The notes under the pieces were generated by a model. It was given only the letters and a program-made list of their open reading frames with translations, ran no database searches and had not been told where the DNA came from. Positions 1 to 64,000 of a DNA stretch of 64,000 nucleotides are shown here, piece by piece. Origin of the DNA: Salminus brasiliensis. Lineage: Eukaryota > Chordata > Actinopteri > Characiformes > Bryconidae. The position numbers were made by a program, and so were the translations under genes. The number at the start of each line of letters is the position of its first letter. The first letter of the stretch is position 1. The DNA lies in the NCBI RefSeq assembly GCF_030463535.1, contig NC_132892.1:31508436-31572435 (forward strand). Reading direction: 5' to 3'.

Positions 1-50
1 ATATATATATATATATACACAAACACACACACATACATACGTATATATGA
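1..50. repeat. TA/CA microsatellite
   Basis: The window opens inside an (at)n run that passes into acac/atac dinucleotide repeats. It is cut by the window edge. Confidence 0.9.
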
Positions 51-634
51 GTGATTGTAAAAATGTCTTCAGACATTGTAATGGTGTGTTTATTGGCTCA
101 TCCGTTACCTGTTTGGCCCGGGCAGCTCCTTGGCCTTTCTGTGGAGGGTTCCGACTACGGCTCATTATTGCTGGTACAGCGTCAGAGCTGAAAACAAACA
201 AACCCCCAAGAACTTAGAACTATATAACAATATTATAATATTATACATGGTATCACTCATGACGGCTCAGTGCATTTCATGTCCTAGAAGCTTTTATATA
301 TTTAAGAATATATGCATTAATATGGTTTGCTGCCGAGAACCTGCTGAATTTCTCCACTATGTGAAACTGGAAATGAATTGCAAAGGATCGACAGCTCTCA
401 GCCTAAACACTGCACCCACCAAACCAGACACCCAGGTGCTTCCTATCAGAGTAAAGAAGGCAGAGAAGGGGAAGGGCCCTGTGATAGAAGCCCGGCCACA
501 CTCATATCATTAGGATGGAGGCTGTAACTACACCCCTGCGATCAGATAAAACTCTTACTGGTCTTACAGGGCTGGATTCCTGCAGTGTTGTGCTGCACAC
601 CTGTTTCGACTCACCTGCCAGGTTTAGCCAGGAA

Positions 635-668
<34 letters not shown>

Positions 669-1149
669 CCACCTTCAGGCCTGTAACCCACCTGAACGGG
701 ACGGTTTCTGGGGGGGGGGTCAGGACTTTCATATTTATAAAGCTGCTCAAAGCAGGAGTGCAAATCTAGGAGCTGCCCCTGCCCGTGACGTCACACACCT
801 GATCCTAGATCAGCAGTTTGACCTGGAGTACATTCATGAATATGGGCACAGGTGTGTTAGGACAGGGGGAACAGGTCACTGTGGAGTGCAGGTGGTCTAA
901 GGACCTACAGAAGGACCTTCAGAAGGACCTTCAGCTGGAACACACGAGCTATAGCAGAATGGATCAGAACCAAGACCAGAACCAGAACCAGAACCAGAGC
1001 CGGATCCACACCTGGTCCTGTTTTTACATCGTGGCCAGTATAACAGGCAGCCCACAGCTGTGAAATCCAGAGGCTCAGAGCTGCAGGTCCAGGTCCAGTC
1101 CTGGTGCTGACGTTAGCTACCTACCTGCTACAGCTAGCGAGAAGCTAAA
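51..1149. other. no gene recognised; short local tandem repeats
   Basis: No reading frame here looks like a real gene; the frames of 80-130 codons have biased or repetitive composition. There are three small tandem repeats: a 9-bp gccctcgcc unit near 640-669, a 12-bp aaggaccttcag unit near 898-935, and a 6-bp accaga unit near 968-1000. If the first exon at 1240 belongs to a minus-strand gene, this stretch is probably its first intron. Confidence 0.5.
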
Positions 1150-1189
1150 GCGCTAGCTATCTATCTATCTAAATGAACCAATATTGCCC

Positions 1190-1400
1190 TTAAACACAGC
1201 GAGACACGGCGAGCCCCGCTACCTTCCGGAAGACCTTACCTCCAGCATGTGTTTCTGCTTCGTTTAAAGATGTTAAACTCTGTTATTTCTCCACTTTTCT
1301 CCGATGTTTTCCTCCGAGAGCTGCTGCTGCTGCTGCTGCGGCGGCCACTTCCTGCTTTTCGCCTGGTTTCCAATAGCAACCAGAGCGCTTTACGACACTA
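1190..1400 (-). promoter_or_regulatory. GC-rich, possibly bidirectional promoter
   Basis: This is a CpG-containing island in AT-rich surroundings. It holds an ETS-type palindrome (cttccggaag near 1223), another ETS-like acttcctgc near 1347, and an inverted-CCAAT-like ccaatagc near 1370. It lies immediately upstream of the minus-strand first exon. A plus-strand start here could serve brme1, with a possible donor (gaag|gtgaag) near 1719. If so, the giant minisatellite would lie in brme1 intron 1. No plus-strand first exon is proven. Confidence 0.4.
1240..1372 (-). other. probable first exon of a minus-strand gene leaving the window at left
   Basis: On the minus strand an ATG at 1248-1246 is followed by two codons (Leu, Glu) and then a strong splice donor, GAG|GTAAGG, after 1240. 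Upstream lies GC-rich DNA with a (GCA)n/(GCC)n run. The next exon is not in the window, so the product cannot be read and the ATG may be untranslated. Gene order suggests cc2d1a, which I recall being head-to-head with BRME1 (C19orf57) in human. That identification is inference only. Confidence 0.4.
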
Positions 1401-1740
1401 GCCTTACAATTAATTTAAAATTAAATAATTTATTTTTTTTACGTTTTTAATACTTATGTAAAGTCATTTTTTAATATATTAAAATAGTAAAATAGAAGGA
1501 AAAATAATAAGAGGCGTTTTGTGAAGAGCAGTGTTTTTGGGCTGATTTGTAAACACAGTCTCGCCTTTTCCTCTAAAATTGTCTTTCATCATTTCTAAAG
1601 TTCTGTAAAGTCTAAGATCAGTGCAGAGCTCCGTTTAGAGGCGAACTGCACTCTGAGCTTAATAACTACTCATTAGTGCGGGTTTCACCTGTTTAATGAA
1701 GACACTGGAGGAGGAAGGTGAAGCTAAATAAGCCACAGCT

Positions 1741-4700
1741 GCTATTAACTGTGTGAGCTATTATTAACTGTGTGAGCTATTATTAGCTGTGTGAGCTATT
1801 ATTAACTGTGTGAGCTATTATTAACTGTGTGAGTTATTATTAGCTGTGTGAGCTATTATTAACTGTGTGAGTTATTATTAACTGTGTGAGTTATTATTAG
1901 CTGTGTGAGCTATTATTAACTGTGTGAGTTATTATTAACTGTGTGAGCTATTATTAACTGTGTGAGTTATTATTAACTGTGTGAGCTATTATTAACTATG
2001 TGAGCTATTATTAACTGTGTGAGTTATTATTAACTGTGTGAGCTATTATTAACTGTGTGAGTTATTATTAACTGTGTGAGCTATTATTAACTGTGTGAGT
2101 TATTATTAGCTGTGTGAGTTATTATTAACTGTGTGAGTTATTATTAGCTGTGTGAGCTATTATTAACTGTGTGAGTTATTATTAACTGTGTGAGTTATTA
2201 TTAGCTGTGTGAGCTGTTATTAACTGTGTGAGCTGTTATTAACTGTGTGAGTTATTATTAACTGTGTGAGTTATTATTAGCTGTGTGAGCTATTATTAAC
2301 TGTGTGAGTTATTATTAACTGTGTGAGTTGTTATTAGCTGTGTGAGCTGTTATTAACTGTGTGAGTTATTATTAACTGTGTGAGTTATTATTAACTGTGT
2401 GAGCTATTATTAACTGTGTGTGCTATTATTAACTGTGTGAGTTATTATTAACTGTGTGAGTTATTATTAGCTGTGTGAGCTATTATTAGCTGTGTGAGCT
2501 ATTATTAACTGTGTGAGCTATTATTAGCTGTGTGAGTTATTATTAACTGTGTGTGCTATTATTAGCTGTGTGAGCTATTATTAACTGTGTGAGCTATTAT
2601 TAACTGTGTGTGCTATTATTAGCTGTGTGAGCTATTATTAGCTGTGTGAGCTGTTATTATTAACTGTGTGAGCTATTATTAGCTGTGTGAGCTATTATTA
2701 GCTGTGTGTGCTATTATTAGCTGTGTGAGCTATTATTAGCTGTGTGTGCTATTATTAGCTGTGTGAGCTATTATTAGCTGTGTGTGCTATTATTAGCTGT
2801 GTGTGCTATTATTAGCTGTGTGTGCTATTATTAGCTGTGTGAGCTATTATTAGCTGTGTGTGCTATTATTAGCTGTGTGAGCTATTATTAGCTGTGTGTG
2901 CTATTATTAGCTGTGTGAGCTATTATTAGCTGTGTGTGCTATTATTAGCTGTGTGAGCTATTATTAGCTGTGTGTGCTATTATTAGCTGTGTGAGCTATT
3001 ATTAGCTGTGTGTGCTATTATTAGCTGTGTGAGCTATTATTAGCTGTGTGTGCTATTATTAGCTGTGTGAGCTATTATTAGCTGTGTGAGCTATTATTAA
3101 CTGTGTGAGCTATTATTAACTGTGTGAGTTATTATTAGCTGTGTGAGCTATTATTAACTGTGTGAGTTATTATTAGCTGTGTGAGCTATTATTAGCTGTG
3201 TGAGCTATTATTAACTGTGTGAGTTATTATTAGCTGTGTGTGCTATTATTAGCTGTGTAAGCTATTATTAGCTGTGTGTGCTATTATTAGCTGTGTGTGC
3301 TATTATTAGCTGTGAGCTATTATTAGCTGTGTGTGAGTTATTATTAGCTGTGTGAGTTGTTATTATTAGCTGTGTGAGCTATTATTAACTGTGTGAGCTA
3401 TTATTAACTGTGTGAGTTATTATTAACTGTGTGAGCTATTATTAGCTGTGTGTGCTATTATTAGCTGTGTGTGCTATTATTAGCTGTGTGAGCTATTATT
3501 AACTGTGTGAGTTATTATTAGCTGTGTGTGCTATTATTAGCTGTGTGAGCTATTATTAACTGTGTGAGCTATTATTAACTGTGTGAGTTATTATTAACTG
3601 TGTGAGCTATTATTAGCTGTGTGAGCTGTTATTAGCTGTGTGAGCTATTATTAGCTGTGTGAGCTATTATTAACTGTGTGAGTTATTATTAACTGTGTGA
3701 GCTATTATTAACTGTGTGAGTTATTATTAGCTGTGTGTGAGTTATTATTAGCTGTGTGAGCTATTATTAACTGTGTGAGTTATTATTAGCTGTGTGTGCT
3801 ATTATTAGCTGTGTGAGCTATTATTAACTGTGTGAGCTATTATTAACTGTGTGTGAGTTATTATTAGCTGTGTGAGCTATTATTAGCTGTGTGAGCTATT
3901 ATTAACTGTGTGAGCTATTATTAACTGTGTGAGTTATTATTAACTGTGTGAGCTATTATTAGCTGTGTGAGCTGTTATTAGCTGTGTGAGCTATTATTAG
4001 CTGTGTGAGCTATTATTAACTGTGTGAGTTATTATTAGCTGTGTGTGCTATTATTAGCTGTGTGAGTTATTATTAACTGTGTGAGTTATTATTAGCTGTG
4101 TGAGCTATTATTAACTGTGTGAGCTATTATTAGCTGTGTGAGCTATTATTAACTGTGTGAGCTATTATTAGCTGTGTGTGCTATTATTAGCTGTGTGAGT
4201 TATTATTAACTGTGTGAGTTATTATTAGCTGTGTGAGCTATTATTAACTGTGTGAGTTATTATTAGCTGTGTGAGCTATTATTAGCTGTGTGTGCTATTA
4301 TTAGCTGTGTGTGCTATTATTAGCTGTGTGAGTTATTATTAACTGTGTGAGTTATTATTAGCTGTGTGAGTTATTATTAGCTGTGTGTGCTATTATTAGC
4401 TGTGTGTGCTATTATTAGCTGTGAGCTATTATTAGCTGTGTGTGAGTTATTATTAGCTGTGTGAGTTGTTATTATTAGCTGTGTGAGCTATTATTAACTG
4501 TGTGAGCTATTATTAACTGTGTGAGTTATTATTAACTGTGTGAGCTATTATTAGCTGTGTGTGCTATTATTAGCTGTGTGTGCTATTATTAGCTGTGTGT
4601 GCTATTATTAGCTGTGAGCTATTATTAGCTGTGTGTGAGTTATTATTAGCTGTGTGAGTTGTTATTATTAGCTGTGTGAGCTATTATTAACTGTGTGAGT

Positions 4701-7700
4701 TATTATTAACTGTGTGAGCTATTATTAGCTGTGTGTGCTATTATTAGCTGTGTGTGCTATTATTAGCTGTGTGAGCTATTATTAACTGTGTGAGTTATTA
4801 TTAGCTGTGTGTGCTATTATTAGCTGTGTGAGCTATTATTAACTGTGTGAGCTATTATTAACTGTGTGAGTTATTATTAACTGTGTGAGCTATTATTAGC
4901 TGTGTGAGCTGTTATTAGCTGTGTGAGCTATTATTAGCTGTGTGAGCTATTATTAACTGTGTGAGTTATTATTAACTGTGTGAGCTATTATTAACTGTGT
5001 GAGTTATTATTAACTGTGTGAGTTATTATTAGCTGTGTGAGTTATTATTAACTGTGTGAGTTATTATTAGCTGTGTGTGCTATTATTAGCTGTGTGAGCT
5101 ATTATTAACTGTGTGAGCTATTATTAACTGTGTGTGAGTTATTATTAGCTGTGTGAGCTATTATTAACTGTGTGAGTTATTATTAGCTGTGTGTGCTATT
5201 ATTAGCTGTGTGTGCTATTATTAGCTGTGTGAGTTATTATTAACTGTGTGAGCTATTATTAGCTGTGTGAGCTTTTATTAACTGTGTGAGTTATTATTAA
5301 CTGTGTGAGCTATTATTAGCTGTGTGAGCTGTTATTAGCTGTGTGAGCTATTATTAGCTGTGTGAGCTATTATTAACTGTGTGAGTTATTATTAACTGTG
5401 TGAGCTATTATTAGCTGTGTGAGCTATTATTAGCTGTGTGTGCTATTATTAGCTGTGTGTGAGTTATTATTAGCTGTGTGAGCTATTATTAGCTGTGTGA
5501 GCTATTATTAACTGTGTGAGCTATTATTAACTGTGTGAGCTATTATTAGCTGTGTGAGTTATTATTAACTGTGTGAGTTATTATTAGCTGTGTGTGCTAT
5601 TATTAGCTGTGTGAGCTATTATTAACTGTGTGAGCTATTATTAACTGTGTGTGAGTTATTATTAGCTGTGTGAGCTATTATTAACTGTGTGAGTTATTAT
5701 TAGCTGTGTGTGCTATTATTAGCTGTGTGAGCTATTATTAACTGTGTGAGTTATTATTAACTGTGTGAGCTATTATTAGCTGTGTGAGCTGTTATTAGCT
5801 GTGTGAGCTATTATTAGCTGTGTGAGCTATTATTAACTGTGTGAGTTATTATTAGCTGTGTGTGAGTTATTATTAGCTGTGTGAGCTATTATTAACTGTG
5901 TGAGCTATTATTAGCTGTGTGAGCTATTATTAGCTGTGTGTGAGTTATTATTAGCTGTGTGAGCTATTATTAGCTGTGTGAGCTATTATTAACTGTGTGA
6001 GCTATTATTAACTGTGTGAGCTATTATTAGCTGTGTGAGCTATTATTAGCTGTGTGTGAGTTATTATTAGCTGTGTGAGTTATTATTAACTGTGTGAGCT
6101 ATTATTAACTGTGTGAGCTATTATTAGCTGTGTGAGCTATTATTAGCTGTGTGTGAGTTATTATTAGCTGTGTGAGCTATTATTAGCTGTGTGAGCTATT
6201 ATTAACTGTGTGAGCTATTATTAGCTGTGTGAGCTATTATTAGCTGTGTGTGAGTTATTATTAGCTGTGTGAGCTATTATTAGCTGTGTGAGCTATTATT
6301 AGCTGTGTGTGCTATTATTAGCTGTGTGTGAGTTATTATTAGCTGTGTGAGCTATTATTAGCTGTGTGAGCTATTATTAACTGTGTGAGCTATTATTAAC
6401 TGTGTGAGTTATTATTAGCTGTGTGTGAGTTATTATTAGCTGTGTGAGCTATTATTAACTGTGTGAGCTATTATTAGCTGTGTGAGCTATTATTAGCTGT
6501 GTGTGAGTTATTATTAGCTGTGTGAGCTATTATTAGCTGTGTGAGCTATTATTAACTGTGTGAGCTATTATTAACTGTGTGAGTTATTATTAGCTGTGTG
6601 TGAGTTATTATTAGCTGTGTGAGCTATTATTAGCTGTGTGTGAGTTATTATTAGCTGTGTGAGCTATTATTAGCTGTGTGTGCTATTATTAGCTGTGTGA
6701 GTTATTATTAACTGTGTGAGCTATTATTAGCTGTGTGTGCTATTATTAGCTGTGTGAGCTATTATTAGCTGTGTGTGCTATTATTAGCTGTGTGAGCTAT
6801 TATTAGCTGTGTGAGCTATTATTAACTGTGTGAGCTATTATTAGCTGTGTGAGCTATTATTAACTGTGTGAGCTATTATTAGCTGTGTAAGCTATTATTA
6901 ACTGTGTGTGCTATTATTAGCTGTGTAAGCTATTATTAACTGTGTGTGCTATTATTAGCTGTGTGAGCTATTATTAGCTGTGTAAGCTATTATTAACTGT
7001 GTGTGCTATTATTAGCTGTGTAAGCTATTATTAACTGTGTGAGCTATTATTAGCTGTGTGAGCTATTATTAGCTGTGTGTGAGTTATTATTAGCTGTGTG
7101 AGCTATTATTAGCTGTGTGTGCTATTATTAGCTGTGTGAGTTATTATTAACTGTGTGAGCTATTATTAGCTGTGTGTGCTATTATTAGCTGTGTGAGCTA
7201 TTATTAGCTGTGTGTGCTATTATTAGCTGTGTGAGCTATTATTAGCTGTGTGAGCTATTATTAACTGTGTGAGCTATTATTAGCTGTGTGAGCTATTATT
7301 AACTGTGTGAGCTATTATTAGCTGTGTAAGCTATTATTAACTGTGTGTGCTATTATTAGCTGTGTAAGCTATTATTAACTGTGTGTGCTATTATTAGCTG
7401 TGTGAGTTATTATTAACTGTGTGAGTTATTATTAACTGTGTGAGCTATTATTAGCTGTGTGAGTTATTATTAGCTGTGTGAGCTATTATTAACTGTGTGT
7501 GCTATTATTAGCTGTGTGAGTTATTATTAGCTGTGTGAGCTATTATTAACTGTGTGAGCTATTATTAACTGTGTGTGCTATTATTAGCTGTGTGTGCTAT
7601 TATTAGCTGTGTGAGTTATTATTAGCTGTGTGAGCTATTATTAACTGTGTGAGCTATTATTAGCTGTGTGTGCTATTATTAGCTGTGTGAGCTATTATTA

Positions 7701-10700
7701 GCTGTGTGAGCTATTAGCTGTGTGAGTTATTATTAACTGTGTGAGTTATTATTAACTGTGTGTGCTATTATTAACTGTGTGTGCTATTATTAACTGTGTG
7801 AGCTATTATTAGCTGTGTGAGCTATTATTAGCTGTGTGAGCTATTATTAACTGTGTGTGCTATTATTAGCTGTGTGAGCTATTATTAGCTGTGTGAGCTA
7901 TTATTAACTGTGTGAGCTATTATTAGCTGTGTGTGCTATTATTAGCTGTGTGAGCTATTATTAACTGTGTGTGCTATTATTAGCTGTGTGTGCTATTATT
8001 AGCTGTGAGCTATTATTAGCTGTGTGAGTTATTATTAGCTGTGTGAGCTATTATTAGCTGTGTGAGTTATTAGCTGTGTGAGCTATTATTAACTGTGTGA
8101 GCTATTATTAGCTGTGTGTGCTATTATTAGCTGTGTGAGTTATTATTAGCTGTGAGCTATTATTAGCTGTGTGAGTTATTATTAGCTGTGTGTGCTATTA
8201 TTAGCTGTGTGAGCTATTATTAGCTGTGAGCTATTATTAGCTGTGTGAGTTATTATTAGCTGTGTGAGCTATTATTAGCTGTGTGAGTTATTATTAGCTG
8301 TGTGAGTTATTATTAACTGTGTGAGCTATTATTAGCTGTGTGAGTTATTATTAACTGTGTGAGCTATTATTAGCTGTGTGAGTTATTATTAGCTGTGTGA
8401 GCTATTATTAGCTGTGTGAGCTATTATTAGCTGTGAGCTATTATTAGCTGTGTGAGTTATTATTAGCTGTGTGAGCTATTATTAACTGTGTGAGCTGTTA
8501 TTAGCTGTGTGAGTTATTATTAGCTGTGAGCTATTATTAGCTGTGTGAGTTATTATTAGCTGTGTGTGCTATTATTAGCTGTGTGAGCTATTATTAGCTG
8601 TGAGCTATTATTAGCTGTGTGAGTTATTATTAGCTGTGTGAGTTATTATTAGCTGTGTGAGCTATTATTAGCTGTGTGAGCTATTATTAGCTGTGAGCTA
8701 TTATTAGCTGTGTGAGTTATTATTAGCTGTGTGAGCTATTATTAACTGTGTGAGCTGTTATTAGCTGTGTGAGTTATTATTAGCTGTGTGAGTTATTATT
8801 AGCTGTGTGAGCTATTATTAACTGTGTGAGCTGTTATTAGCTGTGTGAGTTATTATTAGCTGTGTGAGTTATTATTAGCTGTGTGAGTTATTATTAACTG
8901 TGTGTGCTATTATTAACTGTGTGTGCTATTATTAGCTGTGTGAGCTATTATTAGCTGTGTGAGCTATTATTAACTGTGAGCTATTATTAACTGTGTGAGT
9001 TATTATTAACTGTGTGAGCTATTATTAACTGTGTGTGCTATTATTAACTGTGTGAGCTATTATTAGCTGTGTGAGTTATTATTAGATGTGTGAGTTATTA
9101 TTAACTGTGTGAGCTATTATTAACTGTGTGAGTTATTATTAGCTGTGTGAGCTATTATTAACTGTGTGAGCTATTATTAACTGTGTGAGCTATTATTAGC
9201 TGTGTGAGCTATTATTAGCTGTGTGAGCTATTATTAGCTGTGTGAGCTATTATTAACTGTGTGTGCTATTATTAGCTGTGTGAGTTATTATTAGCTGTGT
9301 GAGCTATTATTAGCTGTGTGAGCTATTATTAACTGTGTGAGCTATTATTAGCTGTGTGAGTTATTATTAGCTGTGTGAGCTATTATTAGCTGTGTGAGCT
9401 ATTATTAGCTGTGTGTGCTATTATTAGCTGTGTGAGCTATTATTAACTGTGTGAGCTATTATTAACTGTGTGTGCTATTATTAGCTGTGTGAGCTATTAT
9501 TAACTGTGTGAGCTATTATTAGCTGTGTGAGTTATGATTAGCTGTGTGAGCTATTATTAGCTGTGTGAGCTATTATTAACTGTGTGAGTTATTATTAGCT
9601 GTGTGAGCTATTATTAGCTGTGTGAGTTATTATTAGCTGTGTGAGTTATGATTAGCTGTGTGAGCTATTATTAGCTGTGTGAGTTATTATTAGCTGTGTG
9701 AGCTATTATTAGCTGTGTGAGTTATTATTAGCTGTGTGAGTTATTAGCTGTGTGAGCTATTATTAGCTGTGTGTGCTATTATTAGCTGTGTGAGCTATTA
9801 GCTGTGTGAGTTATTATTAACTGTGTGAGCTATTATTAGCTGTGTGAGTTATTATTAGCTGTGTGAGCTATTATTAGCTGTGTGAGTTATTATTAGCTGT
9901 GTGAGTTATTATTAGCTGTGTGAGCTATTATTAACTGTGTGAGCTATTATTAGCTGTGTGTGCTATTATTAGCTGTGTGAGTTATTATTAGCTGTGTGAG
10001 CTATTATTAGCTGTGTGAGTTATTATTAGCTGTGTGAGTTATTAGCTGTGTGAGCTATTATTAGCTGTGTGTGCTATTATTAGCTGTGTGAGCTGTTATT
10101 AGCTGTGTGAGCTATTATTAACTGTGTGAGCTATTATTAGCTGTGTGTGCTATTATTAGCTGTGTGAGCTATTATTAGCTGTGTGAGTTATTATTAGCTG
10201 TGTGAGCTATTATTAGCTGTGTGAGTTATTATTAACTGTGTGAGTTATTATTAGCTGTGTGAGTTATGATTAGCTGTGTGAGCTATTATTAGCTGTGTGA
10301 GTTATTATTAACTGTGTGAGCTATTATTAGCTGTGTGAGCTGTTATTAACTGTGTGAGCTATTATTAGCTGTGTGAGCTGTTATTAGCTGTGTGAGCTAT
10401 TATTAGCTGTGTGAGTTATTATTAACTGTGTGTGCTATTATTAGCTGTGTGAGCTGTTATTAACTGTGTGAGCTATTATTAGCTGTGTGAGTTATTATTA
10501 ACTGTGTGTGCTATTATTAACTGTGTGAGTTATTATTAGCTGTGTGAGTTATTATTAACTGTGTGTGCTATTATTAACTGTGTGAGTTATTATTAGCTGT
10601 GTGAGCTATTATTAGCTGTGTGAGTTATTATTAACTGTGTGAGTTATTATTAGCTGTGTGAGTTATGATTAGCTGTGTGAGCTATTAGCTGTGTGAGCTA

Positions 10701-13700
10701 TTATTAACTGTGTGAGCTATTATTAACTGTGTGAGCTATTATTAACTGTGTGAGCTATTATTAGCTGTGTGAGTTATTATTAGCTGTGTGAGCTATTATT
10801 AGCTGTGTGAGCTATTATTAGCTGTGTGAGCTATTATTAGCTGTGTGAGCTATTATTAGCTGTGTGAGCTATTAGCTGTGTGAGCTATTAGCTGTGTGAG
10901 TTATTATTAACTGTGTGTGCTATTATTAGCTGTGTGAGTTATTATTAGCTGTGTGAGTTATTATTAACTGTGTGAGCTATTATTAGCTGTGTGAGTTATT
11001 ATTAGCTGTGTGAGCTATTATTAGCTGTGTGAGCTATTATTAGCTGTGTGAGCTATTAGCTGTGTGAGTTATTATTAGCTGTGTGAGTTATTATTAGCTG
11101 TGTGAGCTATTATTAACTGTGTGAGTTATTATTAGCTGTGTGAGCTATTATTAGCTGTGTGAGCTATTATTAGCTGTGTGAGCTATTATTAGCTGTGTGA
11201 GTTATTATTAGCTGTGTGAGTTATTATTAGCTGTGTGAGCTATTATTAGCTGTGTGAGTTATTATTAGCTGTGTGAGCTATTATTAGCTGTGTGAGCTAT
11301 TATTAGCTGTGTGAGCTATTAGCTGTGTGAGCTATTAGCTGTGTGAGTTATTATTAACTGTGTGTGCTATTATTAGCTGTGTGAGTTATTATTAGCTGTG
11401 TGAGTTATTATTAACTGTGTGAGCTATTATTAGCTGTGTGAGCTATTAGCTGTGTGAGCTATTAGCTGTGTGAGTTATTATTAGCTGTGTGAGCTATTAT
11501 TAGCTGTGTGAGTTATTATTAGCTGTGTGAGTTATTATTAACTGTGTGAGCTATTATTAGCTGTGTGAGTTATTATTAACTGTGTGAGCTATTATTAGCT
11601 GTGTGAGCTATTATTAACTGTGTGAGCTATTAGCTGTGTGAGCTATTATTAACTGTGTGAGCTATTATTAGCTGTGTGAGCTATTATTAACTGTGTGTGC
11701 TATTATTAGCTGTGTGAGTTATGATTAGCTGTGTGAGCTATTATTAGCTGTGTGAGCTATTATTAACTGTGTGAGCTATTATTAGCTGTGTGAGCTATTA
11801 TTAACTGTGTGAGCTATTAGCTGTGTGAGTTATTATTAGCTGTGTGAGCTATTATTAGCTGTGTGAGCTATTATTAACTGTGTGTGCTATTATTAGCTGT
11901 GTGAGTTATGATTAGCTGTGTGAGCTATTATTAACTGTGTGTGCTATTATTAACTGTGTGAGCTATTATTAGCTGTGTGAGCTATTATTAGCTGTGTGAG
12001 TTATTATTAGCTGTGTGAGCTATTATTAGCTGTGTGAGCTATTATTAACTGTGTGTGCTATTATTAGCTGTGTGAGTTATTATTAGCTGTGTGAGCTATT
12101 ATTAGCTGTGTGTGCTATTATTAGCTGTGTGAGCTATTATTAGCTGTGTGAGCTATTATTAGCTGTGTGTGCTATTATTAGCTGTGTGTGCTATTATTAG
12201 CTGTGTGAGTTATTATTAGCTGTGTGAGTTATGATTAGCTGTGTGAGCTATTATTAGCTGTGTGAGTTATTATTAGCTGTGTGAGTTATGATTAGCTGTG
12301 TGAGCTATTATTAGCTGTGTGTGCTATTATTAGCTGTGTGAGTTATTATTAGCTGTGTGAGCTATTATTAGCTGTGTGTGCTATTATTAGCTGTGTGAGT
12401 TATTATTAGCTGTGTGAGTTATGATTAGCTGTGTGAGCTATTATTAGCTGTGTGTGCTATTATTAGCTGTGTGAGTTATTATTAGCTGTGTGAGCTATTA
12501 TTAGCTGTGTGTGCTATTATTAGCTGTGTGAGTTATTATTAGCTGTGTGAGCTATTATTAGCTGTGTGTGCTATTATTAGCTGTGTGAGTTATTATTAGC
12601 TGTGTGAGCTATTATTAGCTGTGTGTGCTATTATTAGCTGTGTGAGTTATTATTAGCTGTGTGAGTTATTATTAGCTGTGTGTGCTATTATTAGCTGTGT
12701 GAGTTATTATTAGCTGTGTGTGCTATTATTAGCTGTGTGAGTTATTATTAGCTGTGTGAGTTATTATTAACTGTGTGAGTTATTATTAGCTGTGTGAGCT
12801 ATTATTAGCTGTGTGAGTTATGATTAGCTGTGTGAGCTATTATTAGCTGTGTGTGCTATTATTAGCTGTGTGAGTTATGATTAGCTGTGTGAGCTATTAT
12901 TAACTGTGTGAGCTATTATTAGCTGTGTGAGCTATTATTAGCTGTGTGTGCTATTATTAGCTGTGTGTGCTATTATTAGCTGTGTGTGCTATTATTAGCT
13001 GTGTGAGTTATTATTAGCTGTGTGAGCTATTATTAACTGTGTGAGTTATTATTAGCTGTGTGTGCTATTATTAGCTGTGTGTGCTATTATTAGCTGTGTG
13101 TGCTATTATTAGCTGTGTGAGTTATTATTAACTGTGTGAGCTATTATTAACTGTGTGAGCTATTATTAGCTGTGTGAGTTATTATTAGCTGTGTTAGCTA
13201 TTATTAACTGTGTGAGTTATTATTAGCTGTGTGAGCTATTATTAACTGTGTGAGTTATTATTAGCTGTGTGTGCTATTATTAGCTGTGTGTGCTATTATT
13301 AGCTGTGTGAGTTATTATTAGCTGTGTGAGTTATTATTAGCTGTGTGTGCTATTATTAGCTGTGTGAGTTATTATTAACTGTGTGAGTTATTATTAACTG
13401 TGTGAGTTATTATTAGCTGTGTGAGCTATTATTAACTGTGTGAGTTATTATTAGCTGTGTGAGTTATGATTAGCTGTGTGAGCTATTATTAACTGTGTGA
13501 GTTATTATTAGCTGTGTGAGCTATTATTAGCTGTGTGTGCTATTATTAGCTGTGTGAGTTATGATTAGCTGTGTGAGCTATTATTAGCTGTGTGTGCTAT
13601 TATTAACTGTGTGAGTTATTAGCTGTGTGAGCTATTATTAGCTGTGTGAGTTATGATTAGCTGTGTGAGCTATTATTAGCTGTGTGTGCTATTATTAGCT

Positions 13701-16700
13701 GTGTGAGTTATGATTAGCTGTGTGAGCTATTATTAGCTGTGTGTGCTATTATTAACTGTGTGAGTTATTATTAGCTGTGTGAGCTATTATTAGCTGTGTG
13801 AGCTATTATTAGCTGTGTGTGCTATTATTAGCTGTGTGAGTTATGATTAGCTGTGTGAGCTATTATTAGCTGTGTGTGCTATTATTAACTGTGTGAGTTA
13901 TTATTAGCTGTGTGAGCTATTATTAGCTGTGTGTGCTATTATTAGCTGTGTGTGCTATTATTAGCTGTGTGAGTTATTATTAGCTGTGTGAGCTATTATT
14001 AGCTGTGTGAGTTATTATTAACTGTGTGAGCTATTATTAGCTGTGTGTGCTATTATTAGCTGTGTGAGTTATTATTAGCTGTGTGAGCTATTATTAGCTG
14101 TGTGTGCTATTATTAGCTGTGTGAGTTATTATTAGCTGTGTGAGCTGTTATTAGCTGTGTGAGTTATTATTAGCTGTGTGAGCTATTATTAGCTGTGTGA
14201 GCTATTAGCTGTGTGAGTTATGATTAGCTGTGTGAGCTATTAGCTGTGTGAGCTATTATTAGCTGTGTGAGTTATTAGCTGTGTGAGCTATTATTAGCTG
14301 TGTGAGTTATTATTAACTGTGTGAGCTATTATTAGCTGTGTGAGTTATTATTAGCTGTGTGAGCTATTATTAGCTGTGTGAGTTATTATTAACTGTGTGA
14401 GCTATTATTAGCTGTGTGTGCTATTATTAGCTGTGTGAGTTATTATTAGCTGTGTGAGTTATTATTAGCTGTGTGAGCTATTATTAGCTGTGTGAGTTAT
14501 TATTAGCTGTGTGAGCTATTATTAGCTGTGTGAGTTATTATTAACTGTGTGAGCTATTATTAGCTGTGTGTGCTATTATTAGCTGTGTGAGTTATTATTA
14601 GCTGTGTGAGCTATTATTAGCTGTGTGTGCTATTATTAGCTGTGTGAGTTATTATTAGCTGTGTGAGCTATTATTAGCTGTGTGAGTTATTATTAGCTGT
14701 GTGAGCTATTATTAGCTGTGTGAGTTATTATTAGCTGTGTGTGCTATTATTAGCTGTGTGAGTTATTATTAGCTGTGTGAGCTATTATTAGCTGTGTGAG
14801 TTATTATTAGCTGTGTGAGCTATTATTAGCTGTGTGTGCTATTATTAGCTGTGTGAGTTATTATTAGCTGTGTGAGCTATTATTAGCTGTGTGAGTTATT
14901 ATTAGCTGTGTGAGCTATTATTAGCTGTGTGAGTTATTATTAGCTGTGTGAGCTATTATTAGCTGTGTGAGTTATTATTAGCTGTGTGAGCTATTATTAG
15001 CTGTGTGAGTTATTATTAGCTGTGTGTGCTATTATTAGCTGTGTGAGTTATTATTAGCTGTGTGTGCTATTATTAGCTGTGTGAGTTATTATTAGCTGTG
15101 TGAGCTATTATTAGCTGTGTGAGCTATTATTAGCTGTGTGAGCTATTATTAGCTGTGTGAGCTATTATTAGCTGTGTGTGCTATTATTAGCTGTGTGAGT
15201 TATTATTAGCTGTGTGAGCTATTATTAGCTGTGTGTGCTATTATTAGCTGTGTGAGTTATTATTAGCTGTGTGAGCTATTATTAACTGTGTGAGCTATTA
15301 TTAGCTGTGTGTGCTATTATTAGCTGTGTGAGTTATTATTAGCTGTGTGAGCTATTATTAGCTGTGTGAGCTATTATTAGCTGTGTGTGCTATTATTAGC
15401 TGTGTGAGTTATTATTAGCTGTGTGAGTTATTATTAGCTGTGTGAGCTATTATTAACTGTGTGAGTTATTATTAGCTGTGTGAGCTATTATTAGCTGTGT
15501 GAGTTATTATTAGCTGTGTGAGCTATTATTAGCTGTGTGTGCTATTATTAGCTGTGTGAGTTATTATTAGCTGTGTGAGCTATTATTAGCTGTGTGTGCT
15601 ATTATTAGCTGTGTGAGTTATTATTAGCTGTGTGAGCTATTATTAGCTGTGTGAGCTATTATTAGCTGTGTGAGTTATTATTAGCTGTGTGTGCTATTAT
15701 TAACTGTGTGTGCTATTATTAGCTGTGTGAGTTATTATTAACTGTGTGAGCTATTATTAACTGTGTGAGCTATTATTAGCTGTGTGTGCTATTATTAGCT
15801 GTGTGAGTTATTATTAGCTGTGTGAGTTATTATTAGCTGTGTGAGCTATTATTAGCTGTGTGAGCTATTATTAGCTGTGTGAGTTATTATTAGCTGTGTG
15901 AGCTATTATTAGCTGTGTGTGCTATTATTAGCTGTGTGAGTTATTATTAGCTGTGTGAGCTATTATTAACTGTGTGAGCTATTATTAGCTGTGTGAGCTA
16001 TTATTAACTGTGTGAGTTATTATTAGCTGTGTGAGCTATTATTAGCTGTGTGAGTTATTATTAACTGTGTGAGCTATTATTAACTGTGTGAGTTATTATT
16101 AGCTGTGTGAGTTATTATTAACTGTGTGAGCTATTATTAACTGTGTGAGCTATTATTAACTGTGTGAGTTATTATTAGCTGTGTGAGCTATTATTAGCTG
16201 TGTGAGCTATTAGCTGTGTGAGCTATTAGCTGTGTGAGCTATTATTAACTGTGTGAGCTATTATTAACTGTGTGAGTTATTATTAGCTGTGTGAGCTATT
16301 ATTAGCTGTGTGAGCTATTAGCTGTGTGAGCTATTAGCTGTGTGAGCTATTATTAACTGTGTGAGCTATTATTAACTGTGTGAGTTATTATTAACTGTGT
16401 GAGCTATTATTAACTGTGTGAGTTATTATTAGCTGTGTGAGCTATTATTAACTGTGTGAGTTATTATTAACTGTGTGAGCTATTATTAGCTGTGTGAGCT
16501 ATTAGCTGTGTGAGCTATTAGCTGTGTGAGCTATTATTAACTGTGTGAGTTATTATTAACTGTGTGAGCTATTATTAACTGTGTGAGTTATTATTAGCTG
16601 TGTGAGCTATTATTAACTGTGTGAGTTATTATTAACTGTGTGAGCTATTATTAACTGTGTGAGTTATTATTAACTGTGTGAGCTATTATTAACTGTGTGA

Positions 16701-17910
16701 GCTATTATTAACTGTGTGAGTTATTATTAGCTGTGTGAGCTATTATTAGCTGTGTGAGCTATTAGCTGTGTGAGCTATTAGCTGTGTGAGCTATTATTAA
16801 CTGTGTGAGTTATTATTAACTGTGTGAGCTATTATTAACTGTGTGAGTTATTATTAACTGTGTGAGCTATTATTAACTGTGTGAGTTATTATTAGCTGTG
16901 TGAGCTATTATTAGCTGTGTGAGCTATTAGCTGTGTGAGCTATTAGCTGTGTGAGCTATTATTAACTGTGTGAGTTATTATTAACTGTGTGAGCTATTAT
17001 TAACTGTGTGAGTTATTATTAACTGTGTGAGCTATTATTAACTGTGTGAGTTATTATTAGCTGTGTGAGCTATTATTAGCTGTGTGAGCTATTATTAGCT
17101 GTGTGAGCTATTAGCTGTGTGAGCTATTAGCTGTGTGAGCTATTATTAACTGTGTGAGCTATTATTAACTGTGTGAGTTATTATTAGCTGTGTGAGCTAT
17201 TATTAGCTGTGTGAGCTATTAGCTGTGTGAGCTATTAGCTGTGTGAGCTATTATTAACTGTGTGAGCTATTATTAACTGTGTGAGTTATTATTAGCTGTG
17301 TGAGCTATTATTAGCTGTGTGAGCTATTATTAGCTGTGTGAGCTATTAGCTGTGTGAGCTATTATTAACTGTGTGAGCTATTATTAGCTGTGTGAGTTAT
17401 TATTAGCTGTGTTAGCTATTATTAACTGTGTGAGTTATTATTAGCTGTGTGAGCTATTATTAACTGTGTGAGTTATTATTAACTGTGTGAGCTATTATTA
17501 ACTGTGTGAGTTATTATTAACTGTGTGAGTTATTATTAGCTGTGTGAGTTATTATTAACTGTGTGAGCTATTATTAACTGTGTGAGCTATTATTAGCTGT
17601 GTGAGCTATTATTAACTGTGTGAGTTATTATTAGCTGTGTGAGCTTTTATTAACTGTGTGAGTTATTATTAACTGTGTGAGTTATTATTAGCTGTGTGAG
17701 CTATTATTAACTGTGTGAGTTATTATTAGCTGTGTGAGCTTTTATTAACTGTGTGAGTTATTATTAACTGTGTGAGTTATTATTAGCTGTGTGAGTTATT
17801 ATTAGCTGTGTGAGCTATTATTAACTGTGTGAGTTGTTATTAACTGTGTGAGTTATTATTAGCTGTGTGAGTTATTATTAGCTGTGTGAGCTATTATTAA
17901 CTGTGTGAGC
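1741..17910. repeat. giant 19-bp minisatellite, about 16.2 kb and about 850 units
   Basis: An uninterrupted tandem array of the 19-mer gagctattattaactgtgt and close variants. The commonest variants change aactg to agctg, gagc to gagt, and gag to gtg. There are also 16-bp units lacking one att, 21-bp units with an extra gt, and 17-bp units. Variants are zoned. Aactg units dominate both ends and agctg units the centre. A gttatgatta variant appears only between about 9530 and 14225. Units with gtaag occur near 3250 and 6890-7370. Nothing else is inserted in the array and no reading frame is kept. Confidence 0.98.
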
Positions 17911-18059
17911 TTCAGATTCAGGAGGTGTTTCAGTCTAAAGCTCCTCTCTGACTGAAACTGTGACTCTAACACCAGTTTTACTGAAACACTAAAGGTAGAG
18001 AAATAAAGTCTGGAGACTTACACCGTTCCCTCAGTTCAGTTATCAATAATTTATATTAG

Positions 18060-19430
18060 TAATAATCAGTATGGGATAATCAATGGCACGGATTGTTAAT
18101 CTGAAGGAACAGTGAATTCATTTGAGGGAAATATTGATTAAACTCAGGGAACATTTATATAACATATATAACAGGGATTTATTTATTAAGGAAATGATTT
18201 ATTAAATTGAGGTAATGATTTTTTTAAATTCATGGAACAGAACAGGAAACAACTTAATACATTTAGGAAATTATTTATTAAATTGTGGGAATTGTTTGAA
18301 ACATTTGAGGAAACAATTTAATAAATTGAGGAAACGATTTAATAAATTGTGGGAATTGTTTATTAAATTGAGGAAATGATTTATTAAACTCAGGGAACAT
18401 TAAATAGGAGGGAATTGTTTATTAAAGAAATTATTTAAGAAATTGAGGGAATGATTTATTAAATTTAGGAAACTATTAAATTCATGGAACAGATTATTAA
18501 ATTGAGGAAACAATTTATTAAATTGAGGTAATGATTTTTTTAAATTCAGGGAACGGATTATTAAATTAAGGGAATGATTTATTATATTGAGGAAACAACT
18601 TAATACATTTAGTTTTAGTTAATGTTTTTTAATACATTATTTATTAAATTGTGGGAATTGTTTATTAAATTGAGGAAACAATTTAAGAAATTGTGGGAAT
18701 GATTTATTAAACTGAGGGAATGATTTATTAAGTTTAGGAAACTATTAAATTCAGGAAACATTATTAAATAAAGGAAACGATTTATTAAATTGAGGTAATG
18801 ATTTTTTTAAATTCAGGGATTGGATTATTAAATTAATGGAATGATTTATTATATTAAGGAAACAACTTAATAAATTTAGGAAATTATTTATTAAATTGTG
18901 GGAATGATTTATTAAATTGAGGAAACAACAAAATAAATTGAGGTAATTATTTATTAATTGGTGGGAATTATTTAACTATTTAAGAAAATGAGGGAATGAT
19001 TTAATAATAACTTAAATTTAGGGAACATATGCAATTGAGGGAAGCATTTATTAAATTCAGGGAACAGATTATTAAATTAAGAAAACAATTTATTAAATTG
19101 AGGGAATGATTTATTAAATTGAGGAAAAGACAAAATAAATTAAGGTAATTATTTATTAATTTGTGGGAATTATTTATTAAATTGAGGAAACGATTTAAGA
19201 AAATGAGGGAATGATTTATTAGTCTGAGGGAATGATTTATTACATTTAGGAAAAATATGAAATTGAGGGAATGATTTAATAAATTGAGAAAATGTATTGT
19301 TAAATTGAAGGAAGGTTGATTACATTAATGGAACACTTCTATTAAATTGAACAATGCATTAATTTGAGGGAACAATTGATTAAATTGAGGGAACAGATAG
19401 TTAAATTAAGGGGGAGAATGTATTATGAAA
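18060..19430. repeat. degenerate AT-rich repeat, about 21-bp unit
   Basis: Imperfect repeats of a unit like gaatgatttattaaattga, with gaggaaac and gagggaac variants, fill the stretch between the giant array and the first coding exon of brme1. Unit length drifts and no open frame is present. It looks like an old, decayed minisatellite and is probably intronic. Confidence 0.85.
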
Positions 19431-19549
19431 GGAAAGGTTCATGTCACACAATATATATTTTACTTGTATTATTGTTCCACACAATTAATAAATAAATTAA
19501 TAAATATTGATTCTTTTTTTTCTGTTTACACAGTTGTGCTGGAGCTGCA

Positions 19550-22500
19550 ATGAAAAGAAAGCAAACTGCAGGTTAGCTAATGTTCAGATTTAGACATTTT
19601 TCATCAGTGTTTACTGAAGGACTAAGTAAACACTGGTAGTAGTATTTGTATTATTAGCACTTTATAACTAGCTCAGCATTTCACACATCAGTACAGTGAA
19701 ACCCCCTGAATTACCAGGCAGGTTCACCTGCATTCAGTGTAAAAAGATATTGTAACTGATGGAAAGTGACTATTCCTCACTTTTCCAGAGTTCAAGCCTC
19801 CCGTGCAGAGATTTGTCAGGGTAACCAGGCAGAACAGCACAGAGAGCGCTTCATCTGCCGACACCGCAGAAATAAAGCTTACGGACTCAAAGCCAGTAGG
19901 TCTCAGTCTTCAGGAACAGCATGTTCATCCAAATTGTGTGTAATAAAAAAGAGCAAAGCTGATCTTCATCATCATCATTATCATCACCGGTTTCTTTGTG
20001 TTTCTTTTTTTCTTTAAGATCCCAGCCACCATAAACTCCAACGTCCAGTCTGCAGCCTTCTTGGACAACTCTGAAGAACATTGGCCACAAGTCGGCTTAT
20101 CGCAGTGTACAGAGAAGTCCCTCAATGCAGATGAGCATGAACTTGACTCAGGCCTGTTTGAGACCAACAGTGATGCAAAACAAGCCAGTGTGGTCATCTC
20201 AGGTAAGCTCGTACCTATCAAATACAAGCCCCAGGATGGGTCAACGTCTGACCCTGTCAGACAGCCTGAGGGTGCGGGGATGGAAGAGCAGGTGAATGAC
20301 GTCGAGGACAAATTCAGTCCTGAACGACAGACATCCTACGCAGCCCAGAGTCGTAGATGTTCCTTGGATGAGAGTGGGGACGACATGCTTTGTGGAGATG
20401 TTTCAGGTACCACAGTAGTGTCCGTAAAGGCCTGTGGAGAGACAGAATGCCTGGAGCCTCCAGCAAAGAAAAGATTAAGAAGAAGAATGGGTATGTGTGG
20501 CTTAGGAGACAGGAAGAGACGGTTCCTCCGTGAAGGACAGCCGTGTAGGCAGGCTCTTACTGAAGCAGAGAGGGAGGAAGGTGCAGTGGGGAACGTTCCT
20601 GAGGAAGAAGAGCTTCACGCTGGTACTAAAGGGACTGAGGGCACTCCTGCAGTTGCTAAAGAAACATCTGAGCACCCAGTGGATGATGAAGAAGTGTGCT
20701 ATGGCTGCATTGCTGTTACTGATGAGGATTTCGACCAAGGTTCCAAGGAAACAGCTGAGCACCCAGTTGAAGTTCCTGAGGAACAGATGTTTGGCTTGCT
20801 TGGTGTTACCAATGAAGTTTGTGGGGGTTCTAAGGAAACAGCTAATCAGCACGCTTTTGAAGGTTCCAGTAATGACCCAGTTGATACAGAGAGAATGAAC
20901 TACAGTTCTACTGGTACTGATGACGTTTCTGAAGGTAGTAAGATCATTGATGGGTGCCCCCTTGCTGCAGAAGTGAACTATGGCTCTACTGATTCTAAAG
21001 AACTTCATAATGGTTCCAAAGAAGCCACAGAGGGCCCTGTTGATGTGGCTGAGGAAGTACGCCATGCCTCTGTTTGTGTTACTGAAGTTTGTGAAGGTTC
21101 TTCAGGATCGATTGAACACATGGTTGATAAGGCGGTGATCTATGGGACTTCCAGTAGTACTGGGGTTTGTGAAGGTTCTGTAGAAACAACTGAGCATCCC
21201 ATTGCTGAAGAGGTGATCTGTGGGTCTGCTAGTGTTACTGAACCTTGTGAAGGTTCCAAAGATCCAGCCGAGTGCCCAGTTGAAGTGGCTGAAGAAGTGA
21301 GCTATGGCTCTGTTACTTCAGAAGGTTCTACAGAACCGACTGGGCACCCAGTCGAAGTGGCTGAAGAGGTGAGCTATGGCTCTATTGCTTCTGAAGGTTC
21401 TACAGAACCGACTGGGCACCCAGTCGAAGTGGCTGAAGAGGTGAGCTATGGCTCTATTGCTTCTGAAGGTTCTACAGAACCGACTGGGCACCCAGTCGAA
21501 GTGGCTGAAGAGGTGAGCTATGGCTCTATTGCTTCTGAAGGTTCTACAGAACCGACTGGGCACCCAATCGAAGTGGCTGAAGAGGTGAGCTATGGCTCTA
21601 TTGCTTCTGAAGGTTCTACAGAACCGACTGGGCACCCAGTCGAAATGGCTAAAGAGGTGAGCGATGGCTCTACCACTAATACCAATAAAGTTTCTGAAGG
21701 TTCTACAGAACCGACTGGGCACCCAGTTGAAGTGGCTGAAGAGGTGAGCTATGGTTCTACTGGAGTTACCATTGAAGTTTCTGAAGGTTCTACAGAACTG
21801 ACTGGGCACCCAATCGAAGTGGCTAAAGAGGTGAGCGATGGCTCTACCACTAGTACCAATAAAGTTTCTGAAGGTTCTACAGAACCGACTGGGCACCCAG
21901 TTGAAGTGGCTGAAGAGGTGAGCTATGGCTCTACCACTAATACCAATAACGTTCCTGAAGGTTCTACAGAACCGACTGGGCACCCAGTTGAAGTGGCTGA
22001 AGAGGTGAGCTATGGCTCTATTGCTTCTGAAGGTTCTACAGAACCGACTGGGCACCCAATCGAAGTGGCTAAAGAGGTGAGCGATGGCTCTACCACTAGT
22101 ACCAATAAAGTTTCTGAAGGTTCTACAGAACCGACTGGGCACCCAGTTGAAGTGGCTGAAGAGGTGAGCTATGGCTCTACCACTAATACCAGTAAAGTTT
22201 CTGAAGATTCTGCAGAACTGACTGGACACCCAGTTGAAGTGGCTAGAGAGGTGAGCTATGGTTCTACCACTAATACCAGTAAAGTTTCTGAAGATTCTGC
22301 AGAACTGACTGGACACCCAGTTGAAGTGGCTGAAGAGGTGAGCTATGGCTCTACCACTAATACCAGTAAAGTTTCTGAAGATTCTGCAGAACTGACTGGA
22401 CACCCAGTTGAAGTGGCTGAAGAGGTGAGCTATGGCTCTACCACTAATACCAGTAAAGTTTCTGAAGATTCTGCAGAACTGACTGGACACCCAGTTGAAG

Positions 22501-24953
22501 TGGCTGAAGAGGTGAGTTATGGTTCTACTGGTGTTACCATTGAAGTTTCTGAAGGTTCTACAGAACCGGCTGGACACTTAGTCGAAGTGGCTGAAGAGGT
22601 AAGCTATGGATCTACTGGTGCTACCAATGAAGTTTCTGAAGGTTCTCAAGAAGTGGAAGCGTGCCCAGCTGCAGTCCCAGAGATAATGCGCTACACCTCC
22701 GCTGGTGTAACCAGTGCAGTCTCCGAAGGTTCCATTAATGTTAGTAAGGAGATCCAAGAAGCTATAAGTGCATTGGAAGAAAGTGAAATGGATCTGGATA
22801 TCACACATTTGTTTTCCCCCTATCCAAACCTCTCCACGGTTGAACAAAACCCGGGTGGACCTCTACACACGAGCATGCGAGCTGACTCTGACTCTGAAGT
22901 GGAACCGGTATGTATGGCACTCACAGTTACAGGGCTGGCTGCTTCCACCGAGGCAGCATTTTCAGAGATATGTGAGACAGAGGTACCTCAGATACCCACT
23001 ACAGCTGCACCAGGGAGGACAGAGCCTGGTGGGAAATGTACCAGTAGCACGGCATGGATGAGTTTGCCAGAAGCGCCACCTACTGACCAGGAGAACTGCA
23101 TGCAGGTGAGTGAAGAAAAAAAATGGGGAAAACATAGAAAACGGTTCATAGGTCTAATATCTACCACCACCATGTTTCTTCTCATCTTTGTATGGGATGT
23201 TGATGAGGAGTAAAACAGGGACAAATCTGAACTAATAAATGTTCTGTAGGACTTATTTTGTCAGTGGTTCCAACCCAGGTCCTGGAGGACCCCCTGTCCT
23301 ACACAATGGTTTTCTTCTCCAACACACCACCTTCACTTCGTCTAGCTGATTAACTGGAATAGCTGCGCTGGGAGAATGCTCAACACTAAAATGTACAGGG
23401 CAGGGGGTCTCCAGGACAAGGGTTAAAACATTGGTTGCTTGTGTTCTTCAGGCTCTTCTAGGACAAGACATTTGTGACCCTCCGGTGATCCCTGCTGTTG
23501 CCAAACAACCGATCAGCAACCCGGCCCTGACCCTGGTTTCTGCTGAGTTTTCTCAGGAGCACAACTCTATCCCCTCATCTCTTTACTCGGTCACAGACTC
23601 CCAGCTGAACAGCATCGTGTTAGGGTGAGGAACGGGGCGATTGTGTTGGAATGAAGGCTAAGGGCATCACGGTTCACTTTAAAATAACAGATGTTGTTGT
23701 TGATAAACGGCAGATTTTAGGTAATACACTGTATGTCCAAATGTTTGTGTACTAGTCCCTGCTAATAGAATAGGACTATTCTCTGCAGCAGATCAACATC
23801 AACCTATTGGCACCATGCTGCTTAATGCCAGGCATGGGCTAGAGGGGTATAAAGCCCCTCAGCATTGAGCTGTGGAGCAGTGGAAGAGCTGTGTTCTCTA
23901 TTCCATCCAATACTTTTGGGATGAGTTGTGGAGTTTAGGATTGAGGTGGGGTAGCGATCGTTAAACCCCCTGACCTCATAGCAATGCTCCTCCAAGTCTT
24001 CTTCTCTATAATACCCTTGATTTTAGAAGAAGGAATGAATGAGCAGGTGTCCCAATACTTTTATAGGGTATATAGGGGGGGCAATACCAGACCATGGGCT
24101 AATTCTCAAACTAGTGTTCTTCTGTCCAATTGGAGAAAGACCTCAAGGCCGGTTTAAATTGTGCAGTCTTCACTTTAAAATGTGTAATGACATATTTTTA
24201 TTATTATTATTATTATTATTTATCTTCAATCTCAGCATAGAGCTGGAAGACCAACCTACCCCAGTAGACTTTGTCCACCAGGAAGATGCCACAGAGCTGG
24301 TCCGTGGCCTTATCAAAGAACTCTCATCACTGAAGTAAGGATCACTTACTGACAATGACAGTGCCTTGAAATGACTTCCTTTACTGATTATATGTCACAC
24401 CAACACACCTCCTAACCTTTACACCACAATCACCTTTGGATACAATAGAAAAAGTGAATCTTAGCAGGTGAAATCATCTTAAATCTTAAATCACAGCATT
24501 ATTCTGTTATTTGACTGATCTAGACATTTATACCTGTCTTAGGTGATTTTATCCACTGAAATGGTCTTAATCCATTGGCAGAAAAGCTTGTTTTAAGAAT
24601 TATTTCCTGAAATAAGCTAAACAACCCGCCGATGGAATAAAACACTATCAGCAGAGAAAATGACTTTTTAAAAGCCTGGAAAACAATTATACAAAATATG
24701 TCCATATGTTTGTGGACACCCCTTTTAATTAAACTCTCTAAAGCAGATCAACATAAACCTATTGGCACCATGCTGCCTAATGCCAGGTTTGGCATTAAGA
24801 AAATTTCACTGGGCCAAAAATGATGGCAATAAGAAAGTGTCCCAATACTTCTGTCCATATAGTGTATATTCATGTTTTATAGAAAGCTTATTTAGTGAGC
24901 TTATTTTAGTATTATCCATATTTCGCTTGTACCCATATTGCACTACTACTCAC

Positions 24954-25000
<47 letters not shown>

Positions 25001-25108
25001 CGTACAGTGATGGCCGCTCACAAGGAGATTGAACTCCTGCGCCGCGGAAGCAGGCCTCCAAAGCCTCCCATTCGCCGGACCTGCTGCCTTCGCAGTTCTG
25101 AGATTTAA
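19550..25108 (+). CDS. brme1: BRME1-like meiotic recombination factor, six coding exons, about 1198 aa
   Basis: Coding exons: 19550-19571, 19789-19895, 20019-23105, 23452-23624, 24236-24334, 25000-25108; all junctions are GT-AG and the phases agree. In mammals BRME1 (C19orf57) works with MEILB2/HSF2BP and BRCA2 to load RAD51/DMC1 on meiotic breaks. Identification rests on a basic N-terminus (MKRKQTAEFKPP), a very acidic Ser/Thr-rich middle, and a short C-terminal helix (ELVRGLIKELSSLNRTVMA, then HKEIELLRR) that resembles the conserved BRME1 end as I remember it. The adjacent nanos3 gene gives synteny support. Exon 3 is unusual: it encodes 1029 residues, largely tandem repeats. An in-frame potential donor at about 20203 could give a shorter isoform. 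A noncoding first exon probably lies upstream. Confidence 0.68.
20640..22640 (+). repeat. coding minisatellite in brme1 (24- and 29-residue units)
   Basis: From about 21280 to 22620 at least 16 near-identical units carry the core EGSTEPTGHPVEVAEEVSYG. They occur as 72-bp units (IASEGS start) and 87-bp units (TTNTNKVSEGS or TGVTIEVSEGS start), so every length change is a multiple of three. Flanking parts of the exon, from about 20640 and to about 22750, are older and more diverged copies of the same unit. Four consecutive SEDSAEL units near 22200-22500 are almost identical, which suggests recent amplification. Confidence 0.95.
23261..23433. mobile_element. short nonautonomous hAT-like element in brme1 intron
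   Basis: The left end, cagtggttccaacccaggtc, and the right end, reading ctccaggacaagggtt on the plus strand, are imperfect inverted complements enclosing about 170 bp. This resembles small teleost hAT-type repeats. A related fragment is near 32175 in the 3' region of the SSX2IP-like gene. The class assignment is tentative. Confidence 0.5.
23724..24080. mobile_element. Tc1/mariner-type nonautonomous element, 'tatggacaaaagtattgg' family
   Basis: The copy lies in the brme1 intron between 23624 and 24236. It carries family landmarks: a tgtccaaatgtttg end, attggcaccatgctg, the gggtataaagc core, and a gtgtcccaatacttt end. It is shorter and more diverged than the copy at 31445-31957. Confidence 0.75.
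24691..24868. mobile_element. internally deleted copy of the same Tc1-type family
   Basis: Both terminal regions (tgtccatatgtttgtggaca and gtgtcccaatacttctgtcc) and the attggcaccatgctg landmark are present within 180 bp, so most of the interior is deleted. It lies in the last brme1 intron. Confidence 0.75.
24957..24997. repeat. (CT)n microsatellite forming the last brme1 acceptor tract
   Basis: About 20 ct dinucleotides run directly into the cag acceptor of the final brme1 exon, so the microsatellite acts as its polypyrimidine tract. Confidence 0.9.
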
Positions 25109-25611
25109 CCAATCACACCACAGCACTTCTAGTTGGTTGAAGCATTCTGGGAAATGTAGTTATTTTTTGATTTACTCCAATATACAGGCCCTATGAGTCC
25201 TGTATGAGTCTCTTAATGCTTATTCTTGTTTATGGAAAGAGAAATCAGACCAGGTTAGACTGGACCATCACCAATAACACAGTTCATCAAGTTGGTCTTA
25301 TGCACTGGTTAGACTGTGTTTGTTTGCTTGTCCGTGTTACTGGACGCCTGCCTGTATTTCCTCTTATTAAGATCTGAGGTGCATTCTCTATTGACTTCCA
25401 TTTCTTCTGTTATTCTATAATGCAATGTTGTAGTTTTACATTCCAGTTGAACACTAGTTTTAGTAGATTTTAATGCACTTACCTGGTCCTTTATGCCAGA
25501 AACAGGTTAGTTTCAGTACTAAATACCATACTGTCCTCCATTCTTAAATCCTTTGTTTTACCACAGCTATTGGTTTAAAGGTGGACCATTTCCATATTGT
25601 TAAAGACACAG

Positions 25612-25617
25612 AATAAA
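25612..25617 (+). other. probable brme1 polyadenylation signal
   Basis: A canonical AATAAA about 500 bases after the brme1 stop codon. It is the first such signal noticed downstream and gives a 3' UTR of ordinary length. Confidence 0.6.
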
Positions 25618-25624
25618 GACAGTA

Positions 25625-27530
25625 CTCCAAAACCACTTTCTTCTCCACACCAGTTTTTTTTTTTTTTATCTTAAAAGAAGGAAACATTATTATTATTATT
25701 CCAAGAATTGTAATAACTTAAATCCAACACAGTCTAAAAACCAACTTTTTAAAAAATAGAAATTCAATTGTTCAAGAGTTAAACAGTCATCGTTTTTTTA
25801 CATCCCGATATATCAAATATACCTGAACAAAGTTTCCATTATTTTGCCCAACAGAAAGCAGGTTTAGGCCAGATTTGCACCTGTGAATACAAGTTTGTTA
25901 TCAAAGAGCTTCAAAAAAAAGTAAAAGAGGCCAATCTAACACATGCAAAATCAAACACACCACCACTAATGTGCACACAAGAATAAGTACAGCAGAAGAC
26001 AAGCAGTTTAAATAGAAGTCTCCAAAACAAACTAATAACGCAGGCCTTTCTGGGTCTCCATCTGCATATGGCCCAGCCTTTGTACCCCTACAAACACACT
26101 AAAAACAAGAAAAATAAAAGAGCGTCAAGACAAAACAGCGGAGAGTCTCAAGTCAAGCCTGGGTCTGAAATCCAGTGTCAGTCTTAGCTTAGTCGAGGGT
26201 TACGCTTACAGGTGAATCGTTTCATTAAATAAAAAAATAAACAATGAAATGAGCATGATTGATCACTGACCCCAAATTCAGCCAATCAACCAAGACATGT
26301 TTGATATCTAATGTGTGCTTCTTTAGTCTGCAACAGGTGATGCTAGGCTAACGTTGCTAACGAACAGTGCTTCTAGGCCGTCACCAATTTCTTCTATGTA
26401 AATACACGCCCAAATCGACTCTCAGCCCACTTTGCACTTTGGTTGAACAAACACTACGAATAACTCAAGTGATTAAACACAAAAAAAAAAAAGCCTTTTC
26501 TGACCCTTTCTTAAGCTCAACAGTTAAGCTAGGTCAAGCTATCAGTCCACACACAAACACACACAAACACACACACACTGCAGTCCAGTTTGAATCAACA
26601 TATTTAAATGCAAAATTACTTTGGGTATGTGTTTACATAGATGAGATCGGAGACAGTCCAAGTCCAGTGTTCGCTAGTGCCGTTAGCCTAGTATCTCCTG
26701 TTCTAAACTAAAGAATACAATGAAATGATTGGATATTTGAATTTAGATATCAGAGACGTCTTGGCTGATTGACTGCACCTAGGGGCCAATAATAAACTGA
26801 TTTGTCACCAAACAATTCTTTCAAGAAAGGAAACTGGCCCAGGAAGTAGCTGGATACGCTAAAAATACTGCGCTGAAATGGGCTTGACTCAGATGTGAGG
26901 GCTTGATCAGTTCCACAGGAGTTCAGTACTGCAGTACTACACCTGCACAGTTACTGCCAATAAGTGAAACCGTAAAGACTAAACTATGTTGATGCAATAG
27001 ATTTTTTTTTAATCCAGTTTAACCCAATGTTCCTTTAAAATGGCAGTAAACTAGTTTAGAAAACTGCAAGGGACAAGCTAGTGGGCTGAAGGTGCCACCC
27101 ATCACGTCTGAATCAAGTAAAATGTCATAATTCACAGCAAACAATTACAATAACATCAATAACAACAACATAGTCATGTGTTGGGATCACATCAACTTCT
27201 CATGGAAAACGAAATTTCGGAAAATTTGGAAACTTTGGATGGTCAATTTTTTAAGCATTTCTTTTCCCCTTTGCTTTTTTTTGCATCTTTTGTTTTTTGT
27301 CCCCTTTATCTTCCTCGTCCCACACAATTTCTGTCCCCTACTTTCTCCCAAAGCAGGATAACACCGTGAAGTCACTCCAACAGAAGGAGAAACAAGAAAA
27401 AACTACGGCAACTGGTGAACAGAGGAATCCTGCTCTGGTAAATGAAGGAAGGAACACCCACCTAATCACCTTATTTACTTGTCCTTGTTGTCTTTTGTCT
27501 CACCATGTCCTCTTCGAAGTCTCCTGTTGT
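25625..27530. other. tail-to-tail interval between brme1 and nanos3
   Basis: No gene is seen. The right part should be the nanos3 3' UTR. On the minus strand an ATTAAA with an adjacent A-run lies at about 27007-27012, which would give a UTR near 520 nt. The rest is AT-rich, with a short (CA)n near 26552-26578 and several homopolymer runs. Confidence 0.4.
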
Positions 27531-27532
27531 TG

Positions 27533-28387
27533 TTATTTCTGCCTTTTCTTGTCTCTCCCCTCTGGCCGAGCATACACCGAGCTGTAGGTGCTGTCCACCA
27601 GGGGGCAGAAGCGGCGGGTGTGCGCACTGGCCCCTGTGGCCCCGCACTGGGGGCACGCGTACCGGCGCAGGTAAGGGCAGATCACGGAGCCGTTGCGGTC
27701 CTTCAGCCGGTGGGAGGTGAACACGCTCTCCGCCTCGCCGTTATGCTTGCAGAAACTGCACAGCTGCTTCCGCTCTGGAGACGAGGAGGAAACGCTACTT
27801 GGTGACGTGGAGCGGTTTCCGGGCGCTTTCTCGCTTTCTTTGGCTGGCGGCGGCGGCAGCGGCGACAACATCGACGTCCCGTAGAAGCAGGAAGCTTTGC
27901 CGGATGAGTTCTGACCGGAAACCTGCTCGTCACACCGGGCCTGGTGGTAACAGAAAGCCTGGCCAGGTGACATCAAATGTTTACGAGAAGTTTGCTTGCT
28001 GTTTCTGGCCGGAGACGGCTTCCCGTAAGAGGAGGAAATGGTTCCTGGTGATGGTGAGTGGCGATTGGGAAGCTGCTCATCCTGGTCGACTGGTGACATC
28101 ATCCAGCAAGAGGTGGAAGCTCTTTGCAAGGATGTCAAGCTATGGCCAGAAGCTCGCTCATTCCCTATAGCTGCTGGGGACGTCTGATTCCTGAGGCGGT
28201 TACCATGCGGTGACGATGATGAAGACGGCGCTGGTAGGCGGTTGTTCCAAGCACACCTGGAGGTTCTCACAAGGGGACCTTCTAGACGTCTCAAGCTGGC
28301 TCGCTGCATAGCGGTCACCATGCCCGCGAGGCCCATGTAGTCATGCCATGGCTGGAAGAGTCGCTGCTTCTTCTCAAAGGGTTCCAT
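27533..28387 (-). CDS. nanos3: Nanos-family RNA-binding translational repressor, single exon, 284 aa
   Basis: Nanos proteins pair with Pumilio and recruit the CCR4-NOT deadenylase to silence mRNAs, protecting primordial germ cells. Two Nanos landmarks are clear. The N-terminal NOT1-interacting motif reads [11 protein letters not shown] at residues 11-21. The C-terminal double CCHC zinc finger has C210, C213, H226, C237 and C245, C248, H256, C261 with the family spacing. The start is ATG at 28387; the frame runs two codons further upstream without another ATG. The middle (about residues 40-205) is Ser/Pro-rich and low complexity. Single-exon structure fits the family. Nanos3 is preferred over nanos1 because brme1 is next door, as recalled for human 19p13. 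At 284 residues it is longer than the zebrafish and human Nanos3 proteins I recall (about 160-190). Confidence 0.85.
27595..27608 (+). promoter_or_regulatory. exact CTCF-consensus match inside nanos3 coding sequence
   Basis: CCACCAGGGGGCAG fits CCASYAGRKGGCRS at all 14 positions. It overlaps codons just after the last zinc-finger cysteine, so protein conservation could explain it. Occupancy is unknown. Confidence 0.4.
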
Positions 28388-28414
28388 CAGCACAAGTGGA
28401 AGGAGTTCAGCGTG

Positions 28415-30055
28415 AAGACTACAACAGAAACACCGACACCAACATTAATACCGACACCAACAAGAACACCAACACCAAAATCAACACCAACACTAGCACA
28501 GACGTCAGCACTAATGGCACTGATGCCAACGGCAACAGTATCGTAGACATCAAGAAAAAAGAAAAAAAAAAACGCACATTAAAACCACATCTACATCTCA
28601 AAGGGTTTCAGCAAGTTGAGAGTCTCGCATACGGACTACAACATCAACAGAGCACTGACCTCGACATGGACCCAATCACATCAACACTAATGTATTGTGA
28701 ACTGCAAAATACACACCAACTCCAACTTCATAAACTTTTACAATACAAGTGTTTAAACACACCAACATTAACACCAACAGCATTAACACCAACCTTACAC
28801 CAGCATGTCCACACTGTTGACAATATTAACAGAAATACTAACACTTACATTAGCACCAACCAGATCCCAACACTTACATTAGCACCATCCAAACACCAGC
28901 ACTAACATTAGCATTAACCAGATCCCAACACTTACATTAGCACCATCCAAACACCAGCACTAACATTAGCACCAACCAGATCCCAACACTTACATTAGCA
29001 CCATCCAAACACCAGCACTAACATTAGCATTAACCAGATCCCAACACTTACATTAGCACCATCCAAACACCAGCACTAACATTAGCACCAACCAGATCCC
29101 AACACTTACATTAGCACCATCCAAACACCAGCACTAACATTAGCACCAACCAGATCCCAACACTTACATTAGCACCATCCAAACACCAGCACTAACATTA
29201 GCACCAACCAGATCCAAACACCAGCACTAACCAGATCCCAACACTTACATTAGCACCATCCAAACACCAGCACTAACATTAGCACCAACCAGATCCCAAC
29301 ACCAGCACTAACATTAACATCAACCAGATCCCAACACCAGCACTAACATTAACATCAACCAGATCCCAACGCGTACATTAACACCAACCAGATCCCAACG
29401 CGTACATTAACACCAACCAGATCCCAACGCGTACATTAACACCAACCAGATCCCAACACCAACATTAGCACCAACCAGATCCAAACGCGTACATTAGCAC
29501 CAACCAGATCCCAACACCAACATTAGCACCAACCAGATCCCAACACCAACATTAGCACCAACCAGATCCAAACGCGTACATTAGCACCAACCAGATCCCA
29601 ACACCAACATTAGCACCAACCAGATCCCAACACCAACATTAGCACCAACCAGATCCCAACACCAGCACCAACCAGATCCCAACACCAACATTAGCACCAA
29701 CCAGATCCAAACGCGTACATTAACACCAACCAGATCCCAACACCAGCATTAGCACCAACCAGATCCCAACACCAACATTAGCACCAACCAGATCCCAACA
29801 CCAACATCAGCACCAACCAGATCCCAACACCAACACATACACCAGCACCAACCAGATCCCAACACCAACACATACACCAGCACCAACCAGATCCCAACAC
29901 CAACATTAGCACCAACCAGATCCCAACACCAACATCAGCACCAACCAGATCCCAACACCAACACATACACCAGCACCAACCAGATCCCAACACCAACATT
30001 AGCACCAACCAGATCCCAACACATACACCAGCACCAACCAGATCCCAACATCTCC
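28415..30055. repeat. compound minisatellite upstream of nanos3
   Basis: Three zones of caccaac-type repeats occur. Zone 28415-28850 is degenerate 6-12 bp units. Zone 28850-29290 has roughly 58-bp units pairing acttacattagcaccatcc with aacaccagcactaacatta. Zone 29290-30055 has roughly 29-bp units built on accagatcccaacaccaac, with acgcgtacatta variants. The array lies just upstream of the nanos3 start, where its promoter or 5' UTR should be. Long minus-strand frames across it are artefacts of the repeat. Confidence 0.92.
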
Positions 30056-30539
30056 AGTAACTTCAGCACTAATTTTAATATGAATCTTAACCGCAGGTTT
30101 TAATGTATAATTTAAAATCATCAAATTGTAACATGAGGATGATGAAACGGTTCAGACTAACATCAGCCTCCACACCAAACACCAGCAGCTCTGAAGGCGC
30201 CAGAAAAACAGGGGAAAGCAGGACATGCTCCCGGTGCATGCTCCCAGCGCGTGCACCAATCAGCAGCGCAAATCGACGCGCGCACCTGCAATAACTTCAA
30301 TTAGAGGGTCACCTCCTGACCCTCAGCCGTACCCAGCTCTACTAACAGCCTGCTAGTCTGCTAAACACCCCCAGCAGGGAGCCCCACCAGCTCGAGCTGA
30401 CCTCGGTCACTCTGCTCAGGGTGGAGTGGTACTGGCTGAGCAGATCTGAGCAGATGAGGGTTTTCACTGGTCATTAAATGATCCACGCCTGCAGCAGCCC
30501 ATACTGACCTCCTCTCGACCCCTCGTGCTGTAGCTGTGG

Positions 30540-30790
30540 TTTTTGCGCGAGCGGTTCATTTGAGAGAGAGTAATAACGCAACTGCGAGCTGGGGCGTGTG
30601 GGCGGGGCCTATAAATCGAACCACGCCCACTGGCGATTTAAGTGGGTGTTGCTGTAGGCGTTGTCCCGCCCCTGTCATGTCACGTCTGCATGCACTTCTT
30701 GATTGAACGCTGGAAAACTGGTGATGGGCGTGGCGTGCCGCGATGGGGGCGGGGCTAAACGTTCATCCACTTCAAGTCTTCAGGTGCTGG
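30540..30790. promoter_or_regulatory. CpG-rich island with GC boxes and a TATA-like element
   Basis: GC boxes (gggcgggg) occur near 30600, near 30667 on the minus strand, and near 30750. A plus-strand gggcggggcctataaatc lies at about 30600-30617. No plus-strand coding exon follows within about 800 bp. It could be a distal nanos3 promoter with a 5' UTR exon spliced over the minisatellite, or the start of a noncoding RNA. Confidence 0.35.
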
Positions 30791-30884
30791 AGTAGCTCTG
30801 TCTCCTGTGGGGAGGAAGCAGGGTTTCCCAGTTAGCCAGGTCAGATAATCCCAAATTTCAAGACTGGCTAAGTGATTAACAGTA

Positions 30885-31430
30885 AATAAACTGGGTTCTT
30901 CAATGGTTCTATGTAGAACCATAGCAACCGTTGTAATGCTTAAATGCTTCTTGGTCTGGCTAAGTGGAAACCCTCTTGTTTGTAGCTCTTTAAAGAATAC
31001 ACCAAAAGGGTTCTGTACAGAATCAAAGGGGTTCCACTACTGTTATGCATCAAAGAACCCTTTTTTACTTTGATGAAAGACAGTTGCCAAGTGGTTCTGA
31101 TTAACAGGGGTGTAAAAACTCTCTAGAGGCTGAAAACATTCAAAGGTTCTATCAAACATTCCCTAATAATATCTAGAACAAGGGTTCTGTAGACCACCAA
31201 AGAACAATTTATTTCTCTGACAATTAATTAATATATTGATTAAAATGTCTCTGATTAGTTTATTAGAAACTGTGAAAAAGGGTCTTTGATGTAGAACCAT
31301 GACAACTCAACCATTTGAATGCTTTAAGATGTTGGATAGTTCCACAAATGGGTTCTTTGACTCCTAATGATGGAACCTACTTTTGTCGAGGGAAGGAACC
31401 ATTAAAGCATCCAAATATATATTTTTTTGA
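30885..31430. repeat. dispersed repeat with many GGTTCT/AGAACC motifs
   Basis: The sequence is studded with gggttct, agaacc and gaaccctttt in both orientations, as in a common teleost palindromic repeat. No coding capacity is seen. Its exact class is not recognised. Confidence 0.55.
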
Positions 31431-31444
31431 GCTTTTATGTTTCT

Positions 31445-31957
31445 GCACTATATGGACAAAAGTATTGGGACACCTACTCATTACATTTTTCCTGAAATCA
31501 AGACGATTGAAAAGAGTTTCTCCTGCTTTTGTTGGAGTAACGATCTCTGCTGGTCACGGAGGAAGGCTTTCTACTAGATTTTGAAGGAGCATTGCTGTAA
31601 GGATTTGATTGCATTCACCAACAAGAGCATTAGTGAGGCCAGAATGTTGGATGATCATCATTCCACCTCTTCTCAAAAGTATTGCATGGATTACCATCCA
31701 TCATTCTGGAGAACACTGTTTATACAGCTCCTCAATGCTGGGGGGCTTTTTTTATACCCCTCTAGTCCACAGCTGGCCTGGCATTAGGCAGCATGGTGCC
31801 AATAGGGCCATGATGTTGATCTGCTCCAGAGGGAGTCCTATTCTATTGGCAGTACTTCTTGTGCGCATTTGCACATCTGTGTCAGCAATGGGTGCAACTT
31901 CAAAGTAGATGAATGTGTTCATTAGAAGGGGTGTCCACAAACATTTGGCCCAAACAC
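31445..31957. mobile_element. Tc1/mariner-type nonautonomous element, near full length
   Basis: Runs from cactatatggacaaaagtat at the left to gtgtccacaaacatttgg at the right. These are imperfect terminal inverted repeats. The interior shows the family landmarks (gcattgctgtaaggatttg, tggatgatc, ctgggggg, gcagcatggtgccaatag, gtgtcagcaatgggtgcaac). No transposase frame is present. It sits just beyond the 3' end of the SSX2IP-like gene. Confidence 0.85.
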
Positions 31958-31982
31958 TTGGGATTCTTAGTGTTTAAATGAT

Positions 31983-31992
31983 TTTATTTATT
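31983..31992 (-). other. probable poly(A) signal of the SSX2IP-like gene
   Basis: Overlapping AATAAATAAA on the minus strand, about 335 bases past the stop codon at 32327 and just before the Tc1-type element. Confidence 0.6.
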
Positions 31993-32326
31993 CAGGACAA
32001 AGATCAAGAGCATTCGATCACATACACTGTTCCACCTGACTTATCCCACCCCTCACCCCAACCTTCACCCCCACCCCTCACCCCCACCTTCACCAACCTC
32101 TTGTACAGTTTCTAATAAAATCTGCAGTTTTTGTGGAGAAAAGTCCCACAAACACAATCATCATCATCTTGGGGCAGTGGTCCCCCATCATCCTGGAGGA
32201 CCTCCTGTCCTGCACACCTGATGAGCCCAGTCCAGCAACGACCGGCCCTTAGCTCCTGACCTTCCTGAGGTTTGGTCCCACATAGTGGAATACGTGGAGG
32301 CAGGTGTGGCTCGGGTTCAGCTGGGA

Positions 32327-32906
32327 CTAAAAAGGCCAGTCGTCCATGTTTTGGCGGTCAGGACTGAAGATATGCTGCTGTGGATCCTTTTCAAAATTCA
32401 CATACGGGGGACTGTCCACTGCCCTGAGAGAGAGAGAGAGAGAGCACGAGAGCATGTGAGAGAGAGAGAGAAAGAGAGACTACAGCTGGATCTTAACCAC
32501 ACTCACTGACCGGTTTATTAGGACATCAGAAAGTGGTGCTTTGGAAGGCTTCTGCAACAAGAAGAGAGAGAGAGAGACAGACAGAGAGAGAGAGAGGGGG
32601 GCAGAGAGACAGATAGGCAGGCAGAGAGACAGATAGGCAGACAGACAGATAGGCAGGCAGAGAGACAGAGAGAGAGAGGCAGAGAGACAGATAGGCAGAC
32701 AGAGAGACAGAGAGAGAGAGGCAGAGAGACAGATAGGCAGACAGAGAGAGAGAGAGAGGCAGACAGACAGATAAGCAGGCAGACAGAGAGAGAGGCAGAC
32801 AGACAGATAGGCAGACAGAGACAGACAGACAGACAGACAGACAGAGAGAGAGATAGGCAGAGAGACAGATAGGCAGACCGAGAGAGAGGCAGAGAGACAG
32901 ATAGGC

Positions 32907-32973
<67 letters not shown>

Positions 32974-35145
32974 ACCTGCAATAGTAGGGCAGCTGGAGAG
33001 CAGAGTAAAGCTCTGGAGTGCTGGGGGTCATCACCACGTTCTGAGCCGACCAGGGCGTTCCCTCCGACCCCTCAGATGAGGGAGTGATGGGAGCACAGGG
33101 GGAGAGAGAGAGACAGTCTGGAGCAGCCATTCCTGTCAGACACACAGTATAGAATCAAGTATAAATCAAAACAAACATTCATTTTTAATGAAATCATATT
33201 TGACTATAAAATACTGTATGGATGGAGAAGTGGATGTAGGCTTGTTCATGTTCTACATACTCAACTCGCCCAGCGCTGTGCTCTCTCTCCTGTTTGAATG
33301 GCTGGCCTTAGTGATTGGAGACGTATTGAGGAACTGCTGCTTCAGGACAGCGGCCTTCTGCTGCTCAAACACACACCTCTACATAAACAAACACCCACAC
33401 GGTCATTTAGCGCACCACATCGTCCAGGAAAACGCAGCTGGAGATACAGCTGCACCTATAGCTGATACATGCTTGTCTAGTGTCTGTATTGCCAAAAGAA
33501 TAGGAACATCATAAATCTATTGGCACCATGCTGCCTAATGCCAGACGTGGGCTAGAGGGGTATATATATTAAGTAATATACTTTTGAGATGAGGTGGGAT
33601 GGTGATCATCCAACATCCTGACCTCACTAATGCTATTAAAGTGCAATCAAATCCTTACAGCAATGCTCCTTCAAAATCTAGCAGAAATGCTTCTTCCCTG
33701 GACAGTAGACTCAGTAGAAAATTTCAGAAGAAACACTGAATAAACAGGTGTCCCAATACTTTTGTCCATATAGTGTACAAGCCCAAAACGCATGTACTAA
33801 AAAAACTGGCTATAGTCATGGTGACCCCTGGATCCATTCAGCACCACTGAAAAGGTCATTACTGAAGTTCTCTCTTCACCTCATGGCCCAATCGAATCGC
33901 AGCATCTGTGAAAGCCTGCCTCTCCTGCTGGAAGCTCCGCCTCTGACGCTTGAGCTCCACCCAGCGGTCCTGCAGCCGCTCCCACTCCTCCAGATAATAG
34001 GAGTCGAGCAGAGTGTGTGGAAGAGGCAAGTCCACGCTGTCCTGAGAAGAGAGAGCGAGATGACAGAGAGATGCATTAAAAAGGTGTGTGATGACCATAA
34101 ACCCCCCCTTCCCTTCATCCCCCTCCTATTCCTCCTTAAACTCCCCTTCTTCACCTTCATCCCCCATAACCCCCCCCCACCTTAAATTCCTCCTCTTCAT
34201 CATCCTTTTCCCTCCCACAGTTCCCAATGTATATAAGGTCCTCTCAAAATATCTCTAACCAGACTGGATTCAGTTCAGGCTGGATTCAGTTCAGACTGGA
34301 ATCAATTAGACTGGATTAGTTCAGACTGGATTAGTTCAGGCTGGATTCAGTTCAGACTGGATTCAGTTCAGACTGGATTCAGTTCAGACTGGATTCAGTT
34401 CAGACTGGAATCGATTAGACTGGATTCAGTTCAGGCTGGATTCAGTTCAGGCTGGAATCAATTAGACTGGATTAGTTCAGGCTGGATTCAGTTCAGACTG
34501 GATTCAGTTCAGACTGGAATTGATTAGACTGGATTAGTTCAGACTGGATTAGTTCAGACTGGATTAGTTCAGGCTGGATTCAGTTCAGACTGGAATCGAT
34601 TAGGCTGGATTCAGTTCAGGCTGGAATCGGTTCAGGCTGGAATCGATTAGACTGGATTAGTTCAGACTGGATTAGTTCAGACTGGAATTGATTAGGCTGG
34701 ATTCAGTTCAGACTGGAATCGTTTAGGCTGGATTCAGTTCAGGCTGGATTCAGTTCAGGCTGGAATCGATTAGACTGGATTAGTTCAGACTGGATTAGTT
34801 CAGACTGGAATTGATTAGACTGGATTAGTTCAGGCTGGATTCAGTTCAGGCTGGATTCAGTTCAGGCTGGATATTCTATTAGCCAGTACTTCTCTACAGT
34901 GGCTAGTGGGCTCTGTATGTGTGTCAGCAATGGGTGCAGCCTAAAGTAGCTGAATGCATTCATTAGCATAGGCGTCTGCAAACATTTGGACATGTAATGT
35001 AAGTGTACTTTACAGGGGAACTGATGGAGGGGTGTTAGGACCTGCAGTAGCTGCTGCTGGACTCGGACCAACTCTCTGCTCTGCCCCAGCTCTTCTTTAA
35101 GCTGAGCCAAGAGCTTCTCCTGATCCGTTCGCATCGTAGCAGGGC

Positions 35146-35207
<62 letters not shown>

Positions 35208-38052
35208 AGCCATATTTGGTCAGTCAAATCTTGGTCTTGAAGATCTCACACACTTACTCTGTGCCTGCAGCTCCCTCAGTCTCTTCTGCACCTGCGTCCA
35301 CTCCAGAACCACACCCCCAGTCAGATGATCACCAAGCGACTGCTCTGATTGGACCAGCCAGCTGGTGTCCACCTTCTCCTCCCCCTCTTCCTCCTCCTCC
35401 TCCTCTTCAGTAGCCACGCTGCCCTGCAGAATCTGACCACAGTTTCCATAAATAAAGTCTGAACGTCTTCATGGTCTAAAGGTATCTACAGACTGCTGAA
35501 TTCACCAAGCTGAAGAAATACCTGCTGCATGTCCGTTCTGAGCGCGTGGAGTAGAGTCGTGAGGCTGTGGCGGAGCTTCATAGCCTCTCTGAGCTCCGCT
35601 TCCCTCCTCTCCAGCATCAGCTGCAGTGCCTGATCTTTCCTTTAGTTAAGAAGAAAGAAAGCCCGGCTGTTAGATGCAGCTAGTCATGTCCAACACCCCC
35701 CAGTAGCTTGGAGTCCCCATCACATGATGCTAACCCAAAGGCTAGCAGTGTGCTGAGTAATGGGGAGGTGAGTTAGGTGTAAAGAGAGGCTAGTTCTGCT
35801 CTGAGACTTCCAGCCTTGGCTGGCAGCGGCAACACCGTGGAATCTCCTGATGATGGAGCCAGCGCTTAGACAGTTGTGCCACCCAGGAGAACATTACTTG
35901 GTGTTGTTCCCATCAAAAACCCTCATTATTGCTGGTTATTATCGGTTTGTGAGTTCATACACCTTCCAAAACTGGTCAATTTTTTGCAACTCAGAGTCGT
36001 GGAGCTTAAATAAGCTTTTAATGTCAACTGTCTCCCAACTGAGAGTGTTAGGCCAGTGCGCTAAATACCTCGCATCAGCCCTCATAGCCCTGGACACGGC
36101 CTCCCTTCGGCCTGCTGGCTTGGGAAGAGCGTTTATGATCTCCATGGCTTCAGGTGGAGAAAACAAATAGATATTAATATTAAAAATGATAATGCACTTA
36201 CACATTTACATTAGTAAATAAAGTGAATAACACTGATTATCTGGTTCCATCTGTCAAGGCAGCAGGTGAAGAGTCAGTTCTTGAAGGTGAGGTGTTGGAG
36301 ACAGGAAAAGCGTGAGAATTTGAGACACTTTCACAAGAACCAAACTGTGATCTTGATGACTGGGTCAGAGCATCCCCAAAACATCAGGTCATGGGGTCAG
36401 AACCTACCAAAAGTGCTCCATGGAAGGACAACCGGCCACAGGGTCACTGATGCTCATGGAGGCCTCACCTCACAACCTACAGGACTTAAGGGATCTGCAG
36501 CTAACGCTAGTCTGGGTGGTCCAGATACCACAGCACACCTTAAGAGGAGTTGTGAGGTCCATGTCCCCCAAATGTTCAGATCTGTGTGTGTGGTGTGTGT
36601 GTGTGTGTCTTACACACTCCACGGTCTCTGTGCCTGTCAGTAAACTGAGAGAGTTTCTCCCTCATTCTGTTAATGTGCAGCTCTCTTCGCCTCAGCTCTG
36701 CCCCCTGCTGGTTAAACCGAGATTGCAGCTTCACGATCTACAGAGAGAGAGAGAAAAAAAATAAGTAAGAAAGTGAGTGAAAGGACAGAATAAAAGAGAA
36801 AGTGAGAGCAAGAGAAAATAAAATAAAGGAAAGGAGAGAGAGTCAAAGTGTGAAAAGAAAAAAGACGAAGGAAAAAGAAAAAAAGGTAAAGAAAAAAATA
36901 TATAAATAAAATATAAAGAAAGGAAAGAATAAACATAAGAGAAAGAAAGATAAAAGGACAAAAGAGAGAGCTAGAAAGACAAAGATAAAGGGAAAAAGAA
37001 ATAAAGTAAAAAAAAAATATAAAAAAGAAACAGATAAGTAAGGAAAGGAGGCAGAGAGAGAGTGTACAAATAAAAAAAGAAAGAGAAAGGAGGATGAAAG
37101 AATTGAAAGAAAGTTTGTAAGAAAGAAGGAAAAGCGTGAGAGGAAAAGCGTGAGAGGGGAAATATAAAGTCCAGGTATTTTTCCTGTTGGGCTTCTTATT
37201 GGTCAGGTCCAAAGCCACTGTTTACTCCCTCACCTTCTCTCGCTCTAATCGCAGCGCCTCCTGCAGTCTGGAGATGTACTGGTCTCTCTCAGCAAGCTGC
37301 TCCTGCCATCAAGCACAGAGGTCACAGAGGTCACAGAGGTCACTCGACAGCTGATTCGCTCACAGTGAGTCGACTGGTGACCCCAACCCTGAAATGTGCC
37401 TGAAGCTCCGGTAGACGTCTCTCACTCTCAGAGGTCCAGCTACGTTCACCTTCTTCTGAAAACTGGACAGTACCTGGAGCGAGCTGCTCTTCTCTTTCTG
37501 GTCATCCTGCAGGAACCTGTAGGGGGCGCTGCTGTGGGGAGGACTGGCCTGCAGTGACATGTGAGAGATCTTCATTTCTGGAAAGGAGACACAATGTCCT
37601 TCTTAACCAACAAGGTGGAGCTACAACAGAGGGGTTTCCAATAAAGTGGCCAGTTCCATGTAATTAACTGTACACCAGCAAGATGGGGCCACAAGAGGGG
37701 GGTCTTTCTACACCTGCAAAACACCTATATGTTGGATGTTCCTGCTGAAAAATCCAGCTCCAGACCAGCTTTTGCTGGAAGCTGGTTTCAGAAGGTCTAA
37801 GCTGGTCTCAAGGGGTTGACCCTACGACCAGTGTGGTCATGCTGGTCAACCACCTTGCCTATGCTGGTTGGTCAGGTTGATCATGCTGGAAGCTTAACCC
37901 AGCTGCACATGTAGCTACACAGCAGGTGTTTCTAATAAACTGGCCTCCCAGTGTGTGTGTGCAGCAGAAGATGCAGAGTTACTGACATTACCTGAGTGCT
38001 CCTGAATTCTACCACCAGATGTTAAAGATCTTCCTCCAAGTTTGTAAGCCAT
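32327..38052 (-). CDS. SSX2IP/ADIP-like coiled-coil protein, 12 coding exons, 463 aa
   Basis: Exons in coding order: 38052-37992, 37577-37450, 37302-37234, 36737-36614, 36147-36069, 35639-35522, 35432-35258, 35145-35042, 34041-33880, 33378-33261, 33132-32976, 32423-32327. All twelve join in one frame ending in TAG. SSX2IP (ADIP) binds afadin and alpha-actinin and acts at junctions, centriolar satellites and the spindle. Conserved blocks include [34 protein letters not shown] and LKQQFLN, in the human order. The middle is coiled coil with one acidic Glu run (exon 7). It is about 150 residues shorter than human SSX2IP, and the N-terminal ADIP head is not found between exons 2 and 3. Exon 2 could instead end at 37474, also in phase. 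The exon 8 donor (GTCCTA) is weak. A divergent paralog rather than the main SSX2IP is likely. Confidence 0.75.
32425..32970. repeat. GA/GACA/GGCA microsatellite cluster
   Basis: Intron 11 of the SSX2IP-like gene is almost wholly gaga runs mixed with gagacagataggcag units, ending in a long pure (ga)n at about 32908-32972. Long minus-strand frames of Ser, Leu and Cys here come from the repeat. Confidence 0.95.
33482..33777. mobile_element. Tc1-type family copy, inverse orientation
   Basis: Carries attggcaccatgctgccta, gggtatatat, cagcaatgctccttcaaaat and the gtgtcccaatacttttgtcc end. It lies in intron 9 of the SSX2IP-like gene and its left end is degraded. Confidence 0.75.
34258..34870. repeat. 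16-bp-type minisatellite (gactggattcagttca)
   Basis: About 40 units of gactggattcagttca, with ggctgg, attagttca and aatcgattag variants, fill much of intron 8 of the SSX2IP-like gene. The variants are interleaved in short higher-order blocks. Confidence 0.93.
34872..35002. mobile_element. 3' fragment of the Tc1-type family
   Basis: Only the right end survives: cagtacttctctaca, gtgtcagcaatgggtgcagc, then aaacatttggacatgtaatg. It directly abuts the 16-bp minisatellite. Confidence 0.7.
35149..35205. repeat. (CA)n microsatellite
   Basis: About 28 ca dinucleotides next to the acceptor of exon 8 of the SSX2IP-like gene. Read on the minus strand as (TG)n, it adjoins the splice acceptor. Confidence 0.95.
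36246..36575. mobile_element. fragment of the 'atcagccataacatta' element family
   Basis: Related in inverse orientation to the 55408-55870 copy. Shared landmarks are cagtcagttcttgaaggt near the left end, ctgggtcagagcatc, gggtcactgatgctcatgga and cctcacaacctac. No terminal repeat remains. It lies in an intron of the SSX2IP-like gene. Confidence 0.6.
36698..36711 (-). promoter_or_regulatory. exact CTCF-consensus match inside exon 4 of the SSX2IP-like gene
   Basis: The minus strand reads CCAGCAGGGGGCAG, matching CCASYAGRKGGCRS at all 14 positions. It is also coding sequence, so function is not established. Confidence 0.4.
36740..37165. repeat. polypurine tract of about 400 bp
   Basis: The plus strand is nearly all A and G (gaaag, gagag, aaaga words) through intron 3 of the SSX2IP-like gene. 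The minus-strand transcript therefore has a long polypyrimidine intron. Minus-strand frames of Phe, Leu and Ser are composition artefacts. Confidence 0.9.
37516..37529 (+). promoter_or_regulatory. CTCF-like site (13 of 14) in exon 2 of the SSX2IP-like gene
   Basis: CCTGTAGGGGGCGC differs from CCASYAGRKGGCRS only at position 3. It lies in coding sequence. Confidence 0.3.
37676..38012 (+). repeat. inverted duplication, arm 1
   Basis: This arm matches the reverse complement of 38879-39254. It includes the last bases of coding exon 1 of the SSX2IP-like gene, its GTAATG donor and most of intron 1. Landmarks are caagatggggccac, cagctccagaccagctttt, accaccttgcctatgctgg and gtttctaataaactggcc. Confidence 0.85.
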
Positions 38053-38628
38053 TGTTTCTGCCCGACCTAAACCACACACACACACTAAAAAAAATGCTGA
38101 CTCAAGCCAACCCAAGACCTGCCAAACATCCAGTAAACAAACCTGGTCTCACACTGAGGCTAAAGCTCCACCTTTCTCCACTTTCGTGAGCTTTTCCCCA
38201 CTCCAGAGGACAGACTTACAGAGCTGAGGCGTGAGTGCGCTCTAATACCTCCCTCAGGTGAGGCTCATTTCAACTAATCAGGCCTAGAGGTTGGCCAGGG
38301 TGGGCTGTGGCAGGCCTGGGCCTACCTTGATTGGTGACAGGACTACTCTAAGAAACAGAGACATGATATTACTGGTCAACCTTTTTTTTTTTAAGTAAGT
38401 TTGTTTGTACTATTAATCATTTTAGGTTGAGTTATGGTCAAAATGTGACTCCCGAGCTCTGTTTCCATTAAATTTCCTGGATCTGCCTACCACTGCCTAG
38501 CAAGCACTGCTAGCTGCCATTAGGGCTGCCACCTTTCAGAAATGAAAATAAGGGACGCCCACCCCAGCTCCTCTGGGCCATGACCACCACGGGCCTGACT
38601 TCAAACATTTTTAATCTAGGGTATGTGT

Positions 38629-38635
<7 letters not shown>

Positions 38636-38667
<32 letters not shown>
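38636..38667. repeat. (TA)n microsatellite
   Basis: About 14 ta dinucleotides following gtgtgtat. It lies in the loop between the two arms of the inverted duplication, and such tracts can extrude cruciforms. Confidence 0.9.
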
Positions 38668-38669
<2 letters not shown>

Positions 38670-38684
38670 GATTATGCTGCAGCC

Positions 38685-38874
38685 ATGGAGGCGAGTAAGC
38701 AACCTGGATCATTAGATGTTCCTCAACCTAAAAAGCTCCCTGACCAGAGCCGGAGTGAAACGAGAGGAAACATTGGCGATGCGTTTGATGGATGGATGGA
38801 TGGATGGAGGCAGCCTGGAGCCCAGAAGGACTTCAAGACTGGCGCAGAACTGGCTCCTTCTCTCCAGGTAACAG
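38685..38874 (+). CDS. candidate orphan first coding exon, 61-63 codons
   Basis: The ATG has a strong Kozak context (gcagccATGG). It opens 61 codons with normal composition, beginning MEASKQPGSL, and ends at two possible donors: CAG|GTAACA after 38867 and ACAG|GTAAGT after 38874. It contains a small (tgga)n run. It lies in the loop of the inverted duplication, head-to-head with the SSX2IP-like gene. A possible next exon is 39483-39511, in phase with the second donor, but I could not chain further exons with confidence. The product is not recognised. Confidence 0.25.
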
Positions 38875-38878
38875 GTAA

Positions 38879-39254
38879 GTTCAGGAGCACTCAGGTAATG
38901 TCAGCAACTCTGCATCTTCTGCTGTACACACACTGGGGGGCCAGTTTATTAGAAACACCTGGGTACAGCTGGGTTAAGCTTCCAGCATGACCATCAACCT
39001 GACCAACCAGCATAGGCAAGGTGGTTGACCAGCATGACCACACTGGTCGAGTTGGTTATGCTGATATCATGCTTTTATGATGATGACCATGCTTTAACCA
39101 GCGTAGGGTCAACCCCCTTAGAGACCAGCTTAGACCTTCTGAAACCAGCTTCCAGCAAAAAGCTGGTCTGGAGCTGGATTTTTCAGCAGGAACATCCAAC
39201 ATTTAGGTGTTTTGCAGGTGTAGAAAGACCCCTCTTATGGCCCCATCTTGCTGA
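38879..39254 (-). repeat. inverted duplication, arm 2
   Basis: This is the inverted copy of arm 1, reading ttcaggagcactcaggtaat at its left edge. It therefore carries a copied exon end and splice donor of the SSX2IP-like gene in plus orientation. A roughly 40-bp region near 39055-39100 is extra or diverged. The spacer between the arms is about 866 bp. Confidence 0.85.
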
Positions 39255-40575
39255 TCTTCAGGAAAGCTGTTTACTACCTCAGTTACCTAATGTTAGCTGT
39301 GTACTCGTCGTGTCTAATAGAAGGTTAATATAGAGGTTACGTGTCTAATAGAGGTTACTCAGATTTGTGAGGTTACTGAGTCGATGGGTGTGGTCAGGTT
39401 TCACTAGCGTACTTTGATGTTTTAGTGAAGTGATGTGCACTTTTCAGTGTAAATAAGCTGATTATGGTATTTTCTTTTTTAGCTTTGAATGTCCCAGCAC
39501 CTCCAGGCCTAGTAAGAGGCAGTGGAAGAGGCATAATTTGACCCCCCCCTGACCAGTATTGGGTGTCCATCAAGTAAAACACTTTCAGACCGGTCAGTAT
39601 TGAATATAGATATAATATAATATATAATATATAGATCCTGATATCAAAACAGAGGTATAGGATTATTGGCACCAATAGAACAATTTGAACTCTATAGAGA
39701 AGATCTACCACATATAGAAGAAGGGTACATATTGAAGCTCTGGAGAGCAGCATGGATGCCTCTAAAGCTCAGGAGAAGAGTCTTCAGTCCTTCTGACTGA
39801 GAGTCTTCTGACCAGTCTTCAGAACGAGATGTCGAGTGTCGAAGACAATGAAAACCTGAGCATGTGTGTGTAGGTTGTAATCATTGTTTTGAGTAGTACT
39901 GTAGACGTAAAGGCACTTGTTGGAGAACAGATGATCAACTATCAAAGGTGATAAGAGCCCAGATGGGGAATATTCTCCTCGTCTTATTAAACAGTTTGTT
40001 ATCATTACATTCTTACAGCTGCTGCTTCATGACTGGCTGAGGAAGACCCAGACTAAGTTCACTTCGCCCTGATGAAGCCAGAAGGTTTGGCCTGCCTCCA
40101 CCTGTCCCGGCACCAACCAAACAGGAAGTCCAGCAAGCCCAGGTGAGGAGAGGTGTTGGTAGGAGGAAACACCTGTTTATTATGGTTTTCTTGGGCTAAA
40201 TAAAACACACCTGAGGCTTGACTGTATGCTGCACAGCTATACACTGCCCTTTCTTTCCTACATCACACTGTGCTGAAGACCTAGTCCACAAAACAGTAAC
40301 TTTTCAGTTATTCTCCACAGTGCCGGCCTTCCAGACAGGTGAGCAACAATTCCCACTGGAGTAACTACTGCACGTCTCTCAGGTCACTTTATAGTCCATG
40401 TTCCATATTTTTCTGTATTATATTTATATATATCTGTTGCTGTACTTTGTTTTGCATTGTTTTTTACAATAAGGTTGTTGCACTGATTGGAGTTTGTAAA
40501 ATGTTTAGCAGTTACCCTCCCCTCATCAATACTCAATACATCAATACTGTAAATTACATTCCTCATAAACAAAAA
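39255..40575. other. no gene supported; one exon-like segment
   Basis: Mostly unique AT-rich sequence. A plus-strand stretch ending in a good donor at about 40142 (CAG|GTGAGG) can be read as a proline-rich peptide containing FGLPPPVPAP, but its upstream acceptor is weak and does not chain in phase with other candidates. Confidence 0.3.
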
Positions 40576-40579
40576 AAAA

Positions 40580-40860
40580 AAAATCAAATCAAATTTTATT
40601 TGTCACATACATAGTCATACACAGTATAACTTGCAGTGAAATGCTTTTATGACAGTCAGCCCACATCAAGCTATACAATAAAAATCTACATTTAAACTTA
40701 ACTAAACCTTAACTTAATGAAGTAAAGTGCAAAAGTGCAAAAGAAAAATAAAATGAAAAAAAAAATAGAATAAGTTACATTTAAGTTAAAGAATAAAATA
40801 TAACAATATGAAAATATAGAAATATAAGCAAACAAAAAATACAAAAATACAAATATATAT
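40580..40860. repeat. dispersed teleost repeat with tttatttgtcacatac head
   Basis: Starts aaattttatttgtcacatac, then cagtgaaatgctt, and ends in A-rich sequence. This signature is very common in fish genomes. I cannot assign its class with certainty. Confidence 0.55.
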
Positions 40861-41061
40861 ACACAGATGAAATAACCATTTTAAACAATGTGATTAGCAT
40901 TTTCTTACTTACATTTCTAAGACATTGTTGCTCTGTAAATAAGAAATTCATACAACTGTTTAATACAATTGTTCATTTTCATCTGGTCTTTTTCTCATTA
41001 GAAACCGAACCAACAGTATCGTTTATGAATAATTTTATCTTGACAACAAACAACAGTAATC

Positions 41062-41172
41062 TAAATCAGGGTGAACACAGTCTGAAATAAAGTGTGTAAC
41101 AATAACTACATCAAATGGAGGAGCTGGAGAGGTTTCTAATGAATGAAATCTGAAGAGCTGGAAGCCCTGATG
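41062..41172 (+). repeat. 111-bp direct repeat flanking the GIMAP gene, left copy
   Basis: Matches 51968-52078 in the same orientation over 111 bp, with five mismatches and no gaps by eye. It lies 1.3 kb beyond the stop codon of the GIMAP8-like gene. Confidence 0.9.
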
Positions 41173-41396
41173 TACAGTTATGTGCAAACTAATAGCAGTC
41201 TAACATCACTAATGTGTTTAATTGCTGATTTTGGAGAAAGAGATACAACTAAATTGGGAAAATCATCAAGTCTATTCAAGACTTGGGAATAATTACAGTA
41301 AAAAGTTTCATTCTGAGTGAAAATAACAGGGTTGTAAATAGGACTGGGGAATATGAAAATATTCATCATATTGTGATCAATTTAGTTATCATAATA

Positions 41397-41890
41397 TAAG
41401 TCCTTTATTAGTCCCACAGTGGGGAAATTCTCAGTGTCGCAGCAGATAGCAAGACATTCAGATGCAAAAACGTAGATAATTTACACTATATACACTATAT
41501 AAATAATAGAAGTAAAAAAACAATAACAATATTATTTACAGATTATTTACAGATTATTTACAAATTATTGCAAATTGACTCTTAATTGCACGTGTGTGTG
41601 TGTGGGGGGGGGGATCTCTGTTCCCTGAACATGTGTGTGTAGTTTAAGTGTGTGTGTATGTGGTCCGCTGGGAGCAGTGCTGGTTGTTAAGTCTGACGGC
41701 AGCAGGAAGGAAGGACCTGTGATACCCCTCCTTCACACACTTGGGGTGAAGGAGATGGTCACTAAAGGAGCTGCCCAGTGCTGCCAGAGTCTCATGCATG
41801 GGGTGGGAGCTGTTCTCCAGCATGGATGCCAGCTTGGCTGTCATCCTCCATCAGTCCCCCACCACCTGCACTGGGTCTAAGAAGCACTCC
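41397..41890. repeat. dispersed teleost repeat with tttattagtcccacag head
   Basis: Begins cctttattagtcccacagtg and includes a (gt)n stretch. It ends with ggtgggagctgttctccagc and catggatgccagcttggctg, a pattern frequent in fish intergenic DNA. The plus-strand frame at 41635-41880 belongs to this repeat. Confidence 0.55.
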
Positions 41891-42470
41891 AGGAGTGATG
41901 CACACTATACTTTTCTAAAGCATATTGTGGATATCCATGCTTAATGTACACTGACCAACTGACCCACATTTCATTACAAAACGTGTAGCCAATTAGTCCT
42001 GTGTCATTTTTAGTTTTCTCCATGAAAACTCTGCAGCTGCTTCTGTACACTGAGTAAATACCTGAATAAAATTACTATTAGAGCCTCCTATTTGACATTG
42101 ATGTCCATTCAAAGTTAAGAACATTTTTGCTTTCTCCTGTTAAGTCAGCATTCTGGAGATGCATGCTTTTACTGGTCAGTGAGGATATGTTACAGATGCA
42201 GCAGATTGAGATTAGGCTGAAGTATCGTCAGTGGTTTTCTGAAAGGTCTTCTTGTTCTTGCAGAGTGGTGATTTTATGAAAATGTTGTCACTGCTGCTTA
42301 TTTTTGACCTCTCAAAGAATGGCACAGTTTGATGTATTTTTCTTTTTGGCTCTCAGTGAGATTATAGAGATTCTCCAAAATCGCATACTGTTTTTGATAA
42401 TCACCTGGAAGCATCGATCTTGTCTTTCATTGAAGTCATTGACCTGCTCGGCCTGCTTCCTGGCTTGATT

Positions 42471-45400
42471 TTAGTATTTACTATTCATGTCCTTTATTTC
42501 TTTATCATGCTTCTTTTGCAATTCCTCACGTTCCTTACTCTCCTTCTTCTCTCTAGCCATGCTTTCTTCCTCTCTCCTCTTAATGTCCTCCTGACATTCT
42601 CTTCGTATCTCCTCTTCTCTTTCCTGCAGTCTTTTTCTTTCTTCTTCTCTTTTCTCGTCTTCTTGTCTTCTTCTCTCCTGCTCTTCCCTCCTCATTTTCT
42701 CCATCTCTGCTTCCATTGCACGTTTCTTTTTCTCGTACTCTTTTTGCTCACTTTCTTCCCTCCACTTTCGTTTCTCCTCTTCTCGCCGAAGTCTTTCTTC
42801 CTCCATATCCCTTTCAAAGTTCTCTCTCATTCTGTCTTGTTCTTCTTGTTTTGTTCGTAGCTCTTCAGCGTGTCTCTGCCTTCTCTGATGATCCTCTTCC
42901 TGTAGTTCCTCCTTCTGTCTTTTCATCTCGTCTTCCCATTCCCTCAGTTTACGCTTCAGGTCCTCTTGTATCTCCTTCTTCTCGTGTTCAGCCTCTTTTA
43001 TTTTCCTCTCCCAAGTATGCCTCTCATCCACTTCTTCTTTTCTCCTTCTATCCTCCTCTAGATCTCTCTTTCTAATGTCTTCATCTTGTCTCTTTCTCAG
43101 ATCTTCCATGGCTTGTTTTTGTTGATTTCTGAAATGTTCTTTATCTTGTTTGTATCTCTCTTCTCTCTTTTTGTCCTCCTCATCTCTCTCATTCAGCTGC
43201 TTTTCAAATTCATCTCTCTGCTTTTTATTCTCCATTTCTAACTCATTAATCCTGCTTTGCCATTTCTCCATTTGCTTTCTTATTTCTTCTGACCTCACTC
43301 TGTCCTCCATCTCCTGTTTCTTCTTTTCTACTTCATCTTTTTCCTCAAACTCTTTTTTAAGAGTTTCCATCTTTTTTTTATATTTTCTCTCTATTTGCTG
43401 TTTTTCGTAATCAGCCTTTTGTTTTTCTTCCTCCAGTCTTTTCTTCATCTCTTCCATTTCTTGGCTGTATTTGGTTTTTAGTTTCTCTTTTTCAGCTTCA
43501 ATCTGTTGCTTTTTCTCTTTCAGAATTTCCTCAATTTTCTTTTTGACGGACATTTCTGCCTCTTGGAACATGCTGTTTGTAAAGAACTGACTTGATGTGT
43601 TTGAGTTTATCACAGTTTCAATCTGTGTCAGTAGTTCAGACACTTGGGTGCGGTCGTTTTTTTCTCGGTTATTGAATAACACAATCCTGTTTCCACAGTC
43701 TCTGAGCATCTTCTTCACTGGCTCAAAAGTACATTTCTCTATGTACTGGTTTATTGTCTGATCTTCCAGGTCATCTGCTCTAGTGAACAGCACTATGCTG
43801 AACATGGCAGCCTTTGGACCAAAGATACTTTTTATCATATTGAAAGTGTCCACATCTTCTTTGGTGATTCTTCCGATGCTCAGTACAATGATGAATGCAT
43901 GGGGTCCAGGTGCTGACATCGAGATGCACTTCACAATTTCTTGCTGTATTTCTTCAGCATCAGACAGGCCTGGAGTGTCAACAACAGCAACTGTTCTGCC
44001 CAGTACTTCACTAATTCCTTTTTGGCAAACCTTTGTCACAGAATTCATATTGGCTTTAGCGATAAATGTGTCTCTTCCCAGGATAGTGTTTCCTGTTGCA
44101 CTCTTTCCATTCCCAGTCTTTCCAACTAACACCACTCGTAAGCAACTGGAAACCTGTGCTTCCTCTTCATCACCTGAGAATAACATTAGGACTAGTTATA
44201 CATTATATTGTGACTAAGTGTTTTACTAAGGTAAGCTTGTTTAATACAACTTCTATACAAATGTTTATTTCTCTGTTTAAACCTAAAACCCTTAAAAATG
44301 TGTTCAGATTTTCATCTTATCTCTAAAACTACATGAAGAGAATGTTTTAATTAATAGTAGTTAGGTAGTTAACAAAACCAGCTTAAACACAAGGGGTGCA
44401 AAATGTGAGCAGCAGAGAGAGGGAACCGTGAACACAACCAGATTGTGACAACAAAAATGGGGGAACACAACAAACCTGTGACTGGGAGGAGTTGGGAGCT
44501 GAGCAGATGTAAAAGGAAAACACTGTGACAAACAAAATGGGATACGAACTAAATCCTGCAGGCAGGGCCTGGGTGATAGGGGGTTAGCGTAAACAGCACT
44601 CGAGCAGCGCTTTATAAACAAAGGGGAAGATCTGGGGAACCAGCCGCAAGACAAAACGGCATAGCTGACCAAACCTGGAAGTGAGTGTGGGTCGCCTTGC
44701 TTGGACGTAGGTAACCTGAGTATCCTGACAGTGAGCGAGTGAGCCTCGCTAGTCACGTGGGTTGCAGAAAGACCTGCTTCTGAACGTGGATAAAGAGCAG
44801 AAGCTGACCTGAACACACCGTAGTCGTACGGGGAACCTCAGGGCGTCTTATAGGTTCCAGACGATTCCAATGCTCGGCAGAGAATCAAGGGATTGAAATA
44901 CCCCCAGACCCAGGTGAAACCATGAACCATTAACCATGAACCAACACAAATGAACGTGAACCGAACACACATGAACACAAATGATCATAAATCAACTCCA
45001 ACAAACAGGAAGTCCTTACTTGGGCCTGTGGGTGGCGGCTTGGGATCGCCCCAGGGGAGGGCGGATACTGAGTGTCTGACAGATATAATTATACACACAT
45101 GGACAAAATTGTTGGTACCCCTCGGTTAATGAAAGATAAACCCACAATGGTCACAAAAATAAATTGAATCTGACAAAAGAAATAAAAATGCTATGAAATA
45201 ACCAATGAAAGTCAGACATTGCTTTTCAACAATGCTTCAACAGAATTATTTAAAAAAAATAAACTCATGAAACAGGCCTGGACAGAAATGATGGTACCCT
45301 TACCTTAATATTTTGTTGCACAACCTTTTGAGGTAATCACTGCAATCAAACGATTCCTGTATCTGTTAATGAGACTTCTGCACCTCTCAGCAGGTATTTT

Positions 45401-48400
45401 GGCCCACTCCTCATGAGCAGACTGCCCCAGTTGTCTCAGGTTTGAAGGGTGCCTTTTCCAGACAGCATGTTTTAGCTCCTTCCAAAGATGCTCAATAGGG
45501 TTTAAGTCAGGGCTCATAGAAGGCCACTTCACAATAGTCCAATGTTTTCCTCTTAGCCATTCTTGGGTGTTTTAGCTGTGTGTTTTGGGTCATTACCCTG
45601 TTGCAAGACCAATGACCTGCGACTGAGACCAAGCTTTCTGACCCTGGGCAGCACATTTCTCTCTAGAATCCCTTGATAGTCTTAAGATTTCATTGTATCC
45701 TGCACAGATTTGAGACACCCTGTGCCAGATGCAGCAAAGCAGCCTTAGAACATCACAGAGCCTCCTCCATGTTTCACAGTAGGGACAGTGTTCCTTTCTT
45801 GATATGCTTCATTTTTCCATCTGTGAACATAGAGCTGATGTGCCTTAGCAAAAAGTTAAATTTTTGTCTCATCTGTCCATAGGACATTCTCCCAGAAGCT
45901 TTGGGGCTTGTCAACATGTAGTTTGGCAAATTCCAGTCTGGCTTTTTTATGATTTGTTTTCAACAATGGTGTCTTCCTTGGTTTTCTCACATGAAGTCCA
46001 CTTTGGCTCAGACAATGACAGATGGTGCGATCTGACACTGATGTTCCTTGATCTTGAAGTTCACCTTTAATCTCTTTTGAAGTTTTTATGGGCTCTTTTG
46101 TTACCATTCGTATTATCCGTCTCTTTGATTTGTCATAATTTTTCATCCTGCAGCCACATCCAGGGAGGTTGGCTGCAGTCCCATGAATCTTAAATTTCTG
46201 ATTAATATTTGCAACTGTAGTCACAGGAACATCAAGCTGCTTGGAGATGATCTTATAACCTTTACCTTTAACATGCTTGTCTATAATTTTCTCTCTAATC
46301 TCCTGAGACAACTATTTCATTATTTTCAGGGGTACCATCATTTCTGTCCAGGCCTGTTTCATGAGTTTAGTTTTTAAAATAATTCTGTTTAAAATCATTT
46401 GTTAATTTTCACAGCATTTTTATTTATTAATGCTTTTGTCAGATTCAAGTTATTTCTGTGACCATTGTGGGTTTTTCTTTCATTAACCGAGGGGTACCAA
46501 CGATTTTGTCCACGTGTGTATATGTGAAAGACTATTTAATGTACTTTTGTATATATAGTGTATATTCTTTGTTAATACAGTGTCCAGAATAACTGCTTTG
46601 GGATTGCTTGAATGAATATAAACATAAAATCAAAGCACCTACCTTCTGACCGGAGCTTCCTCCTTAACTCCTCATTTTCCTTCTCCTTTTTGCTCAGCTC
46701 TTCTTTATACTCTTCCTCCACTTCACGTCTGACTCTTTCTTCCTGAGCCCTCACATACATGTCAAGAGAATACGGCTGTGCTTCTATCTTTTTTATAATA
46801 TCCTCCAACAGCTTTTCACCTGCTTGTTTGGAGGATTTCCCCATCTCTGTTTTCACTATTATGTGTCTCTGATCACACACAGCAAGAAAGTCCCTTATTT
46901 CTGTGCTGTGTTCAGTAAACTCTGTGACAGGTTGACTGATCGCATGCTCTGTTGTAAACAGGACTATTAAATTGTCTTTCACTCTGGAGCTGAAACTGTC
47001 CTGAATCTTCTTCATTTCTTCTTTGTCTTCATCAGTGAGGGGGCCAACAGGAACGACAAAGAGGAAAGCATGGACTCCAGGGTCACAGAGAGAGACACAG
47101 TGGAGAGCTGCATACTTCACTTCCTTCTCTTGAGTGTAGCAGAGAGCTGGTATCTCCACCAGGGTAACTGAGCGTCCAGATACTACTCCAGTTCTCCTCA
47201 CACACGTTAAGCTGGGCTCTGGACTACGCTGGCTCTGGCCCAGTATGAGGTCTGATATGGAGGCTTTCTGTGCTCCATCATGCCCACACAGCACCAAGTT
47301 CAACCTCTGAGACACTGAATGAGAAAAACAACAGGTGTGTACCAGCTAGTCAGGTTTAGAACAATAAGAGAAGAAGAATAAAGACATTTACAATTAAGAA
47401 CAAGAAACCCACAGGAGTGAAAAATACCAATGATGAAAGATATTCAGTAATTTCACCCAAAAATATGAAGATATCAGAAGCAATGATTAGATGCACATGC
47501 ACTGTAAACGTTAAGTGTTAAGTTTACAACATTGGGAAAGTAACTGGCTTACTTTTGTTTAAGTCTAAAATTAATTTTAAGTCAAGTCTACAAAAGACCT
47601 TTTATTCTTTATTAAAGCATTGGATACATTATGAAGTTCAGGATCAAGAAATATTTACTAGAAATTTGCTAATACTTGTAATTTAGTTACACATGTGGTT
47701 GGTGTGGTGCAACAGACCTGCACCACTACCTACCACTGAGCTACCACACCATGTGGGAGACTGGGGTTCGATTCCCGGTCTGGGTGACTGCAGGTGCTGC
47801 GCTACACCAATAAGAGTCCTTGGGCAAGACTCCTAACACTACATTGGCCCTCCTCTGTAATACGAGTAACCTTGTAAGTCGCTCTGGATAAGAGCGTCAG
47901 CTAAATGCCATAAATGTAAATGTACATCCTTTTAAACACAATAATAATATGTAATATGCTTAAAAATATTTAAATTATTGTTTACATTGTAGCCTACTAA
48001 GAACTGAATTATTGTATTGCCTTTGCAGAAGAAAATGCAGAGTAGCTGTGCAGCTCAAGCAATTCCCAGGTGGATTCTAGATAGGTGCAATATCGCTTCA
48101 AGTCCCGGTACAGAGAAATAGCAGAGAAGCTGATTAGCATAGTCCAGAGTAAGCAACTTTACCAACTGCTTAGTAACTACTTAAGATGCCATAGGTGTTC
48201 CTCTGCTGTTCTCAGTGGTTGCTATGCTACTGCCCAGGCAGTTGCTGGAAGTTGTTGTTAGATGTTGGTGGGGTGCTGCTAGCTAATTGCTATGCCAACA
48301 ATATGATAGTTGCCAGTGTGTTTCTAGGTGGTTGCTATGCTACTCAAGGTGGCTGTTATGTAGTTATTAAGCTGTTTGCTAAGCAGCTGCTATTTAGTTG

Positions 48401-51400
48401 GTTGCTGTTCAGTAGTTTGGTTTGGTAATCAGTTTCTCTGCTATTTGGTAAGGGGTTGCTATGCTGTTGCTGGGAGAAAAAAGCTTTGCACAATCACTAA
48501 TAAGATTAAGTATTACTCACCCCTGCCATCCTGTTTACCACCACGAGAGAACATCTGCATGAGGCTCCCAAATCTTCCTCCTGGTTGTGGAATATTAATA
48601 ATGAGCATAGTAATGTGATTATTACAGTTTTCTGTAATGGTGTAATTCCTGATTTGTTGCAAATAGTGGTCAATTTCAAGGGATATGATATGTTGTAAAG
48701 GCCAAAGGGAGGCGAATTGAAATAATTCAATAATGAACTCAACTGATAAAACTGTTTTCCCTTTATTTTATTTTTACTGCATTTTATGAGACTTACTTTT
48801 CACTTTCTGTGCTGTTGGTTCAGGCTCTCTTTCTGCTGTTGGTGGTCGAAGCTTCTGCTGTTCTGTTGCAGGAGGAGCCATCACAAATTCCTTCCACTTA
48901 AGGTGACCTCCTCCATTCTCTTCAACCATCTTCTCCATCAGCTCCACAGGAGCAGACGGACTGCTTCCACTTCTAAAGTCAAAATGCCAGTTACTGAACT
49001 CTGCTATGATCTCATCAGAGACATTCTCTTCACCTGGATCTACACTGCTGCCGGGTTGCGTCAACACTATAGTGTATTTACAGGCCTCCTCAGATAAAGA
49101 CCGGAGGATGAAATTCAGCTGTTTCCTGTCTGCCTCAGTGAAGTCGTCTCGCTGTAGGACCAGAGCTAGAACATGAGGTCCAGGAGGACACAGAGACATG
49201 CACTCTCTCACTCGCTCATCCAGTTCCTCGTTAGAGAGTTCAGTATCAAACAGGTGAGGAGTGGTGACGAGGCTGAAGCTTTTTCCCTTCACGTTTCCTC
49301 TTGCTCTCTCACTGCGAAAAGGAATTTCAGTATCGAACGCATCTCTTCCCAGAATGAAGTTTCCCACTCTTCTGTTTTCCTGGTCGTTCTTCCCCAGCGG
49401 CACAATCCGCACTGCGTAATGTATTTACAGCATGTTAACTGAAAATATACTGATTATCACAACACACCAGGGTCTCACAGACCCTACAGATTTTGTAAAC
49501 ACCTGAGCTTGGATTTCTTAGTCTATCCCAAGCTGTCAGCCATATCTACAATACCCCCATCAGACTCAGGTTCAGGTTCTTACTGTTCTGTACAAGTTTG
49601 GTACAAAGGGGGGAAAAAAAAGCATGAAACTACCCAAAGGCACAAGAGTAACCAACGGTGTATTCCCCCTGAGGTGGTTAGTACAGCCAGTAATTAGTAA
49701 ACGTTAGCGTGTTAAATGTTGTGTTTCGACAATTTCGACAATTTATTTGTACAGGTTTTTACAACTGTTGTCGTCACAAAGCAGCTTTACACAATTAGTC
49801 ATTAATAAAAGACAAGAAATCAACAACATAAGAAGACATGAAAACCTAAGACCCCCAGTGAGCAGCCAAAGACCACAGTGGCAAGGAGAAACTCCTCCCT
49901 CAGAGCTGGAGGACTCACAAGGGGGACCCGACCCGCCCCCCTCTGATCAGAACTATTTATTAATTATTAATAAAAGTTACTGAACCACCTAAACTATTGT
50001 ACTGAGCCAGGTGTGACAAACACACCTTCATTTCTAAAGAACGGGAGGAAATGGAGCCATGGTTTTTTCAGTCATTGGTTTGAAGTTGGTATTATCTGTT
50101 TTATACAACAGTTAGTTCAGACCTTACAATCAAATATTTGTGATTACAGTACAGCCTTTTCACACCACAACTGTATCACTCCACTGATGCGTTGCTATTA
50201 CAAGTTGAGCTAGGAGGTGCTTTACAGACTGGCTTTTACAAAATTATATTCAGGTTCATTTGGCAACAATTAAAAAGCTGAGCCTTACAGTATCGGCACT
50301 TATCTCAGACTGCGCCCGGGGCTCAACAGGTACCTTAACATACCTCCACCTAGTCGTTCCTGACGTTTAAACAATGGCCCTGAGTTTAAGCCTGCAAACA
50401 ATGTCCTACTAGAAACAATTCAAACAATCAGACGCGCCGGCAGAGACAAAATGACCCATCATCCATCAATTTCACCTGCAGATGAGAAAATGATCAGGGG
50501 ATCTAATGTCTAATGCAATCCCAGCCGTCCAAAAACGGGTCAAGATCCAACTTCATTATTGGGCGGCGAGGTAAAGAGGGCAACAGAGCACAGAACAAAA
50601 CAGACAAGGTTGCTGTCATGAAGAAACAAACAAACAGGTAAACAAACAGTAAAAAACTACAGGTACTGCCAAACCTGGAGACAGCCTACGCCAAGTTGCA
50701 ACATTAGAAAAATGTCTGGTTTCATTTGTTGTGGAACTACGTCTTGGCGGGAGGTATTGTCAATATTAAAGCATATTTATTCTGAAATTCGGGGCTTCTT
50801 TGATATATTTTCTTTCTTCCTTTTGTAAAAACTGTTGTATGAAAGCACTAGAACACTTGAGGTTGCACACTTGTTAAAAAATAAATTAATAACTAACAAA
50901 TAAATAAAATAAATAAATGATTAGTTAAATAAATCATAACTGCGTTATTGAACAACAGGGCATCCACATGTAATCCAAAGAATTCAGTGTAGTAAATCCA
51001 GAGAATAGGAATGCAGTGTAACTTACTTTCTGGAGGCAGGATTTTACTTCGCCTCCTCCGAGGTCGTGATGGATCTGTGCCACAAACAGGAGTTACATGA
51101 GTATTACTTCCCCATGTGCTGATGTTATATACCTCTGTAAACCTGTTAATATCCAACAAACACCAGCAAACCCAAAGGCAAAGCCTGCAACAGTAATATA
51201 TCACTATACCGACCTATGCTGTTTTATTTTTACCTCTACTCAGGAATGATCACTGTGTCACCAGTTTTGTTTGATGATAAATTAATATATTTATTTATAA
51301 TGTATCAGTGTTTTATTAAAAACAATACTTTTTACTATAGTACTTACCACTGGCTCTAAATATTATTAGTTCAGTTCAGTACAATCTAAGTAAGTAAAGT

Positions 51401-51610
51401 TTTCACATATAAAAGGTGCTGAATATGTGGTTAAACCTCGTATAGACTCTGGTAGTAACTCACTACTATCACTGTCTCTGTCTATAAGACACTGCTGAAC
51501 TGCATTAAACACTGGACTGGAACAGGCTTCTCTTTTTCATTACTCATTATTTTAAAATGATTTTAATTGGGTTTTACAGAAACTGGATACTTACAGATAC
51601 TCGACGCCAT
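42471..51610 (-). CDS. GIMAP8-like protein: three AIG1 GTPase domains plus long coiled coil, about 1017 aa
   Basis: Exons in coding order: 51610-51595, 51074-51027, 49411-48797, 47314-46643, 44173-42471. All junctions are GT-AG and every intron is phase 1. GIMAP (AIG1) proteins are immune-associated septin-like GTPases acting at lymphocyte and organelle membranes. Exon 3 (residues about 22-226) and exon 4 (about 227-450) are AIG1 domains without a usable P-loop: where GxxxxGKS is expected they read GKNDQENRR and GHDGAQKAS. Exon 5 has an intact domain with GKTGNGKS at 468-475, DTPG at 516-519 and TRAD at 581-584. About 360 Glu/Lys/Arg-rich coiled-coil residues then run to the C-terminus. Human GIMAP8 also has three domains. 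Exons 4 and 5 could be separate genes, but continuous phase and lack of internal promoters favour one. No transmembrane segment is seen. Confidence 0.75.
44190..45089. other. intron 4 of the GIMAP8-like gene, left part
   Basis: No exon is recognised. The 44361-44816 minus-strand frame has unremarkable composition and no family signature; it may be a dispersed repeat. Confidence 0.4.
45090..46522 (-). mobile_element. Tc1/mariner transposon with near-perfect terminal inverted repeats
   Basis: The left end, tatacacacatggacaaaat, and the right end, read on the minus strand as tatacacacgtggacaaaat, continue as matching inverted repeats through ggtacccctcggttaatg with about two mismatches in 46 bp. 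Element length is 1.43 kb and ends fit TA target sites. It sits in intron 4 of the GIMAP8-like gene, in the same orientation as the gene. Confidence 0.93.
45305..46311 (-). pseudogene. Tc1 transposase, inactivated
   Basis: The N-terminal part at 46311-45856 starts MSQEIREKIIDKH and holds the paired-like helix-turn-helix DNA-binding domain, ending at the first catalytic Asp (WTDETKI). The C-terminal part at 45532-45305 has SPDLNPIEHLWKELK, giving the catalytic Glu. Between them an asparagine/aspartate-rich QQGNDPKHTAK-like segment supplies the second Asp, so the DD34E triad can be traced. At least one in-frame stop near 45762 and frame changes break the gene. It cannot supply transposase, but the intact ends could be mobilised in trans. 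Confidence 0.88.
47706..47930 (+). mobile_element. tRNA-derived SINE
   Basis: A box-B-like ggttcgattcccgg lies near 47764-47778. The conserved tail region gtaagtcgctctggataaga lies near 47875-47895, followed by gctaaatgccataaatgtaa. It lies in intron 3 of the GIMAP8-like gene. Confidence 0.8.
48185..48480. repeat. degenerate gttgctatg minisatellite-like repeat
   Basis: Irregular repeats of ggttgctatgctac and related words. It is intronic and has no credible reading frame. Confidence 0.6.
49735..49985 (-). repeat. dispersed teleost repeat, copy A
   Basis: Inverse copy of the repeat at 61500-61790. Shared landmarks are tttacaactgttgtcgtcac, agacccccagtgagcag, cagtggcaaggagaaactcc and ctctgatcagaactattta. 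It lies in intron 2 of the GIMAP8-like gene. Confidence 0.7.
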
Positions 51611-51967
51611 TTCTGGGGGCTTTTGGAGCTGAAATCTAAAGTGGAATCAGGAAACTTTCAGCAGCTCCCTCTCCGAATCACAGGATCTGGTGTTTATAGT
51701 GTAGACTATTATTTATCCTCACATTTAGTCTGAAAGCTCATCTGACATCTGACTTCTAAATATAGCGTAATCTGAAGCCCTGGGTCCGCCTCTCTGATCC
51801 AGGGTCTGTCTGTGGCTCTGTCTTCATAACTTTCATAACGACATATTCATATTTATGATCATAAATAACAGTATTGTTGAGTGTTACCTGGGTTTAAACC
51901 TACACTGGGATCAGTTCACTCACTGTATGTGCTCCTGAGCACTTACAAAACAATAGTGTTATAAACA
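51611..51967 (-). promoter_or_regulatory. 5' flank of the GIMAP8-like gene
   Basis: The short 5' UTR reads back from ATG 51610 through cccccagaaatgg. No TATA box or CpG island is clear. This is the position expected for its promoter. Confidence 0.35.
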
Positions 51968-52078
51968 TAAATCAGTGTGAACACAGTCTGAAATAAAGTG
52001 TGTAACAATAATTACATCAAATAAAGGAGCTGGAGAGGTTCCTAATGAATGAAATCTGAAGAGCTGGAAGCCCTGATG
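51968..52078 (+). repeat. 111-bp direct repeat flanking the GIMAP gene, right copy
   Basis: The partner of 41062-41172. It begins 358 bp upstream of the GIMAP8-like start codon, so the pair brackets the whole gene with a period of 10.9 kb. Confidence 0.9.
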
Positions 52079-52454
52079 ACGCACCAGTGAGGGCACCTCA
52101 TAGCTGAGGTCTACATCAGGCTGCAACAAGGAGAGACAGCAGGCCATGTCCTCTGTTAACCTGAGCAGTGTGTTGTAGTTGGAGCAGTGGGCTTTTGTTT
52201 GTAGGATAACGGGCTTGACACTTTTAAAAGATTTCTGTCTTTTATTACTTATTGTTGCTTTAATGGAGAAAATTCACCAACTTTTTAAGAGATACATGGA
52301 TGATCAGTGATTGGGCTGGATTAAGCTAAGAGCCAAGTGAGGAGCAGCTGTGTGTGTGTGTGTGTATGTAAGAGAATGAGAGTTATTAGTTATGAGATTT
52401 ATCCATATTTCATAAGTAAAAGAGAGAGCTGTTCATTACATTGGGGACTGCAGG

Positions 52455-52930
52455 GGTGCAGATTGGCGTCCTCTGGTGGTGAGGAGCAGGAATCGCAGCT
52501 CAATTCAATTCACATCCAGTGCCGGACAGCTCTGAACACTCGGTCTGGTGCTCTTGTTTGCTTGCAGAATCTGATTGTAATGGTCACACACAGCTTTTTT
52601 GTAATGAAAAGTTTTATTTAAGGACTGTTTTTACAGTCGTAGCTTGAAGCTTTTTAAAACGGTGTAGATTGGTGCCCTCTGGTGGTCGCTAGCAGGAATC
52701 GCAGCTATTCGATTCAAGTTCACGAGCAGACAGACCTGAAAACTGTCCGTCATTCTTATAATTCTAGTTTGTCTTATGGAAACGTGTCAAGCTTGCAGAA
52801 CCAACTAGTGACTGCAAAACACACATTTCTGGAACAACTGAGACTTTATTTAGGCGCTAAAAGGGTTCATTACTCGAAGCCTGTTATAACGGTGCAGATT
52901 GCCACCCTCTGGTGGTCGCTAACAGGAACT
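52455..52930. repeat. three tandem copies of a sequence carrying a CTCF-like site
   Basis: The block gtgcagattg-(g/c)cnccctctggtggtcgct-agcaggaatcgcagctatt recurs three times, with cores at 52471, 52677 and 52907 (spacings 206 and 230 bp). Between the cores are related but more diverged stretches (gcttgcagaa, cacacattt, gttttattta). The middle core, GTGCCCTCTGGTGG at 52672-52685, is the exact reverse complement of CCASYAGRKGGCRS. The outer two (52466-52479 and 52902-52915) match 13 of 14. Confidence 0.75.
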
Positions 52931-52989
52931 GCAGCTATTCAAACTGTACTGGGCTTTCTACTAGAATTTTTTTTTTTGGCGAAAAAAGG

Positions 52990-53450
52990 AGTATTATAGA
53001 GGTCAAAATGTTGGATGGAGCTTCACCATCCATCATTCCAGAGAACACAGCTCTTCCACTGCTCCACAGCTCAATGCTGGGGGGCTTTATTTATACCCCT
53101 CCATAACCCATGCCTGGCATTAAGCAGCATGGTGCCAATAGCCTCATGTTTTTTAGTCCTATTCTATTGGCAGTACTTCTTCTCTACAGGGACTAGACAA
53201 GCTGTGTGTGTGCATTTGCACATATGTGTCAGCAATGGGTGACCTCAATAATGCTCCTGTTGGTGACTGCAATCAAATCCTGATAGCAATGCTCCTCCAA
53301 AATCTAGTAGAACATCTTCTTCTCTGGACAGTAGAGACAGTTAGTCCAACAAAAGCAGGATCAACTCTTTTTTTTTTTTTTTTTTTTTTTAAACAACGAA
53401 TAAAGAGGTGTCCAAATACTTTTGTCCATATAGTGTATTGTCCTTCCATA
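52990..53450. mobile_element. rearranged Tc1-type family copy
   Basis: The left half (tggatggagcttcaccatcc to gtgtcagcaatgggtga) is in the same orientation as the 31445 copy. From about 53235 the sequence becomes the reverse complement of the opposite half (cagcaatgctcctccaaaat, then caaatacttttgtccatata). It includes a T-run of about 22. Confidence 0.75.
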
Positions 53451-54230
53451 AAAGAAAGCAAGAACACATTTCTTCCTCATGTGTTTTAAGTTCTGACTCA
53501 TGGGCTTCAGGATCATGGGCTCCATCATAGCAGCTCCACCTCATCGCTCCCACCACCGTTGACACAAGAAGAAGGACGACAGACGCAGGTCAGAGTGAAA
53601 GGCAGGTGGCTTTACTGACACTACATCAAAAAAAGCTACAGATTCAGATTCGTAAGGCACTCAGGATTCAACAGTCCAGCACAAAATCAACCAAGAGAGA
53701 AGAATACAGGTCATATCTCCCAGACTCAGGACAGATGTTCACCTCTACAGCGCCGCTGTCGTCAGCGCTGAAGCAGTGTTTAAGAGTTAAGATCAATCTA
53801 GGGCTTAAAACATCAGCATCCGTGGGGCTTCAGCATTAAAATTCCATCCAATCCAGGTTCAGGCCTAATCTGGGCCTGGGAAACTGGCCAATGGTCTAGT
53901 AAGCATGACCATGTAGATGTAGTGGAGATGAGCAATTCTGCTAATGCACTCAGGCTCTAACTAGAAAGCTTTCTAAAGTAACACACAAAGACCTAGAACC
54001 AAAACAAAAGATAAACAACTGTTTACACCAGGGCTGGGCGACGTGGAGGATGGACCTCTGGAGTGAAGCATGCTAGCTAGCTAGCTATTTACTTGGGCAG
54101 CACATCTCAAATGAGGCTGAAGTTCTAGTGCACATGGCTGATTTGCTAATTTAGCTGGTGTTAAGGTTAAGGTTCACTCAGAGTTTATGGAAGGCACCGT
54201 TTTTAGCTGCTACTGAACATCGCAGTCAGG
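53451..54230. other. no gene recognised
   Basis: Unique-looking sequence without a supported exon. It holds a short (gcta)n near 54070-54086. Confidence 0.4.
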
Positions 54231-54237
54231 ATAAGGC

Positions 54238-54448
54238 AGGTTTCTGTTAGAGCACAGTATAAGGTCAGGCCGGAGCATACCCGGCTCCGATGCATCGGCC
54301 AGCAGACGCCAGTGGTGGCCAGAACCGCACTGGAGCGCTATGGGGAGTGAGCAAGGCCAGTTGTGCTCACTCTGGGCCTCGGCTGCCGATGGCCAGCAGC
54401 ATGCCCGGGATTCGAACCAGCGATTCTCTGGTCAGAGTGACAGAGCAT
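54238..54448 (-). mobile_element. tRNA-derived SINE, minus orientation
   Basis: The minus strand has the box-B-like ggttcgaatcccgggcat (around 54400-54420) followed by a GC-rich body ending near ctgtgctctaacag. It is a different family from the 47706 SINE. Confidence 0.65.
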
Positions 54449-54689
54449 TAGTTCGCTGTACTGTTTAATAACTGATAAATAATTATTAATAAATGAAATC
54501 AGTTGATAAAAATCGGCGGTATGGTACACGCCCACTTGGCACCTTGCCTCATTGCATCCAAACGAGTTGCGACTAGCCAACCAGGTAAGAGTACAGGTGC
54601 ACCCCAATTGTGTACTAATTACTAACACTAACCAGTTTTAGAGTGTGGTTGCGTTGGATACTATTAACTGAAAGAGAGGAGCTACCTGG

Positions 54690-54730
54690 GGAACAGGTGT
54701 CCCAATACTTTTGTCCATATAGTGTATTGT
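54690..54730. mobile_element. terminal fragment of the Tc1-type family
   Basis: Only the end gtgtcccaatacttttgtcc and atatagtgtat is present. It is followed by ttgtccttcaataaaa, which also follows the copy ending at 53437. Confidence 0.65.
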
Positions 54731-55407
54731 CCTTCAATAAAAAAATAATAATAATAAAATAATGCAAGTTATTATGGTCAATTAAGCATCTGCAGCGCCC
54801 CCCTCAGGTTCAACTCAGCTATTGTCAGGGATGATGTGGCTCAGTTCCAAAAGGAAAGTGGTCAGATCGCCCCCTGCTGTTTGCGGTAGAAGGTTAACAA
54901 CAATGTGGAGGCGAGGCACATTACAGCAGAACAAGTTGCTCCCATTTTTCAATATTCTCCCAATTATTTATTTACAGTTACTTTAAGTGTTTTCCCCCTA
55001 AATCTGCTTGATCCCACCAAGCAATGGGGTAAATTAATATAAAAAATATGGCAGGTGGCGTAGGTCCGAACTTTGCCTCCTCAAATGCTTCAAACAGTCT
55101 GCTGATACCCCCCAGCCCTGCCCCACAGCACTAATAAATTAGTAAAGGATTATTTTCAATAAGTACATCTACAACTCACAGCTACAGTCGTTTACAAAAC
55201 ACTCCAATATCTATCTAGTAAAAACTGGATTTTTCTTCATATAAAAGCTTACAGGTTAATGGTCACTTCTGATTATGATGTCCAGTCATGTTAAAAAAAA
55301 AAACAAAATAGGACACCATGTCCACATTGACTTTTTAAACATCAGTGAACATCTGGACATTTGATCTTCACTTGAACAATACTGAGAGATGGAGGCGATA
55401 CACGCAG
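54731..55407. other. no gene recognised
   Basis: Nothing coding is seen. A CTCF-like site (minus ACAGCAGGGGGCGA, 54867-54880, 12 of 14) is present. Confidence 0.4.
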
Positions 55408-55870
55408 ATCAGCCATAACATTAACACCACCTGCCTAATCTTTAGTAGGTCCCACTCGTGCCACCGCGACAGATCTGTTCCATCATGGACTCCACAAGAC
55501 CTCTGAAGCTGTCCTGTGGTATCTGGCACCAAGGCCTTATTAGCAGCAGATCCTTTAAGGCCAGTAGGTTGTGAGGTTGGACCTCCATGAGCATCAATGA
55601 CCCTGTTGCCAGTTCAGCAGTTGCTTCCTTGAACCACTTTTGGAAGGTACTCAACGTTGCTTTCTGGAAACACTCTAAGATCATGCCATTTTGGAGATGT
55701 TCTGACCCAGACGTCTAGAACATCAGTCTGGTTCTTACGCATTTCTCCTGCTTTTAACACCTTCAAGAACTGACTGTTCACTCCCTGCCTAATACATCCA
55801 CCCCTGGACAGGAGCCACTGGAACCAGATCATCAATGTTATTCACTACTGGTACTAATGTTATGGCTGAT
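55408..55870. mobile_element. nonautonomous DNA element with 'atcagccataacatta' ends
   Basis: Starts atcagccataacattaacac and ends taatgttatggctgat, clear inverted termini about 460 bp apart. The minus-strand frames inside do not resemble a transposase. Family members are at 57082-57346 and, degraded, 36246-36575. Confidence 0.8.
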
Positions 55871-57060
55871 TGGTTGACATGGTTAGAGAGGTATTCTTGA
55901 CCTCCTCTGCATCTCCAACCTTCTTTCTGAAGGCCTCAGAGAGATCTCTGGATCTGGCCATGATGGTGATCATCTTCACCCCTCACCCCTCAGGTTTAAA
56001 TCAGACATCCAGACTCTTCCAGAATAATCCTCTCCAACCATGTTCTGATCATCTGCAGCTGATGCTCTGCTCCTGATCCTGATCCTAATTCTACACATTT
56101 GAAGAAGTAATAAATGTGGGGGGTTGAACTTTATCCTCACAGAAAAAAAACAACGTTTCTTCAGGTGTGAGTTTAGTTAGATTACCTCCATCTCTCAGTG
56201 CTGATCACATGAAGATCAGATCTCCAGATATCTTCACCCATGTCCAAAAAGACTTTTCAAAGGGGTTTCATGAGGTGTCCTACCTTTTTTCACATGACTG
56301 TAGACACATTTTGATGTGTTGATGAAAATGACGGCCGTAGAGAGCTGGTAACAGTGAAAAGAAAAGGTGCAGTCCTGCTTTGAATGGTCCACTTCATGCC
56401 TACCAGCAGTGTGAGCCCCTGTACTCAAGATTTCTCAAATTCACGCTTCCTCATCTGCTTGAATTGGAGAAGCTCCTGAACCGTAAGTCGTGTTATTTAG
56501 TGTTTATATGGCCTAACAGAGTTTAATGAGCACATATATATATAAACGAAAACTGTAGCCAATTACAAACCTCACTGTCTTTGGGAACTGATAAATGGAC
56601 CACCAAATCAAGAGGGAATTGTGGGCGATGTAGTTCAGCTACAATGTGAACACAGTACTGCAGTGTACGAATAAACTACCTGTGGATCGTACCAAAGTGA
56701 ATTGCACAGTGTAACATCAGCTTTATCAGATAGAAGACATCCGGGAGAGGGGATAAATGCTCTGTGGGGAGGTGTGTGTGTGTGTGTGTGTAGTGCTTCA
56801 AGATATCCTCTCAGGTGACCATCCTCTTCAGCTATCTTCAGCCAACTTCCACTGTGGACGAACGAGAACAAAACCAATGTAATTAATGTAGCATCCAGGC
56901 TTTAAAGGGCTCAAATCAGGAGAAATGATAAAAAAAGGAAGTTTAGTTCTGTACATATACGGGATAAAGGAGGACAGCCAATCAGAACAGGGTCATTTAC
57001 ATACCTTATGTGTAATCCTAAAGGCACAATAAACAATAACAACTCATGTAAAAGTTAATT
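55871..57060. other. no gene recognised
   Basis: Contains a (gt)n near 56770-56792 and probable fragments of dispersed repeats at 55900-56330. No exon with both splice sites and a family signature is seen. Confidence 0.35.
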
Positions 57061-57069
57061 ATGTATATA

Positions 57070-57075
57070 TTTATT
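57070..57075 (-). other. probable poly(A) signal of the G-gamma gene
   Basis: AATAAA on the minus strand 325 bases past the stop codon. The proposed 3' UTR includes the element at 57082-57346. Confidence 0.5.
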
Positions 57076-57081
57076 ACACCA

Positions 57082-57346
57082 ATCAGCCATAACATTAAAC
57101 CACCCCTAATGCCGCCAAAACAGAGGTCCCCATTCAAGGCTCTGGTATTTCCTGTGGTATTCGGCACCAAGACGTTAGCAGGTTGTGAGGTGGGGATGCC
57201 TCAGGTGCCTTAGGTGCCCACGCTTGGTAGGTAATGACCACTGCATGATGTTCTGGAGATGCTCCGACCTTCAACAACTGCCTAATACAGCTGTAGCCAC
57301 TACAGATGAAGATAATCCGTGCTAGTGGTGTTAATGTTATGGCTGG
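57082..57346. mobile_element. short 'atcagccataacatta' family copy
   Basis: Starts atcagccataacattaaacc and ends gtgttaatgttatggct. It is about 265 bp, an internally deleted relative of the 55408-55870 copy. Confidence 0.8.
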
Positions 57347-57399
57347 TCTGTGTACGTCTTCATGAGGTATCGTGTTATTAGGTGGGCCTCACATTACCT

Positions 57400-58574
<1,175 letters not shown>

Positions 58575-58694
58575 GGTGGAAGTTAGAGGGGCTGGATCCT
58601 CCGCAGAGAGACGGAAGTTTTACTGCAGCTTCAGCCGCTCCCCCTCGCTGGGTTGCCAGATTCACCCAAACCGAGCCGGATAGCTTTATCATTT

Positions 58695-59985
58695 TAATAG
58701 TTTATTTATTTATTTATAATATTATATTTATTTATTTATATATATTTAGTTATTTTAATAGTTTATTTATTTATTTATAATATTTTATTTATTTATTTAT
58801 TTTTATGTAGTTAATTTAATAGTTTATTTATTTATTTATTGATAATATTATATTTAGTTATTTATATTTAGTTATTTTAATAGTTTATTTATTTATTTAT
58901 AATATTATATTTATTTATTTATTTTTAGTTATTTTAATAGTTTATTTATTTATTTATAATATTATATTTATTTATTTATATTTAGTTATTTTAATAGTTT
59001 ATTTTTTATTTATAATATTTTATTTATTTATATATATTTAGTTATTTTAATAGTTTATTTATTTATTTATAATATTATATTTATTTATTTATATTTAGTT
59101 ATTTTAATAGTTTATTTATTTATTTATAATATTATATTTATTTATTTATATTTAGTTATTTTAATACTTTCTTTTTTATTTAAAATATAATATTTATTTA
59201 TTTATATTTAGTTATTTTAAAAGTTTATTTTTTATTTATAATATTATATTTATTTATTTATATTTAGTTATTTTAAAAGTTTATTTTTTATTTATAATAT
59301 TATATTATATTTATTTTTATGTAGTTATTTTAATAGTTTATTTATTTATTTATAATATTATATTTATCTATTTTTATTTGGTTATTTTAATAGTTTATGT
59401 TTTATTTATAATATTATATTTATTGATTTATTTAATTATTTATATATATTTACTTATTTTAATAGTTTATGTTTTATTTATAATATTTTATTTATTGATT
59501 TATATATATTTACTTATTTTAATAGTTTATTTTTTATTTATAATATTATATTTATTTATTTATATATATTTAGTTATTTTAATAGTTTATTTTTTATTTA
59601 TAATATTATATTTATTTATTTATTTATTTATTTATATATATTTAGTTATTTTAATAGTTTATTATTTATTTATAATATTATATTTATTTATTTATTTATT
59701 TATATATTTCGTTATTTTAATATTTTATTTTTATTTATAATATTTTATTTATTTATTTATATATTTAGTTATTTATTTATGTTTAGTTATTTTAATAGTT
59801 TATTTTTTATTTATAATATTATATTTAGTAATTTATATTTAGTTATTTTAATAATTTATTTTTTATTTATAATATTATATTTATTTATTTATATATTTCG
59901 TTATTTTAATAATTTATTTTTTATTTATAATATTATATTTATTTATATATATATATATATTTTTATTTTTATTTTAACGTTCATA
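58695..59985. repeat. AT-rich tandem array, about 58-bp unit
   Basis: Roughly 22 units built from tagttattttaatagttta, then tttatttataatattatatt and tttatttatttatattt. Unit length varies with ttta/ta copy number. It begins about 100 bp upstream of the G-gamma first exon. Long hydrophobic frames in it are spurious. Confidence 0.93.
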
Positions 59986-60025
59986 ACTATGCATATGTTT
60001 TAAATACAAAAGCACATTATTTAAA

Positions 60026-60930
60026 TAATTTCTCTCAGAAATCTGAGGAAAAAAATACTAGAAACTCACATAAGAACAAATGCGTTAAACATCAATACAG
60101 TAAAATTAGAAGAAATTGTGAGCTAGTCTGAAGAACAGAGCTTGTTCTTCACCCCATAAAATACAAATAATTGTTGGAGGAAAAGATGTTATGAGCCCTT
60201 TTCTACAGGGTCTTGTGCAAAAGTGTAAATATGTGAGCAAATGCTCAACAGAACACAAACTTCAATATGGTATTTACCTGCAATTTACAGCTTTTGTTTG
60301 TTTTTCTATTAAAATATAGAAAAAAATAAAACAAAAAATAAAATAATTATTTAATGCATTATAACATGTGTATATGTCACATATTACTTTTACTGTTTTC
60401 TAGGTACATATCTAGTATCATATCAGTAATTGAGTATTAGAGTGTGTCTCTGTTGAGGACGTGAACTTATTTACACTTATTGTTTTACTATACACTTCTA
60501 TTTTGACCAGGGAAATCCAAACGTACGCATACGACTGAATTCGATATATGTCAATTTAGTTCTGTTCTACTGTTTTGGGGTAGAAATAATGAAAAAAATA
60601 AGTTTTAGCATTGAAAAGAGCTGGTTTAACAGCAGGGTGATTTTACCCAATATGGCAACACTACACTGTTCACTACTTCTAGAAGCAGGGTTTAGGCAGC
60701 ACTCATGCTAAAATAATTTTCCAATATTTCACATAGAACTTAACAGCTGCTGGAGATTTTAATATTAAATTTAATATCCTATATAAATTATGTTACACAG
60801 GTAGGAGAATGGAGAGTTGGGAGTCTTGCCCAAGGACATGCTCATGTGGGGCTCACATGGGTGGAACACAGGCTAGGTGGGTTCTAGTTGAGAAAGGGTT
60901 CTGAGTGGGATTTCCAAATGTGCCCCATTG
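60026..60930. other. no gene recognised
   Basis: AT-rich unique sequence without a supported exon or known repeat. Confidence 0.4.
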
Positions 60931-60937
60931 TTAATTA

Positions 60938-61010
60938 CGTTTACGTTTACAGCATTTAGCAGACGCTCCTATCCAGAGCGACTTACAAAAGTGCTTTAAT
61001 GTCCATTATG
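60938..61010 (-). mobile_element. SINE tail fragment, minus orientation
   Basis: tttacagcatttagcagacg and ctcctatccagagcgactta are the reverse complement of the tail of the 47706 SINE. Confidence 0.7.
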
Positions 61011-61189
61011 GGAATTATTAGCCATAATCTAGACCCCACTGTAAAGTACAACTCAGATGGGGCCCATGTTTAACCCCCTCCTGGTGCCATCACTGACCCT
61101 GGTGGGCATTTATATGTCCCATAGAGGCCCCACATGGACATTGTCCCCACCGTTAGCTCAGACTGTATGAACTTCCCATTTTGTCATGT

Positions 61190-61790
61190 GAGATCCAATG
61201 CTTCAGTCTTACTGTAGGCCTGCTATTACACTCCTGGCACTACTATTACCCTTCCTCTCACGATCACAGCATGTTATCTGGGTAGCTAGAGCATTAGCAA
61301 CACTTAGCACTGCATCATTGTTAGGAATCTTCACACCTACAATTAGGGAAAACTACCGGCCCCGGTGCACATTGCTTCCTCATGAGCGGACGGGTGCAGG
61401 TGGTGTACCATATAGTTTCTATACTGTCTTCAAGGTGGACATGAGGCCATTGTGGAGGGTCACCGACTATCTGCACTATTAATATCACCACTATTAACTA
61501 TCTGCTGTATCTGTTTAGTCATTTTTATTAATAATTAATAAATAGTTCTGATCAGAGGAGGACGGGTCGGGTCCCCCTTGTGAGTCTTGGTTCCTCCCAA
61601 GGTTTCTTCCTCCAGCTCTGAGGGAGGTTCTCCTTGCCACTGTCGCCGTTGGGGTCTGCTCACTGGGGGTCTTACCTTATTTCTTTTTTGTCTCTGTCTT
61701 TTATTAATTACTAATTATGTAAATCTGCTTTGTGATGACAACAGTTGTAAAAAGCTTTACAAATAAATCTGACTTGACTTGACTAGACCT
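61190..61790 (+). repeat. dispersed teleost repeat, copy B
   Basis: The tail at 61540-61790 (gttctgatcagaggaggac, ctctgagggaggttctcctt, tgccactgtcgcc, ttgtaaaaagctttacaaat) matches the inverse of 49735-49985. The 61198-61482 frame, with a signal-peptide-like start, belongs to the same repeat and I do not call it a gene. Confidence 0.65.
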
Positions 61791-61829
61791 GTGGTGGCTT
61801 CACTTTTGAGAGACGACGCTCTGTCCATG

Positions 61830-62054
61830 AATATTTTTATTTGAATAGTTTCTTTATTTATTATATTTATTTATATATATTTAGTTATTTGAATAGTTTA
61901 TTTATTTATTTATTTATTTTATTTATTTATTATATTTCTTTGTTTATTTATATTTAGTTATTTGAATAGTTTATTTATTTATTTTATTTATAATATTATA
62001 TTTATTTATTTAACTATGCATAGGTTTTAAATACAAAAGCACATTATTTAAATA
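61830..62054. repeat. second copy of the AT-array end and its flank
   Basis: Shows array-type units (agttatttgaatagtttatt). It then has the same unique flank that follows the main array: ctatgcataggttttaaata and aaaagcacattatttaaata, compared with about 59985-60028. Confidence 0.8.
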
Positions 62055-62194
62055 AAGTCTGAGCACCTCTGCACAGTACTGTATGTGTCAGCAAATCAGT
62101 AACGGAACCGGCAATGGAATTATTTTAATTTAAGGTGGATCAGTTTAAGGTGGTTCATGAAGGGAGGCTTGTTTTAATAAGCTGTTATTAAATA

Positions 62195-62200
62195 TTTATT
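62195..62200 (-). other. probable poly(A) signal of the second GIMAP gene
   Basis: AATAAA on the minus strand about 110 bases after the stop codon at 62311. Confidence 0.6.
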
Positions 62201-62310
62201 TGCATTTGGACAAAAAAGTCACACGAAAGTAGAGCAGGAACTATGATGAGAGCATCCACTGGTAGGGCATCGCAGAAGCTTTTTTTGGTTAGTTGGGAAA
62301 ATCCAGTGAC

Positions 62311-64000
62311 TTACTTTAGCAGATTACAACTAATACACAGAAATAATATACAGAGCACACCTGAGACTAAAAGAGCAGTCTGTAACTGGGTAATGGTATT
62401 CTGTGTGTGTTCCAGCGCTGCCTTTAATTTGACGTTTTCATATTGTTCGTCTCGTAATTTAATCGCCACCTCCTTCATCTGCTTTTGCCTTTTTATGTCT
62501 TCCTCCTTGTTGTTTTCCTTGACCTTGTTATACACCTCCTTTGTGTACATGTAGCCCATGTTCTCATGCAACATCAGCTTTATCTTCTGAAACAGCTCAG
62601 TGACTTGAGTGCGGTTACTTCTGTCATAGTTGTTAAAGACGTGATATCGACCTTCGCAGGTGTCTACAAGATTCTGAAGCTCATAACTGTTACTGATGAA
62701 CTTCTCAATGGTTTTCCCCTCCAGCAGATCTCCACCAGTGAACAGGATCATGGTGAACTTCACAGCTACTTCCCCAAAGTTCTCCTGAATCCACTTCACG
62801 CCGTTCACCTCCTCCTGTGTAAATCTCCCCACTCTGACCACCAGCAGGAACGCGTGAGGCCCAGGAACAACCATGGAGATACATTCATGCGCTCTGTGAG
62901 CTGCTTCGTCTGACATCAGCCAGGTGTCCATGACCCCCGGAGTGTCGATCACAGTGACGTTCCTTTGGCCCACAGCTTTGTTTTTCTTCACACAGTCAGC
63001 AGTCACGGACGCTGGCGACGCCTCGACCCTGAAAGTCTCTTCACCCAGGATGGTGTTTCCTGACGCGCTCTTCCCAGCTCCTGTTTTACCCACCAGCATC
63101 AGTCTCAGCTCATGATGGTCAACCTCTTGTTCTTAAACGACAGAACAACACAAGTCATGCTAAGGTAGAAGCTAGGATAGCTGATCTGTTGGTCAGGGGC
63201 TCAGTGGGCCTCCAGGACCAGAGCTTCATCTCAGCCCTAAACCTAGAAGTGAACCCACGTGAACTTCTGTGATCTTAAAGCAGTTGTGGAAGGAAGAATC
63301 TAGAATCTCCTCCAAAACTCCTCCAACCTGTTAGGCAGGACTGATCATCAGCTCCTGGAACGTTATTGTGGCTCCAGGGTGTCATAACAGCAACTGAAAG
63401 TAAAGGCTCACGTACGCTAAATGGACAAAAATATTGGGACACCTGCTCATTCACGGTTTCTTCTGGGGATTAATCAAGTGGATTAAAAAGAGCCTTATTG
63501 GAGAACTGTCTATACTGTCCAGGGACGATGGCTCTTTACTAGATTTTGGAGGAGGAGCATTGCTGTGAAGATTTGACTGCATTCACCAACAAGAGTGTTA
63601 GTGACGTCAGGTCCCTAACCCCCCAACTCATCCCAAGAGTACTGGATGGAGCTCCACCACCATCCATCATTCCAGAAAACACAGTTCTTCCACTGCTCCA
63701 CAGCTTCTCAATGCTGGGGGGCTTTATTTATACCCCTCCAGCCCACGCCTGACATCAGGCAGCATGGTGCCAATAGGTTCATGTTGATCTGCTCCAGAGA
63801 GTCCTATTCTATTGGCAGTACTTCTTCTACACAGGGACTGAACAGGCTGTGTGTGTGCATTTGCACATCTGTGTCAGAAATGGGGATTTGGACATATAGA
63901 GTATTTAATGAATCTGAATGTGGATTTACCTTTAAAAGCCAAGAGAAATGTAATAAACAATGCAATGATTCCCACCATCAAAGCCCTCCAAGGAAATGCA
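62311..64000 (-). CDS. GIMAP-family GTPase with terminal membrane segments, open at right edge
   Basis: The main exon 63131-62311 encodes an intact AIG1 domain: P-loop GKTGAGKS, then VIDTPG, then TGGD at the G4 position instead of the usual TKxD. It ends in a charged linker and a C-terminal hydrophobic segment ([16 protein letters not shown]), a tail anchor typical of membrane GIMAPs. The upstream exon occupies 63930 to the window edge. It is in phase 1 and encodes a second hydrophobic run ([17 protein letters not shown]). That run either starts the protein, from ATG 63978-63976, or ends a preceding domain encoded outside the window. The intron carries a Tc1-type element. GIMAPs act on endomembranes in immune cells. 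Confidence 0.8.
63418..63905. mobile_element. Tc1-type family copy
   Basis: From taaatggacaaaaatattgg to gatttggacatatagagt, with the standard interior landmarks but lacking the gtgtccacaaac part of the right end. It is intronic in the second GIMAP gene. Confidence 0.8.

Follow-up and report, generated by a model that had tools for sequence, protein, structure and literature searches.

A 16-kb minisatellite of 19-bp units, likely grown by block copying, at a single locus of the Salminus brasiliensis assembly and probably within the first intron of brme1

How does a 19-bp sequence come to fill 16.2 kb of DNA beside genes, and what kind of repeat is it? We addressed this question in a stretch of 64,000 nucleotides from Salminus brasiliensis (contig NC_132892.1, 31,508,436 to 31,572,435), here called the window, to which all positions refer. 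Tandem Repeats Finder (TRF), run on the window, delimited a giant array at 1743-17911 with a period of 19, 854.9 copies, 91% matches, 1% indels, and a score of 25952. This agrees closely with the preliminary description, which had read about 850 copies of a 19-bp unit at 1741-17910 and had proposed TRF as the check on period and copy number. The second-longest tandem array in the window was about 1.4 kb long.

1743..17911, plus strand: 19-bp minisatellite array of 855 units, consensus TTA(G/A)CTGTGTGAG(C/T)TATTA, from TRF and an anchored parse.

A parse anchored on TTA(A/G)(C/A)T(G/A)TG resolved the array into 855 units, all head-to-tail, and both this order and the unit size are those of a minisatellite, taken here as head-to-tail units of roughly 7 to 100 bp. 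Most of the 854 spacings between units were 19 bp (786), and the 68 deviating ones were 16 (34), 21 (19), 17 (11), or 22 bp (4). Since no spacing exceeded 22 bp, the array contains no insertions, and the earlier claim of an uninterrupted block holds. A stricter anchor gave 843 units and 12 gaps of 36 to 38 bp, each equal to two units. We distinguished 26 unit types, including the cut-off last unit, and the five most frequent made up 708 of the 855 units; variation was chiefly at a G/A site of the left arm, at a C/T site of the right arm, and at the A/T preceding the right arm. GC content of the array was about 34%, with no CpG at all.

Repeats are known to cause errors in assembly (PMC6868369), and the length might be wrong or inflated by misjoined reads. 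We regard such an artefact as extremely unlikely, given that the variants form a mosaic along the array with no long duplicated segment. Indeed, the longest exact repeat inside it is 362 bp, short enough for long reads to be placed without ambiguity.

The array stands alone in the assembly. A two-unit 45-mer with up to 3 mismatches had 704 forward matches and 0 reverse matches in the 1,066,335,885 bases (0 and 0 for a backward control), and at the same threshold 704 lay inside the window alone. A one-unit pattern with up to 1 mismatch had 828 forward and 7 reverse matches, i.e., 835 genome-wide (0 and 2 for the backward control), against 824 in the window and 0 in shuffles. Eleven one-unit matches therefore lay elsewhere; among the matches listed, five of these were visible, each of them solitary. 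Thus, the search for the 19-mer elsewhere in the genome, which had been suggested as a check, revealed one locus and no second array, by a pattern search that passes over very common words. A single locus in an assembly can mislead, since about fifty FISH signals were seen for one mouse repeat classed as single-locus (PMC3218096). A heterochromatic satellite should occur as many arrays at centromeres or in heterochromatin, whereas we found no second array, and this one sits between exons of cc2d1 and brme1.

It had also been stated that arrays this long of so short a unit are unusual outside centromeric or heterochromatic satellites. This is too strong, as mouse single-locus arrays reach 15,896 bp for a 29-bp unit, 10,312 bp for a 17-bp unit, and 4,883 bp for a 19-bp unit (PMC3218096, Table 6). 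The present array resembles these three (TR-29B-MM, TR-17A-MM, and TR-19A-MM) in having a single reference-genome locus and a short unit (17 to 29 bp and 4.9 to 15.9 kb in mouse), and we count the higher-order structure noted for them in that table as a further likeness. Their variability is 30 to 33%, against 91% TRF matches here, although these are different measures, and the mouse array of 19-bp units has 4.9 kb in contrast to 16.2 kb. Besides, as Atlantic cod shows, tandem repeats can be very abundant close to genes in a fish genome (PMC5241972). The array thus seems to be an ordinary minisatellite of an already known kind, albeit one of unusual length.

To the left of the array lies cc2d1 on the minus strand and to the right brme1 on the plus strand, followed by nanos on the minus strand and four AIG1-type open reading frames (ORFs).

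109..187, minus strand: candidate first coding exon of cc2d1, MSRSRNPPQKGQGAARAKQ, ATG at 165-163, from the reading frame with borders read by eye.
1240..1390, minus strand, right border approximate: candidate first untranslated exon and promoter of cc2d1, proposed from the donor GAG|GTAAGG after base 1240 and from CpG.
1366..1380, plus strand: GTTTCCAATAGCAAC, a possible RFX X-box by sequence resemblance.
19534..19571, plus strand: candidate ATG exon of brme1, ATG at 19550, behind the strong 3' splice site TTTTTTTTCTGTTTACACAG.
19789..25108, plus strand: remaining brme1 exons, read by eye, ending with TAA at 25106-25108; the C-terminal helix matches BRME1 chains.
27533..28444, minus strand: nanos, an open frame from stop to stop, Pfam zf-nanos with E 8.8e-24.

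Three of nine tested pieces of cc2d1 matched the Pfam family CC2D1A-B_DM14, each covering a portion of the model (E 5.4e-15, 4.1e-10, and 3.2e-8). This model spans both CC2D1A and CC2D1B, and the gene, as judged from its sequence, is one or the other; choosing CC2D1A would rest on human gene order, in which BRME1 and CC2D1A lie head to head. The candidate exon at 109-187 was found by a widened motif search after a narrower one had missed it. The donor after 1240 scored 6.4 bits, and the surrounding sequence had a CpG observed/expected ratio of 1.15 over 1201-1500 at a GC of 0.39, with 12 CpG in 1201-1400; a second CpG cluster at 601-800 reached 0.66. The element at 1366-1380 resembles the RFX X-box motif.

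On the other side, the joined C-terminal exons of brme1 matched Pfam PF15710 (Brme1) with E 1.8e-11, and their helix matched the PDB chains 8a51_B (E 6.5e-7) and 7z8z_B (E 8.2e-7). The long ORF at 19947-23213 had by itself no Pfam or PDB match, and a Pfam search with the N-terminal peptide, joined from two exons, likewise found nothing. BRME1 is described in PMC7498267 as a meiotic recombination factor that binds HSF2BP. Our literature search returned a study of horse breeds naming BRME1 together with CC2D1A, and nothing joining BRME1 with the term bidirectional promoter. Within the long ORF, at 21275-22732, there are tandem repeats of 72/87 bp in frame, encoding peptides like SEGSTEPTGHPVEVAEEVSYGS. 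A 29-bp minisatellite of 41 copies (28840-30050) begins about 400 bp upstream of the nanos ORF, making nanos a second germline gene with an array near its 5' end. The four AIG1/GIMAP-type GTPase ORFs occupy 42471-63132 on the minus strand, and at least one of them bears a long charged tail.

The preliminary description had placed the array between genes. Splice-site scoring leads us to think that it is probably intronic, lying in intron 1 of brme1, rather than plainly intergenic.

1715..1723, plus strand: candidate 5' splice site AAG|GTGAAG, 3.3 bits, putative end of brme1 exon 1 at 1717.
18176..19412, plus strand: degenerate 21-bp AT-rich tandem array (TRF), in the same proposed intron, right after the giant array.

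The acceptor TTTTTTTTCTGTTTACACAG before 19534 ranked 6 of the 4744 AGs in the window by an ad hoc score, with the next brme1 acceptor at rank 26, and a strong acceptor 16 bases ahead of the ATG makes a spliced upstream exon likely. As its donor we propose AAG|GTGAAG, which lies 25 bp ahead of the array and was the sole donor of at least 2.5 bits in 1380-1760, with donors scored by human donor frequencies. The donor of the ATG exon likewise had 3.3 bits, and four of the five donors guessed for brme1 scored 3.3, 8.5, 4.9, and 3.0, while the fifth gave nothing. With the end of exon 1 at 1717, the intron would be 17,816 bp long, and the array would constitute 91% of it. It is conceivable, although we think it less probable, that brme1 begins downstream and that the array is intergenic, having merely pushed brme1 away from cc2d1. 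The intron call is built on sequence scores with a weak exon 1 donor, two donors in 17880-19500 outscore it (3.5 and 4.4 bits against 3.3), and the brme1 N-terminal peptide lacks a Pfam match. However, those two, the only ones above 3.3 bits there, sit within the AT-rich degenerate repeat, with 0 to 2 CpG per 200 bases, and the acceptor before the ATG calls for an upstream exon. The array may also hide or break the annotation of the 5' end of brme1.

The 21-bp array at 18176-19412 had 66% matches in its longest TRF row. We considered a shared origin with the 19-bp array, and 329 of 1000 shuffles aligned as well, so that no relation was detectable. The flanks had been described as full of transposable elements, and this was borne out in part: a fragment of a Tc1/Sleeping Beauty-type transposase occurs at 45856-46311, and a dispersed element at 23660-24180 in a brme1 intron matched 39 other places with 75 to 85% identity, among the 40 scored of 6968 candidates. 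Of the 45 matches of 1-1200 beside itself, 41 were to simple repeats in its first 52 bases.

How the array grew can be read from the order of its units. Adjacent units were identical in 13.5% of pairs, compared with 16.1% when the whole array was shuffled (29 of 2000 shuffles as low) and 20.1% (sd 1.3%) when units were shuffled inside 50-unit blocks (none of 2000 as low). Over distances of 2 to 10 units, likeness ranged from about 20 to 24%: it was 20.0% at a distance of 2 units, 22.9% at 3, and 21.7% on average at 4 to 10, and fell to 17.9% at 31 to 60 and 15.2% at 201 to 400. Without a stretch of alternating A and E units, the deficit persisted (13.4% against 19.6% shuffled, sd 1.3%; 0 of 1000 as low), and the observed figure was below the shuffle mean in each third of the array (19, 68, and 22 of 1000 shuffles as low). 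Besides, there were 21 pairs of exact repeats of at least 8 units, some overlapping, and 20 of them lay within 70 units, whereas 20 local shuffles gave a mean of 0.25 and a maximum of 1; the longest were of 18 units (23 apart) and 17 units (67 apart). Since the exact multi-unit repeats are mostly nearby, short blocks appear to have been copied locally many times, and the array has interspersed variant repeats with multi-unit rearrangement.

Crude toy simulations at constant array length were scored for neighbours less alike than distant units, with units 4 to 10 apart clearly more alike. Events of 1 or of 1 to 3 units produced this pattern in 0 of 120 runs, and events of up to 10 or 30 units in 21 of 240. 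As even block events seldom yielded it, block copying accounts for part but not all of the low likeness between neighbours; identical neighbours may, for instance, disappear faster than mismatched ones. The suggestion of recent growth or continual homogenisation can thus be narrowed: the block structure favours local homogenisation, and a single recent burst is not supported, because no exact internal repeat exceeds 362 bp and the 26 unit types are mixed along the array.

Replication slippage aided by hairpins, as discussed for the human minisatellite MSY1, is unlikely to have driven the growth, although several observations agree with it. Each unit holds two overlapping dyads, TAGCT-GTGTG-AGCTA and AGCTA-TTAT-TAGCT, by which single strands could fold back and slip, and gains and losses of GT and TTA within units look slippage-like. 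Single-stranded DNA of the array folds much more strongly than shuffled sequence, with z -7.6 on one strand of 5000-5300, -9.0 on the other, and -7.7 at 13000-13300; RNA folding of one piece gave z -2.1. The MSY1 repeat is also predicted to form hairpins (PMC2599865), and D1S80 changes mostly one unit at a time, with 6 of 7 mutations single-unit (PMC3356730), which indicates that some human minisatellites do change singly. However, three neighbouring arrays gave z +1.8, -6.3, and -2.7, so strong folding is not confined to the giant array, and the array with z -6.3, made of 16-bp units, is only 0.6 kb long; folding alone thus makes no giant. One-unit events should also leave runs of identical neighbours, the opposite of what we observed. 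MSY1 shares the short hairpin-prone unit, but has 48 to 118 units with blocked variants and no unit-length variants, whereas the present array has 855 units with interspersed variants and four other spacings (PMC2599865 for MSY1). Finally, the arm variants were without clear covariation: arm matching within units had a log odds ratio of 0.44, compared with a mean of -0.05 (sd 0.15) over 120 other offsets, one of which reached 0.49. Compensatory changes are therefore not separable from the other offsets and give no proof of selection on pairing.

Human hypervariable minisatellites such as MS32, CEB1, and MS1/D1S7 undergo multi-unit changes. The present array resembles these in its interspersed variant repeats, which are seen at many autosomal loci (PMC2599865). 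Unlike most human hypervariable minisatellites, which lie near chromosome ends according to the same source, it is about 5.3 Mb from the end of its 36,871,833-base contig, and is thus not subtelomeric. Local meiotic recombination has also been suggested to generate most human minisatellites as a by-product (PMC2599865). Taking these points together, we consider it likely that the array is a single-locus, probably hypervariable minisatellite that grew by block copying and that it most likely lies in intron 1 of brme1, where it is spliced out and functionless. Short multi-unit blocks would have been copied repeatedly, both expanding the array and keeping it homogeneous, through out-of-register recombination or conversion rather than single-unit slippage or one late burst. 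The array would then be separated from the cc2d1/brme1 promoter region by a few hundred bases and be removed with the intron. We infer the hypervariability, the role of recombination as the cause, and the absence of function. Block copying has left its record in the order of the 855 units, which speaks against slippage and a single burst, so that the array offers a clean and fully readable example of how such a long minisatellite can be built up apart from the usual satellites; if variable, it would also be a very informative marker.

Two readings would give the array a function. It might be a regulatory element, i.e., a dense cluster of binding sites or of splice-donor-like words near a germline promoter, selected for length. 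The array adjoins the proposed promoter and contains 287 TGT|GTGAGT words, and PMC13373173 describes a human enhancer made of tandem repeats that has 45 PU.1 motifs. However, these words reach just 1.1 bits as donors, the top acceptor inside the array has a score of 8.4, compared with 13.5 for that of the brme1 ATG exon, and 1-20000 had no match to a known RNA in Rfam, all of which makes a regulatory role quite improbable. More speculative still, and in our opinion very improbable, is that the array is an active landmark of meiotic recombination, with a chain of overlapping palindromes within intron 1 of a gene for meiotic recombination, beside a shared germline promoter; identical neighbours would be lost and mismatched ones protected, heterogeneity would keep the length, and allele length would feed back on brme1 transcription or local crossing over. 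A genome search for SSXRD, bearing on PRDM9 status, gave 0 matches, but as control genomes likewise gave none, this negative is uninformative.

Returning to the block-copied minisatellite, we also considered an origin of its unit from the flanks, where the left border has a look-alike, GTGAAGCTA. Alignments to the unit were no better than shuffles for the left 60 bp (466 of 1000 as good), left 25 bp (99), right 60 bp (165), left 300 bp (931), and right 200 bp (549), and this candidate was therefore dropped. Far to the right, at 58691-59974, the window holds an almost pure A+T tandem array of 1.3 kb, with a GC content of 4.7% over 59001-60000.
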